In this document: positions 1-64,000 of the stretch, in pieces
How positions within the stretch are numbered: the first letter of the stretch is position 1
Layout of the letters: every line of letters starts with the position of its first letter
DNA from: a virus
Strand: one strand, 5' to 3'
Virus record (IMG/VR): IMGVR_UViG_3300044960_000921
Span: 1-64,000 of that record
DNA length: 64,000 nucleotides
Notes under the pieces: generated by a model
What the model was told of the DNA's origin: nothing
Seen by the model: the letters and a program-made list of their open reading frames with translations, nothing else
Databases searched by the model: none
Position numbers and translations under genes: made by a program

Positions 1-279
1 ATGGACGCCGAGACACGCACGACCGATTCCAAGGGCCGGGTGAGCCTCCCCAAGGGGTTCGCCAACTCGACGGTCATCATCGAGCAGGTGAGCGACACCG
101 AGCTCCGGGTGCGGAAGGCTCGCGTCGTCCCCGAGGACGAGGTCCGGTTCCGGGAGGAGTCGCCGCTCGTCCTCTCCGACATCGACCGCGATCGGTTCCT
201 CGAAGCCCTCGAGCACCCTCCCGAGCCCGGCCCGGCACTGCTTCGCGCGGCGGCGCGGCACGTCCATGGCAGCAAGTGA
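1..279 (+). CDS. AbrB-like antitoxin of a GNAT toxin pair
   Basis: The 92-residue product opens with a SpoVT/AbrB-type swapped-hairpin DNA-binding segment (about residues 4-38, with GRVSLPKGF), followed by an acidic tail containing FLEALEHPPEP, a form typical of antitoxins partnered with GNAT toxins. Its last 14 bases overlap the acetyltransferase start, which implies translational coupling. The role inferred is neutralising the GNAT enzyme and repressing the shared promoter. GNAT toxins more often pair with ribbon-helix-helix DUF1778 antitoxins, so an AbrB-like N-terminus is a variation. The ATG is the first base of the window, so the true start could lie upstream. Confidence 0.7.
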   Translation: MDAETRTTDSKGRVSLPKGFANSTVIIEQVSDTELRVRKARVVPEDEVRFREESPLVLSDIDRDRFLEALEHPPEPGPALLRAAARHVHGSK

Positions 280-781
280 TGTCTCGATCGTGCGGCTCGA
301 ACGCTCGCACGCGCGGGACGCCTTCGACTCGGGCGTGCCGTCCCTGGACACATTTCTCAGATCGCTCGTCAGCCAGTACGAGAAGCGGAACCTCGGCCGC
401 ACCTACGTCGCGGTTCGTGAGCACGACCCGAAGGTGCTCGGCTACTACACGATCGCCAGCGGCGCCGTGGCCTTCGAGAACCTGCCCACCGAGGGCGCGA
501 AGAAGCTCCCGCGGCATCCCGTGCCTGTCGTCCTCATTGCGCGGCTCGCGGTGGACCGAAGCGCCCAGGGGCAACGCCTCGGCGAGAAGCTCCTGATGGA
601 CGCGCTCGCGCGCTCCGTCGATATCTCGGCGAAGATCGGGATTTACGCCGTGGTAGTCGACGCCATCGACCAGAAGGCCAAGGCCTTCTACGAGAAGTAC
701 CAGTTCCGGTCGCTCGTCGACTCGGATCTCCACCTCTACCTTCCCATCGCCACCGCCTCGGCCGCTTTCCCGAGGTCGTGA
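266..781 (+). CDS. GNAT-family acetyltransferase toxin (TacT/AtaT-like)
   Basis: The 171-residue protein has the compact GNAT fold used by toxins that acetylate the amino acid on charged tRNAs. The acetyl-CoA motif A is seen as RLAVDRSAQGQRLGEKLL (about residues 93-110), and the late GNAT motif as AKAFYEKYQF near residue 146. The start overlaps the antitoxin end by 14 bases. Length and gene order match TacT/AtaT/KacT modules. Substrate tRNA cannot be read from sequence. Confidence 0.85.
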   Translation: MAASDVSIVRLERSHARDAFDSGVPSLDTFLRSLVSQYEKRNLGRTYVAVREHDPKVLGYYTIASGAVAFENLPTEGAKKLPRHPVPVVLIARLAVDRSAQGQRLGEKLLMDALARSVDISAKIGIYAVVVDAIDQKAKAFYEKYQFRSLVDSDLHLYLPIATASAAFPRS

Positions 782-905
782 TCGCGCGTCTTTGCTCGCG
801 GGCCAGCGCGGGTCGTCGAACCGCCCGGCCGCGGCCATCCTTCGCCGCTCGCCCTCTTCCCGGCCCGGTGGTACGCTCGAGGCGTAGAGTACCCGCCCGA
901 CCGGT
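782..905. other. Short gap between toxin and integrase
   Basis: About 120 bases of GC-rich sequence with no convincing reading frame, hairpin or clear ribosome-binding site. It separates the toxin-antitoxin pair from the recombinase gene. Confidence 0.5.
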
Positions 906-1892
906 ATGACGAACCAACGCCAGAACGACGATCTGCCACGCCCGCGAGGCGCCGCCTCCGCCGCCCAGAAGCTCGAGCGCCTGGGCGCCCTGACCTCCGC
1001 CTACATTGACAACTCCAAGGCCGAGAACACGAAGAAGAGCTACCGCTCGGATTGGGGCGACTTCGCCGCCTGGTGCGAGAAGTACCGCAGGCCCTCGATG
1101 CCTGCGGCGCCCGACACGGTGGCCTACTACCTGGCCGACCGATCCCAGGACCTGAAGACGAGCACCCTCCGGCGCCGGCTCTCGACGATCGCCGAGGCCC
1201 ACCGGGCCGCCGGATTCGAGTCGCCCACGAAGCACGCCCAGGTACGCTACGTCTGGGCCGGCATCCGCCGCGAGAAAGGCGTCGCCCAGTCGCACATGAA
1301 GCCGACCCTCACGAAACACATCCGCGAGATGGTCGAGCACCTCCCGGACTCGCTCCTCGGCGTGAGGGATCGCGCGCTCCTCCTCCTCGGCTACGCCGGC
1401 GCCATGCGGCGGAGCGAGTTGGTGGGCCTCGACGTCACCGATCTCGCGATTGCCGAGGAGGGCCTCGTGGTCATTATCCGGAAGAGCAAGACCGACCAGG
1501 TGGGTGTCGGGAGGAAGATCGGCATCCCGTTCGGTGAGCACGCCGAGACCTGCCCCGTACGAGCGGTCCAGGCCTGGATCGAGGAGGCCGACATCGACGA
1601 GGGTCCCCTCTTCCGCTCGGTGAACAAGCACGGGGACGTGAGTGACCGGAGACTGACCGATCAAGTCGTGGCCGACGTCGTGAAGCGTAGCCTCATCGCC
1701 GCAGGCAAGAGCGCTCGGAAGTACGCGGCGCATAGCTTACGAGCGGGCCTCATTACCCAGGCGGCGATGGCGGGCGTCTCCGAGCGGGCGATCCAGGACC
1801 AGTCGGGGCACAAAAGCCTCGCCGTCATGCGGCGCTATATCCGCGACGGGTCGCTGTTTCGGGAGAACGCGGCGGCCAAGGTTGGTCTTTAG
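906..1892 (+). CDS. Tyrosine recombinase / integrase (XerD-like)
   Basis: This 328-residue protein has an N-terminal SAM-like core-binding domain (about residues 30-115, with NTKKSYRSDWGDFAAWCEKY) and a C-terminal catalytic domain. Visible catalytic residues are the first Arg in GAMRRSELVGLD, the His-x-x-Arg box in AAHSLRAGL, the second His in SGHKSLAVMRRY, and the nucleophile Tyr of RRYIRDG. All are intact, so it looks active. It would catalyse site-specific integration or excision. No excisionase or tRNA att site is visible next to it. Confidence 0.9.
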   Translation: MTNQRQNDDLPRPRGAASAAQKLERLGALTSAYIDNSKAENTKKSYRSDWGDFAAWCEKYRRPSMPAAPDTVAYYLADRSQDLKTSTLRRRLSTIAEAHRAAGFESPTKHAQVRYVWAGIRREKGVAQSHMKPTLTKHIREMVEHLPDSLLGVRDRALLLLGYAGAMRRSELVGLDVTDLAIAEEGLVVIIRKSKTDQVGVGRKIGIPFGEHAETCPVRAVQAWIEEADIDEGPLFRSVNKHGDVSDRRLTDQVVADVVKRSLIAAGKSARKYAAHSLRAGLITQAAMAGVSERAIQDQSGHKSLAVMRRYIRDGSLFRENAAAKVGL

Positions 1893-1899
1893 GCCCAAG

Positions 1900-2350
1900 T
1901 CAGGGCTGGATGACCGTGAGCCCTTCCGGGCGGGAAACATCGCTCAGCCGCTGGTCGGCGCAGACGAACGCGTCGAGCGGGAAGGAGCGATGAAAACGCA
2001 GGGCGACGGCAAGGGGGATCGCGTCGAGCGTGCGGAACTGGCGGGTCATGGCCTGCTTGCCGATGAGGTGCCCGCGAGCTTGTAGCGGGTGTCTAAAGAC
2101 CCAGAGCGGCCGGAGCGTCTTTCGCCGGATGTCGGCGAAGAACCCTTTGCGGAGGGTGCCGTAGTCGGTGCTGGAGAGGGCGCCGGCCCTGACCTTCCCC
2201 GCGAAGCCGGAGAGCATCTCGACGGCGGAGAGCCGCGAGATGAAGAACTCCGAGCCGGCGGTCCCAAGGATGGCTTGGACGTGCGGGGGGCCGCCCTCGG
2301 AGTGGTAGTTCTTGACGAGGGCACTGGTATCGAAAGAAGGAGCGGGCCAT
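1900..2350 (-). pseudogene. PIN-domain toxin (VapC-like), frameshifted at its N-terminus
   Basis: Read from the ATG at 2350, whose A overlaps the stop of the upstream antitoxin (TGATG), the protein starts MARSFF and then leaves frame. One base later the expected PIN start appears (DTSALVKNYHSEGG, with the Asp codon at 2331-2329) and continues in frame to the stop at 1900. The correct frame contains the acidic PIN residues D (DTS), E (SAVEML), D (TLDAI) and D (FVCADQRL). A single extra base in the TTCTTTC run near 2333-2340 explains the break. It is either a decayed toxin or a sequencing error. PIN toxins are metal-dependent RNases. Confidence 0.75.
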
Positions 2351-2577
2351 CAGAACCTATTCGCCCGCTCTTCCTCGATGACGGCTCGGGCCATGCTGCC
2401 GGGAATGCTGGCCGTGGCCCTGAGCACCTCGTCGAGTGTCACATCCTCGGCCGCTTCGCGGGCGCAGAACGCCTCAAACTCGAGGTCGAGAAGCTCCTCC
2501 AGCGTGGGGCTGGCCTGGCTCGTCGCGGGCTCGTGCGGCTCGGTGACTCGGGTGGCTGTCGGTTCCATAGCGGCCAT
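2350..2577 (-). CDS. Probable antitoxin of the PIN toxin
   Basis: A 75-residue acidic protein immediately upstream of the PIN gene, its stop codon sharing bases with the toxin start. The C-terminal half (TLEELLDLEFEAFCAREAAEDVTLDEVL...) is strongly helical and acidic, as expected for a toxin-wrapping antitoxin tail. No clear DNA-binding domain family is recognised. The role is inferred from position and size. A second in-frame Met at residue 4 could be the start. Confidence 0.6.
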   Translation of the reverse strand: MAAMEPTATRVTEPHEPATSQASPTLEELLDLEFEAFCAREAAEDVTLDEVLRATASIPGSMARAVIEEERANRF

Positions 2578-3189
2578 TGTACCACGCCCTGGATATGGGG
2601 TCGTGCTCGATGAAGCGCAGGGATGAGGTGGTGGTGGCCTTGGGAATTGCCTCGCAGGCCGGACAGGCCGAATCCGCCACGGGCAGCGACCGGAAGGGTG
2701 CAGACGTTCCAGAGCTCGGCCGCGTACTGCGCTGCGGTGAGGAGATTATCGCCGTAACCCCGGAGGGTACGACCCGCACCGCGGATGAGCATCAGACGAC
2801 GAGGATCGGCCCTACCGGAGGGCCATCTTGCAGGCCTACGGGGTGGAGGTGACGCCGCAGGGGCTCTGCGACGCGGGCGAGCTCGCGGCCGCTGAACTTG
2901 AACCGGTGATGGACGAGCGGATCTACGAGAAGATCGCCGCGTCCGAGGAGCGGGTCATGCGCTACTTCGAGGTCGTGGCGGAGAACCTGCTGCATGAGAT
3001 CTGGGGTGCCGAGGAGAACCAGCTCGCGGACCTGAACCGCCGCGTGATGCAACTGGAGCGGGATGTCGGCCTGCGGGCGGCGTCGGCTCTCGCTCTGTCA
3101 TCTACCGCAGCCGGGGAACGCCTCCACCCGCTCTTCGAGCAATCGTTCGACTCGACGGACCGCTGCCCCCTCCAGTTCCTCGGGCAGCC
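2578..3189. other. Degenerate interval with coding remnants
   Basis: No intact gene is seen. On the plus strand, 2789-3090 reads as plausible protein (AYGVEVTPQGLCDAGELAA, then MDERIYEKIAASEERVMRYF) but has no ATG start and runs antisense into the next gene. On the minus strand, 2790-2590 shows a Cys-pair segment (DSACPACEAIP) split between two frames. These look like fragments of older genes. No function is assigned. Confidence 0.3.
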
Positions 3190-6100
3190 CTACCCGCGGC
3201 CCCCCGCCGACTTGATCGCACGAACGGAGGCGACCGCGTCGCGCCCGAGGTCAGGAGAGTTGACCAGGGGCTCGAGTGTCTTCAAGGAATCTGGATTACC
3301 GATCCAGCCGAGCCAGCGGATCATGAATTTGACTCGGGCTTCGGCGTCGCGAGGCCCGCGGAAGCGGCTCGTGAGGCGATCTCGCTGCTTCACGCCGAAC
3401 TCGAGGATGCGACGGATCTCATCCGGGAAGAGAGTACACAATGTTTCGAGGACCGGACGTTGCCGATCGGGCCTCGAGTCCGCCACGGCCGCCAGCCGAT
3501 GGAGCGGGTCGACCGCCTCGAACGGCAGGTCCCTCTGGAGCTCCTCCCAGAGCGGCGCACAGAGGGCAACCTTCTCCGCATCCGAGAGCCCGGGGCGGAA
3601 CGACCAGTGGAGGATTGCCCCGTAGATCGACCACGTTCGGTGATCATCCGTCTCGAGGGCCCCGCCCGGAGGGGGCGCGTCGACGAACACGGCGCGGCCG
3701 AGGATCGCCTCGACGAAGCACGCCGTCGCATCCTGCGGACAGCTGCTCCCGGCCGCGGGCGGGGAGCACCACCGCTCGAATGCCGGGAGGGCGGCTTGAT
3801 CGCCGAGCTCGACGAGTCGGCGGAGGGTCCAGTCGGTAAACATCGCGTAAACGGGCGCGCCGAGTGCAGCCATCGTGAAGAGCTTCACGCGGGACTCGCG
3901 GGCGAGCGACTCAATCACGTCCCAGTATACGCCTTGATACACATCCTCAAAGATGTTGTTCACGACTCCGTACGCGCGCTGCAACGCCTCGGAATCGTCC
4001 GGGGTCTGGAGGATCTGGGCGATCTCGGCCGCGGCCTGGTCGCCGCCGATTATCGGCCCAAGCATCTCGTAGCCCATCATCGCGTCGACGATGGACGTAC
4101 TCAGCATGACGTTGCTCGTGGAGAGCGAGCCGAGGAGCTCAATCATCTCCTCGCGAGGAGCCCCCTCGAGGGAGCGCGATGCCACGCCGGCGAGGTCCAA
4201 GGCCTCCAGGCGGAGATGGTAAATGCGTGTCTCCCAGCATGCACGCACGAGCGAAGGAACAGACGGTGCGAGCTCCGGCGGCGCGCCGCGGAGATACCAG
4301 CAGAGGACGAGCAACTCGCCGGGACTACGCTCCGGGAGCTCCGCCATGAGCGCCACGACGGGCTCCGGGATCTTCGCGACGCCCCGCGAGACGAGCGAGA
4401 AGCGGGCCTTGTGATAGATCACGGAGACCGGGAAGTACGATTCGTCCCCGCCACGTTGGATGACGAACAGGGATGCGTACATCCAGGTAGCATCCCCCGG
4501 CCGGAGGCGGCCGTTCAAGCCGGCCTTGTCCGAGAGGGCCAACCGGCACGTTCCCTCGGTCCGGCGGAGGAGGCGGAGGAAGCCGTCGACGAACTGACCT
4601 TCGGCGAGCATCTCGCCGATCGCGTTCATCAGCGCAAGATCGTACGGCGACCAGCGCGGGCCGCGGGGGATGGTGAGCAGACTTATCGACTCCGATCCCT
4701 CAAGCTCGACGTCCATGCCGTCGAGCGACGATTCGGCGGCATGCAGCAGGCGGATGCACTCCGACCTCGCCACGTCGCGTGCCACATCGCCGAGCCTCCC
4801 TCGCAGGCAGTCGGCGAGGGCCCGTCCATCCGCCAGCGAGACGAGGCATTCGCGGATTGATGACTCGTCACCCTCCGACCCGAGCACGAACTCGACGAGG
4901 TGACGATGTCGCGGCAGGGCGATCGCGCGGGCCAGTTCGTCCAGGGACGGGTGTGTTCGCGTGAGCGCCTCCGCCTGGAAGAAGCGCTCGAGGATCTCGT
5001 GCCGGAACGCGCACCAGTTCTGCCTCACGTCGAGCAGGCCGCATGCGAGCACTTCGGGGACCAGCACCGAGCGACCGCCTTCGCTCGCGACGACGCCCTG
5101 GGCGACGCGCCAGACCTCGTTCATCGTCAGCGTGCTGACGAATCTCCTCTGCATACGGTCGGCGAGGCCGCAGAGGATGCTCCGGACGACGGCCGGGGAA
5201 TCAGTCCCCTGGCAACGCTTGTGCACGTACGCGTCGAAGAGCGATGCACGCGTCGCCAGGCTTCCGATCTCGGAGAGGCACTCGGCGGCGAGGCTGAGCT
5301 CGTACGGCGTCTCGAACGGCTCGCAGAGCGAGGTGATCTCCTCGGACGCCCCGCCGGCGACGTACGAATTCAGGACCGCGTACCGCTGCTCCGAGTTGAG
5401 CGGTGCGAAGACATAGCGTTCGCCCGCCAGCGGCTCCGTCAGCTCCGGCGATTCTTGCGCGGTGATGAGGATCGGGACGCGCCATCGCAGATAGAACGCC
5501 TGCAAGTCCTTCAGGAGGTTCTTCTGCCACTTCTTCGGGCATTCGTTGAAGCCATCGATGACGAGGCTCACGGGGCTGCCGTTCCGGTCGGCCGCATCGA
5601 GCAGGTGGAGGGCCGTGTCCGGGTGGAGGTGAGAGACGCTCCGATCCAGCAACGTCGAGAGCTTGCCCTCGTACTCCCTCGCCGACGCGAAAACCGGGAT
5701 CCGGCCGCCGCGGAGCGCGGCGAGGGCCATCTGCTTCGCGTGGAGCGTCTTCCCGTATCCCGACGGGCCGACGAGCTGAGTGTGCGCCCCGCGGAGGAGC
5801 TGATTGATGATCGCCGAGGACGGCGCCTCCGTGCCGTCCGGCTGCCGGATGTTCGTCGGCACGAGAGCCGGAAGCCCCTTCGCGTAGTAGCCCTCGAACC
5901 GACCTGCGTACTCCGTGACCGCTCGACGTGCCTCCTTGGCCTCGAGCGGCAATCGCTCATCGGCCTCGTCGACCCGCGTGAGGTTGAGGTGCATGGCGAA
6001 GGCGACCCACGTCGCTCGCGACCACCCCGGCGGATGGGTCTTCCGCTCGTCGAGGAGCCGAAGCAGCCCCTGGAACCCTCGAGAGCGAACCTTGTGATCG

Positions 6101-6561
6101 TCTGGAACCGAAGACCCCGGGAGCAGCTCCGGGAAGACGCAGACGACGCTCTCGAGGTACCTGAAGAACTTCTCTCCCTGGGACGGGACCGGGACGGAAC
6201 GGTTGGCGCGCGCGAACGCGTGCATCTCGTCGCTGATCGCCAACTTCCCGTCGAGCGCCTGGCGGTACGGGTTCTTCGCCTCGAGCGGCGAGAGCGAGCC
6301 GTCCGGGCGACGCAACGACCAGCGGCCGTTGAGCCCACCGACGACGGGGGCCGTCAGGCGCTTGAGCTCGACGTGGCAGGCGCAGTCTGCCGTCACGACG
6401 AGGAAGTCGATCTGATGGGGATTCCGGAGCGGGAAGAAGTTCGCGAAGACCAGCGCGGGCCGGCCCCGCGCGAGGAGCTCCGCGGACAGTTGCCCTAGGA
6501 AGTCCTTCTCCGAATCGAGCTCGATCGGGGAGCCGATGAAGAGGTCGATAGTGGGTTTCAT
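3190..6561 (-). CDS. NERD nuclease + NACHT/STAND NTPase with helical repeats (candidate anti-phage NLR-like protein)
   Basis: The 1123-residue protein starts with a NERD domain (about residues 10-130) carrying a PD-(D/E)XK signature: D52 in QIDFLVV and E65-x-K67 in VELKR. An ATPase follows with Walker A GPSGYGKT (about 263-270) and Walker B LVIDGFNE (about 329-336), giving a STAND/NACHT-like order. The last 600 residues are Leu/Ala-rich helical repeats, the usual sensor region of NLR-like proteins. Nuclease-NTPase-repeat architecture is that of Avs/bNACHT defence proteins, which sense phage components and then activate an N-terminal effector. NERD as effector is less common. It is monocistronic. 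A perfect 17-bp palindrome sits just upstream of the start. A defence role is inferred. Confidence 0.75.
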   Translation of the reverse strand: MKPTIDLFIGSPIELDSEKDFLGQLSAELLARGRPALVFANFFPLRNPHQIDFLVVTADCACHVELKRLTAPVVGGLNGRWSLRRPDGSLSPLEAKNPYRQALDGKLAISDEMHAFARANRSVPVPSQGEKFFRYLESVVCVFPELLPGSSVPDDHKVRSRGFQGLLRLLDERKTHPPGWSRATWVAFAMHLNLTRVDEADERLPLEAKEARRAVTEYAGRFEGYYAKGLPALVPTNIRQPDGTEAPSSAIINQLLRGAHTQLVGPSGYGKTLHAKQMALAALRGGRIPVFASAREYEGKLSTLLDRSVSHLHPDTALHLLDAADRNGSPVSLVIDGFNECPKKWQKNLLKDLQAFYLRWRVPILITAQESPELTEPLAGERYVFAPLNSEQRYAVLNSYVAGGASEEITSLCEPFETPYELSLAAECLSEIGSLATRASLFDAYVHKRCQGTDSPAVVRSILCGLADRMQRRFVSTLTMNEVWRVAQGVVASEGGRSVLVPEVLACGLLDVRQNWCAFRHEILERFFQAEALTRTHPSLDELARAIALPRHRHLVEFVLGSEGDESSIRECLVSLADGRALADCLRGRLGDVARDVARSECIRLLHAAESSLDGMDVELEGSESISLLTIPRGPRWSPYDLALMNAIGEMLAEGQFVDGFLRLLRRTEGTCRLALSDKAGLNGRLRPGDATWMYASLFVIQRGGDESYFPVSVIYHKARFSLVSRGVAKIPEPVVALMAELPERSPGELLVLCWYLRGAPPELAPSVPSLVRACWETRIYHLRLEALDLAGVASRSLEGAPREEMIELLGSLSTSNVMLSTSIVDAMMGYEMLGPIIGGDQAAAEIAQILQTPDDSEALQRAYGVVNNIFEDVYQGVYWDVIESLARESRVKLFTMAALGAPVYAMFTDWTLRRLVELGDQAALPAFERWCSPPAAGSSCPQDATACFVEAILGRAVFVDAPPPGGALETDDHRTWSIYGAILHWSFRPGLSDAEKVALCAPLWEELQRDLPFEAVDPLHRLAAVADSRPDRQRPVLETLCTLFPDEIRRILEFGVKQRDRLTSRFRGPRDAEARVKFMIRWLGWIGNPDSLKTLEPLVNSPDLGRDAVASVRAIKSAGGRG

Positions 6562-6565
6562 ACTC

Positions 6566-6582
6566 TGCCACGTGACGTGGCA
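6566..6582. promoter_or_regulatory. 17-bp palindrome overlapping the ribosome-binding region
   Basis: TGCCACGT-G-ACGTGGCA is a perfect palindrome (8-bp arms, 1-bp centre) lying 5-21 bases upstream of the NERD-NACHT ATG at 6561. It could be an operator, or in RNA a hairpin covering the ribosome-binding site. No cognate regulator is identified. Confidence 0.5.
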
Positions 6583-7128
6583 CTGCTATCGACTCAATAA
6601 CGGTAAGGCCAGGCCTCGAGAAAGTCAAGGCGGTCGCGGACGGGGCCCGCAGGCCGCCTGGTCTTCGCCTCCCCGACGGGTGCGGCTAGCCATGGCAAGC
6701 GCCAGCCCGGTAGCGCAGGGACCGCCCACTCGGATCGCGTCGCTGGGCGGAGAACGGCCCCGGACGCGATCGCGGTCCGGAAACCCCGTCGGTCGGAGGC
6801 GCGTCCGTGCGAGGCATCGCGTGAGCGGGGCGCGGGACATGCCCGTCCCGGAAGAGTACCCCTCCATCCGAGCCTTTCGTGGCGGCCCATCGCCATCCCA
6901 GACATCGGGTGACCGGCGCCGGTGGAGAAGCGGAACTCCAGGGCCGAGTTGGCGAAGAAGAGAGAGGCCGCCGGGCGTGGCACCATGGGCCCCCCAGGCT
7001 GCCTGCCGCTCATACCCAACTCTCGGTTATGATATTGCCGGCAGAAGGCCAACCGACGGCTGCGCGGTTAGGGCATCGGCTGCACGTTCGACGCGGCCAC
7101 CCGTGCCCGACCGAGCCGGAGTGCTCCG
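6583..7128. other. Intergenic region between divergent NACHT and kinase genes
   Basis: About 545 bases between two divergently transcribed genes. Open frames here have arginine/proline-rich composition and no recognisable domain, so none is called. It must hold the promoters of both neighbours. A GGAG ribosome-binding site precedes the kinase ATG at 7129. Confidence 0.4.
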
Positions 7129-9468
7129 ATGTCCGAGGACCTCCCAGCGCCGCAGGGGTGGGACACCAACGACTTGTGCTTCGAGGACTACCGCATCGAG
7201 GGCCTCCGAGGGTTCGGCGGTTGTGGGGAGGTCTACGAGGCCTTCAGCCCCTCCCTGAATGCCCGGTTCGCAGTCAAACGCGCACGCCGCGGTGCCGTTC
7301 AGTCGCCCCGGGCCATCGAGGACGAGCTCGCCCGGCTGCTAGAGCTCGGAGACCACCCGCACCTGCCCCGCTGTGCCAACTTCGCCCGGGTCGGGGACGA
7401 GTGGGTCATCGCGAGCGAATTGATCACGGGAGAGCCCGTGAGCGAGTGGTGCGCCGCGGGACGGGACCTCGTCGAGGTGCTGGACACGGCCATCCAGGCC
7501 GGGTGGGCCTTGGCGGCAGTTCACGAGCTGGGATGGATCCATCTGGACGTCAAGCCGAAGAACCTGATACGGACGCCCGCCGGTGTGGTGAAGCTCGTCG
7601 ATTTTGGGTCGTGCCTCCCGGACGCCGCCCGGCTGACGCCCGAGGAGCAGGCCGTCCTCGCCGTAGCGACATGCGCCGCGACACCGGAGTACGAGTCACC
7701 ATTTCACCCGCCCGAAGGCCCGCCGTCGCCGCTTGCGGACCTCTGGAGTTGGGGGCTCACCGTCTTCGAACTGTTCGCAGGTCGGCCGGCGTGCATACAT
7801 GGACGCTTCGCCCGGTCGACTTTCCGCCGATATCTTCGCCGGCCCACCCGACTCGCGGTGCCGCCCCGGGTGGCGCAGACCATCGATCGTTGCTTCGAAC
7901 CGAGCGGGGCCGGCTGGACGTCCATGGCCGAGGCTGCGGGGAACCTCGTCGCGGCGTACCGGGATCTGACCGGGGTGGAGTACCCCCGGGCCCGACCGCC
8001 CGCCTTGCGGCGGCGGGAGGGGGGTCCGCTTCGCCGGCTCGGGACGATTACCTACATTGCACCGGCGCAATGGGCCACCGAGCTCTGCGGCGGAGTTCCG
8101 GTTGCCTCGCTGCTCGGGCAGGAGCTTGACCACATCCTTAACAGGGATGCGGCGAACCGGGGCGCGGCCGCACGGCACTCCGCCCCTCGGGCCGTCGCCT
8201 TCTGCGACATGCTCGATTACGGGGAGCTGGAACGGGAACTGGAGCGGGTCACTCCGGCGACGGACGAGGGCCTCCTGTATCTCGGGAAGCTCCGCCTGCA
8301 ACGCGCGGCCGCGCACGAGGCGGCCGGCGACATCCCAGGGGCACTGGCCGCCTACGACCGTGTCATCACATCGCTCCCGCCGGTCCCGGCCGACGATCGC
8401 CTCATCACTCTCCTGGCCGACGCGTTCGAGGCGAAGGCTGGGGCGATGACCGTCCAGGGCGACGTGGAGGGGGCCCTCAAGCTCTTTCCACAAGCAGTGG
8501 CCCTGTACCGCCGAGTCGAGGCTCGGGTGGACGCCGGGTTGCTGGCCTCGGTCCACGCCAACTTCGCGCTCGCGCTCCGGTTCGCCGCCCGCCCGGAGCA
8601 GGCCCAGAACGAGTGCCGGGCGGCCATCGCCGCCTACGAGAGGGCGTGCCCGGCCGGGGCCAAGCCGGCCCGGTGGCACGAGCTCGCGGCGTGCTACCTC
8701 TTGTTCGCCCGTATTCGGAAGGACGCCGACGATCGGGTCCAGGCGGCCCTGTACCTGAACAAGGCGACCGATATTTACTCGGACCTGACGGGGTCTGAGG
8801 GCGGCGCGACGTACGAGCCCCACTTCGCCGAATGCCTGGTCGAACGCTCGCGGCTGATCCAAGACGGGGATGAGCGGCCCGCCGCCCCGTTCGACGACCG
8901 GGCCGTCGCCATCTTCGAGCGTTTCAAAGATGAGCTGGGGCGGACGGAGTGGCGGCCGCACCTCGCCCGAGCGTACCGTGAGCAGGCACGGCGGCTGGGT
9001 TTTGATGACCGCGACGTTGAGGCCGCTGAGGCGTGCGAGCGGGCGGTCGGCGTCTACCGGGACTTGGTCGAGCTCGACGGCGACCGGGGCTACCGGTTCG
9101 AGTTGGCGTCGACGTGCCTGCACGCGGGAACCCTGTGGATGGACGCTGGCGACCCCGTCCGCGGCTCCGATCTCGTCACCCGTGCGGTGGAGATCTTGAC
9201 CCGGTTGGTTCGCACCGAAGGACAGACCCGGCATCGCCTCACCCTCGCGCGGGCGCTCGCGGTGCGGGCGCGGGCGCGTGGCGCACCGTTGGATCCGGGG
9301 GCAAGCAGTCGCGAGGTCGAGGCGGACGTCGCCGCCGCGCAGGCGGAACTTGCCGCGGCCGGCACCGACCCCGACCCTCGGTCGAAGCCCTCCTTCGCGC
9401 GAGAGGTCGGCCGCGTCCGAGCCATCCTCGAGCCGCTCCTTCCCGTCCGCGCACCGGAGGCCATATGA
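7129..9468 (+). CDS. Ser/Thr protein kinase with C-terminal TPR region
   Basis: The 779-residue protein has a Hanks-type kinase domain at about residues 20-290: glycine loop GFGGCGEVYEA, ATP lysine K50 (FAVKRARR), catalytic loop HLDVKPKNL (D140) and VDFGS (D158). The rest is Ala/Arg-rich helical repeats of TPR type (GDIPGALAAYDRVI, GDVEGALKLFPQAV, DVEAAEACERAVGVY). No transmembrane segment is seen, unlike many planctomycete kinases. It overlaps the next kinase by an ATGA stop/start, so the two are translated together. Target unknown. Confidence 0.85.
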   Translation: MSEDLPAPQGWDTNDLCFEDYRIEGLRGFGGCGEVYEAFSPSLNARFAVKRARRGAVQSPRAIEDELARLLELGDHPHLPRCANFARVGDEWVIASELITGEPVSEWCAAGRDLVEVLDTAIQAGWALAAVHELGWIHLDVKPKNLIRTPAGVVKLVDFGSCLPDAARLTPEEQAVLAVATCAATPEYESPFHPPEGPPSPLADLWSWGLTVFELFAGRPACIHGRFARSTFRRYLRRPTRLAVPPRVAQTIDRCFEPSGAGWTSMAEAAGNLVAAYRDLTGVEYPRARPPALRRREGGPLRRLGTITYIAPAQWATELCGGVPVASLLGQELDHILNRDAANRGAAARHSAPRAVAFCDMLDYGELERELERVTPATDEGLLYLGKLRLQRAAAHEAAGDIPGALAAYDRVITSLPPVPADDRLITLLADAFEAKAGAMTVQGDVEGALKLFPQAVALYRRVEARVDAGLLASVHANFALALRFAARPEQAQNECRAAIAAYERACPAGAKPARWHELAACYLLFARIRKDADDRVQAALYLNKATDIYSDLTGSEGGATYEPHFAECLVERSRLIQDGDERPAAPFDDRAVAIFERFKDELGRTEWRPHLARAYREQARRLGFDDRDVEAAEACERAVGVYRDLVELDGDRGYRFELASTCLHAGTLWMDAGDPVRGSDLVTRAVEILTRLVRTEGQTRHRLTLARALAVRARARGAPLDPGASSREVEADVAAAQAELAAAGTDPDPRSKPSFAREVGRVRAILEPLLPVRAPEAI

Positions 9469-10388
9469 CTCCCGCCCCCAAGCTCCCCGATCACCTCCCC
9501 GACCTTCCTGGGTTCCGCTACGTTAGTAAGTTCTCCGGGGGTGCGATGGGCGAGGCCCATCTCTACCATTCGACCATCCCGGGACAGGCCGACCTGGTAT
9601 TGAAGGTCATCCGCCAACAGGCCCTCCACTCCGGCGACTCGCTCGTCCGCGCCCGGTTCCTCCGCGAGATCGAGACGCTCAAGGCCCTGGACCACCCCAA
9701 CGTCGTCCGGTTCTTCGGCCACGGGGAGCACGCTGGCGCGCCGTACTTCACGATGGAGTACTGCGACGGCGGCGACCTGAACGAGTACATGCGGGACCGC
9801 CCCGCCCTCCCGCTCGCCGAGGCCCGCGCGATCATACTCCCAGTCCTCGCCGCCCTCCGATATCTGGCCACTGCTCCGGTGACGGCCGTCGACCGAGACG
9901 GCGGCACCCGCCCTGAGGTGGGCGTCGTCCACCGGGACCTCAAGCCCGCCAACATCCTGTTCGGCGGGACCGTCGCGGCCCGGCTGGTCAAGGTGAGCGA
10001 CTGCGGTCTGGCCAAGGCGTTCCGGGCCGCCGGCTGGAGCAGGATCACGGACCGGTCGCAGGTGGGCGGGACCCCGGAGTACATGTGTCGCCAGCAGTAC
10101 CACGACTACCTCGAAGCCGAGCCGGAGGTGGACGTCTGGTCGGCTGCGGCCGTCCTCTATTTCCTCCTGACTAAGTCGCCCCCGCGGGACTTCGGACGGG
10201 GGAACCGGCTCACGATCATCGAGACCCAGCCCGTCGTGCCGATCCGGGCTCGCCGCCCCGACGTCCCGGCCCAAGTCGCCGCCGTCGTCGACACCTGCCT
10301 GGACGACACGGACGAACTCCGCTTCAAGACGGCCGAGGAGTTCGAGGCCGAGATCGAGCGCGCTTTCACGGACTCCGGGGTGATTTGA
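9465..10388 (+). CDS. Ser/Thr protein kinase (single domain, DCG variant)
   Basis: A 307-residue kinase starting at the ATG that overlaps the previous stop (ATGA). The reading frame is open further upstream, but that part is antisense-like and overlaps the first kinase. Visible motifs are the lysine of VLKVIRQQ, the helix-C glutamate in FLREIETLKALDHPNVV, an intact HRDLKPAN catalytic loop near residue 156, and SDCG in place of DFG near residue 178. The glycine loop is irregular (FSGGAMGEAHLY). DCG retains the metal-binding Asp, so activity is likely. Pairing with the TPR kinase suggests a two-kinase relay or complex, which is inference. Confidence 0.85.
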   Translation: MTPAPKLPDHLPDLPGFRYVSKFSGGAMGEAHLYHSTIPGQADLVLKVIRQQALHSGDSLVRARFLREIETLKALDHPNVVRFFGHGEHAGAPYFTMEYCDGGDLNEYMRDRPALPLAEARAIILPVLAALRYLATAPVTAVDRDGGTRPEVGVVHRDLKPANILFGGTVAARLVKVSDCGLAKAFRAAGWSRITDRSQVGGTPEYMCRQQYHDYLEAEPEVDVWSAAAVLYFLLTKSPPRDFGRGNRLTIIETQPVVPIRARRPDVPAQVAAVVDTCLDDTDELRFKTAEEFEAEIERAFTDSGVI

Positions 10389-10473
10389 CTCGAGCTGGTG
10401 TCCCGGGTTATGACGATCGGAGGCCCGGGCCGCCTCAGTTCAGCCGCGTGACCTCCGCCCTAGCGATCAACCC

Positions 10474-10502
10474 CTCGTGAGCCACCGCCGGTGGCTGACG
10501 AG
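10474..10502. terminator. 29-bp near-perfect palindrome downstream of the kinase pair
   Basis: CTCGT-g-AGCCACCG-c-CGGTGGCT-g-ACGAG forms a hairpin of 13 pairs with one G-G mismatch, 86 bases after the kinase stop. There is no T-run directly after it, so it may be a stabilising or attenuating hairpin rather than a classic terminator. Confidence 0.45.
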
Positions 10503-10503
10503 C

Positions 10504-10827
10504 GGTGAGTTGCCGGGGGTGCTTTTTCGGAGGTTACCATGTCCGAGACTCAAGCGGTTCATCGGATCCTGGTCGGACGGGTCGAAGCGGCCATCCGGGA
10601 GGAGGCCGGGTCGTATTCCGTTGAACTGGCGACCGTGGGGCACTCGGGGGACGCGAACCGTTCTCCGGGGTTCGCCCGCGACGACCTGCTCTCGTTGCAG
10701 GAGGTGGCTCGTCAGTCGTACGAGTGGATCTGCTACGCCCAGGGCGAGACGGTTCTGACGCGGAAGACTTAACCGGGTGCGGCCCGCGGGGACGCAGGTG
10801 AGTCGACCGCAACCACGGCAACTCACC
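10504..10827. repeat. 12-bp inverted repeats bracketing a small gene
   Basis: GGTGAGTTGCCG (10504-10515) and its exact complement CGGCAACTCACC (10816-10827) flank the 77-residue gene. No clear target-site duplication is seen. It could be a tiny passenger cassette or chance. Confidence 0.35.
10539..10772 (+). CDS. Small hypothetical protein (77 aa)
   Basis: ATG preceded by a good GGAGG ribosome-binding site about 7 bases upstream. The product is soluble and mixed alpha/beta by appearance (VHRILVGRVEAAIREEAGSY, LLSLQEVARQSYEWICYA). No family is recognised. It follows the two kinases in the same direction and could be a substrate or partner of them, but a palindrome separates them. Confidence 0.5.
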   Translation: MSETQAVHRILVGRVEAAIREEAGSYSVELATVGHSGDANRSPGFARDDLLSLQEVARQSYEWICYAQGETVLTRKT

Positions 10828-10924
10828 CGCTCCGGTTTGCCTCTTGGCCATCGAGCTGCAGGGCCACCCGAACCGGTCATTGCCCAAACCCCTGGGCATG
10901 AGGTGTTCGACGACAGGATGAGGA

Positions 10925-11251
10925 TTGACGCTCTCTGGCGTGGGCCGCTCACCTCTCCGCGCCCCCACCGTCACGAAGGCGAAACCATGGCCCTTGCGCG
11001 GGCCCGCAACCTATCAGCCTACGAGGCGGCTTACCTTTTTTCTCCCCATGCGACGGGGCCTGCCGCAGGCTACGCTCGACGCGGACTTGAGGGTGGCCGC
11101 CAAGGCCGCCAGCGTCCCGCTCGTCGAGGCCGGCGGGACGATAGAGAGGGCCCGGCAGTTCGCCACCCAGGAATCGCCCGAGACGACCAAGCTCTACGAC
11201 CGCACCAGTGACAAGATCACGCCAGTTGAGATCGGGCACATCGCCATCTGA
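10925..11251 (+). pseudogene. C-terminal remnant of a tyrosine recombinase
   Basis: The last 45 residues (TIERARQFATQESPETTKLYDRTSDKIT...) match the end of a tyrosine recombinase, including the Tyr of TTKLYDRT. The usual GH-type His is replaced (ATQES). The upstream residues are unrelated low-complexity sequence and the Arg/His catalytic boxes are absent, so only the 3' end survives (about 11070-11251). It marks an old integration. Confidence 0.65.
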
Positions 11252-11519
11252 GCTGTCCTGCGGCTTGCGCAGGGGAAGGCATGGGGAAGCGCCATGGGCC
11301 GCTCGGGGCGACCGCGGGCGAGCGGCTGGCCGGGGAGGCGGGCCAGGAGGCCACGGGCCGTGAGCGCCGCGGCGGGGCCGTCCGAGTGGCCGGCCGTCCC
11401 GACGGGTTCGAGCCCCGCAACGGGGGCCCCTCGATCCGTGACGCCCGCGACCGAGCCCGTCCCCATCCTCTTGAGCCGGCGGGTCTGGCGGGGTTCGAGC
11501 TCCGAAGTCGACACCAGGT
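11252..11519. other. Non-coding gap
   Basis: GC-rich sequence with only antisense-type open frames. No motif, repeat or RNA gene is apparent. Confidence 0.4.
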
Positions 11520-12332
11520 TCAAGTCCGGCCCCCCGTCGAGCCCCCTCCCCCGGCGCCCTCCCCCGGTTCGCGTCGCCGGCTCGATGCCCCGGCGTCCGG
11601 CCCTGACTGGGCCGCCCCGTGGCGAGCCTGCTCGGCGGTCGACTGGCCGCTGGGTGGGCATGTAGGGGCTGCTTCCGTCCGATCGGCGGGATCCGACGTC
11701 GCCCGGCGGGCCTTCGGCCCTCGCGACGACGTGCGCGCAACGACCGGCCGTGCTCCATCCTTCCGGCGGCGACGGTTCCTCCGCGCGAGGAGGGCTCGCG
11801 TCCTGGCGTAGTACTTGCGAAGCGCGTCCCGCGCGCCCAGGAGGAGGACGACCTCGACGAGGAGGAAGCCCGCGGCGACCGGGCCCTCGCGTCGTCCGAA
11901 GTCCCCGATGGCGGCGAGCCTCGCCACGTAGGCGCAGGCCAGGGCCACGAGCATGTTCGCGTAGAACTGGTAGTAGCGGTAGTGGTTCGCGACGAGCCAC
12001 TCGTAGGCGGCGAGCCGCTCGGCGAAGAGCTCGAAATCCCAGGCGGGCTGCCGGACGCCGGCCCGCGCCAGGAGCCGGTCGATCAGTGCCCAGCGGACGG
12101 CGCTGATGACGAGTCCGAGGGCCGTCGACGCGAGCGTCGCGTGCAGGAAGCCCCCGATCGAGGGGCCCTCCGCCGGGGCGGTCGTGAGCCAGTCGCGGAC
12201 GACCACGACGTGATACGAGGCCCCCCACAGGGCGACCGACCCCGGCAAGAGATAGGCGATCAGGAGCCCGAAATTGTCCCGCTTGAGTTCCCGCACGAGC
12301 CGGGACTCTACACGGGCTGAGTCATTTGGCAA
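11520..12332 (-). CDS. Hypothetical four-helix membrane protein
   Basis: 270 residues with about four hydrophobic segments (LLIAYLLPGSVALWGASY; ASTALGLVISAV; YANMLVALACAYVARLAAI; VAAGFLLVEVVLLLGA) followed by a basic, proline/serine-rich cytoplasmic tail of about 90 residues. No enzyme motif is seen. The start is uncertain: the frame opens at a TTG at 12332 with no good ribosome-binding site, and GTG starts follow. Likely an inner-membrane protein of unknown role. Confidence 0.6.
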   Translation of the reverse strand: MPNDSARVESRLVRELKRDNFGLLIAYLLPGSVALWGASYHVVVVRDWLTTAPAEGPSIGGFLHATLASTALGLVISAVRWALIDRLLARAGVRQPAWDFELFAERLAAYEWLVANHYRYYQFYANMLVALACAYVARLAAIGDFGRREGPVAAGFLLVEVVLLLGARDALRKYYARTRALLARRNRRRRKDGARPVVARTSSRGPKARRATSDPADRTEAAPTCPPSGQSTAEQARHGAAQSGPDAGASSRRREPGEGAGGGGSTGGRT

Positions 12333-12388
12333 AGCGGGCGTCGCAACCCCGGCCCGGGTGGCCCCGGGGCGTGTCCGACGATGCCGTC

Positions 12389-12550
12389 TCAGGCGTGGGC
12401 TTCCCGAGCCTCCCGCGAACCGTCCGCGGTCGACGTCGTGGCGGGCGGCTTCCCGCCCTCCTTCTTCTCCTGCTTCTCGGGCGGCGGGGCGGGCTTCTCC
12501 GAAGCGGGCTTCCCCGCGGCGCCACCCTCGGGATGGCCGCCGTTCGTCAT
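12389..12550 (-). CDS. Small Lys/Pro/Glu-rich protein (53 aa)
   Basis: The ATG at 12550 is preceded by CAGGAGGGC at good spacing. An ATG at 12577 lacks such a site. The sequence is low-complexity and hydrophilic (EKPAPPPEKQEKKEGGKPP), probably disordered. It is divergent from the XRE regulator and shares the intergenic operator region with it. Confidence 0.45.
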   Translation of the reverse strand: MTNGGHPEGGAAGKPASEKPAPPPEKQEKKEGGKPPATTSTADGSREAREAHA

Positions 12551-12633
12551 CGCCCTGCCCTCCTGAATGGGGTTCATCGTCGCCGGGCCAACTCGTCGTT
12601 CGCCCGGTCCATGCCTTCGGGACAGTCGGGAAG

Positions 12634-12652
12634 ATTTCCCAACTTGGGAAAT
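12634..12652. promoter_or_regulatory. 19-bp palindromic operator, probably of the XRE regulator
   Basis: ATTTCCCAA-C-TTGGGAAAT is a perfect palindrome (9-bp arms, 1-bp centre), conspicuously AT-rich against its surroundings. It lies 52 bases upstream of the XRE gene and between two divergent genes, the classic position of an autoregulatory site for a dimeric Cro/CI-type repressor. Confidence 0.65.
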
Positions 12653-12703
12653 TCTAGGGTCCGGCCGTAGGCTCCGACAAGGGGAAGCCTACGGCGGGCC
12701 GCA

Positions 12704-12940
12704 ATGGAGAAGTCCCAGCACACCCGCAGGTACGAGCGGCTGCTCGTGGCCCTGCGCCGGGCGCGCAAGGATGCGGGGCTGACCCAGCTCGACGTGGCCG
12801 AGAGGCTCGGGACCTACGCGTCGTACGTCTCGAAGTGCGAGTCGGGCGAGCGGCGGGTCGACGTGGTCGAGCTGGCCGAGTTCTGTCGCGTCTACGGCGT
12901 GAGGCTCGCGTACCTGCTCGAGTCGGCGGGGATCGGGTGA
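12704..12940 (+). CDS. XRE-family transcriptional regulator
   Basis: 78 residues consisting almost entirely of a Cro/CI helix-turn-helix: LLVALRRARKDAGLTQLDVAERLG, then YVSKCESGERRVDVVELAEFC. Length is that of minimal HTH_3 repressors. The palindrome at 12634-12652 is its likely operator, so it probably controls itself and the divergent small gene. Confidence 0.85.
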   Translation: MEKSQHTRRYERLLVALRRARKDAGLTQLDVAERLGTYASYVSKCESGERRVDVVELAEFCRVYGVRLAYLLESAGIG

Positions 12941-13062
12941 ACGAGCCGGGCCCCGGCCGCGCGATGGCCCGTCGCTCAACCGAGCTCCCGATCCCGGCGT
13001 GAAGCGCGGGTCCCTGGACCAGTCGGTCGCCCGTGAAGGCATCCCCTTCGCGTTCCGGCGCC
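12941..13062. other. Short non-coding gap
   Basis: No convincing gene, repeat or RNA structure between the regulator and the IS630 remnant. Confidence 0.4.
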
Positions 13063-13449
13063 TCAAGCCGATCCGGCGGTGGGGCCAGGGCGGGTCACGG
13101 CTGGGTGTCTGCGGGGGAAAGCATCCAGTGCCACGAGCTCAACGCCGCCCGGGAGGTCCAGCTTGACGGATCGCTGGCGGACCCGCTCGACGGTGACGAC
13201 GTCATCCCAACGGCTTCGAAGGCAAAGCCGTCGGGACAGTGGGACCCGCGCCTCCGCGGCCTCGGCCTTGAGCAGGATGTGGGCGTGGGCCAAGCTCCCG
13301 GCGGCGGCCTTGCCGGCGGCGACCATGTCCAGCAGTCGCCGACACGCCTCGGCGGCGGGCCACGCCGAAGGCCGCGTCGAGCGGCCAATGCAGCTCGTTC
13401 TCCACCGACCGATGCCGCCGGATCGGCCGCCCCAGCTCCCCAGGGCCAT
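13063..13449 (-). pseudogene. IS630-family transposase N-terminal remnant
   Basis: The reading contains RRLLDMVAAGKAAAGSLAHAH and VERVRQRSVKL, characteristic of the N-terminal HTH region of IS630-type transposases common in planctomycetes. The segment between them and everything after is scrambled, and no DDE domain follows. No terminal inverted repeats were found. Confidence 0.6.
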
Positions 13450-13680
13450 CGCACTGCCCTATCCGGGATACCTTGCAGGACCCGGGGCAGGCGTCTCATC
13501 CCACCCGGCCCTGAGGCGCACGGTGACGCCGCTGCCTTTGCCCGGCGCCCGGCGGAGCGGTGAAACGGCGACCCTTCGGACCAAGGGCTCGGTGCGCGTG
13601 CCCTGCTTCGCCGCTGAACCGGGACGCGCGAAACCTCGCCGAAGATGCCGGCGAAGGGCGGCGGCATCACCGCTACGCCA

Positions 13681-13745
13681 CCTGCTATATAGATAATTAA
13701 ATAATAAGATAAATCTTATTAATAATATCAACAGAAGCAGAAACT
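13681..13745. repeat. AT-rich island with perfect palindrome
   Basis: About 65 bases that are nearly all A/T inside DNA of about 70% GC. It contains TAATAAGAT-AA-ATCTTATTA (13702-13721), a perfect 9-bp-arm palindrome, and further ATAATTAAATAAT and AATAATATC runs. It lies just downstream of the giant methylase-helicase gene. Possibilities are a terminator, a protein-binding or replication element, or the edge of an inserted element. Confidence 0.6.
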
Positions 13746-13764
13746 GCGGGATTCCCGGACGTTC

Positions 13765-16700
13765 TTAGAACAGCCACTTCTGGTACTTCCGGCCGTGGAC
13801 CTCCCTCGGTGGGTGCCCGGACGGCCCGGACGGAGCCGGCCCCGCGGGACGGGCGGCGTCGGGTCTCGGGGTGAGGTCGTCGCCCGCGGCTGCTTCCTCC
13901 GTCTCGGGCCAGGCGTCCTCCACGCGGGGCCGCCCGTCGTCCCGGCGAACCCGGGCGGTGACCGGCCGCGCCCGCGCGGGCCGCGCTGCGGCCTCGGCCG
14001 CGTGCGATTCCTTCAAATGCAGGATGAGCCGACGCAACTCCTCGGCCGTCCGCGTCTCCGGCTCGATGCCCTCGGCCCGCGGGGCCGACAACGCGAGCCT
14101 CAACTCGTCCCGCAGGCCCGAGAGCTCGGCGATGTGCGCCTCGTGCGGGAACGCGGCCCCGAGCCTCGCCCCGAAGTCGCGGAGTTTGGCCTCCAAGTGC
14201 GCCAGCTCGCGACGGACCTCCTCGCGGCGGGACCCGTAGCTCCCGAAGAGCCGCTCCAGGGCGTTCAGGACGGCCCGCGGCCCCTGCGACCCTCGCGAGA
14301 GGGGCCTCTCCCGGACCCCCCGCCCCTCGACGAACACCTCGGGCGCGCCGCAGCGGTGCTTGACGACGCCGAACGAGAGCCCACGCATCCGGCCGAGGAC
14401 GAAGCGTCGGGTCTGGGCCACCTCGGCCGGCAGGGCGTCGAGCCGGGCCCCGAGGACGGCCTGGAGCCGGTCCCGAGGGCACGGGATGCCGCCGATGATC
14501 GCCGCGTCATCCGCGTGGGCACGGGCGGTCTCGGAGTCGGCCGATAGCTCGGAGAGCCTCGTCCTCAGGCGTTCGATGGCCTCGGGCAGCTCCCGGACGC
14601 TCCTGCGGGCGAGGAACTGCTCGTCCGCGTGGTGCTTCCGGAGCGTCATGAGCCGCTGGAGGTCGGCGTCCGCCTCCGCGAGCGTCAGGACCGCCGGGTT
14701 GCCCGAGGCGATCGCCTTCACCTCCGCGTAGGACAGCTCCTGGCCGCCGACGTCCTCGGCACGCCTGACGCCGCTCTCGCCCGTCATCACCTGGCCGATG
14801 AACCGGGCCTTGGTCTCGAGCGCCTGCCACATGTAGGCGTCGAACGACCCTTCGGTCACGTAGCGGAAGATGGAGACCACCTCGTTCTCGTTCCCCTGCC
14901 GGAGGATGCGGCCCTCCCGCTGCTCGACCTCGGCCGGCTTCCACGGGGCGTCCAGGTGGTGCAGGGCCGCGAGCCGGCGCTGGACGTTCGCCCCGGTCCC
15001 CATCTTTTGCGTCGAGCCGATGAGCACCCGGACGGTCCCCTGCCGCACCCGCTCGAAGAGGGCCTGCTTCCGGGCGTCGCCGTCGGCGTCGCCGATGGTG
15101 GCGACCTGCCGCCTCGGGACGCCGGCGGCGACGAGCTTCGCGATGAGCTCGTCGTAGACCGAGTAGCCCCAGGGGGTGGGGTTGACGCCCAGGTCGCAGA
15201 AGACCAACTGCGTCCCATTCGTCCCTTCGGTCCGTCGCCAGATTTCGGCCACGCGGCCGACGAGCGCCTCTACCTTCGATTCGGAGGACGCGGGCGCCGC
15301 GGCCGAGAGGAGCCGGGCGTCGAGGGCGAGCTTCCGGCCCTCGGTCGTGATGGCGAGCGCGTTGTCCTCGCGCGGGTCGACCCGCTCCGAGCGGATCCGC
15401 TCGTACCGCTCGACGAGCGTCCCCTGGACGGCCCGCTGCTCCTCGGACATCGGGCACGAGACGACGGCCGGCTTGCCGCCGGCGAGCCGGAGCCGCGGCA
15501 AGTCGAGCATGGCCGCCGTCTGCACGTCGGCGAACGCCCGGAACATCCGCTGGAGCTCGGGCAGGTTCACGAACCTCGCGAACCGGCTGCGGGGGCGCAG
15601 GCTCGCCCCGTCCGGGGCGATCTCCATCGCGTCGACGACCTCGCCGAAGGTCGCGGCCCAGGCGTCGAAGTGCTCGATGCCGCGGTCCCTCAGGCCCCTC
15701 GGGTCCAGGTACCGCTGCATCGTGTACATCTCGACCATCGTGTTCGAGATGGGCGTCCCGGTGGCGAAGGTGACGCCGTGTCCCTCGTGGAGCTCGCCGA
15801 GGTACCTGACCTTCATGAGGAGGTCGAAGGCCCGCTCGCTCCCCCCCGTCTGGATGCCGGCCACCCGCTCCATCTTGGTGGGCGTCTCGAGGTTCTTGAA
15901 GTAGTGGGCCTCGTCGATGAAGAGGTAGTCGACCCCGAGCTCGTCGAAGACCAGGCCGTCGTCCTTCCTGTCCTCGGCGAGGAGGTCCTTGAGCCGCTCC
16001 TCGTGGCGGGCCTTCTGCTTCTCGACCTGCTTGATGACGTTCCGGTGGGCCCGGCCCGAGCCCTCCTCGCCGTCCACGAGGAGCCGGTCGTACTCGGCGA
16101 TCTGCTCTCTCAAGAACCGGGCCCGGTACTCGCGTGACATCCCGATGCGCTCGAAGCTCGAATGCGTGATGACCACGCCGTCCCACTCGGAGCTCGCGAC
16201 CTTCGCGGTGAGCCGCTTCCGCCGCCGCTGGACGAGGTCGTCCTTGGTGGCGACCAGGAGCTTCGCGTTCGGGTAGAGCTGCTGGAACTCGCGGGCGAAC
16301 TGCTCCAGCATGTGGTTCGGGACGACGTAGAGCGGCTTCCTCGACAGGCCCGCGGCCCTGCGCTTCATGCCGATGGCGGCCATCGTGAAGGTCTTGCCGG
16401 CACCGACCACGTGGGCCAGGAGCGTGTTCCCGCCGCACATCCCCCGCCAGACGGCGTCCCGCTGGTGCGGGTGGAGCGAGATCGTCGTGTTCATGCCCGG
16501 GAACTCGAGGTGCGAGCCGTCGAAGGCCCGCGGCCGAAGGTTGTTGTAGGTGTCGTTGTAGAGCCGGACCAGCCGCTCGCACCGCCCGGGGTCGGCGAAG
16601 ACCCACGAGCGGAAGGCGTCCTTGATGCGACGCTGCTTCTCGCGGGCCGCGAGCGTCTCGTCCCGGTTCACGACCCGCTCCTCGCGGCCGCCGTGATTCA

Positions 16701-19236
16701 CGGCGTCGTAGACGACCGGGGCCTTGAGGTTCAACGCCTGCTCGAGGAGGGAGACGCCGTTGGCCCGGGCCGTGCCGTAGTCGGTGGTCGCCGGGACGCT
16801 CGTCATCGCGTCGTGGTCGCCCTCGACCGACCAGAGCGCGTCCTTCCTCAAGTGCCCCACCTCGATGGACGAGGGCGGCACGCCGAAGAGCCCGGCGGCG
16901 AAGGCTCGGACGTCGCCCGCGGGGATCCACGGGGCCCCGAGGTTGGCGTCGATCTCGCCGGGGAGCACGTCCTCGGGTTGCACCGCCCGCAGGGCCAGGA
17001 CATTGCGGGCGTAGTCCTCCCCCGCCCCCTCGGCCGCTTTGAGCTTCGCTCGGACGTCGCCCGAGAGGTACTCGTCCGCCGTCCGCCAGGTCGTGGTCTC
17101 GGGGTCGCGGTAGACGAGCTCGCCCAGCTCCTCGACGACGCGGGCCTCCTCCCTGCCGTAGAGGGCGGCGATGTACGGGACGTCGACCACGCCCTTTCGG
17201 TCGAGCGAGACGAGCAGCCCCTCCTCGGCACTCCGGACCGTCGTGACGGGCGGCGTCCTGCCCACCACGTCCCGCGTCATGACGGCCGCCTTGACGGCCG
17301 TGCCGGTGGTCGGGTCGCAGTCCTCGAGCGCCATGACGAGCATGGCGTCGGGGTCCTCGACGAACTTCACGACGTTCGGCATGCGCTGGATGACGACCCC
17401 GTCCCTCGACTCGCTGAAGGTCGTCTTGTTGATGAGCCCGTGGCGGAGGACGAACAGGTCGTAGGCGCGGTTGAGGGCGGCCCGGGCGGCGTCGCGGTGG
17501 CCCGCGGGCCACCCCTCGTTCTGGGATCGAAGGACCCGCCGGGCCTCGTCGCGGAGGCGGATGAGGGCCGCGAGGCGCCTACCGGTCATGGTGCCGTCGG
17601 CCCGGAGCCGCCTGCCGCCGTAGAGGACCGCTTCGGGCCGGCCGTCGACGACCTGGTGGATGACCCGGTCCTCGCCGATGAAAAAGCTCCCCTCGGTGAC
17701 GTGCCGCTCCGGGGGCGGGGCCGCGAGGGCCGGGGCCTCCGGCCCGCCGCCCTTCGCGGCCGGACTGGTCTCGAATCGCGGCAGCCGGTCCACGGCGGCC
17801 CGGAGGGCCTCATCGAGTGGCCCGGCCGACGCGACGCCGTAGCCCCCTTCGCCCCCGTAGAGTCGGTCGGAGCGGCTCCACGTCCCGAGCACCATCTCGG
17901 GGTGTTCGTGGAAGTAGCGGTTGACGGGCACGTCCACGCCCTCGACGGGGAGCGGGGCGACCGTGAGCCAGTCGTCGCAGGCGTGGCGTGCCCCGTCCCC
18001 CGCCCCGCGACGTCGCAGGAAGACGATGTCGGCGACGACCCGCGTCCCCTGTCGGGCGAAGGCGTCCGACGGCAGGCGGATCGCCCCCAGGAAGTCGGCC
18101 TTCCCCGCGAGGTAGTCCCGAACCCGGGCGTTGCGCTTGTCGAGCGTGTGGTGCGTCGTGACGAGCGCCAGGATGCCGCCGGGCCTGAGGGCGTCGAGCG
18201 ACTTCGCGAGGAAGTAGTCGTGGAGCGAGAACCGCTCGCCGGCGTGCTCGCGCCTGAGGTCGGCGAAGGGCGGGTTGCCGACGACCGCGTCAACCGCCTC
18301 GAGCAGACGCGTGTCGCGGAAGTCCTCGATGCGGATGTCGTGCCGCGGGTGGAGGGCCCGGGCGATGCGGCCCGAGAGCGAGTCGAGCTCGACGCCGATG
18401 AAGCGCATCGCCTCGGGGGCGAGACGCAGAAAACCGCCCGGGCCGCAGCCGGGCTCCAGGACCGTGGCGTCCTCGGGCACTCCGAGCCGCTTCAAGGCCC
18501 GGTAGATGGCCGAAACGACCGTCGGCGAGGTGTAGAAGGCGTTGAAGACGGTGCGTCGGGCGCCCGCGTACTCCTCGGGCGTCAGCAGCCGCCGGAGTTC
18601 GTCGCCGAGGGCCCGCCACGAGGGGCTCTTGAAACGGCCGGTCGTCGGGTCCGGGAAGATGCGGAGGGCCAGGGCCCCGAACCCGCCGAACCGCCCGAGG
18701 ATCCTCCGCTCCGCCTCGGTGGGGGGGCGGCCGTCACGCTCGAGCCCCTTCAGCACGCGGATCGCCTCCACCGTCGCGCGGGCCGCGGCGACGGAGTTGG
18801 CCGGCGGCGGGACCGGCGCGCCCTCCGGTCCGTCGTGGACCCCGCCGTGCGTCGCGTGTCCCGACCCGCCGTCGGCCGGTCCCCCCGCCATCGGGGCCGG
18901 GCCGGGGATGGAGGGGCCGTCGAAGGAGAACACCCGTTGGGCCGGCGGCCGGGGGGTCGCGCCGGGACCGTCGCGGGCCGCGGAGTCATTCGTCGGTTCG
19001 GCGTCGGCCGGCCGACCAGGGAGCCGGAGGGCCTCGAGCTCCGAGCCCGGTGAGTCGCCCCCTGACCCTTCGGGTCCCGGAGTCGCACCCGCCGACTCCC
19101 CCCGGGCCAGGCCCGCCCCGTCCCGCGGATCGCGGTCCCCCGGGCGATCGCGCACCGCGGGCGGCGGTCGACCCGCCGCAGGTCGAGCGTCGCCTCGGTC
19201 TTCTTCGGGCCGCCCTCGGTCTGGTCCTCCTCGCAC
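13765..19236 (-). CDS. Giant DNA methylase + SNF2-like helicase (polyvalent mobile-element protein)
   Basis: 1823 residues. The first 150 are Pro/Gly-rich and disordered. A class I methyltransferase follows (motif I EPGCGPGGFLRLAPE, motif IV VVGNPPFADL, adenine-type N-P-P-F). Next is a superfamily 2 helicase: HQRDAVWRG, Walker A HVVGAGKT, DEAH box LFIDEAHYFKN, TGTPISNTMVEMY, and C-terminal motif RILRQGNENEV. The tail is coiled-coil and ends KYQKWLF. Such fusions are encoded by plasmids, ICEs and large phages and are thought to modify or protect incoming DNA. The GTG at 19236 follows GAAGGAG. A TTG two bases earlier opens a different frame and makes the exact start uncertain. Confidence 0.85.
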   Translation of the reverse strand: MRGGPDRGRPEEDRGDARPAAGRPPPAVRDRPGDRDPRDGAGLARGESAGATPGPEGSGGDSPGSELEALRLPGRPADAEPTNDSAARDGPGATPRPPAQRVFSFDGPSIPGPAPMAGGPADGGSGHATHGGVHDGPEGAPVPPPANSVAAARATVEAIRVLKGLERDGRPPTEAERRILGRFGGFGALALRIFPDPTTGRFKSPSWRALGDELRRLLTPEEYAGARRTVFNAFYTSPTVVSAIYRALKRLGVPEDATVLEPGCGPGGFLRLAPEAMRFIGVELDSLSGRIARALHPRHDIRIEDFRDTRLLEAVDAVVGNPPFADLRREHAGERFSLHDYFLAKSLDALRPGGILALVTTHHTLDKRNARVRDYLAGKADFLGAIRLPSDAFARQGTRVVADIVFLRRRGAGDGARHACDDWLTVAPLPVEGVDVPVNRYFHEHPEMVLGTWSRSDRLYGGEGGYGVASAGPLDEALRAAVDRLPRFETSPAAKGGGPEAPALAAPPPERHVTEGSFFIGEDRVIHQVVDGRPEAVLYGGRRLRADGTMTGRRLAALIRLRDEARRVLRSQNEGWPAGHRDAARAALNRAYDLFVLRHGLINKTTFSESRDGVVIQRMPNVVKFVEDPDAMLVMALEDCDPTTGTAVKAAVMTRDVVGRTPPVTTVRSAEEGLLVSLDRKGVVDVPYIAALYGREEARVVEELGELVYRDPETTTWRTADEYLSGDVRAKLKAAEGAGEDYARNVLALRAVQPEDVLPGEIDANLGAPWIPAGDVRAFAAGLFGVPPSSIEVGHLRKDALWSVEGDHDAMTSVPATTDYGTARANGVSLLEQALNLKAPVVYDAVNHGGREERVVNRDETLAAREKQRRIKDAFRSWVFADPGRCERLVRLYNDTYNNLRPRAFDGSHLEFPGMNTTISLHPHQRDAVWRGMCGGNTLLAHVVGAGKTFTMAAIGMKRRAAGLSRKPLYVVPNHMLEQFAREFQQLYPNAKLLVATKDDLVQRRRKRLTAKVASSEWDGVVITHSSFERIGMSREYRARFLREQIAEYDRLLVDGEEGSGRAHRNVIKQVEKQKARHEERLKDLLAEDRKDDGLVFDELGVDYLFIDEAHYFKNLETPTKMERVAGIQTGGSERAFDLLMKVRYLGELHEGHGVTFATGTPISNTMVEMYTMQRYLDPRGLRDRGIEHFDAWAATFGEVVDAMEIAPDGASLRPRSRFARFVNLPELQRMFRAFADVQTAAMLDLPRLRLAGGKPAVVSCPMSEEQRAVQGTLVERYERIRSERVDPREDNALAITTEGRKLALDARLLSAAAPASSESKVEALVGRVAEIWRRTEGTNGTQLVFCDLGVNPTPWGYSVYDELIAKLVAAGVPRRQVATIGDADGDARKQALFERVRQGTVRVLIGSTQKMGTGANVQRRLAALHHLDAPWKPAEVEQREGRILRQGNENEVVSIFRYVTEGSFDAYMWQALETKARFIGQVMTGESGVRRAEDVGGQELSYAEVKAIASGNPAVLTLAEADADLQRLMTLRKHHADEQFLARRSVRELPEAIERLRTRLSELSADSETARAHADDAAIIGGIPCPRDRLQAVLGARLDALPAEVAQTRRFVLGRMRGLSFGVVKHRCGAPEVFVEGRGVRERPLSRGSQGPRAVLNALERLFGSYGSRREEVRRELAHLEAKLRDFGARLGAAFPHEAHIAELSGLRDELRLALSAPRAEGIEPETRTAEELRRLILHLKESHAAEAAARPARARPVTARVRRDDGRPRVEDAWPETEEAAAGDDLTPRPDAARPAGPAPSGPSGHPPREVHGRKYQKWLF

Positions 19237-19530
19237 AAGTCTCCTTCAGCTCACCCCGTCGACGCGTCGCGGCGAGGCGACTCGCCGCCCGCGCCTCGTG
19301 GCCGGAGGACGGGGGTCGAGTCGGGGTCTCGCGCGTTGTCGCGATCACGTTCCCGGCTATTTCGATATCGAATATCGCTCGAAGGCGGAAGGGAATTCGG
19401 CCGCCCGACGCCGTCCGGGTGAAGGCACTCGCCGCCACCGCCTGGAAGGGGTTGCGGCCGTGAGACGACGGATTGAGTCGACTCGCCCCCCGCGTCGCCA
19501 GCGACCCCGAGGGTCCCCGTGAACTCCGCG
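19237..19530. promoter_or_regulatory. Upstream region of the giant methylase-helicase
   Basis: It holds the probable promoter of the giant gene, a GAAGGAG ribosome-binding site just before 19236, and a perfect 12-bp palindrome TTCGATATCGAA at 19361-19372 that could be an operator. No gene is seen. Confidence 0.35.
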
Positions 19531-19806
19531 TCACACGCCGCGTCGGGATGCAGACGGGCGACCGGGAGCGGTCCTTGGGATGCGACGCCTGCTCCGGGAA
19601 CGCAAGGGCGGCAAGTCGTGGCCCTGCCCTCGGGACGGGTGCCGGAGATCGTCATGCCCATCGGCAAGGACCGAGGGAACCAGGATGACCGTCCGGACGC
19701 CGGCACGCAGGTATCGGCGGACCGAGCGGGAGCTGTACGCCTCGTCGTCGGCCAGCCGTCTCGGCCGACCCGGCACGCCGCCGTGCGGCCGTACCGATTC
19801 CAGCAC
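19531..19806 (-). pseudogene. IS5-type transposase remnant
   Basis: The reading RPHGGVPGRPRRLADDEAYSS followed by RSVRRYLRAGVRTVILVP matches the central DDE region of IS5-family transposases (ADKAYSS then RRxLRxRGIRxxIP). It carries the central Asp (ADDEAYSS) but loses similarity afterwards and has no N- or C-terminal parts. Confidence 0.6.
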
Positions 19807-20181
19807 CGCGGCCAGGTGCCCCGCCTCGCCGGCCTGGCCCGCCGAGACGCCCGCCGCGGGCGTCTGGTCGCCCCCCGGCCGCGCTCAGCTTCTGAGCGGG
19901 TTTCGCGTGCCGCTACATACCCTCGGCGATCGCTTCCGGCACGCCGAGGGTCTTGTTTTCGTGCTAGCAGAATTGACACTCTGGCTTGGCCCGTTGAGCC
20001 ATTTGGCGGCGCACGGGACGGAGGAGGCACGAGGTGGTTCGACGACTAGCCTCTGAAAACCTTGCAGGGGAGAAACCTCGGCAAGCCCTCCGAGCTGCCT
20101 CGTCCCTGCCGTCGGACCGCCCCGCGACACCACGACGGTGGAGCGCGGGGCGGTCCGGGCGGGGGCGCGTCCTCGGTCGAC
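19807..20181. other. Gap containing a relic AbiE-type leader and hairpin
   Basis: 19911-19985 resembles the leader of the abiE gene at 28320-28395: both read cataccctc, then gatcgcttccggc, then ttgaca. Here an ATG at 19918 (minus strand) is followed at once by TAG. CCCTCGGCG (19920-19928) and CGCCGAGGG (19942-19950) form a 9-bp stem followed on the plus strand by a T-rich stretch, so it may also work as a terminator. No gene. Confidence 0.4.
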
Positions 20182-20421
20182 CTACGACTCGCTCCCTTCG
20201 GCGGCCGGGGGCTCGGTGAGCCAGTCCCAGTCCATGCCGAAGGGGTCCGGGCCGGCGTCGAGCCAGTCGACCTGGCGGGGGACGTAGTTCGGATCGGCGA
20301 GGCGTGAGTCGATCGCGGCGCGCCGATCCTCCGTCAGCCGAAGCCGCTCGAGGACCAGTTCGCTCTGCCTCCGCTGCGGGAGCTCGTGGGACGGGTCGTT
20401 CGCACGGTTCTGCTCGTCCAT
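20182..20421 (-). CDS. Small hypothetical protein (79 aa)
   Basis: The ATG at 20421 follows CCGGAGGTTG, a strong ribosome-binding site. An earlier open frame lacks one. The product is acidic, with a helical middle (QSELVLERLRLTEDRRAAID) and a Trp/Asp-rich C-terminus (DWLDAGPDPFGMDWDWLTEPP). No family is recognised. Confidence 0.55.
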   Translation of the reverse strand: MDEQNRANDPSHELPQRRQSELVLERLRLTEDRRAAIDSRLADPNYVPRQVDWLDAGPDPFGMDWDWLTEPPAAEGSES

Positions 20422-20715
20422 CGTCGCAACCTCCGGTAAGAGTCGTTCGCGGCTACACGCCGTCGAACCACAGGAGATATGGCGAGCTGGCGGCGCGGGG
20501 TGACCTATCCGCCCGGGGGCCACCCGGGCCACGGGTAGCTCCTTCTGGCCGGGGTCGTCACGGAGAATACGCTCGGGCAGATATCGCCCCCGCCGTCACG
20601 GACACGCATCGGCTTGTCGTCATCCACTTGCCGGCCTCGACGGCGGTGCCGAGCGCATGGGTCAACGGCAGAATCAAGCGGCTGCTGGGCTGACCGTGCG
20701 AACGAACCAGCCGCC
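20422..20715. other. Non-coding gap
   Basis: Only the ribosome-binding site of the 79-residue gene is recognisable. No other gene, repeat or RNA is evident. Confidence 0.4.
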
Positions 20716-21672
20716 CTAGACAGGGTCACGGACAGGGCCAACGCATCTCAATTTCGGGGAAATCCGTGAATCTTCAGGGTCGGCGGCCCAACTTCCGAGC
20801 GTTTGAGAACCGAGACACTTCGTCCGAACCCTGGAAAGAGGCCGGAATAGAGATGCGTTGGCCCTAGAGTCGCGGATCTCATTGAGGTCGGGAAGGAACT
20901 GCCTCGGCTGGCGTCGTGGGGCGTCGCCGGTGCTTCTCGCGCCGGCGCCACCGCCCTCCGGTACTGCTCTTTCTTCGGCTGCACTCGCCGCCGGCCGGGA
21001 CGGATTGCCGCCCCCTGCCACCAGGGACTTCACGAGGATTCCGATGCCGGCCACGATGACGGCGACCAGGAGTGCTCTGACGATGAGCTGTTCCTTCTCG
21101 ATCGCAAGGATTCTGTGATCGTATGCCGCCCTCAGTTCATCGATCCGCTTCTTCAGCTCAGCGGGAGAAGCGACCTCGCCCTGGATTTTCGAGACATCGT
21201 CCGCGGTGATGACATTCCTTGCCGCTGGCCTGGGCCTGTAGAGGTCCTTGGTCGGGTCGTCCAGGTCGCAGAACCAGATCATGAAGATCGGCTGGCCCTG
21301 ATCCAGCCTGATGGTCTGGCTCCCGGCGTTGTACACGGCGAACTTCAACTGGCCCTTGAATCCGAGGTCCACGTGGAAGCCCGAGACGTTCACGAGGCCG
21401 CGGAATTTAATCCCGGCCCGGATCGATATGAAGCCGATGGCGTCGGGGGGAACGGCCACCTCCTCAGCGGTGACCAGATGGTGCGGATCGGCTCGATTCA
21501 TCCCATACCCAAACTCTTGGCGCCGGATAAAGCCAGGAAGCCGATCCCCTTCAAACACCATGAGAACCAGCCAATCATTCCCGGATAGCTCCCCGAAGAT
21601 GTCGTCCAGAACATGTCCTGCTATGAGCAGAAAGGGGCGACCCCGCAGGCGGGGCCAGGGCGCCCGAGCCAA
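20716..21672 (-). CDS. dCTP-deaminase/dUTPase-fold membrane protein, probably catalytically altered
   Basis: The core (IGFISIRAGIKFRGLVNVSG through LDQGQPIFMIWF) matches the trimeric dCTP deaminase/dUTPase fold, including the G-F-x-V-D-x-G-F-K-G turn. The general-base Glu of dCTP deaminase, expected in the strand before YNAG, is Ala here (QLKFAVYNAG). A coiled coil (LKKRIDELRAAYDHRILAIEKEQ) and one transmembrane helix (VRALLVAVIVAGIGILVKSLV) follow. The N-terminus is uncertain: a better N-terminal match (ELVLKSFGSGALAPP) lies in another frame near 21700-21650, suggesting a frameshift. The tail after residue 240 is low-complexity and includes an inverted repeat. Phage-defence dCTP deaminases exist, but activity here is doubtful. 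Confidence 0.6.
   Translation of the reverse strand: MARAPWPRLRGRPFLLIAGHVLDDIFGELSGNDWLVLMVFEGDRLPGFIRRQEFGYGMNRADPHHLVTAEEVAVPPDAIGFISIRAGIKFRGLVNVSGFHVDLGFKGQLKFAVYNAGSQTIRLDQGQPIFMIWFCDLDDPTKDLYRPRPAARNVITADDVSKIQGEVASPAELKKRIDELRAAYDHRILAIEKEQLIVRALLVAVIVAGIGILVKSLVAGGGNPSRPAASAAEERAVPEGGGAGARSTGDAPRRQPRQFLPDLNEIRDSRANASLFRPLSRVRTKCLGSQTLGSWAADPEDSRISPKLRCVGPVRDPV
20735..20864. repeat. 14-bp perfect inverted repeat pair
   Basis: GGGCCAACGCATCT (20735-20748) is the exact reverse complement of AGATGCGTTGGCCC (20851-20864), with 102 bases between. It overlaps the low-complexity end of the dCTP-deaminase-like frame. It may be a hairpin terminator with an insert, a miniature element, or the true non-coding end of that gene. 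Confidence 0.5.
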
Positions 21673-21900
21673 AGCTCTTCAGAACGAGCTCCGCCTTCCT
21701 CTCGACCTGGCGGAGGATGGGCCCTGTGTGCCTGAAGGCGACGGGCGCGCACACCAGGCCCATGTCCTTGGCGTCCCGCCGACTGTCCTGTCGGGGCTCG
21801 GGCTGCTACTCACTCAAGGTGCCTGTCCCTTCAGGCGTCGGTGAGCGAGGAGGAGGAATCCTCACTCCGTTGATCCTCGCGATCCGCCCAGCCGGTTAGA
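21673..21900. other. Gap with possible displaced N-terminus
   Basis: On the minus strand a second frame (21763-21640) reads RQVERKAELVLKSFGSGALAPP, resembling the start of dCTP-deaminase-fold proteins. It would join the downstream gene if one frameshift were corrected near 21650. Otherwise no feature is seen. Confidence 0.35.
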
Positions 21901-22779
21901 TCATCGTACCCACCGCCCTAGGCCCGCGCGGATGTGCCTGGCCCAATCCAGGGCATCTCCCATGCCCGCCTGGCTGCAGTAGGGGCAGCCCGCGCGCGGT
22001 TGGTCCTTCGACTCGTTCACGATCCCGCGGATGCCGTCGTATCGGAGCAGACGCTTGGGCGCCCTGATCGCCCCGGTCACCAGCAGCATGAACTCCATGA
22101 CGGCGATCGAGGCCAGGATCCCGTTGAGCGAGACCACGGAGGGGCCGCCGTCGCCGAGAGCCTCCCGGCGGACCCCATACATTGCCGCCTCCTCCTCCCG
22201 GCGTTCAGGCGAGGTTAGGTCGCGCTGGACGGCTTCAGGGTCCAGCAGGTCGAGGCAATAGGGGCACCCACCCGCGTACTTGCGGATCATCAGCCGGCCC
22301 CCGAAGCCGACGTGCGACTCGTCCTTGTAGGTGTCGGTCGCCAGGTCGAAATACGGCCGGTCGTAGGCGCAGGCGAATTCCGTGAGCAGCAGCCGCGCGC
22401 CGTCGCGGTCGACGCAGCCGAAGATGACCTGGCTCCCGCCCAACGCGGCCTCCCCGGCCTCGGAGACGAATGAGTCCGGCACCGGCGAAACGTCGGCGTC
22501 GGGCTCGACCGAGAGGATCCCTCGGGCCGCCACGTCCACCTTCGCCTCGGGCTTCCCGAGGTCGAGCTCCGTGGCCCCGATCAGGCGATTGAGGTTCGAC
22601 TTCGAGACGCGATCGGCGTCGATGAGCGCGTAGCTCCGCACGCCGAGGTAGGCGAGCTGCTGGGCGACGTGGGACCCGGTCCCGCCCAGACCGACGATCG
22701 CGACCCGGGTCGCCGCGAGCCTCTCCTGGCCCTCGCGGCCGAAGAGCATGAGGTGCCGGTCGAACCGCTCAAGGTCCAC
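21901..22779 (-). CDS. E1-like adenylating enzyme (ThiF/MoeB fold) of a ubiquitin-like system
   Basis: 292 residues with the Rossmann nucleotide motif VAIVGLGGTGSHVAQQL (about 26-42), ALIDADRVSKSNLNR, an arginine-rich ATP-binding region and two zinc-ligand pairs, CPYC at 172-175 and 265-268. Family role: adenylate the C-terminal Gly of a ubiquitin-like partner. The crossover segment where MoeB/E1 enzymes carry the catalytic Cys reads YFDLATDTYKDESHVGF, with no Cys, so thioester formation is doubtful. The gene overlaps the JAB gene by 11 bases and is last of the conjugation cassette. Confidence 0.85.
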   Translation of the reverse strand: MDLERFDRHLMLFGREGQERLAATRVAIVGLGGTGSHVAQQLAYLGVRSYALIDADRVSKSNLNRLIGATELDLGKPEAKVDVAARGILSVEPDADVSPVPDSFVSEAGEAALGGSQVIFGCVDRDGARLLLTEFACAYDRPYFDLATDTYKDESHVGFGGRLMIRKYAGGCPYCLDLLDPEAVQRDLTSPERREEEAAMYGVRREALGDGGPSVVSLNGILASIAVMEFMLLVTGAIRAPKRLLRYDGIRGIVNESKDQPRAGCPYCSQAGMGDALDWARHIRAGLGRWVR

Positions 22780-23308
22780 GCTTCACCCCCTCCGCGCGCA
22801 TCGCGTCCAAAGTCCGGCCGGTCGGGACCATCTTCCTGAACCAGCCCAGGCGGATGACATCCAGGGGCACCGGCGACGGCGAGTCGTCGACCCACGCCAT
22901 GGAGTCGACGCTGATCGGGTTGACTAGGACGGCCAGGTAGGGCTTCCCCCGCAGACGCCACCGGCAGTGAGGCACGAACTCCTCGAAGCCGGACAGGTCG
23001 CTGCCGGAGAACGTCGCCTGCCGGCTCTCGGTCGGGTGCGAGTGGAATTCGACGATCGCGGTTCCCGAGTCCCAGGCCTGCTTGATGACTCTCGGCCGAA
23101 CGTGGTCGGCGAGCTCGATGTGGTAGCCGGTATGGACGTCGAAGTCCTGCGGCGGCACGAGGTAGACGACCTGGGGCTTGAACACGACCGACCCGTTGCC
23201 GGAGTCGACCTTCGAGAACACGAAGGCCGCCTGTTCCAACTCATTCTGAAGCAGGTGGGCCCAGAGGCGTCTCTTGAGCCCACCGCCGAGGTCGAGTGTC
23301 ACTTTCAC
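22769..23308 (-). CDS. JAB/MPN metallopeptidase (predicted deubiquitinase-like)
   Basis: 179 residues with a JAMM zinc site: upstream Glu in NELEQAAFVF (22-24), then H89-S-H91-P and a downstream S101-x-x-D104 (FSGSDLSGF). Family role: cleave the C-terminal tail or isopeptide link of a ubiquitin-like protein. It lies one base after the E2-like gene and overlaps the E1 gene. The HxH-to-Ser spacing is slightly longer than the commonest JAMM form but all ligands are visible. Confidence 0.85.
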   Translation of the reverse strand: MKVTLDLGGGLKRRLWAHLLQNELEQAAFVFSKVDSGNGSVVFKPQVVYLVPPQDFDVHTGYHIELADHVRPRVIKQAWDSGTAIVEFHSHPTESRQATFSGSDLSGFEEFVPHCRWRLRGKPYLAVLVNPISVDSMAWVDDSPSPVPLDVIRLGWFRKMVPTGRTLDAMRAEGVKRGP

Positions 23309-23309
23309 G

Positions 23310-23720
23310 TTAGGGCCCCTCCCCGAAGCGGTCGCGGAACGACAGCACGAAGTTCAGGAAGTTGCTTCCGGACTCCGGCTCCGGCCCGGGTTGCCACGAG
23401 TCGAGGTGCGACCAGGAGAACTTCGCCCAGGTCCCGGGCAGCGGGGTGGGCGAAGGCTCCTGGTAGTTGTTGACGGGGGCGCGGTTGTCGGCCGCGAGCC
23501 GGAGCGGGGGCGAGACCCAGAACGCGTAGGGGGCGTTTCCCGGGTACCCGGCGGGCACCTGGAAGCAGACCTCCACCACGCCCGGTGCCCAGCCCCCGTG
23601 CTGGACCGTATACCGCGGGATGCGGATCCAGCCGCCTTCGACCTCGTGGTACTCGGCGTCCGGGAACACCGAGCGGAGGAGCTCCATCTCTCTGGCGATG
23701 CGCTCGGTCATCGGCCTCAC
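23310..23720 (-). CDS. E2-like protein (prokaryotic E2 family E type)
   Basis: 136 residues matching the prokaryotic E2 family-E layout: VEGGWIRIPRYTV, a strand pair ending VPAGYPGNAPYAFWV, then W-x-K-F-S-W near residue 100 and a C-terminal helix FLNFVLSFRDRFGEG. The only Cys (VEVCFQVPAGYP) sits in a core strand rather than at a catalytic position, so it cannot act through a canonical E2 cysteine. The start overlaps the ubiquitin-like gene stop (ATGA). A later in-frame Met (MTERIAR) is an alternative start. Confidence 0.75.
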   Translation of the reverse strand: MRPMTERIAREMELLRSVFPDAEYHEVEGGWIRIPRYTVQHGGWAPGVVEVCFQVPAGYPGNAPYAFWVSPPLRLAADNRAPVNNYQEPSPTPLPGTWAKFSWSHLDSWQPGPEPESGSNFLNFVLSFRDRFGEGP

Positions 23721-23983
23721 CCCCGCTGGAAGCGGACCTTCTTGGCGAAGCCGTGACCGGGCTTGAGCTCGACCACCTCGTTCTCGGCCAGCGTCCGCTC
23801 GGTGTTGTCCTGGAGGTTGATCTCCAGCACCGGGGTGTCCGAGGGCAGCGAGCCGAGGGCGCGGATCTCCGGGACCGTGATGGTCTCGCGGTCCCAGGCG
23901 TACTCCTTGCCCTCGATGTTGACGTTGAACATGGGCCCGTGGGGCTTGTCCTCACGGGCGAGCTGAGCAGCGACGGCGGTCAT
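23717..23983 (-). CDS. Ubiquitin-like modifier (multiubiquitin-type domain) ending in Gly
   Basis: 88 residues from the ATG at 23983, which follows GAGAGGGG. One beta-grasp domain of the bacterial multiubiquitin family is seen: FNVNIEGKEYAWDRETITVPE, then LEINLQDNTERTLAENEVVEL. The protein ends FQRG, so its terminal residue is a Gly ready for adenylation without processing. A single domain is present rather than tandem copies. Expected to be activated by the E1 downstream and passed to the E2-like protein. Confidence 0.8.
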   Translation of the reverse strand: MTAVAAQLAREDKPHGPMFNVNIEGKEYAWDRETITVPEIRALGSLPSDTPVLEINLQDNTERTLAENEVVELKPGHGFAKKVRFQRG

Positions 23984-24022
23984 GGTAACCCCTCTCGGCA
24001 GCATCATTGGGTCGACGTGCGT

Positions 24023-24045
24023 GCCACTCCCGCGCTGGGAGTGGC
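24023..24045. promoter_or_regulatory. Hairpin in the leader of the ubiquitin-like cassette
   Basis: GCCACTCCC-gcgct-GGGAGTGGC is a perfect 9-bp stem in the 179-base gap between the ImmA/IrrE stop and the modifier start. It has no T-run in the direction of transcription. It may attenuate or stabilise the message between the regulatory and conjugation halves of the operon. Confidence 0.45.
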
Positions 24046-24162
24046 GACGCCTGTTGTCGGGCCGGCTGGCTCAGCCGAGTCCTCTACACATGACCTCGGG
24101 GCAGACCGCGCATCGTGCTATGGATTTCGGTTTTTCTCTCGGGGCCCTGTCCTTGGCCCGGC

Positions 24163-24987
24163 TCAGTCGTCGCTCCCTGGATCCTGCAGGGTCAGGTAGG
24201 TCAGGACGAGGCCGGTGTAGCCCAGGGGCATCGCCTCTTCCCACAACTCTTCGCGGTACGGTCGCTCGTACCAGGCCTGCGCGGGGACCAAGCCGCCGAC
24301 CGCGTCGAGGGAGTCGCTGCCCTCGAGCCGCTTCCAAAGCCCGGCGGTTCGACTCGTACCCGGCACCCGGCTACCCGCCGGGACGTGGGACATGCCGAGC
24401 GCCCTCATGCTGTCGGAATGCCAGGCCCAGTTGACCCGGTTGGCCTCGCTGACGACCATGGCGCACGGCTCGAAGTCGAACTGGCAGTAACGCCTGACGG
24501 TGCTGGTCACCGATGTCTGGAACTCCTCGTCGGCCAGTCTGCATAGGTCGGAGAGGGTCCAGAAGCTTCGTCGTCTCTTGTCCATCTCGGCGAGGAAGAG
24601 CTCTCGCGGCATGAGCAGGGCCGACGCGAACTCGTCCGCCTCGTTCTCGCGAGGGTTTCTCGAGCGGAAGTCGATAACCGAGTTGTGGCTGCGCCCGCTG
24701 AGCAGATACTCCCGGTGGGATGGGAGGTAGAAGTGCGCGAGCTCATGGGCGAGTGAGAATCTGACCCGGCTCTCGGTGCGTCCGTGCTGTGCGGTCCGGT
24801 AGTAGAGGATGAAGGCCCTCTCCGCGCCGACGAACTCGATCCTCGCGTCGAACTTCGGACCGTACCTGCCGGGGGCAAGCTCAATCCCTTCCTCCTTGAC
24901 GATGGCGAAGGGATTGACCGGTAGTCGCCACATGTCGAGCGCGATGAGCGTCGACTTGGCGAAGTTCTCGATGTCAGGCGTCCTCAC
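24163..24987 (-). CDS. ImmA/IrrE-family metallopeptidase
   Basis: From the GTG at 24987 (AAGGAGG just upstream) the product has 274 residues. The zinc motif is H81-E-L-A-H85, with a third ligand in ENEADEFASALLMP near E116, the standard ImmA/IrrE arrangement. Members cleave repressors or anti-sigma-like partners in response to a signal. The C-terminal 100 residues are family-specific and Trp/Tyr-rich. It overlaps the coiled-coil gene upstream by 14 bases, pointing to a regulated partner in the same operon. Confidence 0.85.
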   Translation of the reverse strand: MRTPDIENFAKSTLIALDMWRLPVNPFAIVKEEGIELAPGRYGPKFDARIEFVGAERAFILYYRTAQHGRTESRVRFSLAHELAHFYLPSHREYLLSGRSHNSVIDFRSRNPRENEADEFASALLMPRELFLAEMDKRRRSFWTLSDLCRLADEEFQTSVTSTVRRYCQFDFEPCAMVVSEANRVNWAWHSDSMRALGMSHVPAGSRVPGTSRTAGLWKRLEGSDSLDAVGGLVPAQAWYERPYREELWEEAMPLGYTGLVLTYLTLQDPGSDD

Positions 24988-25372
24988 CGCCTCCTTCCTT
25001 CCGTTCACGGGCCCGGCGCTCGAGTATCTCCCGTTTGCGCCGCTCGAGTTCCTCCGCTGTCTCTCCATCGATCTCCTCGGCGCGGTTCAGGCCCCAATCC
25101 GCTCCGCTGCCCGCGAGGGCGAGAGCATCCTCCTCATCGCACGATTCCCGTTGTCGCTGTTCCGGTTTCGCCTCCAGCGGGCGTTCGCCGGCCAGGAGGC
25201 GTTTGACGAAATCGCTGCCGAGGGATCTCATCGCCGCCTTCTCCTCGTCCGTGAGCTGAGGCAGTCGATCTGGGTCGATCACCTCGTCGTCCTTATCAGC
25301 TCGCCGGAGTGCCGAGACGAGCAGAGCGTCCAATGCCCGCTCTTCCCGCTCTCGCTTGCCCCCTGCGCTCAT
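24974..25372 (-). CDS. Coiled-coil hypothetical protein, possible ImmA/IrrE partner
   Basis: 132 residues, very charged: basic N-terminus (GGKREREERALDALLVSALRR), central PQLTDEEKAAMRSLGSDFVKR, and a C-terminal coiled coil (AEEIDGETAEELERRKREIL). Starts 3 bases after the sigma-factor stop and overlaps the ImmA/IrrE start. Position between a sigma factor and a peptidase suggests an anti-sigma or adaptor cleaved by the peptidase, which is an inference. Confidence 0.6.
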   Translation of the reverse strand: MSAGGKREREERALDALLVSALRRADKDDEVIDPDRLPQLTDEEKAAMRSLGSDFVKRLLAGERPLEAKPEQRQRESCDEEDALALAGSGADWGLNRAEEIDGETAEELERRKREILERRARERKEGGGEDA

Positions 25373-25375
25373 GAG

Positions 25376-26029
25376 TCACTCCACGGGGATGAACGAGTAG
25401 CCGCGTTTGGTGAGGGCCGCGGCGATCTTCTCTCGCGCGAAACGCCAGTCGCTCTTCACGGCGGCGACGCTCTCCGTCTTGCCGGTGACGGCGCCGACCG
25501 CCTCCGCCAGGGGGCGATAGGTGTCGCGTTCGCGAAAGTCCTCGAAGTGGTCGACGAAACACCGAGCGACGATCCGCTGGCGGTGGGGAAGGGTCTGGAT
25601 GATCTCCAGGAGGACCACCCGGAACTCCTTGGCCTCCGCCGGTGCGATGTTCAGTCGCCACTCGAAGCCGAGGTCGGTGTTCTTGAGGTCTGCGGCTACC
25701 GCGTCGAGAATCGCGTCCTCGTTGGTGTTCACGCTGTGACCGTGCTCGCGCAGGAGGTCCATCCCCTTATTGCGCGCGATCGACTGCACCATCCTCAGGG
25801 GACGCTGAGGATCAAACCCCGGCCTCCGGGCCAGCACGATCATTGCAAGCATGGTCTCTTGATAGGCGACCAACAGCTCGTGAGGATCGAGCAGCCCATA
25901 GGTTTCTCGCTTTATATAGCGAAGGATATGCTCCTGATAATCGGCGTCGAGGAGTTCAATGGCAAAGTCGGGATCGTCGCGAAAGGCGGATTCCAAATCC
26001 GCCTCACTGACGGGGTCGGTCGCTGCCAT
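25376..26029 (-). CDS. Sigma-70-family (ECF-like) RNA polymerase sigma factor
   Basis: 217 residues. Region 2 is visible as RYIKRETYGLLDPHELLVAYQETM, then PLRMVQSIARNKGMDLLR. A region-4-like part follows: LLEIIQTLPHRQRIVARCFVDHFEDFRERDTYRPLAEAVG and a final helix rich in Lys/Arg. It is the first gene of the run that leads into the ImmA/IrrE and ubiquitin-like genes, so it probably activates this operon. Confidence 0.75.
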   Translation of the reverse strand: MAATDPVSEADLESAFRDDPDFAIELLDADYQEHILRYIKRETYGLLDPHELLVAYQETMLAMIVLARRPGFDPQRPLRMVQSIARNKGMDLLREHGHSVNTNEDAILDAVAADLKNTDLGFEWRLNIAPAEAKEFRVVLLEIIQTLPHRQRIVARCFVDHFEDFRERDTYRPLAEAVGAVTGKTESVAAVKSDWRFAREKIAAALTKRGYSFIPVE

Positions 26030-26197
26030 GAAACCCCAGCCCTCTCAACCTTTTGAAGCTTCAATCCGGTGCCGGCATCTCTTATCCTCGGTCGTCTCGA
26101 CGCATCGAGCTATCGCCGGACAGATTTTTCTGATTTTTTGTCCAGTGGTTGTATTTCAGGACGAGTCATCCCCGGCGGGACGACGTAAGCTCTCTAT
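26030..26197. promoter_or_regulatory. Upstream region of the sigma-factor operon
   Basis: AT-richer than its neighbours. It contains T-rich direct repeats (GATTTTTCT, GATTTTTTG at about 26122-26142) bracketed by GACA and TGTC, and GAAGCTTC at about 26054. These are candidate promoter or operator elements. No gene. Confidence 0.35.
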
Positions 26198-26500
26198 TTG
26201 ACGTGTCTTACCCCTGATCGGCCGCCTGAGGAAGGCGTGAAAGAACGCGGAGAGGTTGCGGACGGGTACATCGAGTCGTTCAACGGCCAGCTCTCCGGCG
26301 AGTTCCTGGACGGCGAGGTCCTCGACACCCTGCTGGAGGCGAAGGTGCTGACCGAGCGGGGGCAGGTCGGGCACAACACCATCTCCCCCCACAGCAACCT
26401 GAAGTACCGCCCGCCGGCGCCCGAGGCGATCGTGCCGTGGACGACGGCGCTCGGAGCTGCGCCGCTCGGCGCGGCGTCTATGGCCGGGCCGGGGCACTGA
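26198..26500 (+). pseudogene. IS3-family transposase OrfB C-terminal fragment
   Basis: The reading contains YIESFNGQLSGEFLDGEVLDT, LLEAKVLTERGQV and HNTISPHSNLKYRPPAPEA, which is the end of an IS3-type DDE transposase with the final Glu (E of YIESFNG). Everything N-terminal is missing and several conserved residues have changed. Confidence 0.75.
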
Positions 26501-26628
26501 CAAAGTCGTTGGCATCATCGGCGGGGACAGGTCAGAATTGCCGACCTGTATCTCCATGGTGTTCTCGCGCCCCATGGGAGCCACAAGGTGGTCAGCTCCT
26601 CTTTTCACGTCCCCGTTCACACGATTGG
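26501..26628. other. Short non-coding gap
   Basis: Non-coding sequence between the IS3 remnant and the abiEii gene. No recognisable element. Confidence 0.4.
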
Positions 26629-27585
26629 TTAGAGCAGGTTCTGAAGCCCAACAAGACACCGCTCGACCTCCTCCCACTCCGGATACCCCCCGAAGCAGAG
26701 CAGCTCGCACTGGGCCCTGTACTCGCGAGCGACCATGTCCTTGAGCGCCCCGCTCGGGAAGATGGCGGCGCTCTCGTTGAAGCGCATCCCCTCGGGCGGC
26801 AGGTAGTACTTCGGGAAGTGGGCACGGCTCAGGCGGTCGTAGTCGATGCGAAGCTCGTCGTACTCGCGCGAGTTGAGCATCGCCCTCACCTCGTCCCTCT
26901 GGGCGAGCCTGTAGAGGTCGTAGTAGTGCCTCGCGTAGGTGCCGAGGGGCTTCCCGCCTTTGAGGTACTGCTCGATCTTTCCGTGGATCGTGAAGAGCTT
27001 CTCGACGAAGGTCCGTCGGAAGTGGAGGAGCCGCATCGTGAACGGCGCCTCGTCCTCGGCCCCGACCGAGTTTCCGGTCTCTCGCAGGAACGCGGCCGCG
27101 TACGAATCGAGCTGCAAGTCCTCGGTCGGCTGCCGGCCGCTCGCGGTCCCCGCCTCGACCAGCACGCGGGGCCTCAAGCTCCCCGGGAAGAGCTGCCTGT
27201 ATTCGAAGTGGTCGTCGCGTCCGATGCCGCCGATCTTCCTGCTGTCTTCGACGACGAGGTGGAGACCCGGGTGGGCGGCGACCGTGTCCCGCAGCTTCTC
27301 GAGCTCTCGGTCGATCGGTCGCTTCCCGAGCTTCGGGGTGTACGCCTCGGGGTCGAGGAAGATGTCGATGTCCTCGGAGAAGCGTTGGATGAGCCCCCAC
27401 CCTTTGGACAAGCTCGTACCGCCCTTGAAGATGACCTTCGGGCCGTACGCCTGGGCGATGAGCCTCAATGCTTCGGTGACGTAGTAGTCCTTCTCGATCG
27501 CGGACGCCGAGAGCCCCGACGATCCGAAGTGTTCCGCGGCCGCTAGGAGCAGTTGCTCGAAATCCTCATGCTCGAAGAGTCTCAT
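26629..27585 (-). CDS. abiEii: AbiEii-type nucleotidyltransferase toxin, first copy
   Basis: 318 residues with the DNA polymerase beta-like fold of AbiEii/DUF1814: EKDYYVTEALRL, motif GGTSLSKGW (55-63) and QRFSEDIDIFLD with metal-binding D72-x-D74. The later MRLLHFRRTFVEKLFTIHGK carries the conserved Lys region. Members transfer nucleotides to tRNA or similar substrates and stop growth. It overlaps the antitoxin by 20 bases. It looks intact. Confidence 0.88.
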   Translation of the reverse strand: MRLFEHEDFEQLLLAAAEHFGSSGLSASAIEKDYYVTEALRLIAQAYGPKVIFKGGTSLSKGWGLIQRFSEDIDIFLDPEAYTPKLGKRPIDRELEKLRDTVAAHPGLHLVVEDSRKIGGIGRDDHFEYRQLFPGSLRPRVLVEAGTASGRQPTEDLQLDSYAAAFLRETGNSVGAEDEAPFTMRLLHFRRTFVEKLFTIHGKIEQYLKGGKPLGTYARHYYDLYRLAQRDEVRAMLNSREYDELRIDYDRLSRAHFPKYYLPPEGMRFNESAAIFPSGALKDMVAREYRAQCELLCFGGYPEWEEVERCLVGLQNLL

Positions 27586-28330
27586 CCGTCCTGCACTCCT
27601 TCGCTTGCCATTCCTTAGCCGATTTGAGCGCTGAGAGGAGGCCGAAATCGAACCTCGTGAGCGGGTTCAGGCTCGTTCTCAGCTTCTCGAGCGTCTTCCC
27701 GTCCTTCCCGAGCTCTTCGCCCAGGGCCCCGAGCATGGCACGCACCCGCGGGGGCTCGTGCTTCGCGACGCGGACGAGCCGCTCGAACATCCCTCCTTCT
27801 CTCAAGAGCGAGAGGAGCCTTGCGATCGTCTCCTCCGGCGAAAGTTCGCTCGTCTGGGCTCGCCTCCTGATCAGGTCCAGAAGGGCGCCCTCCCGCTCGG
27901 AGAGCTTCGCCCACGCAGCGGGCCGACGGGTGTGGACGCGGGCTCTCTGCCCCACCATCGTTCGTGGCAAGCTCCCCCGAGTCGTCGCAACCTCCTCGAC
28001 GGCGGGCACCTGCGTGCTGAATCCCAGCTGATTCGCCGCGGTCAGCCCCGAGGGGAACACCGCGCGCGTCCTGGCTCCCTTCTCCCTAAGCAGCTCCGGA
28101 TTGGGGCGGCTCATGCCGAATGCAGTCTTTCGCGGGCGGTAGTAGAGCCCCTTCGAGACTCGCTGGAGCTCGCCCGCCCGGGCGAGGCGCGAGAGCGTCT
28201 GGGCTACGGCCGGAAACGGCAGCTTCGGGAAGTCCTGGACGGACCAGACCCGCTCCCCGCCCCCGTCGATCGCCCTGCGGACCCGGTCGGCCGCGCTCAG
28301 CGTCTGGTGGTGTTCCGCGTGCTTCTCCAT
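27566..28330 (-). CDS. abiEi: AbiEi-type antitoxin, first copy (DUF6088-like)
   Basis: 254 residues from the ATG at 28330. N-terminal winged helix (VWSVQDFPKLPFPAVAQTLSR then LQRVSKGLYYRP) followed by the AbiEi antitoxin domain (VFPSGLTAANQLGFSTQVPA). In AbiE systems this protein represses the operon through inverted repeats and counters the toxin without direct binding. The operator at 28362-28389 lies 32 bases upstream. The frame is open further upstream but runs through that operator. Confidence 0.85.
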   Translation of the reverse strand: MEKHAEHHQTLSAADRVRRAIDGGGERVWSVQDFPKLPFPAVAQTLSRLARAGELQRVSKGLYYRPRKTAFGMSRPNPELLREKGARTRAVFPSGLTAANQLGFSTQVPAVEEVATTRGSLPRTMVGQRARVHTRRPAAWAKLSEREGALLDLIRRRAQTSELSPEETIARLLSLLREGGMFERLVRVAKHEPPRVRAMLGALGEELGKDGKTLEKLRTSLNPLTRFDFGLLSALKSAKEWQAKECRTDETLRA

Positions 28331-28361
28331 ACCCTCTAAGATCGCTTCCGGCTCGCCAGAA

Positions 28362-28389
28362 GTCAAGTTTTTTTGCTCGTAAACTTGAC
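28362..28389. promoter_or_regulatory. Inverted-repeat operator of the first abiE pair
   Basis: GTCAAGTTT (28362-28370) and AAACTTGAC (28381-28389) are perfect 9-bp arms with a 10-bp spacer, 32 bases upstream of the antitoxin start. Two inverted half-sites are what AbiEi antitoxins are known to bind. Confidence 0.7.
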
Positions 28390-28586
28390 AATTTGAGGTG
28401 ACCTGTCGGGCCACCTCCGTGCGGCCGGGAACTTCGAACGCATCGAGCACGAGCCCTAACCCTTCCCGCCCGGCGGGCAGTTTGCACACGACCCAACGGT
28501 ACAATCCGTTCGACCGCCGAGTCGAAGCATCGCGTGTGACACGGCCGATCGGCAGGCCTCACGCGTCCCTGCGACGCAAACAGCGT
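28390..28586. other. Short non-coding gap
   Basis: Upstream part of the abiE promoter region and the 3' side of the AlkB-like gene. No hairpin with a T-run or other gene is seen. Confidence 0.4.
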
Positions 28587-29173
28587 TCAATCCTGGAAGG
28601 CCCGCACGGTCACCGAGATGCGGCGTCCCTTAGCCTTCGCCGACTTCGGCACCTCGTGCTTCCAGGCGAGATTCGTGTCGTAGGGCATGACGAAGACGGT
28701 GCCGTCCGTCGCCGGGAAGTCGCGCCGCGTCTTCGAACCAGGGAGCGTCAGCCGGAACACGCGAGTTTGCCCGAGCGAGACCGTGACGATCGGGGCGCCC
28801 ACGACCATGCGTTTGATGCTGTCGTTGTGCGGGCCGATGTAGTGGCCGAGCGTGCCGTCGTACCAGTTGAGCAGGAGCCCGTTGAGCCGCCCGTGGAACG
28901 ACGCCTTAGCCCAGGCGAGGAGCGGCTCTAGGGGCGGCGGGACGGGCAGTGACTCGCTCAGGCGCCCCGAGAAGCGGTAGTCCCGGCCGTAGGCCCGCTG
29001 CCAGCGGGGCAGCTTCACGAGGCGGCCGTGCATCGTGATCTCCTGGTATTCCTCGGGGAGGAGCGACCAGAGCCGCACGAAGCCCTCCGCGTCCACGGCG
29101 AGGTGTGCGGGGAGCCTCCCGAGTAGAACGCGTGCTCGCCGTCCAGGTCGTGACGCTCGAAGCTGTCGATCAT
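28587..29173 (-). pseudogene. AlkB-like 2-oxoglutarate/Fe(II) dioxygenase, frameshifted near the N-terminus
   Basis: The catalytic part is intact: GPHNDS (H-x-D), KHEVP (distal His) and RRISVTVRAF (2OG-binding Arg), with LLNWYDGTLGHYIGPHND before them. The natural start is the ATG at 29173, preceded by GGGAGGGG and sharing ATGA with the stop of the second abiEii. That frame (MIDSFERHDLDGEHAFYSG) must lose one base near 29112-29120 to join RLPAHLAVDAEGF. A GTG at 29096 could give a shortened intact protein. AlkB enzymes demethylate nucleic acids. Coupling to a toxin-antitoxin operon is unusual. Confidence 0.7.
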
Positions 29174-30099
29174 CGCCCCTCCCCCGGGAGCTGCTTGCCC
29201 CACCCCGACTCAGGCACCCAAGAGCGTGTGAACGGCTCGCCGCTTGATGCGTGATCGAGCGGCGGGAGGAGGAACACGGAGAGCCTCCTCAGCACCTCCT
29301 CAAGTTCCCCCGCGGCATAGAGCCCGCTCCTGTTGATGAACGCATGCCACTGCTTCATCTTCGACTCCTCTCGGGCGAAGGCGTCGGTCAAGCCTATGGG
29401 CATCCCCTTCGGGAACGCGGTCGAGCGTCGTTCGAAGGTGTTCGTGATCGCCCGTGAGAGGAGCTCCCCCTCGAACGGGAACGTGTTGGCCATGACGAAG
29501 AGGTCGTAGAAGTCCTTCATACGGGAGTTTGCGAGTCCGAGCTTCACCAAGGCCTCGAGCTTCTCGGCGACGACCGTCTCCCTGGGATACGCGCGGAGCC
29601 TCGGTGCATCCATGTCGAGGATCGTCGGGAAGTCGACCTCCTCGGCGGGCGGCGTGACGGCGTCCCCGAAGCCAACGTCAACCTGGAGGTCGATGCGCGC
29701 CTGCCCGAGCTTAGCCTCGATCCGCGCCCGCTGCCCGCCGTACTCCTGGTCCTCGCGGATGGGATCGACCGTGACCGACTCCGCGTCGAATCGGAGCCCG
29801 TCATCGGAGACCTCCACGCGGCACACCTCTGCGAGGACTCGCCTCAGGCGCTCGCCGCCCGGGTCGCCGTAGCCGAGTAGGTCGAGGTCACGCGTCGGCC
29901 GGTGGAGCTCCCCGGTCCAGAGGGCGAATAGCATCGCGCCCTTCAGCACGAAGGCGTCGCGGTGCCCGGACGCCGACAGCCGGAACAGCAGCCGCTCGAC
30001 GGCGTAGCGGGTCAGGAGCCGCTGAAAGTCCTCGCCGGTCTTCCGGCTCATGTTCAGGAGCCGCTCCTTGACCGAGGCGGCGACATTCTTCCTCGTCAT
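29170..30099 (-). CDS. abiEii: AbiEii-type nucleotidyltransferase toxin, second copy
   Basis: 309 residues from the ATG at 30099, which overlaps the antitoxin stop (ATGA). Key residues are KGAMLFALW (53-61) and RDLDLLG with D71-x-D73. DAPRLRAYPRETVVAEKLEAL and KDFYDLFVM are typical of the DUF1814/AbiEii family. Its stop overlaps the AlkB-like start, so three genes are translationally linked. The two toxins are clearly diverged from each other. Confidence 0.88.
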   Translation of the reverse strand: MTRKNVAASVKERLLNMSRKTGEDFQRLLTRYAVERLLFRLSASGHRDAFVLKGAMLFALWTGELHRPTRDLDLLGYGDPGGERLRRVLAEVCRVEVSDDGLRFDAESVTVDPIREDQEYGGQRARIEAKLGQARIDLQVDVGFGDAVTPPAEEVDFPTILDMDAPRLRAYPRETVVAEKLEALVKLGLANSRMKDFYDLFVMANTFPFEGELLSRAITNTFERRSTAFPKGMPIGLTDAFAREESKMKQWHAFINRSGLYAAGELEEVLRRLSVFLLPPLDHASSGEPFTRSWVPESGWGKQLPGEGR

Positions 30100-30701
30100 G
30101 CGAGCGACTCGAGGTACGGCCGCATGACGTTCTCCATGCGGCAGATCTTCGCGGCGTGCCAGAGCTCGTCCATCGTGGCCTTCCGCTGCTTCCAGCAGTC
30201 TCGGAGCGCCTCGAGGGCCACGTCGAGCCCTATCTTGTTCCGGTACTTGAACGCATCGGCGACGGTCTTGGCCGGTGAGTACACCTTCACCGCCACGTTC
30301 TCGAGCTCGTGCACGTGGACCAGCTCGGTGAGGGCGGGCCCCGAGAAACGCACCACCTTGAGCCTCGGCGTATTGACCCTCGGCGTCCAGGCCTTGTTCG
30401 GGAGCGCAAGCCACACCTCCCTCGGGGACTGGGTCGTCATCCCGTGGAAGCGGAGAGCCGAGAGCAGGCACACGACGCCGACCGGGACGAGCTTCTGGGC
30501 CTCGACCAGGCTGTGGTGCTCGCCGACGTCGGCCTCGGGCGAGGCGTAGAGCCCGCGGGCCACCCGGTCGGCGAGCCCCCGCCGGTAGAGGCGGTCCAGG
30601 TAGTCGGCGGGTATGCCTCGCTCGGTGAGATCGCGTGGACGGAGCGTCCCTCTACGCCTCAGGAGCTCCAGGGCAGCGTCGAACTTGGTGACGTCCTCCA
30701 T
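30096..30701 (-). CDS. abiEi: AbiEi-type antitoxin, second copy
   Basis: 201 residues with an N-terminal winged helix (ALELLRRRGTLRPRDLTERGI, LADRVARGLYASPE) and the antitoxin domain (VGVVCLLSALRFHGMTTQSP, KTVADAFKYRNKIGLDVALEAL). The operator at 30709-30742 abuts the start codon, so repression would block transcription or translation initiation directly. Confidence 0.88.
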   Translation of the reverse strand: MEDVTKFDAALELLRRRGTLRPRDLTERGIPADYLDRLYRRGLADRVARGLYASPEADVGEHHSLVEAQKLVPVGVVCLLSALRFHGMTTQSPREVWLALPNKAWTPRVNTPRLKVVRFSGPALTELVHVHELENVAVKVYSPAKTVADAFKYRNKIGLDVALEALRDCWKQRKATMDELWHAAKICRMENVMRPYLESLA

Positions 30702-30708
30702 TGCAACG

Positions 30709-30742
30709 ATTCCTAGGTAGTGATCCCTATGTACCTAGGAAT
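30709..30742. promoter_or_regulatory. Inverted-repeat operator of the second abiE pair
   Basis: ATTCCTAGGTA (30709-30719) and TACCTAGGAAT (30732-30742) are perfect 11-bp arms with a 12-bp spacer, starting 8 bases upstream of the antitoxin ATG. The sequence differs completely from the first abiE operator, implying insulated regulation. Confidence 0.75.
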
Positions 30743-31162
30743 TATCGCACGATGTGCCGGCCGGCTCAAGGCAAATCGCCTCGGGTCCGCCTCGAGCAGG
30801 CCGGTAGAGAATGCAGAAACCTCCTGGTCTCTTGGAGGTTCTTGCAGCGGTGACGCGATCCCGCCCGCTCCGCGGAGGCAAGGGCGTGCCGATCTGACGA
30901 TCGGTCCGCTCCGATCCTCTCCGCCACTGCCCTTGCGACCGCTCCGCTACCCCGCAGGCGGCTCGAAACGGAGGCCCTTTCTCGTCACGGCCTGCCGGCC
31001 GTGCTCAGTCCTCGTTTTTCGTCAGGTGGGGGGACCGGGCTTCTCAAGGAGGGCGAAGAAGCCCGGTCCCCCCACCCGCCGAAAAAGCGTGGTGGTGGCG
31101 GGGTGAAACGGAAACTGCCGCACGCGAGGGACCACCGCGGCACGCAACAAAGGAGAAACAAC
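30743..31162. other. Intergenic region with a very strong hairpin
   Basis: No gene. The notable element is the 20-bp-arm hairpin at 31025-31076, listed separately. A purine-rich AAGGAG ribosome-binding site (31150-31155) precedes the next ATG. Confidence 0.5.
31025..31076. repeat. Perfect 20-bp-arm hairpin
   Basis: 31025-31044 and 31057-31076 are perfectly complementary (20 bp, loop 12 bases), with ACCGGGCTTCT in the left arm. Complementary TTTTTCG and CGAAAAA runs flank the arms, extending the stem after a small bulge. The T-run precedes and the A-run follows, so it is not a simple terminator on either strand. It could form a cruciform or a very stable RNA hairpin upstream of the DUF6573-type genes. 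Confidence 0.7.
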
Positions 31163-31795
31163 ATGGTCGCCATCTATCACTGGGTCATCGACGGCGATGC
31201 CCCGTTCGACGCCATCACCGAGGTCCTCGAGTACCTCTGGGACGCGGAGCTCACGGACTACGAGAACCGTCCCCGCGACGGGCACATCTTCGAGCACCTC
31301 GTGAAACTCGCGAATTGGCTCAACAGTGGGGTCAGTTGCTCGCCGCACGACTACGTCGACGCACGAAAGGCCGGCCTCTCGGGGGGCTGGCGGACATCGG
31401 CCACCTACGAGAGACCGGATGGCCGGCCCAAGCCGGGGGAGGACGAGCATAGAGAGAGGCGTACCGCGTTCTTGGCCGGGGGGACGCTCGACGTGTCCGA
31501 GGCCGCCAAGGAAGCAGGATTCACCTGCCCGGTCGCGGTCACGGCCTGCGTCTATGAGCACCTCATCGCACACGACTGGGCGTTCGACTTCGGGAGCGAA
31601 GAGAAAAGCCTCGCCCATGTCCTCCGCGTCGTGGCCGACGCCTACGCGAAGGAGGGTCGCGACGTCTACACGTGGCTCTACGCCGTCGGGGGCCAGGGCG
31701 AGCCGCAGGTCTTCAATCTCAAGGCCCTCCACCGCCGCGAGGCGGGCCGCATCGCGGGCCTCACGATCATGATGTCCTGGGAGGAGGACGTATGA
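31163..31795 (+). CDS. Plasmid/ICE-type protein with C-terminal DUF6573-like domain
   Basis: 210 residues from the ATG at 31163 (AGGAG upstream). The N-terminal half is specific (AIYHWVIDGDAPFDAITEV, HIFEHLVKLANWLNSG). The C-terminal half (LDVSEAAKEAGFTCPVAVTA, then VYTWLYAVGGQGEP) has the same layout as the next gene. Overlaps the next start by ATGA. Function unknown. Such proteins accompany RadC-like and ArdA-like genes on mobile elements. Confidence 0.7.
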   Translation: MVAIYHWVIDGDAPFDAITEVLEYLWDAELTDYENRPRDGHIFEHLVKLANWLNSGVSCSPHDYVDARKAGLSGGWRTSATYERPDGRPKPGEDEHRERRTAFLAGGTLDVSEAAKEAGFTCPVAVTACVYEHLIAHDWAFDFGSEEKSLAHVLRVVADAYAKEGRDVYTWLYAVGGQGEPQVFNLKALHRREAGRIAGLTIMMSWEEDV

Positions 31796-32154
31796 CGCAC
31801 GGCAGAGAACTCTTGATTCACGCCTACAGCCGGGAGCAGGCCATCGCAGACGGCGTGCTCGTCGACATCTCGAAGACCGCCCGGGAGGCCGGTTTCGTCT
31901 TCCCGGTCGCCGTGACGTGCGGCGTCTGGGCCGAATGCGTCTGCGGGCAGGACGAGGCCGGGAGGCTCCGGGACCTGCTCGTGACGCTCAGGCTCGCGAT
32001 ACGCCAGGCCGGGGACGGGCACCGGGTCGATTTCTCGGTGCGAGTCCGTAGCGACGATTCACCCGAGTTACCGTCGGTGCGGCTCTACGCGGTGTGCGGG
32101 CCGGGCGACGACGGTGAGCCCGTCGTCACGATCATGCTGCCGCACGAGGATTAG
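31792..32154 (+). CDS. DUF6573-family protein
   Basis: 120 residues with the family signature: VLVDISKTAREAGFVFPVAVT, a Trp/Cys segment GVWAECV, then VRLYAVCGPGDDGEPVVTIML ending PHED. It is short and cytoplasmic with no catalytic motif. Translationally coupled to the upstream paralogue (ATGA), suggesting duplication and divergence. Confidence 0.75.
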   Translation: MTHGRELLIHAYSREQAIADGVLVDISKTAREAGFVFPVAVTCGVWAECVCGQDEAGRLRDLLVTLRLAIRQAGDGHRVDFSVRVRSDDSPELPSVRLYAVCGPGDDGEPVVTIMLPHED

Positions 32155-32217
32155 GAAACATCGCCGAGGGGGTTGGAGCCCCTCGGCCGCTTGATATCGC
32201 AACCAGGAAGGTAACCC

Positions 32218-32693
32218 ATGATTACGCTCAAGACGCTCGAACGTACACCACACCTCGCCGAATTCAAAGTGACCTACAAGCGAACGAGGAGGAAGGACTC
32301 GCGACAGGCGGAGATGCCGTGGGTGCTCACGACGGCCGTGAAGGCCGAGGAGTACCTCCGCACGCTCTGGGACCAAGGCACCATCGACCTCAGGGAGGAG
32401 TTCGTCGTGCTCTGCCTCGACGCCTCGCTCACCGTGCTCGGGTGGGTGAGGCTCCACACGGGAGGGCTCGACTCCTCCACCGTCGACACGCGGCTCGTCT
32501 TCGCCGTGGCCCTTAAGACGGCGAGTGCCGCCGTCGTCGTGGCCCACAACCACCCCTCGGGTAACGTCGAGTTGACGCGGAGGCTCGCCGGGGGGCGAGG
32601 CTTCTGGGGCTTCACTTCCTCGACCACATCATCGTGGGCCGCGACCGGGCGTACAGCTTCGCCGGGGCGGGGTGGCTTGCTGGGGGCGGGTAA
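32218..32693 (+). pseudogene. radC: RadC-like JAB protein, deleted and frameshifted
   Basis: N-terminal and central parts read well (LREEFVVLCLDASLTVLGWV, AAVVVAHNHPSGN). The PSxxD segment that supplies the last JAMM ligand is missing between NHPSGNVE and LTRRL, and a frameshift follows. The true C-terminus (LLGLHFLDHIIVGRDRAYSF) is found in another frame ending TAA at 32691-32693. Mobile-element RadC proteins are common, but this copy should be inactive. Confidence 0.75.
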
Positions 32694-33582
32694 CTCTCGG
32701 GCGGGTCGGCCGCGGGGTGCGGCCGACCTCTTCCCTCGCAGAACCGGCACTAGGTGACCGGTGCCACACTCCTGCACTGGCCTTCGACTCCTCGCCCGCA
32801 AGCGTGGCGGTCCTCGAATCGCTCGTGCGACTGCCGGAGGACAACGGCAGCGTGACGACCTACTCGTAGCGATCGAGCATCGCGGTCGCCTCGTACTTGT
32901 TTTCGAGCCCGGTGCTCGCCTTGTGCCCTGAGATACTCAGATCCCCTCCTTGGGGGACGGCGTCCAAGAGGCAACGAGGATCGGCGACGCGGCGAATCCT
33001 CAAGTTGTTGGCCCAGTCGATCCTGTCGCCGATGCGCAGGCTGGCGGCTCCTTCGCACGCTTACTGCGTCTCTGTATTGAGACCTCCGCTGCAGGGTGCG
33101 AGGGTTGACATCGGTGACCTCGAGGTGAGCACCGCCCCGCGCGTACCGCTCGACGCACGTCACGCCGAGGCGCGACCGTAGCGGGGCCTCCGCTCGCTGC
33201 CCAACGTCTTCGGGGGCCGCCTGGCGGTCGGAGCGAACGGCGAGCGTCGCGAATCCCTGGGGATCCTGGCTGACTTGGGTGCCAAGGAGTCGGAGATCCC
33301 CCGATCCCGCCATCTTGAGGGCTCACCCCGGCGCGCCATGCCGCGGTGCCCTTGGAAAAGGGTCATGACCGCAACGTCGAGGTGTTCGAAGGCCTCCGAT
33401 CGGTCGATGGACCCGTCCCCGTCCCGGCCGTAGCGCACCAGATACCCCGCATCGAACCCTCGCCGGTAAGGTGTCCGGGTCGTCCTCGCTGGCATTAACC
33501 GCACACCCACCTCGAGGTCCGGATCCGCAGATCCTCCCGAGGAGTAACCAGTTACAATGGAGGATCGGGGAGGAGGAGGGCC
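32694..33582. other. Degenerate region, possible integrase tail
   Basis: No intact gene. On the minus strand about 33050-32860 reads DWANNLRIRRVADPRCLLDA, then ISGHKASTGLENKYEATAML and DRYE before TAG. It faintly resembles the end of a tyrosine recombinase but lacks a clear start and catalytic boxes. A ribosome-binding AGGAGG at 33571-33576 belongs to the next gene. Confidence 0.3.
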
Positions 33583-34656
33583 GTGGCCGGACGCTCGAGG
33601 CGTAGTCCGATCTACCCGTCGCCGCACGCCATCTTCGACGTGGCCGGTTGGGCGTCGGACCGCCGCGTGCCCCAAGTCTGGGCCGACCCGACGAGCGACG
33701 GAAGCCGGGTGGCCGAGCAGCTCGGCATCAAGCAGGACGCGGCCTCCGCCTACAGCCTGGCGATGGGCGAGAAGATCCTCGAGAAGCTCCCGGAAGTCGT
33801 GGGCGGGCTGACCGCCCAGGCCAATCCCAGCCTGGGCGAGCCCTTGAAATGGGAGCTGCACCGGGGCGAGATCGGGCGGATCCTGGAGCATTTCCTCAGG
33901 CCGGCCGCGGCCCTGCCCGTCATGTTCTGGACGCACAGCGTGTGCTGGACCGACCGCTGCACGACCCGCATCAACCTGGGCGGCGAGGTCGAGGTGAGCA
34001 ACTTCGACCACCGGGAGTACGGGCCGACGGAGCCGGTCCGGCTCCGTTTCGACTACTGGCGACGCCCGGGGCGGAATTGGGCCGGCACCGTCAGGCCGAG
34101 GAATTACGTGGAAGTCCGGCCGCAGTGGCTCAGGTGGGCCGTACCCGCCGGCATGGCAACCTGGAACCCGCGTTTCGTCCGATATTGGGAGGACTCGGAG
34201 GTTGTCCTGGGCCTGGACGTCGGCACCGGCGTCCATCGAGAGCGGCTGGGAGCGGCGGCGCTCTCGATGGAGTACGAGGTGTTCCTCAAACGTGGGCTGG
34301 TGCCGGCCCTCGACGGCAGGATGTTCGGCCTCTGGAGGGACCCGGACACCGGCCTCTTGCGTGCCCTCCCCGTCGGGATGGCTTCCGCCCGCCCTGCCGG
34401 CGTCCGGCCGGGGCGACTCATCGACGGGGTCGGGGTCTGGGACGTTCAGATCCTCAAGGCCCAGCGGTTCTTCATGCGGCCCGGAGCGACCAACCGGGAC
34501 GACGTCCTCTACGATGAGCTCACGATCAACTTCGATCGGACGACCTCGCGGGTCATCTTCATCGGCGTGTTGCATGATCGTGTCGGGTACCTCGGTGACG
34601 GGTCGTTCGGACGCTCGGCCCACGCGCGGGTGCTCTCCCGGATCCTCGGGACGTGA
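33583..34656 (+). CDS. Hypothetical protein (357 aa), unrecognised family
   Basis: GTG start 33583 directly after a long AGGAGG-containing purine stretch. The protein is rich in Trp/Arg and beta-type sequence (RINLGGEVEVSNFDHREYG, VWDVQILKAQRFF, NFDRTTSRVIFIGVLHDRVGY). No signal peptide or membrane segment. No family is recognised. The next gene starts 9 bases after its stop, so they are probably an operon. Confidence 0.6.
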   Translation: MAGRSRRSPIYPSPHAIFDVAGWASDRRVPQVWADPTSDGSRVAEQLGIKQDAASAYSLAMGEKILEKLPEVVGGLTAQANPSLGEPLKWELHRGEIGRILEHFLRPAAALPVMFWTHSVCWTDRCTTRINLGGEVEVSNFDHREYGPTEPVRLRFDYWRRPGRNWAGTVRPRNYVEVRPQWLRWAVPAGMATWNPRFVRYWEDSEVVLGLDVGTGVHRERLGAAALSMEYEVFLKRGLVPALDGRMFGLWRDPDTGLLRALPVGMASARPAGVRPGRLIDGVGVWDVQILKAQRFFMRPGATNRDDVLYDELTINFDRTTSRVIFIGVLHDRVGYLGDGSFGRSAHARVLSRILGT

Positions 34657-34665
34657 CGAGAAGGG

Positions 34666-35859
34666 GTGTCGATGGGGTCGCGAAAGAGTTCGCCGGGCAT
34701 GGCGAGTTCGGCCGGTGTCCCGGCGGCGCGGGGGCGGTCGATGGGGGCGGTTCGGCTCGTGCTGACGGGGCGGGGCCGTCTGAGCGTTGCGGAGCTAGAT
34801 CCCGACAGCGCCGCGAGCAAGCAGCTCGCCCTGATCGTGCGGCAGCAGGTCCTCGGGTCCGGGCGGATCGACCAGGGCGCCCTGCGTGGCGCGGTCGGAC
34901 CGGTCAAGGAGATTGTGCTGGTCGCGGAGGAGGATAATCGTCTCGGCTTCCCCGTCGACGGCATGATTCGGCTCCTGGGCGAGTTCGCCGCCGATCCGTC
35001 GCGTCTAACGGACGCGGGCTGGCACTCCGTCGCGGCCAGTTTGCTAAAGCCTGAGAGTGTATGCGACCCTGGGCTCGTATCGACGGGGAAGGAGGAGCAA
35101 GCGCGGGTGATCGCCTTGCGGCGGAAGGCGGTGGGACTCGGACGTGGAGAGGAGCAACAAGCGGCCCGGGCGGAAGGGCAAGGGCCAGGAGCCGAGGAGG
35201 CTTGGTCGGGACAGCTCAGGGTCCCCGATCTGCCGGCGCGGATCGTCGCCCCGCTGGGAGAGATCGCCGGGGCGCTGGAAGAGATCAGCGAACTCACCGT
35301 GCCCGACGTCAGCCGGCTGCGTCGGCTGCTGGACCGGATCGGGGGCGCGCTGTCCGAGGTCGTCCGCCCGTTGTACGGCGCGGCCGCCCAAGACGAAGGC
35401 ACGTCGATGAAACTCGTCGAAGTCCGGATGGCGGGCGATCCGGCGTCGGGCCCCAGCCATGCCGAGGTCGAGCCGGCGGCAAATCAGGGGCGCGGGCGCG
35501 CGACCCCGCTCCCCTGCGAGGGGCATCCCGTCATCGAGAGCCTCGCGGGCCTGTGGGACCAGAGGAAGTCGCTGCCCCCCGCCCGATTCGCTCATCGTTT
35601 CCAGGTGATCTTGGACCAATTCCATCGGCAGGGGACGCTCGGCTCGTTCGAGCTGAACGACGCCGCGGTCCGGTGGATCAACCAGCTCGCCGCCAAGAAC
35701 GACGTCAAGCTGATGCTCAATGGCGAGATCGCGGTTCGGCTCCGCTGTGCCAAGCGCGGGGACGGCTACTTCCAGCCCCGGCGAGCTAAGCGTGGAGGCC
35801 GACCGGTCCCGAAAGCAGGATCGAAGCAGTTCCCTTTGCTCCGGGCCATCCCGGTCTGA
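34666..35859 (+). CDS. Hypothetical protein (397 aa), unrecognised family
   Basis: Starts at GTG 34666 or the ATG two codons later. It has a helical central part (IVAPLGEIAGALEEISELTVP, LRRLLDRIGGALSEVVRPLY) and a C-terminal segment with SFELNDAAVRWINQLAAKND. No enzyme motif. In the same direction and closely spaced after the 357-residue gene. Confidence 0.55.
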   Translation: MSMGSRKSSPGMASSAGVPAARGRSMGAVRLVLTGRGRLSVAELDPDSAASKQLALIVRQQVLGSGRIDQGALRGAVGPVKEIVLVAEEDNRLGFPVDGMIRLLGEFAADPSRLTDAGWHSVAASLLKPESVCDPGLVSTGKEEQARVIALRRKAVGLGRGEEQQAARAEGQGPGAEEAWSGQLRVPDLPARIVAPLGEIAGALEEISELTVPDVSRLRRLLDRIGGALSEVVRPLYGAAAQDEGTSMKLVEVRMAGDPASGPSHAEVEPAANQGRGRATPLPCEGHPVIESLAGLWDQRKSLPPARFAHRFQVILDQFHRQGTLGSFELNDAAVRWINQLAAKNDVKLMLNGEIAVRLRCAKRGDGYFQPRRAKRGGRPVPKAGSKQFPLLRAIPV

Positions 35860-35983
35860 TCGCTCGCAGCAAGCGTGGGCGATGTCATAAAACGCCTAAA
35901 GTCGCTCGGACTTGTCTAATCCGGCTGCGGCCGAGTGGCGGGTCCTCCACCGCAATCTCCGACGGGATTTCACCTGATTGTGA

Positions 35984-36024
35984 CCCTCATGGAGACCACA
36001 ATAAGTTTGTAGTCCTCATGAGGG
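35984..36024. promoter_or_regulatory. 41-bp imperfect palindrome
   Basis: CCCTCATG (35984-35991) pairs with CATGAGGG (36017-36024), and the inner GACCACAA / TTTGTAGTC arms continue the dyad with one mismatch around a TAAG centre. It lies about 115 bases upstream of the next gene, so an operator or an RNA hairpin is possible. Confidence 0.45.
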
Positions 36025-36138
36025 CTACAGGCCCCGTCTCCTGCCGGTACCCCGGGGCCTCGCCGTCCTGCAGCTCCGCGCGGAGCTGGCAATCTGGCCG
36101 CATCCGGCATGTGCCGGAGTTATCGAGGAGATTGCTTC

Positions 36139-36525
36139 ATGCGAGAGGAACCGCGGAAGCGGACGGAGGAGCCGTCGGTATGTCGCTGTTCGATGCACGA
36201 CGGCGCGCACGCGATGTTCACGATCTTCCTGCCCAACGCCGCCTGGGAGGTCGCCGGGATCCGAAGGGCGATCGAGGAACTGGTGGAGGTGACCGGCTCG
36301 ACCGGCTACAGGCTGATCCCGCCTTCGACCGGGGGCTGGTACAGCGCCGAGGCTTGGTCGCTGTGCCCGGTCCATCCCCTCCAGATCGTCGCACCCGACA
36401 CGGAGGAGACGTTCGACCGGTTCGTCTCATTCACGCGTCGGCTCGCTCGGCTCCTGGGTCAGAGCTGGATCTACGCCCTGCGCATGCCGGTGCGCGTGGC
36501 TGATCACCGCGTCCAGGAGGAGTGA
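36139..36525 (+). CDS. Hypothetical protein (128 aa)
   Basis: ATG at 36139 with GAGGAG 9 bases upstream. Begins with a Cys/His-containing segment (SVCRCSMHDGAHAMF), then an alpha/beta body (AGIRRAIEELVEVTGSTGY, DRFVSFTRRLARLLGQSW). No family is recognised. Confidence 0.55.
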   Translation: MREEPRKRTEEPSVCRCSMHDGAHAMFTIFLPNAAWEVAGIRRAIEELVEVTGSTGYRLIPPSTGGWYSAEAWSLCPVHPLQIVAPDTEETFDRFVSFTRRLARLLGQSWIYALRMPVRVADHRVQEE

Positions 36526-36916
36526 GCAGCCCAGCCGGGTAATCCCCGGGAAGGGTCCCCACCTAATCCAACCCCGCCGTCCCGTCCCCACGGGTCGGCC
36601 CCCGAGGAAATCGACCGTGCCGGACGCGTCGCCTCGCGATCGGCCGAGCGGGGAAGGTGCGCGCCCGTGCCATTCGCGCCGGCACCCTCCCCGGACCGTA
36701 CGGCCCCAATGCGATCACCTGAGACGCCCGCATGACCGATCAGGACGGCCCGATGATCACCGGCCACAGCGGCTACGAATCCAGCGTCTCGTGCAACGAA
36801 GCCAAGGATTGCCACTTACCGGAAGTGGCCGACGGCGGATTCCAGGCACCTGGGAGGCGCGCTCGCAACTCCCTGCACTCCCAGAGATCACACTCGTGAC
36901 CACCAAGGAGCAGGAC
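36526..36916. other. Gap with one possible tiny ORF
   Basis: 36732-36899 (plus) could encode 55 residues beginning MTDQDGPMITGHSGYESS, but no ribosome-binding site or homology supports it. The AAGGAG at 36905-36910 serves the VWA gene. Confidence 0.3.
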
Positions 36917-37627
36917 ATGCCAGTTTCGCGAAGGATCACCCGCAAGGCCGAGGAGGCGGCCGTCGGTGTGCGCGGCCTCGCTCGCTCCGCCGATCGCCTC
37001 CCGGGCCGTATCGTCGTCTTCGTCGTCGTCCGCGACGAGTCGGGCTCGATGGCGCGGTGGCGGCAGCGCCAGGGAGAGTTCATCCCGGCCGTCGCCGCGC
37101 ACCTGATGGAGGTCGGCGGGGCGAAGGTCGGTGACCTCGTCTACATCCTCTACGTCGTCGTGTCGGGCGGCGTGATGGCCACCGAGTTCGTGCCGCTGAA
37201 GGCCGCGGCCGACCCGGAGTTCACGGCGGACGGCCAGACGCCCCTGGGCCGGGGGTTCAAGGTCGTGGCTGCGAAGTGCGAGGAGTTCCTCCAAACCAAG
37301 GTATTTCCGCAGGAGGTGACCACACGCAACTTCGAGCTCCTGATCGTCTCGGACCTCCAGCCGACCGGGGAGTCGAAGGAGGAGACCGAAGCGGGCGTCG
37401 AGGAGTTCCTCTCGCTCGTGGCGAAGTACAAGGCGAAGGTGACGCTCGTGGGCCCGGCCCACGAGGCGATGAACCAGGACCTCGCGCGCCGCCTGGACGT
37501 CTCGGGCCGCGGCGTCAAGTACCTGGACTCCGACCCGAAGGCGGTGCTCGACATCACCTTCGACAGCCTGCTCTCGGCGAGCCGGCCCGCGCTCGGCGGC
37601 TCGAACCCCGCGATCCGCATCCGCTGA
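36917..37627 (+). CDS. VWA-domain protein (TerY-like)
   Basis: 236 residues from the ATG at 36917. A von Willebrand factor A fold with a metal-ion adhesion site is visible: DESGSM near residue 37, a Thr in DGQTPLGRGF and an Asp in IVSDLQPTGES. No signal peptide, so cytoplasmic. It sits 19 bases before a kinase-like gene. VWA plus kinase (often plus PP2C) triads are known from TerY-P stress/defence modules, but no phosphatase is present here. Confidence 0.8.
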   Translation: MPVSRRITRKAEEAAVGVRGLARSADRLPGRIVVFVVVRDESGSMARWRQRQGEFIPAVAAHLMEVGGAKVGDLVYILYVVVSGGVMATEFVPLKAAADPEFTADGQTPLGRGFKVVAAKCEEFLQTKVFPQEVTTRNFELLIVSDLQPTGESKEETEAGVEEFLSLVAKYKAKVTLVGPAHEAMNQDLARRLDVSGRGVKYLDSDPKAVLDITFDSLLSASRPALGGSNPAIRIR

Positions 37628-37646
37628 CCCGGAGGAGCCGCGGGCG

Positions 37647-38999
37647 ATGAACCGGGTCGTCGGCAAGAAGACCGGGCGTCGCATCCCCCTCGACCCCGCG
37701 GCCCTCCTGGGCCGGGGGAGCGAGGGGAAGGTGTTCCGCCTCGGCGAAAGCGAGTGCGTGAAGGTGCTGGACCACGCGCCCGGCGCCGGAGACGCGGCGC
37801 GCCTGGCCTCGCTCATCGCGCTCTCGAGGAAGCTCCCGGGCTTCACCTGGCCGACCGAGGTCGTGAGCGACCCTTCGACCGGCGAGGACGTGGGCTTCCT
37901 GATGCCCTTCGCCCCCGGCGAGACGCTCGAGTCCCTGCTCGACGCCCGGGCCACCCGCTCGATCCCGCTCGAGACGAAGGTGCTCCTCGCGTTTCGGATC
38001 GCCGGCGCCGTGGCGTCGGCCCACGCGCACCGGGGGCCGAGGCTCGTCCTCGGCGACGTGCTGAAGTCCGGCAACGTCGTCATCGACGGCGAGAACGCCA
38101 CCTTCGTCGACGCCGCCGCGGTGAGCCTGTTCGGGTACCGCGACGCCGGCGGGGACGTCCGCGACGCGGTCTCGACCCTCACGACCCCGGGCTACGTGCC
38201 CAAGGAGGTGCTCGAGAACCCCGGGGTCATCCCGAGCGAGGCCAGCGACCGGTACGCCCTGGCGGTGCTCCTCTTCGAGCTCCTCTTCGGCCGCGCCCCC
38301 CACGACGTCAGGCCGTGCCCCGCCGCGGTCAGCCTCGAGCCCGACGACGCCGTCCGCCGGGGCATCTGTCCCCGCTTCGTCCAGCACCCCGAGTTCGATC
38401 CCCCGACCTACGACCCGGTCGACCCGCCGTCCGAGGTCGACCAGCTGTTCCACGCGGCATTCGTCTCGACCCTGCGTCCCTCGGCGCACGATTGGTGCCG
38501 GGCGATCGAGATGTGGCTCGAGGCCCTCGGGCGAAAGGAGCGTCCCCGGCGACGTCGCAGGACGCCGCGGTGGCTCAGGCGCCTCGACCCGGTCTCTGTC
38601 TTCTTCGTCCTGGTCGTCGTCCTCGCGTACGCGTTGAAGTTCGCCTGGGAGGCCTACGCGGCCCCCAAGCCGCCCCCGCCGGCCCCGAGCCGGCCCGTCG
38701 GTCCCCCACTCTTCCGGGAGCTCTTCGATGAAACGACGTCATTCGGTCATGCTCCGCCTGAGCGACGAGGAGTTCGAGTCGCTCACCCGGGCCAAGCCCG
38801 CCGGCGAGGAGCTCGCGAGCTTCGCGCGGCGAGCCCTCGTCGAGTCCGTCGAGGCGCGCTCCCCCGGCGACATGCTGCGGCGCGCGAGTTCGTTTGTCGT
38901 CGCCTGCCTCTCCCAGGAGATCACCTTCGAGGAGGCGCTCGATCTCTTCGACGACCACGTCACGCACGGCCGAAAGGAGGTGGCCGATGGCCGCGGTGA
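37647..38999 (+). CDS. Protein-kinase-like protein with C-terminal membrane helix
   Basis: A kinase fold is evident: LGRGSEGKVFRLGESECVKVL (glycine loop and Lys), GDVLKSGNVVIDG in place of HRDxxxxN, and FVDAAAVSLFG in place of DFG. These variants are typical of TerY-associated kinases. A transmembrane helix (VSVFFVLVVVLAYALKFAW) follows near residue 315. From about 38728 the frame runs antisense-like (Arg-rich) beneath the next gene, so the natural end is probably near there and a frameshift or lost stop is likely. Partner of the VWA protein by position. Confidence 0.75.
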   Translation: MNRVVGKKTGRRIPLDPAALLGRGSEGKVFRLGESECVKVLDHAPGAGDAARLASLIALSRKLPGFTWPTEVVSDPSTGEDVGFLMPFAPGETLESLLDARATRSIPLETKVLLAFRIAGAVASAHAHRGPRLVLGDVLKSGNVVIDGENATFVDAAAVSLFGYRDAGGDVRDAVSTLTTPGYVPKEVLENPGVIPSEASDRYALAVLLFELLFGRAPHDVRPCPAAVSLEPDDAVRRGICPRFVQHPEFDPPTYDPVDPPSEVDQLFHAAFVSTLRPSAHDWCRAIEMWLEALGRKERPRRRRRTPRWLRRLDPVSVFFVLVVVLAYALKFAWEAYAAPKPPPPAPSRPVGPPLFRELFDETTSFGHAPPERRGVRVAHPGQARRRGARELRAASPRRVRRGALPRRHAAAREFVCRRLPLPGDHLRGGARSLRRPRHARPKGGGRWPR

Positions 39000-39003
39000 G
39001 TAA
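38728..39003 (+). CDS. Ribbon-helix-helix-type mobilisation accessory protein
   Basis: 91 residues: SVMLRLSDEEFESLTRAKPA followed by ELASFARRALVESV has the strand-helix-helix layout of MobC/TraM-like relaxosome proteins. The start overlaps the kinase frame and the end overlaps the relaxase start (AAAGGAGG inside this gene is the relaxase ribosome-binding site). It probably binds the transfer origin. Confidence 0.6.
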   Translation: MKRRHSVMLRLSDEEFESLTRAKPAGEELASFARRALVESVEARSPGDMLRRASSFVVACLSQEITFEEALDLFDDHVTHGRKEVADGRGE

Positions 39004-40633
39004 GGGCAGCGGTCGCTACTTCTTCGACTTCGAGCGCGTGTGGACCGAGGCCAGAGACGCGGGCGTGCTGCCGTTCTGGGTGGGCCCGGCGCCGGCCATC
39101 CTGGGCCTCGGCGCGGAGCCCAACCCGCAGGCGGTCCAGGCGCTCTCGAACGGGCGGGCGTACCTGAAGCATGTGCAGGCCAACCGGGTCGGCTGCTTCG
39201 ACCTGACCTTCTCGTTCAGCAAGTCGGTGTCGCTCCTGGCCTACGGGCTCACGCCGCCGAAGGCGCAGAAGGCCTGGACCGAGACCTTCACGCGGATCGC
39301 GACCCCGGAGGTCGAGAAGCTCCTCTCGAGCCAGAGGATCAATTCTGGTCCGCAGGGCAAGCAGAAGCTCGCAAGCTTCGGGCTCGCCGCGGCGTTCCCC
39401 CACAGGGAGGGCTTCCGCGGCCAGCCGCAGGCGCACGTCCACTACGCGGTCTTCAACCTGTCGGCCACCCCCGACCGGAAGGTCGGCTCGATCGCCAACG
39501 CGCGCGAGCTGTTTCAGGCCCAGGGTGTCTTGAGGGCCCGGGTCCAGAAGGGCCTCGACGACGAGCTCCGGGCGCGCGGCATCGAGACGGTGCGGGTCGG
39601 CAAGAAGGTCGAGCTCGCCGGCGTCCCGCGCGAGCTCATCGAGGAGCTCTCGCCCTCGAGACGCGCCATCGAGGCGGCCCGCGAGGCGAAGGGGTTCAGC
39701 GGGGCCCGGGCACTCGACTTCTACGCCCGCGAGGCGCGACGCGAGCTCGGGGCGCGCGTCCACAAGACCCCCGAGGAGTGCCACCGTGACTGCAAGGAGG
39801 TTGCCGCACGGTACGGCGTGACGCTCGACTCGCTCACCAGGGGCAAGGCCGCCCCGCGTGACCCCGCGACCGAGATGGCCGCGGCCTTCCACGTGGCGAA
39901 GGAGGCCGTGAAGTCCTGCGCGAGGAGGCACGGGGCCTTCACGACGGAGCAGTTCTACGAGCGGCTCTACACGCTCGGGATCGGCAGGCCCACGACGCTC
40001 GACTCGCTCGACGCCATGGGCCGCTCCGTCCTGCGGGACCGCTCGATCGCGGGCGTCAAGGGGCGCACGATGCCCGACGGGAGCGTCCGGTACGTCGCGG
40101 GCGGGTCGGCGAAGGTCTCGAGGGAGAACGCCCGCACCTACCGGGCCGACACGAAGGAGGCCTGGGAGGAGGTGAAGGCGGCGGCCCGGGGGCTCGGGGC
40201 CGCGGTGCTGGTCCAGACGGCCAGGAAGGCGACGGCTGTCGTCGAGCGCCTGGCCGAGGCGGTGAACCCGCCGCCGCGGGCGATCCGGGTGGATGCCGGG
40301 CGGCTCCCCGAGCTGGTCGACCGGCTGCGACCGACGCCGTACCTCCTGGCGCACGGGAAGGCCCTCTGGGCGGGGATCGCCAGGGCACGCGGCAATCCCC
40401 ACGATCGCGCCGCCCACGCCGAGGGGGTCTTCGAGTCGCTCCGCTCGCACGAGCGCCTCCCGAAGAACTCGGTCGTGGTCGTCTCCCGGGGCGGGCTCGC
40501 CTCGCCCCGGGACTTGCGCCTGCTCGCGAAGGTCGCAAAGCGCGACGGGGCCTCCGTCGTCCTCTCCGAATGCGACCGGCTCCAGCACCTCCAGCAGCAG
40601 TCCCACCAGCGGTGGCACACGCGCGAGCTCTAA
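38987..40633 (+). CDS. MobF-type relaxase (TrwC/TraI-like) with degenerate helicase part
   Basis: 548 residues from the ATG at 38987 (AAAGGAGG upstream). The relaxase domain (1-260) shows RAYLKHVQANRVGCFDLTFS, then SFSKSVSLLAYGL and the metal-binding histidines in QAHVHYAVFN (H150, H152). Full TrwC/TraI proteins continue into an active helicase. Here the C-terminus only echoes it: VVVVSRGGLASPRDLRLLAK stands where VVVDEAGM is expected, so the Walker B acids are gone and no Walker A is seen. It would nick oriT and pilot DNA but not unwind it. Confidence 0.85.
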   Translation: MAAVSKGSGRYFFDFERVWTEARDAGVLPFWVGPAPAILGLGAEPNPQAVQALSNGRAYLKHVQANRVGCFDLTFSFSKSVSLLAYGLTPPKAQKAWTETFTRIATPEVEKLLSSQRINSGPQGKQKLASFGLAAAFPHREGFRGQPQAHVHYAVFNLSATPDRKVGSIANARELFQAQGVLRARVQKGLDDELRARGIETVRVGKKVELAGVPRELIEELSPSRRAIEAAREAKGFSGARALDFYAREARRELGARVHKTPEECHRDCKEVAARYGVTLDSLTRGKAAPRDPATEMAAAFHVAKEAVKSCARRHGAFTTEQFYERLYTLGIGRPTTLDSLDAMGRSVLRDRSIAGVKGRTMPDGSVRYVAGGSAKVSRENARTYRADTKEAWEEVKAAARGLGAAVLVQTARKATAVVERLAEAVNPPPRAIRVDAGRLPELVDRLRPTPYLLAHGKALWAGIARARGNPHDRAAHAEGVFESLRSHERLPKNSVVVVSRGGLASPRDLRLLAKVAKRDGASVVLSECDRLQHLQQQSHQRWHTREL

Positions 40634-40661
40634 AGACCCACCAACCAGAGAGGAGTTGACG

Positions 40662-42401
40662 ATGCTCGAGATCCTGACCCTGGCCGCGGCCCTCCTGGTC
40701 GCACGCCGGGCGCTCCGGCGCGCGACCCGCGAGTCGAAGTGCCCGGCCCCCGCCGCGAAACCTTTGGTGCCGACGCGCCCCCCGCACGTCGACCACCACC
40801 TCTTCACCCGCCACCGGGGCGCCGTGTGCACGACCCAGGAGCTCGCGGCGAGGTACCTCGCGGCCGACCCCGGCCCGCTCTACCTCCTCGCCGGCGTGCT
40901 GTGGCCCGCGCGCCGATTCTTGAACAAGTTGACGCTCATCACCGGCAAGCCGGACTCCGGCAAGACCGCGATGATGCGGATGATGATGCAGTCGGTGGCC
41001 GGGCTCTTCCACGTCCTCCCCGAGCAGTCGAGGGCGGGGCTCTACCCGGGCGAAGGGAAGATGCGCTGGCTGGTCGTCGACCCCACCGACGCCTACTTCC
41101 GGCTTCTCTACCAGGTCGTCCCCTCGGACGTCCCGATCGTCCGGGCGACGCCGATGGACGCGGGCGGCAGGCGCTGGGCCATCCGCGACGACATCACGAG
41201 CGCCGGGCTCAACCGGGCGCTCCAGGCCGGGCTCTTCCCGGACTCCCTGGCCAGGAAGGCCGGCGACCCGTTCTGGAACACCAAGGCCCGCGAGGTGACC
41301 GAGGGCGTCGTGGACGTCTTCCTCGAGAAGGGCTCGGCGTGGGAGTTCCACGACCTGATCATCCCGATCAAGTACCCCCAGTTCCTGAAGCCGCTCCTCG
41401 AGCAGGGCATCACCACCCGCGGGCTCGCGAGGCACGAGCTCGTGGGCCGGCTCGGCCGCGACATCATCTCGACGGCGAGCTCCATCACCAACTCGATGGC
41501 CATCGCCGCCGCGCTCTGGCAGAGGGCCGAGGCCACCTTCTCGCTCCGGGACTTCCTGGACGCCCGCCAGGTGCTCCACTTCGCCTACACGCCCGTCCTG
41601 ATCCCGTCCCTGGCCGGCATCGCCAACGCCCTGACGCACATCCTCGTGCTGGTCGGCACGGCGCGCGACGACCCCTTCGACCACACCGTGCTCTGGCTCG
41701 ACGAGGGCCGCTACCTCGCCGACCTGGCCGGGCTCGAGGACCTCGCGGCCCGCGGGCGCGGGGCGGGCTTCGGGGCGATCTTCGCGGCCCAGGGCACGCC
41801 GGGGCTCGTCAACAAGTGGGGCAAGGCGCGGGTCGACGAGCTCGTGGACCTGGTCTCGACCTGGGTGGCGCTCACCGCGGGGCCCGACACGGCCGAGGCC
41901 TTCAGCAAGGCGGTGGGCAAGGTGGAGGGGCTGCTCAAAAGCTACTCGCTCTCGTTCACCTCGGCCACGAGCGAGACGCGCGGCACGAGCGACACCTCCT
42001 CGTGGGGCCCCGGCTTCAGCTCCACGCGGGGCCACGGCTCGTCGCACTCGGTGACCACCTCGCACAGCTCGACGTACGCCGAGAGCTTCCAGCTCACCGT
42101 GCGCGACGCGGTGCTGCCGAGCGAGCTCACGAACCTGCCCTACGCCGACCCGGTGTCGGATCGAATCCACGGCTACGCGTTCAATCCCGAGACGGGCGCC
42201 TTCTACTTCGAGTCGCCGTTCGTCTCCCACTTCCGCGACCTGCCCGATCCGCCCGTCGACGCGATGCCGCTCCGGCCCGACTCCGCCCAGCGGCTCATGC
42301 CGTGGAGGCTCGAGGACGTGGGCCGCTTGAAGCTCGAGGCGACCCCGGAACTCATCGCCGCGATCGAGATGACCTGGGACGAGATGGGAGGTGTCAAGTG
42401 A
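40662..42401 (+). CDS. VirD4/TraD-like coupling ATPase
   Basis: 579 residues with a short hydrophobic N-terminus, Walker A GKPDSGKT (about 95-102) and Walker B VLWLDEGRYL (about 345). PGLVNKWGKARVDELVDLV and the Ser/Thr-rich stretch near 430-470 precede a C-terminal region with FNPETGAFYFESPF. ATG follows AGAGAGGAG. Directly downstream of the relaxase, it would couple relaxase-DNA to a type IV secretion channel. No channel genes are in the window, so the element is mobilisable rather than self-transmissible as seen. Confidence 0.8.
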   Translation: MLEILTLAAALLVARRALRRATRESKCPAPAAKPLVPTRPPHVDHHLFTRHRGAVCTTQELAARYLAADPGPLYLLAGVLWPARRFLNKLTLITGKPDSGKTAMMRMMMQSVAGLFHVLPEQSRAGLYPGEGKMRWLVVDPTDAYFRLLYQVVPSDVPIVRATPMDAGGRRWAIRDDITSAGLNRALQAGLFPDSLARKAGDPFWNTKAREVTEGVVDVFLEKGSAWEFHDLIIPIKYPQFLKPLLEQGITTRGLARHELVGRLGRDIISTASSITNSMAIAAALWQRAEATFSLRDFLDARQVLHFAYTPVLIPSLAGIANALTHILVLVGTARDDPFDHTVLWLDEGRYLADLAGLEDLAARGRGAGFGAIFAAQGTPGLVNKWGKARVDELVDLVSTWVALTAGPDTAEAFSKAVGKVEGLLKSYSLSFTSATSETRGTSDTSSWGPGFSSTRGHGSSHSVTTSHSSTYAESFQLTVRDAVLPSELTNLPYADPVSDRIHGYAFNPETGAFYFESPFVSHFRDLPDPPVDAMPLRPDSAQRLMPWRLEDVGRLKLEATPELIAAIEMTWDEMGGVK

Positions 42402-42418
42402 TCCGGGAGGTAGGTTCG

Positions 42419-43675
42419 ATGCGACTTCGCGCTTTGAACGCCGGTCCCAGCGTCGCCGCGGGGCTGGCCGCGCTCGCCGGTGCCCTGACGCTCACGGGCT
42501 GCCAACCGGAGAAGGAGGCCCGGGCGGCGCTCGCGGGCGAGACCTTCAAGACGCCCGCGCCGCGGGACGCGAAGGACGACCCGGCGGTGGCCGAGTCGGC
42601 CTCGACGGGGGACGCCATCTCGGCCGCGATCGCCCGGATCCACGAGCGGCTCACGAGGCTCGACGAGGGCTACCGGGGCCGGGAGCGGATCGAGGGCGAC
42701 CTGAAGCGGGTCTCCGAGCGCATGCGCCCGCTCATCGAGTCGGCGCGCGGCGACTGCGACGCCATCCACCGGGCGGCGACCGACCTCCGCGTGCAGCTCC
42801 CGATCGTCCAGGTGGGCTACGCCTCGTCGGCGGCCTCCTACCGCGAGCGCGCGCGGGGCTACGCCGACCCCGACCACAGGGCCATCAACCTCGCCATCGC
42901 CAGGGAGTTCGACCGGCTCGCCGGCGACACGCCGCGGCGGATCGAGCTCACCGACCGATTCATCAGGGAGCTCGAGGAGGTGAGGAGGTACCTGGCCGAG
43001 AGCGAGCGGTGCCTGAGGGACACCGAGGCGGCGCTCGCGATCTTCTCGGGCGGGGGCCGAGCGCCCGAGGTCGCGGCGGACGGCCGTGCGTTCAGCCGCA
43101 CGCTCGGGCAGTTCATCGCGGTCGTCCGGCGCTACGAGGAGGAGCTGCTCGGGAAGCCCGAGGGCCCCACAACCCCGCCGCCCCCGGCCGAGGACCCTCC
43201 GCCGGCCGGGGAGACGTCCACCCTCGTCCCCTCGCCCGCCCCGACCCGCGTGGTGCGAGTGCGGGCCGAGGCCGTGAACGCGGCGTTTAAGGGCCCGCCC
43301 ACGCCGCGCCCCGGCGCCGCGGCGCTCCAGGCCGGGTGGGTCTTCCGGGGGACGCTCTCCACCCCGTCGCACGGCTTCTCGACGCCCGTGCGGCTCGAGG
43401 TCGTCGAGCGCCTGGGCGACCGGGTCAGCGGCGTCATGCACTACGGCCCCTTCGGCCGAAGGGGCCTCGAGGGACGGATCTCCGGGGACGGGCGTCGGCT
43501 CACCCTCCGGGTCGAGTGGTGGGAGGGCGCCATCTCGCCGGAGCAGATGACCTACGAGCTCGCCTTCGACGGCCGGCGGCTCGAGGGGCCCTGGGCGTCG
43601 GCGTCGCTCTCGGGTTCGGTCCGGCTCGACGCCGAGGCGTGGCCGGGGGCGATCCTCGCACGGAGCGGGCGCTAG
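42419..43675 (+). CDS. Lipoprotein of the mobilisation region
   Basis: 418 residues. Signal peptide with lipobox: hydrophobic VAAGLAALAGALTLTGC, lipidated Cys at 28. Then a coiled-coil part (IARIHERLTRLDEGYRGRE, ELEEVRRYLAESERCL), a Pro-rich linker and a beta-rich C-terminal domain (GWVFRGTLSTPSHGF, MTYELAFDGRRLEGPW). Start ATG 42419 with GGGAGG upstream, 17 bases after the coupling ATPase stop. It may be a surface or entry-exclusion protein. No family is recognised. Confidence 0.65.
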   Translation: MRLRALNAGPSVAAGLAALAGALTLTGCQPEKEARAALAGETFKTPAPRDAKDDPAVAESASTGDAISAAIARIHERLTRLDEGYRGRERIEGDLKRVSERMRPLIESARGDCDAIHRAATDLRVQLPIVQVGYASSAASYRERARGYADPDHRAINLAIAREFDRLAGDTPRRIELTDRFIRELEEVRRYLAESERCLRDTEAALAIFSGGGRAPEVAADGRAFSRTLGQFIAVVRRYEEELLGKPEGPTTPPPPAEDPPPAGETSTLVPSPAPTRVVRVRAEAVNAAFKGPPTPRPGAAALQAGWVFRGTLSTPSHGFSTPVRLEVVERLGDRVSGVMHYGPFGRRGLEGRISGDGRRLTLRVEWWEGAISPEQMTYELAFDGRRLEGPWASASLSGSVRLDAEAWPGAILARSGR

Positions 43676-43758
43676 ACGACCCGTCGGGGTGGTCGCCGGG
43701 GCGGATGATGAGACGTTGAGCACGCGTCAAGGAGGGCGAGCGATCTCGAGGGGCGCGC

Positions 43759-43998
43759 ATGCTGACCGTGGCGCAGGCGGCTGAGAGGCTCAATGCCAGG
43801 CCGGGGCTCGTGCGCCGGCTCCTGGCCGCGGGCCTCCTCCGCCATTGCCGCATCGGCCTGGGGCGCGGCGTCATCCGCATCCCCGAGGACGCGCTCGAGG
43901 AGTACATCCGAGCGGTCACGGTCGACGCGAGCTCGTCCGATGGCAAGGCGACCCCGGCGCCCCGTCGCCGGGTCAGCCTGCGCCACCTCCGCCTCTAG
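43759..43998 (+). CDS. Excisionase-family HTH protein
   Basis: 79 residues: LTVAQAAERLNARPGLVRRLLAAGLL then IRIPEDALEEYI is the MerR/excisionase helix-turn-helix fold. Its 3' end overlaps the converging integrase by 26 bases. It likely directs excision of the element by the integrase. Confidence 0.8.
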   Translation: MLTVAQAAERLNARPGLVRRLLAAGLLRHCRIGLGRGVIRIPEDALEEYIRAVTVDASSSDGKATPAPRRRVSLRHLRL

Positions 43999-45169
43999 CC
44001 CGGGCGGCCGCCCGCGCCATGTGCTCGGGGTCCTGCTGCACGTGGCCGTAGTGCCGGGAGACCATCGTTCCGTCCCTGTGGCCGAGCAGGTGGGCGACGG
44101 TGACCGTGTCGAGCCCGGCCTTCAAGGCCTCGGTGGCGAAGCCCTTGCGGAGCGCGCCCAGGTGGAACCTCGGCACGCGCTCGCGCGCGACGCGCCCCCG
44201 CTCCTCCTTCCAGCGCTCGAGCGCGAGACGCCTGGCCGCCCGGGCCCCGGGGAGGAGCCCGCCGGCCGGGTGGGGCGGCCGGGCCGTCCCCTCCCGCTCC
44301 ATCAGGAGCTCCGCGATCCGGAACCTGAGCCGGCGGAAGGCGCAGTTGATGGCGTCCTTGGTCCACGCCTCCCCGTCGGCGTTCCTGAGGAGTGCGCCCT
44401 CGGGCCGCTCACGCGCGAGGCGGGCGACGATCCCCCGGGCGCGCGGCGTGCCGAGGTAGATCACCCGATGGTGCCGCCCGCCCTTGGATTCCTTGGGCGG
44501 GAGGACGATCCGCGAGCGTTCGAGGTCGACGAAGCGGGCCTCGATCTTCCGGAGCTCCTGGACGCGGGCGCCGGTCTCCCAGGCGAGCTCGACCAGGTCG
44601 CGGAGCGTCGGCTCGAGCACGGCCGAGAGGATGAGCTCCAGGTCCTTCGGCGAGACGATCAGGTCCCGCGTCTTACGGCCCGGCTTCTCGACGTGGGCGA
44701 TCGGGTTCCGCTCGACGATCCCCTGCTTGAGGGCCCAGTTCATCGCGCGGCCGCACGCCCCAGCGAAGTCGGCCTTGGTGTTGGCCGACCATCCGGGGTG
44801 CGCGGTCATGACGCGCGAGACGTGGCGCGGGCGAAATTCAACGACCGAAAGGAGCGACTCGCCATGCCCCTTGAGGTCATCTACCAGGTGCTGGAGCCTC
44901 CTGCGGTAGGCCTCGTACGTGAGGGGCGCCTTGTGGGCCCGGCACCACTCGAGGAACTGGTCGCAGACCTCGACGACGAGCGGCCCGGCCGGGCTGATCA
45001 CGGCCGGGAGCTCCTCCGTGGACCGTTCGGCCAGGATCCCGTGCGCGAGGCGCCTCGCCTCGTCGAGGTCGGGCGAGAGCTTGATCTGCTTCCCGCCGAC
45101 CTGGAGATAGTAGGAATTGCGGGCCGCCCACCAGAAGGGGGCCGGCTCCCTGCGGCGTCGTCCGGGCAT
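43973..45169 (-). CDS. Tyrosine integrase of the tRNA-associated element
   Basis: 398 residues: N-terminal arm-binding part (SYYLQVGGKQIKLSPDLDEA), core-binding domain, and catalytic domain with TGARVQELRKIEA (Arg I), FHLGALRKGFATEA (His/Arg II), HLLGHRDGTMVSRHYGHV (His III and Tyr). All catalytic residues are visible. It lies next to the tRNA-like att site at 45257-45362, the usual arrangement for a phage-type integrase. Confidence 0.9.
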   Translation of the reverse strand: MPGRRRREPAPFWWAARNSYYLQVGGKQIKLSPDLDEARRLAHGILAERSTEELPAVISPAGPLVVEVCDQFLEWCRAHKAPLTYEAYRRRLQHLVDDLKGHGESLLSVVEFRPRHVSRVMTAHPGWSANTKADFAGACGRAMNWALKQGIVERNPIAHVEKPGRKTRDLIVSPKDLELILSAVLEPTLRDLVELAWETGARVQELRKIEARFVDLERSRIVLPPKESKGGRHHRVIYLGTPRARGIVARLARERPEGALLRNADGEAWTKDAINCAFRRLRFRIAELLMEREGTARPPHPAGGLLPGARAARRLALERWKEERGRVARERVPRFHLGALRKGFATEALKAGLDTVTVAHLLGHRDGTMVSRHYGHVQQDPEHMARAAARARGGGGAG

Positions 45170-45256
45170 GGTCGCACCCCGAGAACTCTGTCAGATTTCT
45201 CTGTCAGACGTCCCAGAGTACTTCGCGTCTCGCCCTAAGTTCTTGCGGGGAAAAGT

Positions 45257-45362
45257 GGAGCGGAAGGGGATCGAACCCTCAACCTCAGCATTGCGAATGC
45301 TGCGATCGAACGCAGCGTAAATTCTTAACTCGCAATGACTTAGATGCCACATCGCCGCTCCA
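45257..45362 (-). tRNA. tRNA-like attachment site with Ala (CGC) anticodon arm, aberrant 5' half
   Basis: Minus strand. The 3' half is a canonical tRNA: anticodon stem-loop CAGCA-TTCGCAA-TGCTG (anticodon CGC at 45296-45294), 5-base variable loop, T arm with TTCGATC, acceptor CCGCTCC and discriminator A. GGAGCGG at 45362-45356 would pair with that acceptor. The 5' half is about 30 bases too long and has no normal D arm. Instead CATTGCGA and TCGCAATG form an alternative 8-bp stem around a GCTGCG/CGCAGC hairpin. Best read as the att site of the integrase with a displaced tRNA 3' end; a functional tRNA is doubtful. Confidence 0.5.
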
Positions 45363-45849
45363 AACCGCTTCTAGATTTTCCCAGATTTTTCGAGGATTTC
45401 AAGCCATCCCTGACCGTTTCTCTGCACGTGCAGAGATCAGGCGGCCATCGGGAAGTTGAGGCGGGGAAAGCGGGATATCCATCCATGCTGGCTATCGTGG
45501 GATTGGGCCTCGCGTAACCGATTCGACGGCTTCCCGGGCTTATTGTTCGGCGAACTGGAACCCCGTCTGGCCGTTCAGTTCCTGCGTTTAGCGTCTCGCA
45601 AAGTCCTCGGCGTGCTCGGCGGGATGTGTGGGCGAGGCGTCTGGCATGGACTCGCTGCAGGCGTGGCGCGCCCTCACCGGAACGGGGAAGTTCGGGCCGA
45701 CAACGGGGCGGCGTGCATGCAGGGAGTACTCCAGCTACTCGCTTGCGGCGGCTTCGTCCGTGACGCAAAATTGTCATGCCGCCACGCAGTTTAGAGACTA
45801 TACGAAGGCTGGCCCCACGCGACTGAGGCGAGGCCCGGGGATTGTGCAG
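45363..45849. other. Gap downstream of the att site
   Basis: About 490 bases without a convincing gene. Frames here have no domain and are interrupted. The next gene could in principle start at the GTG at 45844, but no strong ribosome-binding site is seen. Confidence 0.4.
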
Positions 45850-47598
45850 ATGCCGCCAGCAGCGCCCTCCACCACCGGAGCAAAACGGCTCATCGTCCTG
45901 GGCTGCTCAGCAGTTAAGCGGAAATCCGAGTGTCTCCTCCCGGCGGTCAGCCTCTATGACGGCCCGACATTCCGGGTGCTCCGCTCGTTCCTGCGTGAGT
46001 TCCGCTGGCCCTCTACCCTCTCGATCGCGGTCCTTTCCGCCAAGTACGGGATGATCGGGGGCGTCTCCCCCATCTCGACCTACGACCAGCGGATGACGCC
46101 GGAGCGGGCTGCGGAACTGGGCGGTTCGGTCACCAGCACGCTTCGTGGTTGGGCCGGCTCCCATGCCCGGATCGACCTGCTGCTGGGGCAGGATTACCTG
46201 CTCGGCATATCCCCCGATCTGTTACGGGCGCCTCGCCCGACGGTCCAGGTAGTCGATGGGCCGATCGGGATGAAGCTGAGCCGGCTCCGCAGCATGCTCC
46301 GGGAGATCGTGCCGACCAAGCCCCGGCGGGTCGCCGACCTGCCAAGGCTGGGGCGGCCGCTCTACTTCCTTCCCGACTGGGATGATTTCCTCGACCTGGA
46401 CTACGACTTCGAGAACGACCGCTTTTCCCACAGCCAGCGCGCGTCGCGCCGGCAGCAGCACAGCATCGGCCTGATGCGGCCGAAGCGCCTGTGCGATGGA
46501 GTCCTGGTGAGCCTCGCCCAGAATCTGGGCACCAAGGGCCTGCTGAAGCGGGTCGGCAAGGACAGCGAGGACTCCCTGGCTCCGCGGTCGGTCAGGGACT
46601 TCTACAACCTCCATGACGACCAGTGGGCGTTCGGTGACTGCGGGGCCTTCTCCTATGCGAATGAGGAAGCGCCGACCATCTCTGTCGAACAGGCCGTGAC
46701 ACTCTACGACCTGTACGACTTCGACCTAGGGGCGAGCGTCGACCACATCCCCATTCCCGAGATCGTCACGCCGAACGGTAAGCGGTCGCTTTCCGAGGCC
46801 GAGCGCACGGCGAGGGTGAGGCTCACCCAGGACAACGCCGAACGGTTCATCCAGACCCATCGTGAGCGGGCGGCGAGTTTCACGCCAGTCGGCGTCATTC
46901 AGGGGCTGGACGCCGAGAGCTACGCCAACCAGGTCGGCTTATATTCGGAGATGGGCTATCGCCACATCGCCCTGGGCGGCCTCGTGCCGAGGTCCGACGC
47001 CGAGGTGCTTGAGATCGTCAAGGCGGTTCATGGCAAGCTATCAAAGACCAGGATCAGGCCCTGGATTCACTTGCTCGGCGTTTTCCGCCCGTCACTTCAG
47101 GGCCACTTCAGGGAGTGCGAGGTGGGGAGCTTTGACAGCGCCACCTACTTCCGAAAGGCATGGCTCAGGTCCGACCAGAATTACCTCGGCGTCGACGGAC
47201 GGTGGTACGCAGCGATTAGGGTACCACCGCTCAGCGACCCCCGCACCTTGAAGCGGCTGCAGTCGTCCGGGGTGCCGGAAGCGAAGCTGCGCGGGCTCGA
47301 AAAGAGCGCTCTCCGCCAACTCCGTGCATACGACCGAGGGGAAACGTCGATCGATTCCGCCCTCTCGGCCGTGCTCGCCTATGACAGGCTGCTTTCCCGC
47401 GCCGAATTGCTGGGGGACAGCCTGATCGACGCCTACCGGAAGACGCTGGAGGAGCGGCCGTGGAAGGCCTGCCGCTGCAAAGTCTGCAAGGACCTTGGGA
47501 TAGAGGTCCTGATCTTTCGAGGCATCAATCGCAACAAGCGGCGCGGAGCGCACAACACGCTCCGGCTCTTTGAGCGCGTTACCAGCCGGAATCCCTAG
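45850..47598 (+). CDS. DpdA-like DNA/tRNA-guanine transglycosylase with N-terminal DUF6884-like domain
   Basis: 582 residues. The first 130 (KRLIVLGCSAVKRKSE, LSAKYGMI, TYDQRM) match DUF6884, often joined to TGT-like proteins. A TGT barrel follows: SVDHIPIPE with the first active-site Asp, GYRHIALGGLVP, EVGSFDSATYFRKAW with the nucleophile Asp, YAAIRVPPL, and a zinc/C-terminal motif CRCKVCKDLG then FRGINRNKRRGAHN. These are hallmarks of DpdA, the paralogue that inserts 7-deazaguanine (preQ0) into DNA. No preQ0 synthesis genes are in the window. Eight bases separate it from the helicase gene. Confidence 0.75.
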   Translation: MPPAAPSTTGAKRLIVLGCSAVKRKSECLLPAVSLYDGPTFRVLRSFLREFRWPSTLSIAVLSAKYGMIGGVSPISTYDQRMTPERAAELGGSVTSTLRGWAGSHARIDLLLGQDYLLGISPDLLRAPRPTVQVVDGPIGMKLSRLRSMLREIVPTKPRRVADLPRLGRPLYFLPDWDDFLDLDYDFENDRFSHSQRASRRQQHSIGLMRPKRLCDGVLVSLAQNLGTKGLLKRVGKDSEDSLAPRSVRDFYNLHDDQWAFGDCGAFSYANEEAPTISVEQAVTLYDLYDFDLGASVDHIPIPEIVTPNGKRSLSEAERTARVRLTQDNAERFIQTHRERAASFTPVGVIQGLDAESYANQVGLYSEMGYRHIALGGLVPRSDAEVLEIVKAVHGKLSKTRIRPWIHLLGVFRPSLQGHFRECEVGSFDSATYFRKAWLRSDQNYLGVDGRWYAAIRVPPLSDPRTLKRLQSSGVPEAKLRGLEKSALRQLRAYDRGETSIDSALSAVLAYDRLLSRAELLGDSLIDAYRKTLEERPWKACRCKVCKDLGIEVLIFRGINRNKRRGAHNTLRLFERVTSRNP

Positions 47599-47606
47599 GG
47601 CCCACG

Positions 47607-49991
47607 ATGCTCAGTTACCCCGAATTTGTAGCGACCGTGCGGGCTGTCATCCCGCGATTCCAGCAGAATTGGCTCAACGCGGAGCAAGACCAGGCCGTCC
47701 AGGCACCCCCAACCCCGCCCACTTTCATTGTGGCGGGACCGGGCGCGGGCAAGACGACCGTGCTGGTTCTGCGAATGCTCAAGCTGATGCTGGTGGACCA
47801 GATTGCCCCGGGTCGGATAATCGCCACGACCTTTACGAGGAAAGCGGCGGGCGAACTGCGCTCGCGGGCCCTGTCGTGGGGCTACGCGGTGATGAATCGC
47901 GCCGTAGCCGATTCGGCGGCGAGTCACGACGTGGCCCGGGAGGCATGGCTCCGGAATATCGACGTCAACGCGCTGCGGACGGGCACGCTGGACTCGCTGG
48001 CCGAGGAATTCCTTGTCGAGTGCCGCGCCCCCGGCGAGATCATCCCGGCGACGATCGAGGGGTTTCTGGCGAAGAGCATCATGCGGCGTCACGCCCTATT
48101 CCCCCAAGGCCGCTTCCGCGATCCCCAGCTAGACGCCCTGCTGAACGCCCTGTCGTTGACGTCCAACTTCAATAATTCCTTGGCTGACAAGCTGCGGGCG
48201 GTCGCCGGCTTTGCCGATCGCATGCGACACGACCTCATCGACATGGCCGCCTATGCGGCGGCCGGCTCGGGTCGTCAGGTGCTGGTGGACGCCATCAACG
48301 ACTACTTCAACTACCTGAGCGCGAATTATCTGGCGGATTTTGGGCGGCTGGAGCACCTGGTGCTTGAGCGACTGCAGACTGGCCAACTTGGCCCCGTCGT
48401 CGACGGGTTGGACGCCTTGCTGATCGACGAATTTCAGGACACCAATTACCTCCAGGAGCAGATCTATCTGGAGCTGTGTCGTCACAGCAACGCGAGCCTG
48501 ACCGTCGTCGGCGATGATGACCAGTCCATCTACCGATTCCGTGGGGCCACGGTAGAGATTTTTGCCAATTTCCAGAGTCGGATCGTGCAAGCCCTGGGCC
48601 CGGCCTGGGCGCCCAACCGCGTCGACCTGTTCAGGAACTACCGCTCGACGCAGCGCGTGGTGAATTTCTGCCAGCACTTCATCACGATGGACACAGGCTT
48701 CCTGCCCGCTCGCGCGCCGGGGAAGGTCCCGCTCGTCGCCTCGGCACCACACGCCACGCATCCAACCAGGAACGTGCCAATCCTCGGCATGTTCAGGACC
48801 GACGTCCAGACGCTGGCCGGCGACCTGACCCAATTCCTCTGGGATATTTTCCGGGGTCCGGGTCGTCAGGTCGCCTGCGCCAACGCGACGTTCACCATCA
48901 CCTCACCGCCGGGCGGCGACTTCGGGGATAGCGTGCTGCTGGCGCACTCCGTCCGGGAGAGGACAGGCGGCAACAATCCACGAGACCGACTACCGCTCAT
49001 GATGCGGCAATCGCTGCAGGCCCGGGGGATCAGCACGTTCAACCCCCGCGGGCAGGCGCTCAGCGACATTCCGGCGGTGCAACGGCTGCTCGGCTTGGGG
49101 CTGGAGTGCATCGATCCGAACGCCACGGTCCTCGGTGCCATTCCGGCGACGTCGATGAGCCAGGCTGTCCGCGCGAGGATGATGGCCTGGCGTGCGGCGG
49201 CTCAAGCCTTCATCGCCACCAATCCCGCGCCGGGCGGCCTTGGCCAGTTCGTCCAGGACTGGCGGACCCGCACGCCACGCACCGGCACGGCGAACTGGCC
49301 CCGGGAATGGCCGCTTCTGGAGCTCATGTTCACGCTCACCACATGGTTCCCCGAATTCCAGGACAACCCCGAGGGGCAGGTCTATCTGGAGGCCGTAGCC
49401 AGGACGATTTCGGAGGTCGGCCAGATGTCCTCCTACAGCGCGCAGATCCTGCACGGGAATCCGCCGCACGATGCCAATTCCGTGCAGCAGGCTATCCGTG
49501 CCGTTTTCGAGTCCTTCGCAACGGAGAGCGTGGACGTCGACGAAGAGATCATGCCGTATGTGCCTAGGAATTACTTCCCCTTGATGACGGTGCATCAGGC
49601 CAAGGGGCTCGAATTTCCGCTGGTCATCGTCGATGTCGGGAGTGATTTCAGGACGAACCACCATACGCAGCGCCGTGCTCGCTGCCCCGACCAGGGCGAC
49701 AGCGTTCACGTTGTCGAATCGGACGTGGCGCAATACTGTCCGATCGGGGCGCTCCGGACCACGAGGTCCGACCTTGACCGCGCCTGGGACGACATCCGGC
49801 GGCTCTACTTCGTCGCCTACAGCCGACCCGAGAACGTACTGCTCCTCGCCGGCCTCACCACGCAGATCCGCGTCAGCCCGGTACCCTGCATCTCGGCAGG
49901 CAACCTGAGCGACGGCTCGCGTGGGCTGACGTTCGTGCCGGCGAACCAATGGAGCCAGAACTGCCCTGCTGGCACTGTAGCTCTCATCTGA
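47607..49991 (+). CDS. UvrD/Rep-type superfamily 1 helicase
   Basis: 794 residues with Walker A GPGAGKTT (44-51), LLIDEFQDTNYLQEQIYLEL (about 270-290), GDDDQSIYRFRGA, LFRNYRSTQRVVNFC, and motif V/VI region MTVHQAKGLEFPLVIVDVGS then RRLYFVAYSRPENVLLL. A complete 3'-5' SF1A helicase. Spaced 8 bases after the DpdA-like gene and 15 before the nuclease gene, so helicase and nuclease probably act together like AddA/AddB or RecB halves. Confidence 0.88.
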   Translation: MLSYPEFVATVRAVIPRFQQNWLNAEQDQAVQAPPTPPTFIVAGPGAGKTTVLVLRMLKLMLVDQIAPGRIIATTFTRKAAGELRSRALSWGYAVMNRAVADSAASHDVAREAWLRNIDVNALRTGTLDSLAEEFLVECRAPGEIIPATIEGFLAKSIMRRHALFPQGRFRDPQLDALLNALSLTSNFNNSLADKLRAVAGFADRMRHDLIDMAAYAAAGSGRQVLVDAINDYFNYLSANYLADFGRLEHLVLERLQTGQLGPVVDGLDALLIDEFQDTNYLQEQIYLELCRHSNASLTVVGDDDQSIYRFRGATVEIFANFQSRIVQALGPAWAPNRVDLFRNYRSTQRVVNFCQHFITMDTGFLPARAPGKVPLVASAPHATHPTRNVPILGMFRTDVQTLAGDLTQFLWDIFRGPGRQVACANATFTITSPPGGDFGDSVLLAHSVRERTGGNNPRDRLPLMMRQSLQARGISTFNPRGQALSDIPAVQRLLGLGLECIDPNATVLGAIPATSMSQAVRARMMAWRAAAQAFIATNPAPGGLGQFVQDWRTRTPRTGTANWPREWPLLELMFTLTTWFPEFQDNPEGQVYLEAVARTISEVGQMSSYSAQILHGNPPHDANSVQQAIRAVFESFATESVDVDEEIMPYVPRNYFPLMTVHQAKGLEFPLVIVDVGSDFRTNHHTQRRARCPDQGDSVHVVESDVAQYCPIGALRTTRSDLDRAWDDIRRLYFVAYSRPENVLLLAGLTTQIRVSPVPCISAGNLSDGSRGLTFVPANQWSQNCPAGTVALI

Positions 49992-50006
49992 CCGGAGGAG
50001 CGGAAC

Positions 50007-51218
50007 ATGGCTTTGGGCACGCGCGGGATGCCGTTCCAGGTCCCGAATTATAGCCTTACAGGGGATATCCTTTCCTTTCAGCGCTGTGCGCTGCAATACC
50101 GTTACTACAATGGCAGCTCGCTGCCGCCGTCGCGTCCCGTGCAGATGTGGACGGGCGAATTCGTCCATAGCGTTCTGGAGGAGGCTTACCGGCACTGGCT
50201 GGCGTACCAGACGCCCTTCCCCTGGCCCTGCAACCAGACGCCTTGGCCGCCTCCGCCCACGCCGCCGGCGCGGCCCCCTCACGACATCGGCGTCCTCGGG
50301 GATATGGTGGAGGCACGGTTGGCCGCCAGCGGGAAACGGCCGCGGAGCCAGGCTGCCAGGGATTCGGCCTACGCGCGAGTCGAGGCGGCCATCAATATCC
50401 TCGCCCCGCACCTCTTCCCGCTGATCACTGCCGCCGAACACAGGATCTCTGGCACGCGGGCAATGCCACCGCTGCCTGGCGGAGGGAACCCGGCCCGGGG
50501 TGGCGCCGACCGATACGAGTTGTCGGGCGTGGTCGACGTCATATCGAGCATCGGCATGAGCACGCAGCCAACGAATCCCCTCGTGCAACTGGTCAACAGC
50601 ATCGCGACCGTGTCCGAGCCGGATTACGACCTCATCGTGGATTACAAGGCGGCCCGCCGCCCCCGCCTGCCCGTCCCTGGAGCGACCACATCGTCTCACT
50701 GGGAGCACGAGGAGTGGCAAGTCCAGACGTATGCGTGGCTCTGCCGCCAGGTGCCGCAGGCGAGGCCTATAGGCGCCGGATTGCTCATCTACATCAATGA
50801 GCTTCGGCCGTCACGCACCGACCTGGAAGAGCTGCAGCAGGAGGTCAGGCACGGCCGTACGGATGTGGTGCCTCAGAACGGCTCGGCGGACTACTACGCC
50901 CTGCACCAATGGCAGCCGGGCCCCGGGGTGCCAGCTCCTCAACTATCGATCGGCTTCCGCCTCCGGCGCGCGATCAGGGTCATCGACGTCTCCGATGCCC
51001 AGGTGCTGAACGCAGTGGCCCAGATCGACCAGGTGGTCGAGCAGATCGAGCTATCGGCCATGCAGGAGCACAATTCGGGGAACATCCCTAACAACTGGCA
51101 GCCGTGCGGCGAGGAGCGGGATTGCGTTGCCTGCGACTTCAAGCACTTCTGCCCGAGCCCGGCCAGCCAACGGACCCAGAATCCCCCGCCGAGGACCCCA
51201 CCCGTCGCGCCGGGCTGA
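50007..51218 (+). CDS. RecB/Cas4-like PD-(D/E)XK nuclease with probable Fe-S cluster
   Basis: 403 residues. LSFQRCALQYRYY supplies a first Cys (C27), WTGEFVHSVLEE a conserved His, DYDLIVDYKAARRP the D..DxK catalytic core near residues 207-216, and GEERDCVACDFKHFCPS a C-terminal Cys trio near residues 373-383. This four-Cys arrangement is that of AddB/Cas4/Dna2 nucleases. ATG follows CCGGAGGAG. Third gene of the DpdA-like operon. Confidence 0.82.
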   Translation: MALGTRGMPFQVPNYSLTGDILSFQRCALQYRYYNGSSLPPSRPVQMWTGEFVHSVLEEAYRHWLAYQTPFPWPCNQTPWPPPPTPPARPPHDIGVLGDMVEARLAASGKRPRSQAARDSAYARVEAAINILAPHLFPLITAAEHRISGTRAMPPLPGGGNPARGGADRYELSGVVDVISSIGMSTQPTNPLVQLVNSIATVSEPDYDLIVDYKAARRPRLPVPGATTSSHWEHEEWQVQTYAWLCRQVPQARPIGAGLLIYINELRPSRTDLEELQQEVRHGRTDVVPQNGSADYYALHQWQPGPGVPAPQLSIGFRLRRAIRVIDVSDAQVLNAVAQIDQVVEQIELSAMQEHNSGNIPNNWQPCGEERDCVACDFKHFCPSPASQRTQNPPPRTPPVAPG

Positions 51219-51272
51219 CCGGGCTACAGCTCCAGTGCGTTCTGCGCCTGGCCCGGACTCCAAAACAAGGCT

Positions 51273-51325
51273 TGCATAATCACCAGGGGAGAGACGCGGC
51301 ATCGTGATTCTCACGCCATTATGCA
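51273..51325. promoter_or_regulatory. Inverted repeat upstream of the restriction-modification gene
   Basis: TGCATAAT (51273-51280) and ATTATGCA (51318-51325) are exact complements, with inner ATCAC and GTGAT arms, in the 211-base gap before the MmeI-like gene. A candidate operator or terminator of the previous operon. Confidence 0.4.
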
Positions 51326-51429
51326 CCAGCCTCACCAGCGGGTGGTTGAGGGCATGGCGGGGCGGTAGAATCGCTTGCCAAACCGCCGCGTTCCTCTAAG
51401 CTGTTCTGGCCATAACTCCTTGGTAGCAA

Positions 51430-54273
51430 ATGAATCCCGCCGAGCCGATCCGCGAGTTTATCGACTACGCCCGCACGCTGAAAGGCGACGAGAAGGGCGA
51501 GGCTCAGGTCTTCTGCGACCGCCTGTTCAAGGCGTTCGGGCATGGCGGCTACAAGGAAGCCGGAGCCACGCTGGAATTCCGGGTGAAGGGAGCCAAGAGC
51601 ACGAAGTTCGCCGACCTCCTCTGGCGGCCCCGCCTGCTCATGGAGATGAAGAAACGGGGCGAGAAGCTCCAGAAGCACTATACCCAGGCGTTTGAATACT
51701 GGCTCCAGCTCGTCCCCCAGCGCCCCAAGTATGTGGTGCTCTGCAACTTCGACGAATTCTGGATCTACGACTTCGACTCCCAGCTCAACGATCCTGTGGA
51801 CACGGTGGCCCTCGAAGAGTTGCCCCATCGGTACACGGCCTTCAACTTCCTCTTCCCCGTCGAGAAGAAGCCGCAGTTCGGCAACAACCGCGTGGACGTC
51901 ACGCGGGCAGCGGCTGCGAACGTGGCGGGTGTGTTCAACTCGCTGGTGGCGCGGGGCGAGGACCGGGAGCAGGCCCAGCGGTTCGCCCTGCAATGCGTGG
52001 TGGCGATGTTCTCCGAGGATGCGGAACTGCTGCCGCGCGGGCTGTTCAGCGAGTTGCTGGATGATTGCAAGCGGGGCGAAAGCACCTACGACCTAATCGG
52101 CGGGCTGTTTCGGCAGATGAACGCGCAGGCCCCGGCCAAGGGCGGGCGCTTCAAGGGCGTGCGCTATTTCAACGGCGGCATCTTCCAGACGGTCAACCCG
52201 CTGGAGCTGGTGCCGGAGGAGATCGACCTGCTGCTGAAGGCCGCCGAGGAGAACTGGAGCAAGGTTCAGCCGCCCATCTTCGGCACGCTCTTCCAGAGCA
52301 GCATGGGCAAGGAGCGGCGACATGCCTACGGGGCGCATTTCACCTCCGAGGCGGACATCCAGAAGGTCGTGCTGCCGACCATCGTCCGCCCCTGGCGTGA
52401 GCGTATCGAGGGGGCCAAGACGCTAAAGGACCTCCGCGCCCTGCTGGAAGAACTGCGGGGCTTCCGGGTCCTCGACCCAGCCTGCGGCAGTGGGAATTTC
52501 CTCTATGTCGCCTTCCGGGAGCTGAAACGGCTGGAACTCAGCCTCATGGCAAAGATCCATGCCGAGTTCGGCAGGCGGGCGCAAGCCGCCGTTGGCACAC
52601 GCTCCCTGGTCAGTACCAAGCAGTTCTTCGGCATCGACAAGGAAGAGTTCGCCGTGGAGCTGGCGAAGGTCACGCTGATGATCGCCAAGGAACTGGCGAT
52701 CGACGAGAGCCATGCGTGGATCGACGCGGAGCAGTTGGACCTGCCCATCGAGTTCGACGCGGCCCTGCCTCTGGACAACCTGGACGACAACATCAAAGCC
52801 GACGACGCCCTGTTCTGCGAGTGGCCCGAGGCGGACGCCATCGTGGGCAACCCGCCCTTCCAGTCCAAGAACAAGATGCAGCAGGAATACGGCCCGGCCT
52901 ACCTGAACCGGCTGCGGGAGGCCTACCCGGATGTGCCGGGGCGTGCGGATTACTGCGTGTACTGGTTCCGCAAGGCCCACGACGAGCTGCCAGCCGGGGG
53001 CCATGCCGGGCTGGTCGGCACGAATACCATCCGCCAGAACTACAGCCGGGAGGGCGGCCTGGATTACATCGTCGGCAACGGCGGCACGATCACTGAGGCG
53101 GTCTCATCCCAGGTCTGGTCAGGAGACGCGGTGGTGCACGTCTCAATCGCCAACTGGGTTAAGGGCGATGCCCCGGGCAAGAAAAAGCTGTTCACCCAGC
53201 TCGGGGATGATCGGCATAGCCCATGGGAGGCTGTGGAGGTAGATGAGATTGGCCCAGCCCTCTCGGCTGGATTTGACGTGACGGGGGCGCAGCGCCTGCG
53301 GGCGAACATGGACTCCGGGGCCTGCTACCAGGGGCAGACGCACGGTCACGAGGGATTCCTGTTGAGTCCGGCAGAGGCCCAGGAAATGATGAAGGACGCG
53401 GCAGCAAAGCCGGTCGTTCATCCCTATCTCACCGGGGATGACCTTCTATCCACGGGGGAGCCCTCACGCTACGCCATTGACCTGAACCACTGCCCCGACA
53501 TTCTGGCGGCGAAGCGGCATGGGCTGGCCTTCCGGCATGTGGAAACGCATGTCCTGCCGACGATGAAGGCGAACGCCGACAAGGAACGGGAGGAGACGGG
53601 CAAGCCCAACGGGCCGCGCCAGAGCCACTACCAACGCTGGTGGAAATATTGGCGTGGACGCCCGGAGATGCTGGAACGCCTGGCCGGGCTACCCCGCTAC
53701 ATCGCCTGCGCCCGCGTGACGAAGCGCCCCATCTTCGAGTTCATCGCTTCAGACATCCATCCGAACGACGCTTTGCAGCTCTTCACCCTCCCCGACGACT
53801 ACTCGTTCGGCATCCTGCAATCGGGCATCCACTGGGCGTGGTTCGTCGCCCGCTGCTCCACGCTCAAGGGCGACTTCCGTTACACGAGCGACACGGTGTT
53901 CGACACCTTCCCTTGGCCGCAGAAGCCGACGCTGCCGCAGGCGAAGAATGTGGCCGAGGCCGCCGTTGCCCTGCGGCAGTTGCGCCGCAAGGTCATGGCC
54001 GAGAATAACTGGAGCCTGCGTGAGCTGTACCGCACGCTGGAGACGCCGGGCAAGAACCCGCTGCGGGATGCCCAGGACGCGCTGGACGCTGCCGTGCGTG
54101 CCGCCTACGGCATGAGGGCGAAGGACGATCCGCTGGCATTCCTGCTGAAGCTGAACGGCGAGCTGGCCGACCGCGAGGCTTCAATGAAGCCCATCGTCGG
54201 GCCGGGGCTTCCTCCGTGCGTAAAGGACGCGGGGGAGTTCGTGACAGGGGATTGCGTGCGGACGGAAAGCTAA
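51430..54273 (+). CDS. MmeI-like type IIL restriction-modification enzyme
   Basis: 947 residues in the MmeI order: N-terminal PD-(D/E)XK nuclease with D62-x9-E72-x-K74 (the D-to-E spacing seen in MmeI), helical spacer, N6-adenine methylase with DPACGSGNF (about 349-357) and NPPF (about 473-476), target-recognition region ending near DYSFGILQSGIHWAW, and a C-terminal helical part. It would both cut and methylate, needing no separate partner. It looks intact. Followed by a strong terminator. Confidence 0.88.
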   Translation: MNPAEPIREFIDYARTLKGDEKGEAQVFCDRLFKAFGHGGYKEAGATLEFRVKGAKSTKFADLLWRPRLLMEMKKRGEKLQKHYTQAFEYWLQLVPQRPKYVVLCNFDEFWIYDFDSQLNDPVDTVALEELPHRYTAFNFLFPVEKKPQFGNNRVDVTRAAAANVAGVFNSLVARGEDREQAQRFALQCVVAMFSEDAELLPRGLFSELLDDCKRGESTYDLIGGLFRQMNAQAPAKGGRFKGVRYFNGGIFQTVNPLELVPEEIDLLLKAAEENWSKVQPPIFGTLFQSSMGKERRHAYGAHFTSEADIQKVVLPTIVRPWRERIEGAKTLKDLRALLEELRGFRVLDPACGSGNFLYVAFRELKRLELSLMAKIHAEFGRRAQAAVGTRSLVSTKQFFGIDKEEFAVELAKVTLMIAKELAIDESHAWIDAEQLDLPIEFDAALPLDNLDDNIKADDALFCEWPEADAIVGNPPFQSKNKMQQEYGPAYLNRLREAYPDVPGRADYCVYWFRKAHDELPAGGHAGLVGTNTIRQNYSREGGLDYIVGNGGTITEAVSSQVWSGDAVVHVSIANWVKGDAPGKKKLFTQLGDDRHSPWEAVEVDEIGPALSAGFDVTGAQRLRANMDSGACYQGQTHGHEGFLLSPAEAQEMMKDAAAKPVVHPYLTGDDLLSTGEPSRYAIDLNHCPDILAAKRHGLAFRHVETHVLPTMKANADKEREETGKPNGPRQSHYQRWWKYWRGRPEMLERLAGLPRYIACARVTKRPIFEFIASDIHPNDALQLFTLPDDYSFGILQSGIHWAWFVARCSTLKGDFRYTSDTVFDTFPWPQKPTLPQAKNVAEAAVALRQLRRKVMAENNWSLRELYRTLETPGKNPLRDAQDALDAAVRAAYGMRAKDDPLAFLLKLNGELADREASMKPIVGPGLPPCVKDAGEFVTGDCVRTES

Positions 54274-54333
54274 TTTTTAAATCTATTCAATGGCATGAAA
54301 AACTTATATCATATCGCTTGTCTGAAATGAAAA

Positions 54334-54356
54334 AAGGCCGGGAGGAACCCGGCCTT
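54334..54356. terminator. Intrinsic terminator
   Basis: AAGGCCGGG-aggaa-CCCGGCCTT is a perfect 9-bp stem with a 5-base loop 60 bases after the MmeI-like stop. An A-run precedes it and TTCATT follows, so it can act in both directions. Confidence 0.75.
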
Positions 54357-54494
54357 CATTCAGATCCACAGTAGTTTTGGACGACCGCTTGTGGAATCAG
54401 CAATAACAAGGCGAATGATACCATTCTGCCTGTCTTTCCGTCAAGCGGTCGTCTGCTGCTGTGGCTGCGCAAAACGCCATAGGAGTACATACTG

Positions 54495-54866
54495 ATGACC
54501 GACCCTGTAAGACGCTATCTGGATGCCAGAGTAAAGTACGAAGAAGCTACCGCCCGCTGCGACGAAATGATCGGCATGATTCGGGGTGTGGCGATGATGT
54601 TGTTTGAATCGCCGCTACGATTCTCATTCAGCAATTGCAGCGTCATAATGCCAGCCGAAGCTGTTATGATTCGCTCGGATTCGCGGCCAAGCCCAGACGC
54701 AAACCGTTGGCCGACTGCGGATCAGATTCATCAGGCACTTAAGAACGTCCACACCGCGAAGGACGAGTTGCAATCAGCCTGGTCCACTTTGGCTACGACT
54801 GACAGGGCGGGTCTTCAGTCGCCTCCCGAGAAGTACGTTCCCAAGTCACGCCCTGCCCATGCATAG
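54495..54866 (+). CDS. Hypothetical protein (123 aa)
   Basis: Helical protein (YLDARVKYEEATARCDEMIG, ADQIHQALKNVHTAKDELQS) in DNA of clearly lower GC than the first 45 kb. ATG preceded by AGGAG at about 54482. No family is recognised. Confidence 0.5.
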   Translation: MTDPVRRYLDARVKYEEATARCDEMIGMIRGVAMMLFESPLRFSFSNCSVIMPAEAVMIRSDSRPSPDANRWPTADQIHQALKNVHTAKDELQSAWSTLATTDRAGLQSPPEKYVPKSRPAHA

Positions 54867-54981
54867 AGAAACGCTGGCCGGATTCGCTGGTCATAGTTAC
54901 GACCATTTGCTCGCCGGTCAGCTTCTCTGCTAGTCCGCAGATAGCATAGAATATGCTAATCAACATGTCGCGCTCATTCAT
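54793..54981 (-). CDS. Possible small protein (62 aa)
   Basis: Reads MNERDMLISIFYAICGLAEK then EQMVVTMTSESGQRF. Plausible composition, but it overlaps the 3' end of the opposite gene by 74 bases and lacks a clear ribosome-binding site. Confidence 0.25.
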   Translation of the reverse strand: MNERDMLISIFYAICGLAEKLTGEQMVVTMTSESGQRFSMHGQGVTWERTSREATEDPPCQS

Positions 54982-55056
54982 AGCGAAGCTTCTCGATAGT
55001 CATTATGATGTTCGAGGATTATTCTACCATCATTACCCTTCTTTAAACAGCGAAAA

Positions 55057-55299
55057 CTACACATCCTCCAACCTGATCCCCTCCCGCTTCGCCACCCGCA
55101 GCGCCGCCACCAGGAACGCTGCCGAGAAAGATCCTCGGGCCAGCTTGCTGGCGATGGATGCCTTGGTCTCCTCCGGGAAGCCGTGGGCCTTCAGCCCTTC
55201 GGCCAGTTCCTCGTAGGTGAGCCCGCCCGCTTTCAGCATCGCCTTGAGGTAACGTCCCAGCCGCTCCTCCAAATCCTGCCGTTTCTCGTCCTTCTCCAT
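55057..55299 (-). CDS. DUF6471-family helix-turn-helix-like protein
   Basis: 80 residues: LGRYLKAMLKAGGLTYEELAEGLKAHG then TKASIASKLARGSFSAAFLVAALRV is the DUF6471 pattern, an HTH-like fold with the glycine-rich turn of an XRE-type recogniser. Likely a small DNA-binding regulator. It is divergent from the transposase next to it. Confidence 0.8.
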   Translation of the reverse strand: MEKDEKRQDLEERLGRYLKAMLKAGGLTYEELAEGLKAHGFPEETKASIASKLARGSFSAAFLVAALRVAKREGIRLEDV

Positions 55300-55412
55300 G
55301 CCGATTCCTTGCCGCTAATGCGATTCAGTTAGCATAAACGACAACTTTTCCTTTGACAAGTCGCGCCGCCTGTGTTGTTATAAATGACAACAAGTAACCG
55401 ATAGCGCGAACC

Positions 55413-56369
55413 ATGACCCAGCACTTCCTCCTCTCCTCCGCCGCCCGGTCCCTCTCTCTGAGGGCGATCATGGCCATGACGGACGAGCAGGCCGCCGAGG
55501 CGTTCCAGGCCATCCGCTGGGCCGATACGGGCGGCAAGCCCTACTGCCCCCGCTGCCGCTGCGCCGCCCTCTACACCTACACGACGCGGGCGCTCTGGAA
55601 GTGCAAGGCATGCAGCCACCAGTTCAGCGTGACCTCGGGGACGATCTTCGCCTCCCGCAAGCTGGCGATCCGCGAGATCCTGGTGGCCATCGCCCTGTTC
55701 ACGAACGCGGCCAAGGGCATTAGCGCCCTGCAGCTATCCCGCGACCTGGGCGTCCAGTACCGGACTGCCTTCGTGCTCTCCCACAAACTCCGCGAGGCGA
55801 TGCGTGCCGAGTGTCAGCTATCGGGGGAGGTCGAGGTGGACGGCGGCTATTTCGGCGGGCATGTGAAGCCGGAGAACCGCAAGGAAGACCGCAAGGACCG
55901 CCGCCTGGCGGCAAACCAAACGGGCAAGCGCCAGGTCGTCGTCGTCATGCGCGAGCGCAAGGGCCGGACGCTACCCTTCGTGTTCCGCTCGGAGGATGAG
56001 GCCGTGCCCCTGGTGCAGAAGCATGTGGCCGCTGGCTCGGTGATCCACGCCGATGAAGCGCCCGCTTGGGATGCGCTGCACGCGAAATATCTGACGAAGC
56101 GGGTGAACCACAAATGGGCCTATAGCGAGAACGGAGCCTGCACCAATCAAGCAGAGAGCTATTTCAGCCGCCTGCGCCGGGCCGAGGTCGGCACGCATCA
56201 CCACATTGCAGGGCCGTATCTCGGCCTGTACGCCGCGGAGATGGCATGGCGCGAGGATAACCGCCGGGTGAGCAATGGCGAGCAGTATCTGATGCTGGTG
56301 GGCGCCGCCCTGGCTGCGCCTGTGTCGCGGCAGTGGAAGGGGTATAGCCAGAGGTGGATGGTGGCTTGA
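55413..56369 (+). CDS. IS1595-family transposase (ISXO2-like)
   Basis: 318 residues with an N-terminal zinc ribbon (YCPRCRCAALYTY, WKCKACSHQFSVTSGT), helix AIALFTNAAKGISALQLSRD, and the DDE/N core: GEVEVDGGYFGG, VIHADEAPAWDAL, and TNQAESYFSRLRRAE with HHHIAGPYLGLYAAEMAWRE. Looks intact. Upstream, TTGACA (about 55354) and TATAAA (about 55380) could be a promoter. Terminal repeats could not be fixed. Confidence 0.88.
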   Translation: MTQHFLLSSAARSLSLRAIMAMTDEQAAEAFQAIRWADTGGKPYCPRCRCAALYTYTTRALWKCKACSHQFSVTSGTIFASRKLAIREILVAIALFTNAAKGISALQLSRDLGVQYRTAFVLSHKLREAMRAECQLSGEVEVDGGYFGGHVKPENRKEDRKDRRLAANQTGKRQVVVVMRERKGRTLPFVFRSEDEAVPLVQKHVAAGSVIHADEAPAWDALHAKYLTKRVNHKWAYSENGACTNQAESYFSRLRRAEVGTHHHIAGPYLGLYAAEMAWREDNRRVSNGEQYLMLVGAALAAPVSRQWKGYSQRWMVA

Positions 56370-56376
56370 TCGGCAC

Positions 56377-56481
56377 CTACCCCCAGATGATCCATCCGAG
56401 CAGCAGCCCGGCCAGGCCGCCTGAAATGCCCATAAGCGCAAAGCCCAGCACGATGGCCGGGTTACCGTGTCTATCTTCCAT
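56377..56481 (-). CDS. Tiny single-pass membrane protein (34 aa)
   Basis: From the ATG at 56481 to the TAG at 56377 the reading is MEDRHGNPAIVLGFALMGIS, then GGLAGLLLGWIIWG. One Gly-rich transmembrane helix spans most of it. A GGGGA ribosome-binding site lies 6 bases upstream. It ends 7 bases beyond the transposase stop on the opposite strand. Such peptides can be toxins or membrane modulators. No family is recognised. Confidence 0.45.
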   Translation of the reverse strand: MEDRHGNPAIVLGFALMGISGGLAGLLLGWIIWG

Positions 56482-56506
56482 AACAATCCCCACTGGTGAC
56501 GGGGAG

Positions 56507-56634
56507 TTGATAAACCTTGGTTAGAAGGTCGCGTGCGCCTTTAGCTCGCGCCTGAACATGCGCGCACGCCTCCCCGCCGTAAGCGAGGAGTACAAATCAC
56601 GGCTGTACAAAACCGCTAACCAAGGGGTTATCAA
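56507..56634. ncRNA. Structured 128-base element, possible small RNA or miniature element
   Basis: The ends TTGATAAACCTTGGTTAG (56507-56524) and CTAACCAAGGGGTTATCAA (56616-56634) pair with 17 of 19 positions. Inside, GCGTGCGC and GCGCGCACGC form a second stem. A further hairpin CCCCAAGGCG / CGCCTCGGGG follows at about 56637-56663. No open frame crosses it. Strand unknown. Confidence 0.4.
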
Positions 56635-56832
56635 GCCCCAAGGCGACACATGCCGCCTCGGGGAGGGAGGCTAGAGAGACAAGAGGGAAATGTCAACGCC
56701 GGTCGTAGGCGTCGGGATAGCCAGCGGTGGGTGCGGTAGGGGTCCCCGACGCAGTTCAATAATCTTGACGATTGACACGTTGCCAACCGATTGGTAGGGT
56801 AAGGCACCTTATCAACATAAGCACCTTGAGTT
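56635..56832. other. Gap with hairpin and promoter region
   Basis: Contains the CCCCAAGGCG / CGCCTCGGGG hairpin and, just before the next ATG, TTGACGATTGACACGTTGCC and TAGGGTAAGG, a plausible promoter. No gene. Confidence 0.35.
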
Positions 56833-57237
56833 ATGGTTACCGACCCCTCCACCGACACCGAAAAAGCACTGATTGCCGAGATACACGGAATTGACACCCA
56901 GATCGAGAAAAAGCAGGGCGAAATCCGCCATCTCGTCAACGAGCGCCGATCCAAAGAGCAAGAACTGGTGAAGCTCTACACGCAGCGCGCAACGGCAGGG
57001 GGTGAGCAGGGCAGACTGCCTAACCCGACACCGCGAACCGTCGAAGAACAAATCCAGAATATCGCGTACTTGTACCTTATGAAAGCCGACTTCTGCGCCA
57101 CAAAGCAGATACTGCTTGCTGCCGAGAAGCAGGGCATCGCTATCGCGGGACCCAAGCCGGGAAACGTGGTTTCAGGAGCCTTACAGAAGCGAAAGGACGT
57201 ATTTAGCTACAAGGACGAAATCTGGTCTTTGGTGTAG
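56833..57237 (+). CDS. Coiled-coil + winged-helix-like protein (134 aa)
   Basis: N-terminal coiled coil (IEKKQGEIRHLVNERRSKEQE) followed after a Pro linker by a winged-helix-like domain (VEEQIQNIAYLYLMKADFCA, ALQKRKDVFSYKDEIWSLV). The same coiled-coil-then-winged-helix plan is found in the convergent gene at 57695-58108 on the far side of the tRNA. Possible regulator. Confidence 0.55.
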   Translation: MVTDPSTDTEKALIAEIHGIDTQIEKKQGEIRHLVNERRSKEQELVKLYTQRATAGGEQGRLPNPTPRTVEEQIQNIAYLYLMKADFCATKQILLAAEKQGIAIAGPKPGNVVSGALQKRKDVFSYKDEIWSLV

Positions 57238-57253
57238 CACCCAGAATAGCAAA

Positions 57254-57288
57254 CGGCCCGTCCTCATCACCAATGAACAAACGGGCCG
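57254..57288. terminator. Hairpin after the 134-aa gene
   Basis: CGGCCCGT (57254-57261) and ACGGGCCG (57281-57288) pair perfectly with a 19-base loop, 17 bases after the stop codon. No T-run follows, so it is a weak terminator candidate. Confidence 0.4.
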
Positions 57289-57396
57289 CTGCTGAGTCCA
57301 ACCAACAAAAGGAACATGAATATGCCCCCTCCGTAGTTAGATGACTACCGCGTCCATGCCCGGCTTTACGGTGTGGACGCACTTATCCTTAGGTGT

Positions 57397-57486
57397 GCCC
57401 GTGTGGCGGAATTGGTAGACGCACCAGGCTGTCATCCTGGCACCTTAGCTCACGCGGGTATGTTGGTTCGAGTCCGATCACGGGCA
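57397..57486 (+). tRNA. tRNA with leucine-type body and Asp (GUC) anticodon
   Basis: A 90-base cloverleaf: acceptor GCCCGTG/CACGGGC, discriminator A, D-arm region GGCGGAATTGGTAGACGC exactly as in bacterial tRNA-Leu, anticodon arm CCAGG-CTGTCAT-CCTGG with anticodon GTC (57431-57433), a long class II variable arm (about 21 bases) and T loop TTCGAGT. No CCA is encoded. Body and anticodon disagree: class II structure, D arm and A73 are leucine identity elements, while GUC reads Asp codons. Flanking sequence extends the acceptor stem: ATCCTTAGG before and CCTAAGGAT after. Confidence 0.85.
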
Positions 57487-57694
57487 CGCCTAAGGATAAA
57501 GTAGTCGTCTTCGGAATGTTAAGCAACTGATTTTTAAGCATAGCGCTAGAAACTCGCTATGGTGTTGAAATATTTTAAAAATATCCGCCCTTCACTTCCC
57601 CACCCCATACCTCTCCCCGCCCCCTCCACCCACTTCCACGCGCACAGCTTCCCCCGCCGCTCGCCCCCGCCCACTTGGCCGCAACCCCGCCCCG
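57487..57694. other. Gap with pyrimidine-rich tract
   Basis: After the tRNA's flanking repeat the sequence becomes AT-rich (57520-57590), then a C/T-rich stretch on the plus strand (about 57590-57690). No gene, repeat unit or CRISPR is seen. Confidence 0.45.
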
Positions 57695-58108
57695 TCAACG
57701 CACCAACTCCCACCTGACCGCCCCGCTGCCCTCCAGCGCCCGCACCACGCCTGCCTTCTGCTGCCTGCGGAGCCGTCCGGTCAGGTTGTTCGCCAGCTTC
57801 CGCAGGGCCAGTTCCTCCGGCTCTCCCTCGGTCAGGGCCAGCGCCACCCCTCGGCTAGTCAGCGGCTCATCGGCATCCCGCAGCACGTCAAGCGCCCGGC
57901 GGATCAGGGTCCGGCTAGCCTGCGGGGTGTACCGGCGGCGCGGGAGGATTACCGTGAAATCATAGTCGGCCCGAAACAGCCGGATTGCGGCCTCCAGGTG
58001 GGAAAGGTCCGCCCGCAGCGTCTCCGCCTCCCGCTCGCAGTCCCTGAGCCTGCCGAGAGTACGGCTGTACTTCTCCACGAGGGCGGTGATGACGTGCGGA
58101 TCGGCCAT
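57695..58108 (-). CDS. Coiled-coil + winged-helix-like protein (137 aa)
   Basis: N-terminal coiled coil (EKYSRTLGRLRDCEREAETL, ADLSHLEAAIRLFRADYDF) and a C-terminal winged-helix-like domain (LIRRALDVLRDADEPLTSRG, LANNLTGRLRRQQKAGVVRA, then VRWELVR). Probable small DNA- or RNA-binding regulator. Convergent with the 134-residue gene of similar plan. Confidence 0.55.
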   Translation of the reverse strand: MADPHVITALVEKYSRTLGRLRDCEREAETLRADLSHLEAAIRLFRADYDFTVILPRRRYTPQASRTLIRRALDVLRDADEPLTSRGVALALTEGEPEELALRKLANNLTGRLRRQQKAGVVRALEGSGAVRWELVR

Positions 58109-58176
58109 GCGGGCAGGGTAGCAGGCGGGGCGGGGAATTCAGCCGGGCGGGTGGTGAGGTTGGTGCATAATGGCGG

Positions 58177-58443
58177 TCAAGCCCGAGCCCCGGCCGCTCG
58201 CTTCCGCTGCTTCCTGAGCCCGACCAGCGACCGGAGGATGAAGACTCGGGTGAGCTTGGGGGCACCGACCCGCTTCTTGACCTCCGCGCAGTAGTCGGAC
58301 GCCTGATCGCGGGTGTAGCAGAGCTCCTCGTCGGTCATGTCCGGGAACAATTCGGCCTTCACCTCCGCCAGCACGCGACGGAAAGCTTCGAGCTCAACGG
58401 TGCAGCCCATATCCTTGAGGACGTTCGCATGGCGTGGCTTCAT
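58177..58443 (-). CDS. Small hypothetical protein (88 aa)
   Basis: ATG 58443 follows AGGAGG; the frame upstream is open but lacks such a site. The product is helical with two Cys (MGCTVELEAFRRVLAEVKAE, DMTDEELCYTRDQASDY) and a basic C-terminus (GLRKQRKRAAGARA). No family is recognised. Confidence 0.55.
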   Translation of the reverse strand: MKPRHANVLKDMGCTVELEAFRRVLAEVKAELFPDMTDEELCYTRDQASDYCAEVKKRVGAPKLTRVFILRSLVGLRKQRKRAAGARA

Positions 58444-58574
58444 GGCGGCCTCCTGTGAACTGATGTCCACAGGAATTGTAGGCCCGGGAACGCGCAAGGC
58501 AATAGTTGCGCATGGAAATTGGCAACCTATTCTGAGCCGGAGCGGGGCGACCAGCAACGCCAGCGAGCAGGCGG

Positions 58575-59210
58575 CTATTTGCAATCCCTCGCCTTCCGGT
58601 AGCCCGCAGCCTCGGCCTCGGCCGCAGTCTTGAACGCCACCCGGTTCTTCTCGCTGATTGCGGTTGCGCCCCGGCAGTTCAGTGCGTGGTAGATCATGCT
58701 CCGGCGGTTCCCCACGACCTCCGCCGTGACGGGGTCGCCCTTGCTACTCCTCCATTCCCACGGCGGGATGGCCCCGGGCTGGGCCCACAGGCCGCGCTTC
58801 GTGGCCTTAGCCTCGGCTTCCAGCGAGGCCAGCTCGCGGTCGGCCGGCGCATAGGTCCTGTGCCACCAAGCCATCCCGCCGCGCACCATCTCGCGATTGA
58901 GCGAACGGCCATCCGGCAGGATTACCTCGGCCACGGTGCGCCCATAGCGGTCCCTGTCCACCTCCCGGACGGTTACCTGCTTGCCGAAGGCCAGCTCCGA
59001 AGCCGCCTGCTTCGCGCGCGTGCCAAAGTCCTGCCCCGTCTCCGGTGCGTCGATGCCGTGCAGCCGAACCTTGACCTGCCGCTTCTCGGCGGTCAGGACA
59101 GTCAGCGTGTCGCCGTCGGAGACGCCAATGACCCAGGCCGCGAAATCGGCGGCGACGGTCGGGAACGGCCAGACCGCGAGGATGAGGAGGATGAGGGTAA
59201 GGCGTTTCAT
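58575..59210 (-). CDS. Secreted thermonuclease (SNase family) with C-terminal extension
   Basis: 211 residues from the ATG at 59210: signal peptide (RLTLILLILAVWPFPTVAA), then an SNase domain with GVSDGDTLTVL, VRLHGIDAPETGQ and the Arg/Glu region VREVDRDRYGRTVAEV. A Trp-rich segment follows. The C-terminus (SMIYHALNCRGATAI...ARDCK) has a Cys pair like that of extended planctomycete homologues. Exported nuclease, inferred role in nutrition or DNA defence outside the cytoplasm. Confidence 0.88.
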   Translation of the reverse strand: MKRLTLILLILAVWPFPTVAADFAAWVIGVSDGDTLTVLTAEKRQVKVRLHGIDAPETGQDFGTRAKQAASELAFGKQVTVREVDRDRYGRTVAEVILPDGRSLNREMVRGGMAWWHRTYAPADRELASLEAEAKATKRGLWAQPGAIPPWEWRSSKGDPVTAEVVGNRRSMIYHALNCRGATAISEKNRVAFKTAAEAEAAGYRKARDCK

Positions 59211-59283
59211 GCGGCGAGGATACGCCGTTCGCAGGCTCATGACCAGCGAAACGTACGCGATGTACACCAGGTCGATTTTAGCT

Positions 59284-59841
59284 TTATTCGGTGGGCCAGC
59301 CCGGAGGGGTGCCATGCGGCCAAAGCTCGCCGAGGATGCCGTCGGTCATCCGGGTTTCGTTGTTCCAACTGCCCGCTTGTGCGGCGTCCCGGAGGGCCTT
59401 GTAATCGAGCCATACAGACCCGACAACGGCGCCCTCGTTTAGCCCGCTGACAGCATAAGACTGAATCATGTGCTCAAGTGCTGCACCAGCAAGGTTGGTG
59501 GCCTTTTCGGCGGATTCGGCCTGTGCCAGCCCAGCTGCTGTAGCGCATACCGCCAAGCCATAGCCAGCCATATTGTCCTGCTGCTCGGCACTCTCGATAA
59601 GTTCCATCAACCGTGGTAGCGGGTCCGCCCCAACGTGAACCTCTCGTCCGAGCCGCGCCGACGCATCCGCGTTCGCCCCAGCCATCCCGATGACCATCAA
59701 GTCCCCGGCCGACAAACTGGGCCATTGAGTACGGATGAGAGGGATGACCCTGGCGGCACACCTCGAAAGGAACAGAACCTTCGCCCACCGAGGGAGGAGC
59801 GCGAGGTCGGTCAGGGTTGGTACGTGTGGTGCTTCTGGCAT
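59284..59841 (-). CDS. Hypothetical protein (185 aa)
   Basis: Alanine-rich, helical cytoplasmic protein (VLFLSRCAARVIPLIRTQWP, AGYGLAVCATAAGLAQAESA, EKATNLAGAALEHMIQSYAV). No motif or family is recognised. No paralogue nearby. Confidence 0.6.
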   Translation of the reverse strand: MPEAPHVPTLTDLALLPRWAKVLFLSRCAARVIPLIRTQWPSLSAGDLMVIGMAGANADASARLGREVHVGADPLPRLMELIESAEQQDNMAGYGLAVCATAAGLAQAESAEKATNLAGAALEHMIQSYAVSGLNEGAVVGSVWLDYKALRDAAQAGSWNNETRMTDGILGELWPHGTPPGWPTE

Positions 59842-59934
59842 CGATAGACTCCGGCCGCGGCCTAGCTGCGAGTAGCCTGAGGATGACGGTCGGATCAGCC
59901 GTCAGATGTTCTCTTCCACAGATTGTATCGTCGC

Positions 59935-60375
59935 TCACCCCAGCAGATCGACGATGCGATGGGCCTTCTCCTTACCCAGCGCCTCCACCAGCGGCTTCAT
60001 CGCTTCGATGGCCGCCAGCAGGTCAGGTTGCTCGCCGTCCGTTGATGGCTTCGGCGGCGGAGCCAGGTAGCCCTCGACGGCTTGGCTAGGGGCTGCCTTC
60101 GGTTTCCGGCCTGGCTTGCCCTTCTTGGCGGCCTCTCGGCTCTTCATCTGGCTCTTGGTCGCGCTGAAATGCTGCGGCGTTACGTCGATGCCGAATCGGG
60201 TCCTGATCTCAGCCGAAGCCACAGAGGGATTCTCGATACCCTCGGCCAGCATTCGGCGGATTGCCTCCGCCTTCGAGATGATGCCGTGCCCTTCCTGGCC
60301 GCCTCCCTCCTCGCCTTCCGGGCCCTCTTCCTCGGGCTCGACGTGCTTCGGGGCTGCCGTCTTCTTGCGGGCCAT
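59935..60375 (-). CDS. Hypothetical protein (146 aa) with HTH-like centre
   Basis: Acidic disordered N-terminus, then ISKAEAIRRMLAEGIENPSV, IRTRFGIDVTPQHFSATKSQ (resembling a small helical DNA-binding fold), a basic linker GKPGRKPKAAP and a final helix (AIEAMKPLVEALGKEKAHRI). A recurrent planctomycete architecture by recollection; function unknown. Confidence 0.55.
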   Translation of the reverse strand: MARKKTAAPKHVEPEEEGPEGEEGGGQEGHGIISKAEAIRRMLAEGIENPSVASAEIRTRFGIDVTPQHFSATKSQMKSREAAKKGKPGRKPKAAPSQAVEGYLAPPPKPSTDGEQPDLLAAIEAMKPLVEALGKEKAHRIVDLLG

Positions 60376-60526
60376 GGCGACCTCGTCAGGTAGCGGGAAT
60401 CAGCCGCGAGATTGCCCATTTTAACAAGCCCCCGCGAGGCCGCAATAGCCGGGAATCAAAGAGGTTGAATGACGATTAAAATAATGCTTGCGCTTGCGTG
60501 CAACCTGCACTAGGGTGATTTGCATC
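60376..60526. promoter_or_regulatory. Promoter region of the Y-RNA array
   Basis: Non-coding. CTTGCG (60487-60492) and TAGGGT (60511-60516) with an 18-base spacer could be -35/-10 elements placing a start just before the first Y RNA at about 60527. Weak but well positioned. Confidence 0.35.
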
Positions 60527-60588
60527 GGGCCGTGGTGCAGTCGAGGGCTACTTATTGGAAAGCGAACCTTCGACGATCTTCCCGGCTC
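60527..60588 (+). ncRNA. Y RNA 1 (minimal, no tRNA-like module)
   Basis: Lower stem GGGCCG / CGGCTC, conserved internal-loop strand TGGTGCA, upper stem GTCGAGG / CCTTCGAC, then a loop beginning CTACTTATTGG. The opposite strand GATCTTCCC completes the internal loop. The same two strands recur in the three following units, so this 62-base hairpin is a Y RNA consisting only of the Ro60-binding stem and a short loop. Confidence 0.7.
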
Positions 60589-60597
60589 TTAAGTTTT

Positions 60598-60731
60598 GGA
60601 GGGTGGTGCAGATAAGGGTTACTTCGACTTGTAATCGCGTGGTCGCGGGTTCGAGTCCCGTCCGGCAGATCGACCTGCCGGTAGCTCAGCTGGTAGAGCA
60701 CGTACGTGCCTTTATCGTCTCTTCCCCCTCC
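60598..60731 (+). ncRNA. Y RNA 2 with permuted tRNA-like module (YrlA type)
   Basis: Lower stem GGAGGG / CCCTCC, TGGTGCA and GATAAGGG pairing with CCTTTATC, GTCTCTTCC on the other side. Between them sits a tRNA opened at the anticodon and closed at the acceptor: T arm (loop TTCGAGT 60650-60656), acceptor 3' strand CCGGCAG (60662-60668), a 6-base cap, acceptor 5' strand CTGCCGG (60675-60681), TA, then D arm GCTCAGCTGGTAGAGC (60684-60699). Confidence 0.8.
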
Positions 60732-60742
60732 TCTTGAACCAT

Positions 60743-60872
60743 CGTGCGGTGGTGCAGGCAAGGGTTACTTCTCTTTCCACGAGAGAGATGCGGGTTCGAA
60801 TCCCGCCGGTCCTTCGGGGCCGTCGTCTAATGGTTAGGACGCTTTGTACCTTTGTCGTTTCTTCCCCGCACG
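60743..60872 (+). ncRNA. Y RNA 3 with permuted tRNA-like module
   Basis: Lower stem CGTGCGG / CCGCACG, TGGTGCA, GGCAAGGG facing CCTTTGTC, then GTTTCTTCCCC. The module has T arm GCGGG-TTCGAAT-CCCGC (60790-60806), acceptor CGGTCC / GGGCCG capped by a TTCG tetraloop (60813-60816), then a D arm CGTCTAATGGTTAGGACG like tRNA-Glu. The UUCG cap makes an aminoacylatable end impossible. Confidence 0.8.
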
Positions 60873-60884
60873 GTTTCCGCAACA

Positions 60885-61011
60885 GGGCGGTGGTGCAGGA
60901 CAGGGATACTTTGGATAGAGCGCCGGTTCGCCGGAGGTCGCGGGTTCGATCCCCGCCTGGGCCGCAAGGTTCAGTAGCTCAGTTTCGTCCCTCTCCGAAT
61001 CTTCCCCGCCC
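60885..61011 (+). ncRNA. Y RNA 4 with permuted tRNA-like module
   Basis: Lower stem GGGCGG / CCGCCC, TGGTGCA, GGACAGGG facing CCCTCTCC, then GAATCTTCCCC. T arm GCGGG-TTCGATC-CCCGC (60940-60956), acceptor CTGGGCC / GGTTCAG capped by a GCAA tetraloop (60964-60967), and a short, degenerate D arm (TAGCTCAGTTTCG). It ends 21 bases before the rsr start codon. Confidence 0.8.
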
Positions 61012-61032
61012 GCAATTGAAAGTAGGTGTGTC

Positions 61033-62331
61033 ATGGCTACCCTGAACCGAATCCGCAAGGAGTTCACCCACGAAGGCGCTCCGGCTGCCCGTATCAACGC
61101 GCTCGCTCAACTCGAACGCTCCGTCATGTCCTGCCTGCTCTGGGAGTCGGAGTTCTACGAGGACGGCCAGACCATCGGCCAGCGGATCGCCGAGCTGGTG
61201 AAGCTCGTGCCTGCCGAGGATGTCGCCCGCGTCGCCGTCCAGGCGAAGGAGGACATGCGCCTCCGCCACGTCCCGCTCCTGCTCGCCCGTGAGCTGATGC
61301 GGACCAAGGAAGGCCGTGCGCAGGCCAAGGGGCTCTTTCCCCGCGTCATCCTCCGCCCGGACGATATCACCGAGTTCCTGTCAATCTATTGGAAGGCTAA
61401 CAAGGACGAACCGCTGGCCAAGCAGGTCAAGCGCGGCCTGGGCGACTCCTTCCGCAAGTTCGACGAGTACCAGCTAGCCAAGTACAACGGAGGTCAGAAG
61501 GCGGTCAAACTGCGCGACGCCCTGCGGATCACCCGCCCCAAGCCGGCCAATCTCGAACAGGCCGAGCTTTGGCGCAAGCTCGTCAAAGGCGAGCTGGCTA
61601 CTCCGGATACCTGGGAGGTCGAGCTGTCGAAGGGTGGTGACAAGAAGGCCTCGTGGTCTCGTCTACTCTCCGAGGGCAAGCTTGGCGGACTCGCCATGCT
61701 CCGCAACGTCCGCAATATGACGAAGGCGGGCGTGGAGGACCAGGCGATCCGCGAAGGCCTGCGCGACGTGAAGGCCGGTCGACTCCTACCGATCAACTTC
61801 ATCGCCTCGGCGCGGCACAACCCCCAGTTCGAGCCTGAGCTGGAGGCCAAGTTCTTCGAGTGCTTCGCGGGCCGCGAGAAGCTGGGCGGCAAGACGATCA
61901 TCCTGGTGGACGTGTCGGGATCGATGGACTCCGCGCTGTCCTCCAAGTCCGAGCTGAACCGGATGGATGTGGCCTGCTCGCTGGCGATGATCGGCCGGGA
62001 GATGTTTTCCGACCTGCGGGTCTTCACCTTCTCCAACAGCCTGGTCGAGGTGCCGGGACGGCGTGGGTTTGCCCTTCGGGATGCGATCACTGGTGCTCAG
62101 CCGCACGGCGGGACGGAACTGGGTAAGGCGGTCCGCTCGCTGCCGGCTCGGGATCGGCTGATCGTCATCACCGACGAGCAGAGCCACGACCCGGTACCGC
62201 AGATGAAGGGCTACCTGATCAACGTCGCGAGCAACAAGAATGGCGTCGGCTACGGCCAGTGGGTCCACATCGACGGCTGGTCGAACAAGGTCCTCGACTA
62301 CATCGTGAAGTTTGAATCTGCCAATGAGTAG
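61033..62331 (+). CDS. rsr: Ro60 homologue (Rsr, TROVE + VWA domains)
   Basis: 432 residues. The N-terminal TROVE HEAT-repeat ring (about 1-270; RIAELVKLVPAEDVARVAVQ, LGGLAMLRNVRNMTKAGVED) binds Y RNA and misfolded RNA ends. The C-terminal VWA domain has an intact metal site, ILVDVSGSMDS (D294), with GGTELGKAVRSL and IVITDEQSHD. It directly follows four Y RNAs and overlaps rtcB by 8 bases. In bacteria Ro60-Y RNA directs RNA degradation by PNPase and RNA handling under stress. Confidence 0.92.
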   Translation: MATLNRIRKEFTHEGAPAARINALAQLERSVMSCLLWESEFYEDGQTIGQRIAELVKLVPAEDVARVAVQAKEDMRLRHVPLLLARELMRTKEGRAQAKGLFPRVILRPDDITEFLSIYWKANKDEPLAKQVKRGLGDSFRKFDEYQLAKYNGGQKAVKLRDALRITRPKPANLEQAELWRKLVKGELATPDTWEVELSKGGDKKASWSRLLSEGKLGGLAMLRNVRNMTKAGVEDQAIREGLRDVKAGRLLPINFIASARHNPQFEPELEAKFFECFAGREKLGGKTIILVDVSGSMDSALSSKSELNRMDVACSLAMIGREMFSDLRVFTFSNSLVEVPGRRGFALRDAITGAQPHGGTELGKAVRSLPARDRLIVITDEQSHDPVPQMKGYLINVASNKNGVGYGQWVHIDGWSNKVLDYIVKFESANE

Positions 62332-63565
62332 GCAGTTCCTCGGCAAGGAAGCCGTTCCGATCTACGGCTGGACCGAAGGCGTACCTCTCGACCAGAAAGC
62401 CGTCGACCAGCTCCGCAACGTCGCCCGGATGCCCTTCATCCATCACCATGTCGCGGTCATGCCTGACGTCCACTGGGGCATGGGGGCCACCGTCGGCTCG
62501 GTCATCCCCACAGTCGGGGCGATCATTCCGGCGGCTGTGGGCGTGGATATCGGTTGCGGCATGATGGCCGTTCGGACCGGACTTCGGGCTGAGGACCTGC
62601 CCGACAACCTGTTCGAGATCCGCTCCGACATCGAGGCGGCGGTGCCGCACGGTCGCACCGACAACGGCGGGGCGAGCGATCGTGGGGCTTGGGGCGATCT
62701 GCCGGACGAATCCGCGTGGGCGTTCAAGAGTGATGCCTTCGGGCCGTCGCTTCAGGAACGCCTCGAAGCCATCGTCGCCAAGCACCCCGACCTGGCCCGG
62801 TCCGCAACACGCGCTCCGCACCACCTCGGCACGCTCGGCACCGGAAACCACTTCATCGAGCTGTGCCTCGACACCGACGGGGCTATCTGGGTGATGCTCC
62901 ACTCCGGCAGTCGGGGCATCGGGAACAAGTTCGGCATTTACTTCATCGAGCGGGCCAAGGCGGAGATGCGCCGCTGGTTCGTCAACCTGCCGGACGCCGA
63001 CCTGGCCTACATTCCGGAAGGGTCAGACCTTTTCGACGACTACGTCGAGGCCCTGACCTGGGCGCAGGACTTCGCCCGGGCGAACCGCGAGGTGATGATG
63101 CGGGCGGTGCTCAGGGTGCTGGAGCGGCACTTCCCCGGCCGGGTCGGCCGCCCGGACGAGGTTGCGGTGAACTGCCACCACAACTACGTGGCCCGCGAGC
63201 AGCACTATGGCAAGAACGTCTGGCTCACCCGCAAGGGGGCCGTCCGTGCCCGCCAAGGCGATCTGGGGATCATCCCCGGCTCGATGGGTGCCCGGTCGTT
63301 CATCGTGCGGGGCAAGGGCAACCAGGAATCATTCTGCAGCTGCTCGCACGGCGCCGGACGGGTGATGAGCCGGGGCGAGGCCAGCAAACGCGTCAGCCTC
63401 GAAGACCACGCAAAGGCGACTGCTGGTGTCGAGTGCCGAAAGGACGAAGGGGTCCTGGACGAGAGCCCGGCGGCCTACAAGCCGATCGATGCGGTCATGG
63501 CGGCGCAGCAGGATCTGGTGGAAATCGCTTATGAGCTGAAGCAGGTGCTATGCGTGAAGGGATGA
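62324..63565 (+). CDS. rtcB: RtcB RNA-splicing ligase
   Basis: 413 residues from the ATG at 62324, overlapping the rsr stop. Family landmarks: MPDVHWGMGATVGSVIP, AVGVDIGCGMMAV (metal Cys), GTGNHFIEL, NCHHNYV, IIPGSMGARS and the guanylylated His in CSCSHGAGRVMSR. It joins 2',3'-cyclic phosphate to 5'-OH RNA ends using GTP and Mn. No archease or RtcA is in view. Translationally coupled to rsr, so it repairs RNAs brought by Ro60 (known in Salmonella-type operons). Confidence 0.95.
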   Translation: MSRQFLGKEAVPIYGWTEGVPLDQKAVDQLRNVARMPFIHHHVAVMPDVHWGMGATVGSVIPTVGAIIPAAVGVDIGCGMMAVRTGLRAEDLPDNLFEIRSDIEAAVPHGRTDNGGASDRGAWGDLPDESAWAFKSDAFGPSLQERLEAIVAKHPDLARSATRAPHHLGTLGTGNHFIELCLDTDGAIWVMLHSGSRGIGNKFGIYFIERAKAEMRRWFVNLPDADLAYIPEGSDLFDDYVEALTWAQDFARANREVMMRAVLRVLERHFPGRVGRPDEVAVNCHHNYVAREQHYGKNVWLTRKGAVRARQGDLGIIPGSMGARSFIVRGKGNQESFCSCSHGAGRVMSRGEASKRVSLEDHAKATAGVECRKDEGVLDESPAAYKPIDAVMAAQQDLVEIAYELKQVLCVKG

Positions 63566-64000
63566 CAGACCTGCCGACTCTGGCCCTCGGCTTCGCCAAG
63601 TGTGCCCATCGGCAGCAGAAGCGGAAATACACCGGCGAGCCGTATGCCAACCACTGCCGGAACGTCGCCTCCATCGTTGCCGAGTACATCAGTTACCCTG
63701 CCGTGATCGCTGCCGCCGCTCTGCACGACGTGCTGGAGGACACAGAAGTGACGCCGGCCGAGCTTCAGGACGTCTTCGGCGAAAGGGTGACTCTGCTCGT
63801 GATCGAGGTGACCGATGTGTCCCGGCTTGAGGATGGGAGCCGCGAGGTGAGGAAGCGGCTGGATAGGGAACATCTGGCCCGATCGTCGCCGGACGGCGCT
63901 ACGATCAAGCTGGCCGACCTGATCGACAACACGGGGTCCATCGTGGAGCACGATAAGGCTTTTGCCAAGGCCTATTTGCGCGAGAAAGAAGCGCTACTCG
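63562..64000 (+). CDS. HD-domain (p)ppGpp hydrolase-like protein, partial
   Basis: Open to the window end (146 residues seen). The ATG at 63562 overlaps the rtcB stop (ATGA); an in-frame ATG at 63550 is an alternative. HD-type metal motifs are visible: HRQQKRKYTGEPYANHC, AAAALHDVLEDTEVTPAEL and IKLADLIDNTGSI. This is the MESH1/SpoT-hydrolase layout without a synthetase domain so far. A nucleotide pyrophosphohydrolase in an RNA-repair operon is noteworthy. Confidence 0.75.
   Translation, partial: MTDLPTLALGFAKCAHRQQKRKYTGEPYANHCRNVASIVAEYISYPAVIAAAALHDVLEDTEVTPAELQDVFGERVTLLVIEVTDVSRLEDGSREVRKRLDREHLARSSPDGATIKLADLIDNTGSIVEHDKAFAKAYLREKEALL

What the first reader, a model, noticed from the sequence alone, without database searches (positions are those of the whole stretch)
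21901..26029. Bacterial ubiquitin-like conjugation operon with its own sigma factor and ImmA/IrrE peptidase
On one strand: sigma-70-like factor, coiled-coil protein, ImmA/IrrE peptidase, ubiquitin-like modifier ending in Gly, family-E E2, JAB peptidase, E1. Genes overlap or abut except for a 179-base gap with a hairpin. The last four match bacterial ubiquitin-like (Bub/Bil-type) antiviral cassettes. The first three look like a switch: a peptidase that cleaves a partner and frees a sigma factor, which then turns on conjugation. That built-in control is the less described part.
Basis: partly seen in the sequence, partly recalled or inferred. Interest (0 to 1): 0.78.

Follow-up and report, generated by a model that had tools for sequence, protein, structure and literature searches.

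The report
Protease–sigma switch beside ubiquitin-like genes
A hot-spring planctomycete carries a seven-gene unit in which a DNA-damage-type protease, a small acidic protein and a sigma factor appear to switch on a bacterial ubiquitin-like defence cassette, and the same three-gene switch recurs across the phylum, which adds a sigma-based way to control bacterial immunity to the repressor-based ways already known.

Summary
The seven genes are real, at the stated places, on one strand. The exact order recurs in an independent genome (L220), each protein 40-49% identical. The peptidase is a CapP (PADLOC 1e-48; catalytic HExxH...E invariant in 34), the protease of the ssDNA-gated CapH-CapP switch. 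The HTH repressor CapH is missing; an ECF-like sigma and a 132-residue acidic protein take its place. This trio is found at 25 of the 28 strongest CapP loci in 398 Planctomycetia genomes (three have CapH) and at 48 loci in all. About 20 of the 48 lie beside ubiquitin-like conjugation genes. The three proteins co-vary, and trio CapPs group beside CapH-type CapPs. One arginine of the small protein is kept in 17 of 17 independent members. In this window and in L220, one bipartite element stands upstream of both the sigma gene and the ubiquitin-like gene (0 of 1000 shuffles); in other clades a different element marks sigma and its target. Sigma-type control with separate, matching start sites is therefore well supported. 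Cleavage, sigma binding and antiviral action are inferred. The 'E2' has no conserved cysteine and may not be catalytic.

The parts
25376..26029 (-). ECF-like sigma factor, first gene of the trio
   Evidence: TIGR02937 8.9e-6; trio sigma profile matches ECF sigma structures, best RpoE 2q1z 5.5e-21 over positions 1-198; 24 of 25 members match sigma70-ECF
24974..25372 (-). 132-residue acidic small protein, inferred anti-sigma and CapP substrate; near-invariant Arg97 in motif GLNRAEE
   Evidence: no known family; family alignment A5; Arg in 17 of 17 independent members; median net charge of the family -16
24163..24987 (-). CapP-type ImmA/IrrE zinc peptidase (longer reading starts at 25068)
   Evidence: PADLOC capP 1.3e-48; Peptidase_M78 9.7e-12; profile matches CapP structure 7t5t 2.7e-38; HExxH...E invariant in 34
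26086..26113 (-). bipartite promoter-like element ATAGCnCGATGCG-N9-CCGAGG, ends 56 nt before the sigma start
   Evidence: only two copies in 64 kb; shared score reached by 0 of 1000 shuffles
24094..24121 (-). second copy of the same element, in the 179-nt gap, ends 110 nt before the ubiquitin-like gene
24023..24045 (-). 9-bp hairpin in the leader of the ubiquitin-like genes; no T run, role unknown
   Evidence: sequence; fold
23717..23983 (-). multiubiquitin-type ubiquitin-like protein, single domain, C-terminal ...KKVRFQRG
   Evidence: Multi_ubiq 1.4e-5, over cut-off; 49% identical to L220
23310..23720 (-). family-E E2-like protein (no conserved cysteine)
   Evidence: Prok-E2_E 1.4e-6, over cut-off; alignment and cysteine positions
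22769..23308 (-). JAB/JAMM metallopeptidase
   Evidence: Prok-JAB 4.6e-5, just below cut-off; HSHP...SGSD motif in sequence; 43% identical to L220
21901..22779 (-). ThiF-type E1 adenylyltransferase
   Evidence: ThiF 7e-37; 41% identical to L220

Best explanation
The first three genes are a sigma-based control switch and the last four its target. At rest the acidic small protein holds the ECF-like sigma inactive (inferred). When single-stranded DNA builds up, as in phage infection or DNA damage, CapP is activated (known for other CapPs, inferred here) and cuts the small protein, perhaps near its near-invariant arginine (inferred, weak). The freed sigma starts transcription at matching elements before its own gene and before the ubiquitin-like gene (elements shown, use inferred), giving self-amplification and expression of the multiubiquitin/E2-like/JAB/E1 cassette, probably an antiphage system (inferred). 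It works like CapH-CapP with the repressor swapped for a sigma/anti-sigma pair.
For: Exact seven-gene order in L220, all proteins 40-49% identical. Trio at 25 of the 28 strongest CapP loci among 398 genomes, the other three CapH-CapP; repeated in a second sample (11 of 13 new strong loci) and in 7 viral contigs, with profiles built only from the first set. CapP identity and active site. Sigma identity. The small protein sits in CapH's slot; in L090 it is fused to an HTH domain (Pfam HTH_19 8e-6; N-terminal part matches the small-protein profile at 1.2e-5). Co-variation of the three proteins, Mantel r 0.76-0.83, 0 of 5000 permutations. Trio CapPs form a group next to CBASS-type CapH-CapPs. Shared promoter-like elements before sigma and target: this window and L220, L222 (22 nt with one mismatch, 0 of 200 shuffles), the EP7 plasmid, where the element has only two copies in the 7.2-Mb genome, before sigma and before the gene after CapP; sigma-upstream motif likelihood 133.7 against 58-66 in shuffles. 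ssDNA activation of CapP and of PprI: PMC13373217, PMC10904395.
Against: No experiment shows cleavage, sigma binding, ssDNA response or antiphage action. The small protein has no detectable kinship with any known anti-sigma, and its profile match to CapH around the arginine is not significant (P 0.28). Most trio loci have no ubiquitin-like genes beside them. In most clades the sigma-upstream element has a 7-nt spacer, 10 less than the usual ECF spacing, and this window's own element is of another type. The window's sigma scores below the curated cut-off.
Confidence: 0.66

Rival explanations
1. The small protein is not an anti-sigma but a positive partner of the sigma (or a chaperone), and CapP cleavage ends the response instead of starting it.
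For: No known anti-sigma domain was found. Gene order and co-variation fit any obligate partner.
Against: In the well-studied relatives (CapH-CapP, DdrO-PprI) the protease removes an inhibitor, and the small protein fills the inhibitor's slot, even fused to an HTH in L090.
Confidence: 0.13
2. The trio and the ubiquitin-like cassette are two independent systems that sit together because both live in defence islands; the sigma does not control the cassette.
For: The trio occurs without the cassette at more than half of its loci, and the neighbourhood is rich in defence-type genes.
Against: Same seven-gene order with 40-49% identity in L220; identical bipartite elements before sigma and the ubiquitin-like gene in two divergent genomes; shared 22-nt element in L222.
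Confidence: 0.12
3. A general repressor or another factor reads the shared elements, and the sigma acts elsewhere; the trio is itself a target of that regulator.
For: The usual form of the element is a palindrome of two half-sites with a 7-nt spacer, unlike a usual ECF promoter.
Against: The first box changes with the sigma clade (TTAAGG, TGTAAC, TGTCAC), as expected if region 4 reads it. Arms lie 11-40 nt apart in different species, unlike one dimer operator. In several left arms the spacer is 17, the usual ECF spacing. No other DNA-binding gene is shared by the loci.
Confidence: 0.09

Closest known systems
CapH-CapP DNA-damage switch of CBASS and Bub operons
   Same: Same protease family, same place before a defence operon, substrate gene just upstream of and overlapping the protease gene; of 544 Bub operons 219 carry CapW or CapH-CapP (PMC13373217).
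   Different: No HTH repressor CapH; a sigma factor and an acidic small protein stand in its place, so control would be by activation and not by relief of repression.
CalpL-CalpT-CalpS (type III CRISPR Lon protease, anti-sigma, sigma)
   Same: Protease, anti-sigma and sigma acting in immunity; cleavage of the anti-sigma frees the sigma (PMC12751052).
   Different: The protease is a CapP-type metallopeptidase, not a cA4-activated Lon; no kinship of the small protein to a known anti-sigma was found.
Craspase: Csx29-Csx30-CASP-sigma (type III-E CRISPR)
   Same: Protease cleaves Csx30, which inhibits an ECF-like sigma that has binding sites within the locus (PMC10028731).
   Different: CHAT protease guided by RNA; no CapP, no ubiquitin-like genes.
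Bub / multiubiquitin cassettes (Multi_ubiq, Prok-E2_E, JAB, ThiF)
   Same: All four gene families in the usual order; same order on the Tenderia plasmid L002.
   Different: Separate JAB and E1 genes; control by a sigma trio and not by CapW, CapH-CapP or CapK-CapS; the E2-like protein has no conserved cysteine.
PprI/IrrE-DdrO of Deinococcus
   Same: ssDNA-activated M78 peptidase whose substrate carries a key arginine in the cleavage loop (PMC10904395).
   Different: The substrate is an HTH repressor; no sigma factor.

Membership tests
CapP peptidase | sequence family and intact HExxH...E zinc site | tested here: met
   PADLOC capP 1.3e-48; structure-bearing CapP 7t5t 2.7e-38 by profile; H81, E82, H85, E114 invariant in 34
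CapH-CapP module | HTH repressor CapH encoded just upstream | tested here: not met
   132-residue protein has no HTH and no Pfam, NCBIfam or PADLOC match; so not filed as CapH-CapP
CapH-CapP module | activation by single-stranded DNA | not testable with these tools
   needs biochemistry
ECF sigma factors | regions 2 and 4 of sigma-70 | tested here: met
   family profile matches ECF sigma structures over 1-198; 24 of 25 match TIGR02937; window protein alone is below the curated cut-off
Anti-sigma factors | binds and inhibits the cognate sigma | not testable with these tools
   position, co-variation and acidity only
Bub / multiubiquitin cassette | Multi_ubiq, Prok-E2_E, JAB and ThiF genes together | tested here: met
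   three over cut-off, JAB 23.7 against 25 bits with its motif present
Canonical E2 conjugating enzymes | conserved catalytic cysteine | tested here: not met
   no conserved cysteine in alignment A10; L220, L085, L086 and L061 have none
CalpL-T-S and Craspase | Lon-SAVED or TPR-CHAT protease | tested here: not met
   the protease is Peptidase_M78 / CapP
Antiphage defence system | protects against phage | not testable with these tools
   neighbour genes and cassette type are suggestive only

The most novel reading that the evidence does not exclude
A general, sigma-based class of DNA-damage-gated immune control: CapP cuts an anti-sigma and frees a dedicated sigma that reads a clade-specific local element and switches on itself and an adjacent defence cassette (ubiquitin-like or other). 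It arose by replacing CapH and has spread through Planctomycetota, with an unusual compact promoter (7-nt spacer) in most clades.
Probability: 0.5. Interest if true: 0.83.

Novelty: new variant of a known kind. Interest (0 to 1): 0.72.

Why it matters
How bacteria keep costly immune operons silent until needed is an open question, and the published answers for Bub and CBASS operons are repressors. Here the same ssDNA-type protease seems wired to a sigma factor, giving activation with self-amplification. It would show that the protease is a plug-in sensor whose output can be swapped, would explain part of the Bub operons with no assigned regulator, and gives exact elements and proteins for direct tests. 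The element with a 7-nt spacer would be a puzzle for sigma-promoter recognition.

Tried and rejected
Single-protein scans of viral contigs with the window's E2, sigma and CapP found nothing. tblastn of plasmids with the window's sigma or with the L081 small protein: no match; blastn of plasmids with the L082 sigma/small-protein DNA: no match. Structure prediction without an alignment was poor for both the sigma and the small protein (pLDDT 55 and 57); fold search gave only region-4 matches with non-significant E-values (2h27, probability 0.98, E 0.19). Loci from the genome survey were not handed to the structure tool, whose rule does not list them. Profile comparison of the small protein with CapH (P 0.28) and of type A with type B small proteins (P 0.086) is not significant, so shared ancestry is not claimed. 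The short pattern CGATG-N12-CGAGG, which also occurs before the L057 sigma gene, is common genome-wide (27-41 copies per genome) and was dropped as evidence; only the long bipartite form is used. The hairpin as a terminator was rejected (no T run). 'Virus' as the source: the window is collinear with a planctomycete chromosome contig at 99.99% up to 45304.

Full report
What was checked. Domain searches give Peptidase_M78, Multi_ubiq, Prok-E2_E and ThiF over cut-off and Prok-JAB just below. PADLOC names the peptidase as CapP with E 1.3e-48, and the profile of its family matches the solved CapP structure 7t5t at 2.7e-38. The 132-residue protein matches nothing. The sigma is a weak match on its own, but its family is clearly ECF-like.

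Source. The tools class the record as a virus, but the window is 99.99% identical to chromosome contig BPJS01000001 of the MAG 'Isosphaeraceae bacterium KatS3mg108' from window base 1 to 45304 (the stretch 2001-17378 was not compared directly), and no match was found for 62000-64000. The break lies 135 bp past an integrase-like gene, so an integrative element probably ends there. The host is a planctomycete.

Recurrence of the first three genes. In 398 genomes of the class, the 28 strongest CapP loci (E up to 2.1e-40) were fetched and re-annotated with a home-made gene caller. Twenty-five have a sigma of about 190-260 residues, then an acidic protein of about 115-145 residues (broken or unresolved in L076), then CapP. 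Three (L061, L062, L066) have the CapH repressor instead. A more distant type B of the trio (L083-L087, L089) has unrelated-looking small proteins and sigmas with only marginal similarity to type A (E 1.8e-4), so type B sigmas are inferred, not proved. In a second sample drawn from the phylum, 11 of 13 new strong loci have the trio, one has CapH and one was not resolved. Among 80 viral contigs with CapP-like genes, 7 have the trio and most have CapH-like repressors. In all, 48 trio loci were gathered.

Link with the last four genes. L220 (genome G424) has sigma, small protein, CapP, ubiquitin-like, E2-like, JAB and E1 in exactly the window's order on one strand, with identities of 44, 43, 47, 49, 40, 43 and 41%. 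At about 20 of the 48 trio loci ubiquitin-like conjugation genes lie within the fetched stretch, often divergent from the sigma gene: the window, L064, L074, L075, L076, L078, L081, L085, L086, L087, L089, L090, L112, L115, L220, L221, L222, L224, L229, L230 (L074, L224 and L229 rest on an E1-type gene alone, L078 on a family-B E2). In the class sample only 17 of 398 genomes hold Prok-E2_E; six of those loci have the trio, nine an HTH/ImmA-type pair or CapH, two are unresolved. The module is therefore linked to these cassettes but not confined to them. Other trio loci lie near a type I restriction enzyme (L110), a Wadjet-like JetC (L080), PglZ (L230), HmaC (L064) or an OLD/AAA nuclease (L077).

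Signs of one working unit. The sigma and small-protein genes overlap by 4 nt or abut in most loci, and the small-protein and CapP genes mostly overlap. Distances among the three proteins correlate (Mantel r 0.82, 0.76, 0.83; none of 5000 permutations, n 24; relatedness of species is not removed). The CapP tree needs only three label changes for 107 sequences and puts trio-A CapPs beside CBASS-type CapH-CapPs (quick tree; support of the trio-A branch 84, of the joint branch 95; L090 lies apart on a very long branch). All 34 CapPs keep HExxH...E. The small proteins keep one arginine (window Arg97), which was found again in 17 of 17 members not used to define it. The literature reports that the DdrO cleavage-loop arginine contacts ssDNA (PMC10904395), so the arginine is a candidate contact or cut site; the profile match to CapH at this place is not significant. 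In L090 the small protein carries an HTH behind the usual N-terminal part, a natural fusion between the two kinds of CapP partner.

Promoter-like elements. Upstream of sigma in most clades lies a box (TTAAGG, TGTAAC or TGTCAC by clade), 7 nt, then CGTA, often as an inverted pair. For GTTAAG, ten loci show 9 sites at spacing 7, 3 at 17 and none at the other spacings tried. Genome-wide, GTTAAG-N7-CGTAT occurs 10 times in nine genomes, 7 of them at the trio locus, against 9 for the reversed control; in EP7 its only two copies precede the sigma gene and the gene after CapP. A motif search on 41 sigma upstream regions gives log-likelihood 133.7 against 58-66 for shuffles. L222 shares a 22-nt stretch (one mismatch) between the sigma and ubiquitin-like upstream regions (0 of 200 shuffles). 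The window's clade lacks the CGTA form; instead ATAGCnCGATGCG-N9-CCGAGG stands 56 nt before sigma and 110 nt before the ubiquitin-like gene, its only two copies in 64 kb, and L220 has TCTGTCGCACGC-N14-CGAGG at the same two places; in both cases 0 of 1000 shuffles reach the score. The patterns were chosen after looking, so the shuffles, not the pattern counts, carry the weight. In L220 TGTCGC is 17-18 nt from the next conserved block, the usual ECF spacing; the 7-nt form elsewhere is unexplained.

How it most likely works. Shown: gene order, families, conservation, shared elements. Known for relatives: CapP and PprI are activated by ssDNA and cut a transcription regulator (PMC13373217; PMC10904395); in CalpL-T-S and Craspase, proteases cut an anti-sigma and free a sigma (PMC12751052; PMC10028731). 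Inferred: the small protein is the anti-sigma and CapP substrate, the sigma reads the shared element, and the cassette is antiviral.

The cassette itself. The E2-like protein should not be called a conjugating enzyme yet: no cysteine is conserved in 11 aligned members and 4 of 13 have none, including the seven-gene twin L220. On the Tenderia plasmid the last ubiquitin-like repeat runs straight into the E2-like domain.

Novelty. [quoted passage not shown] My text searches found no report of a CapP/sigma module, but subscription papers, among them Gong 2025 and Lau 2022, were not held. I therefore rate it a new variant of a known kind.

Noticed in passing
window 1-64000: The record is classed as a virus but is collinear at 99.99% with a planctomycete chromosome contig up to base 45304, next to an integrase-like gene (43973-45169) and a small excisionase-like ORF (43759-43998); beyond this the two differ. 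Probably the edge of an integrative element.
   Followed up: partly
window 26629-28504 and 29170-30701: Two AbiE-type toxin-antitoxin-like pairs beside the seven genes (the first confirmed by PADLOC and Pfam; the second by eye).
   Followed up: partly
window 26237-26500: Fragment of a transposase-like ORF between the sigma gene and the AbiE pair.
   Followed up: no
window 20716-21672: dCTP deaminase-like domain (67-147) with a C-terminal extension, just downstream of the E1 gene.
   Followed up: no
L067, L068, L071, L073, L076 divergent from sigma: A lamin-tail-domain protein of about 167 residues is the divergent gene at several trio loci and has the same element before it in L067, L068 and L076; often near a DUF1883 gene.
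   Followed up: partly
L006 7937-8200; L081 9729-9986; L071; L072: DUF1883 genes recur beside the trio; on the EP7 plasmid the gene after CapP is DUF1883 and carries the sigma-type element.
   Followed up: partly
L090 6525-7091: Natural fusion of the small-protein N-terminal domain with an HTH domain upstream of a CapP-like gene.
   Followed up: yes
sigma upstream regions of most trio loci: Palindromic pair of half-sites, box-N7-CGTA, with arms 11-40 nt apart and some left arms at N17 (one helical turn longer); what reads the N7 form is unknown.
   Followed up: partly
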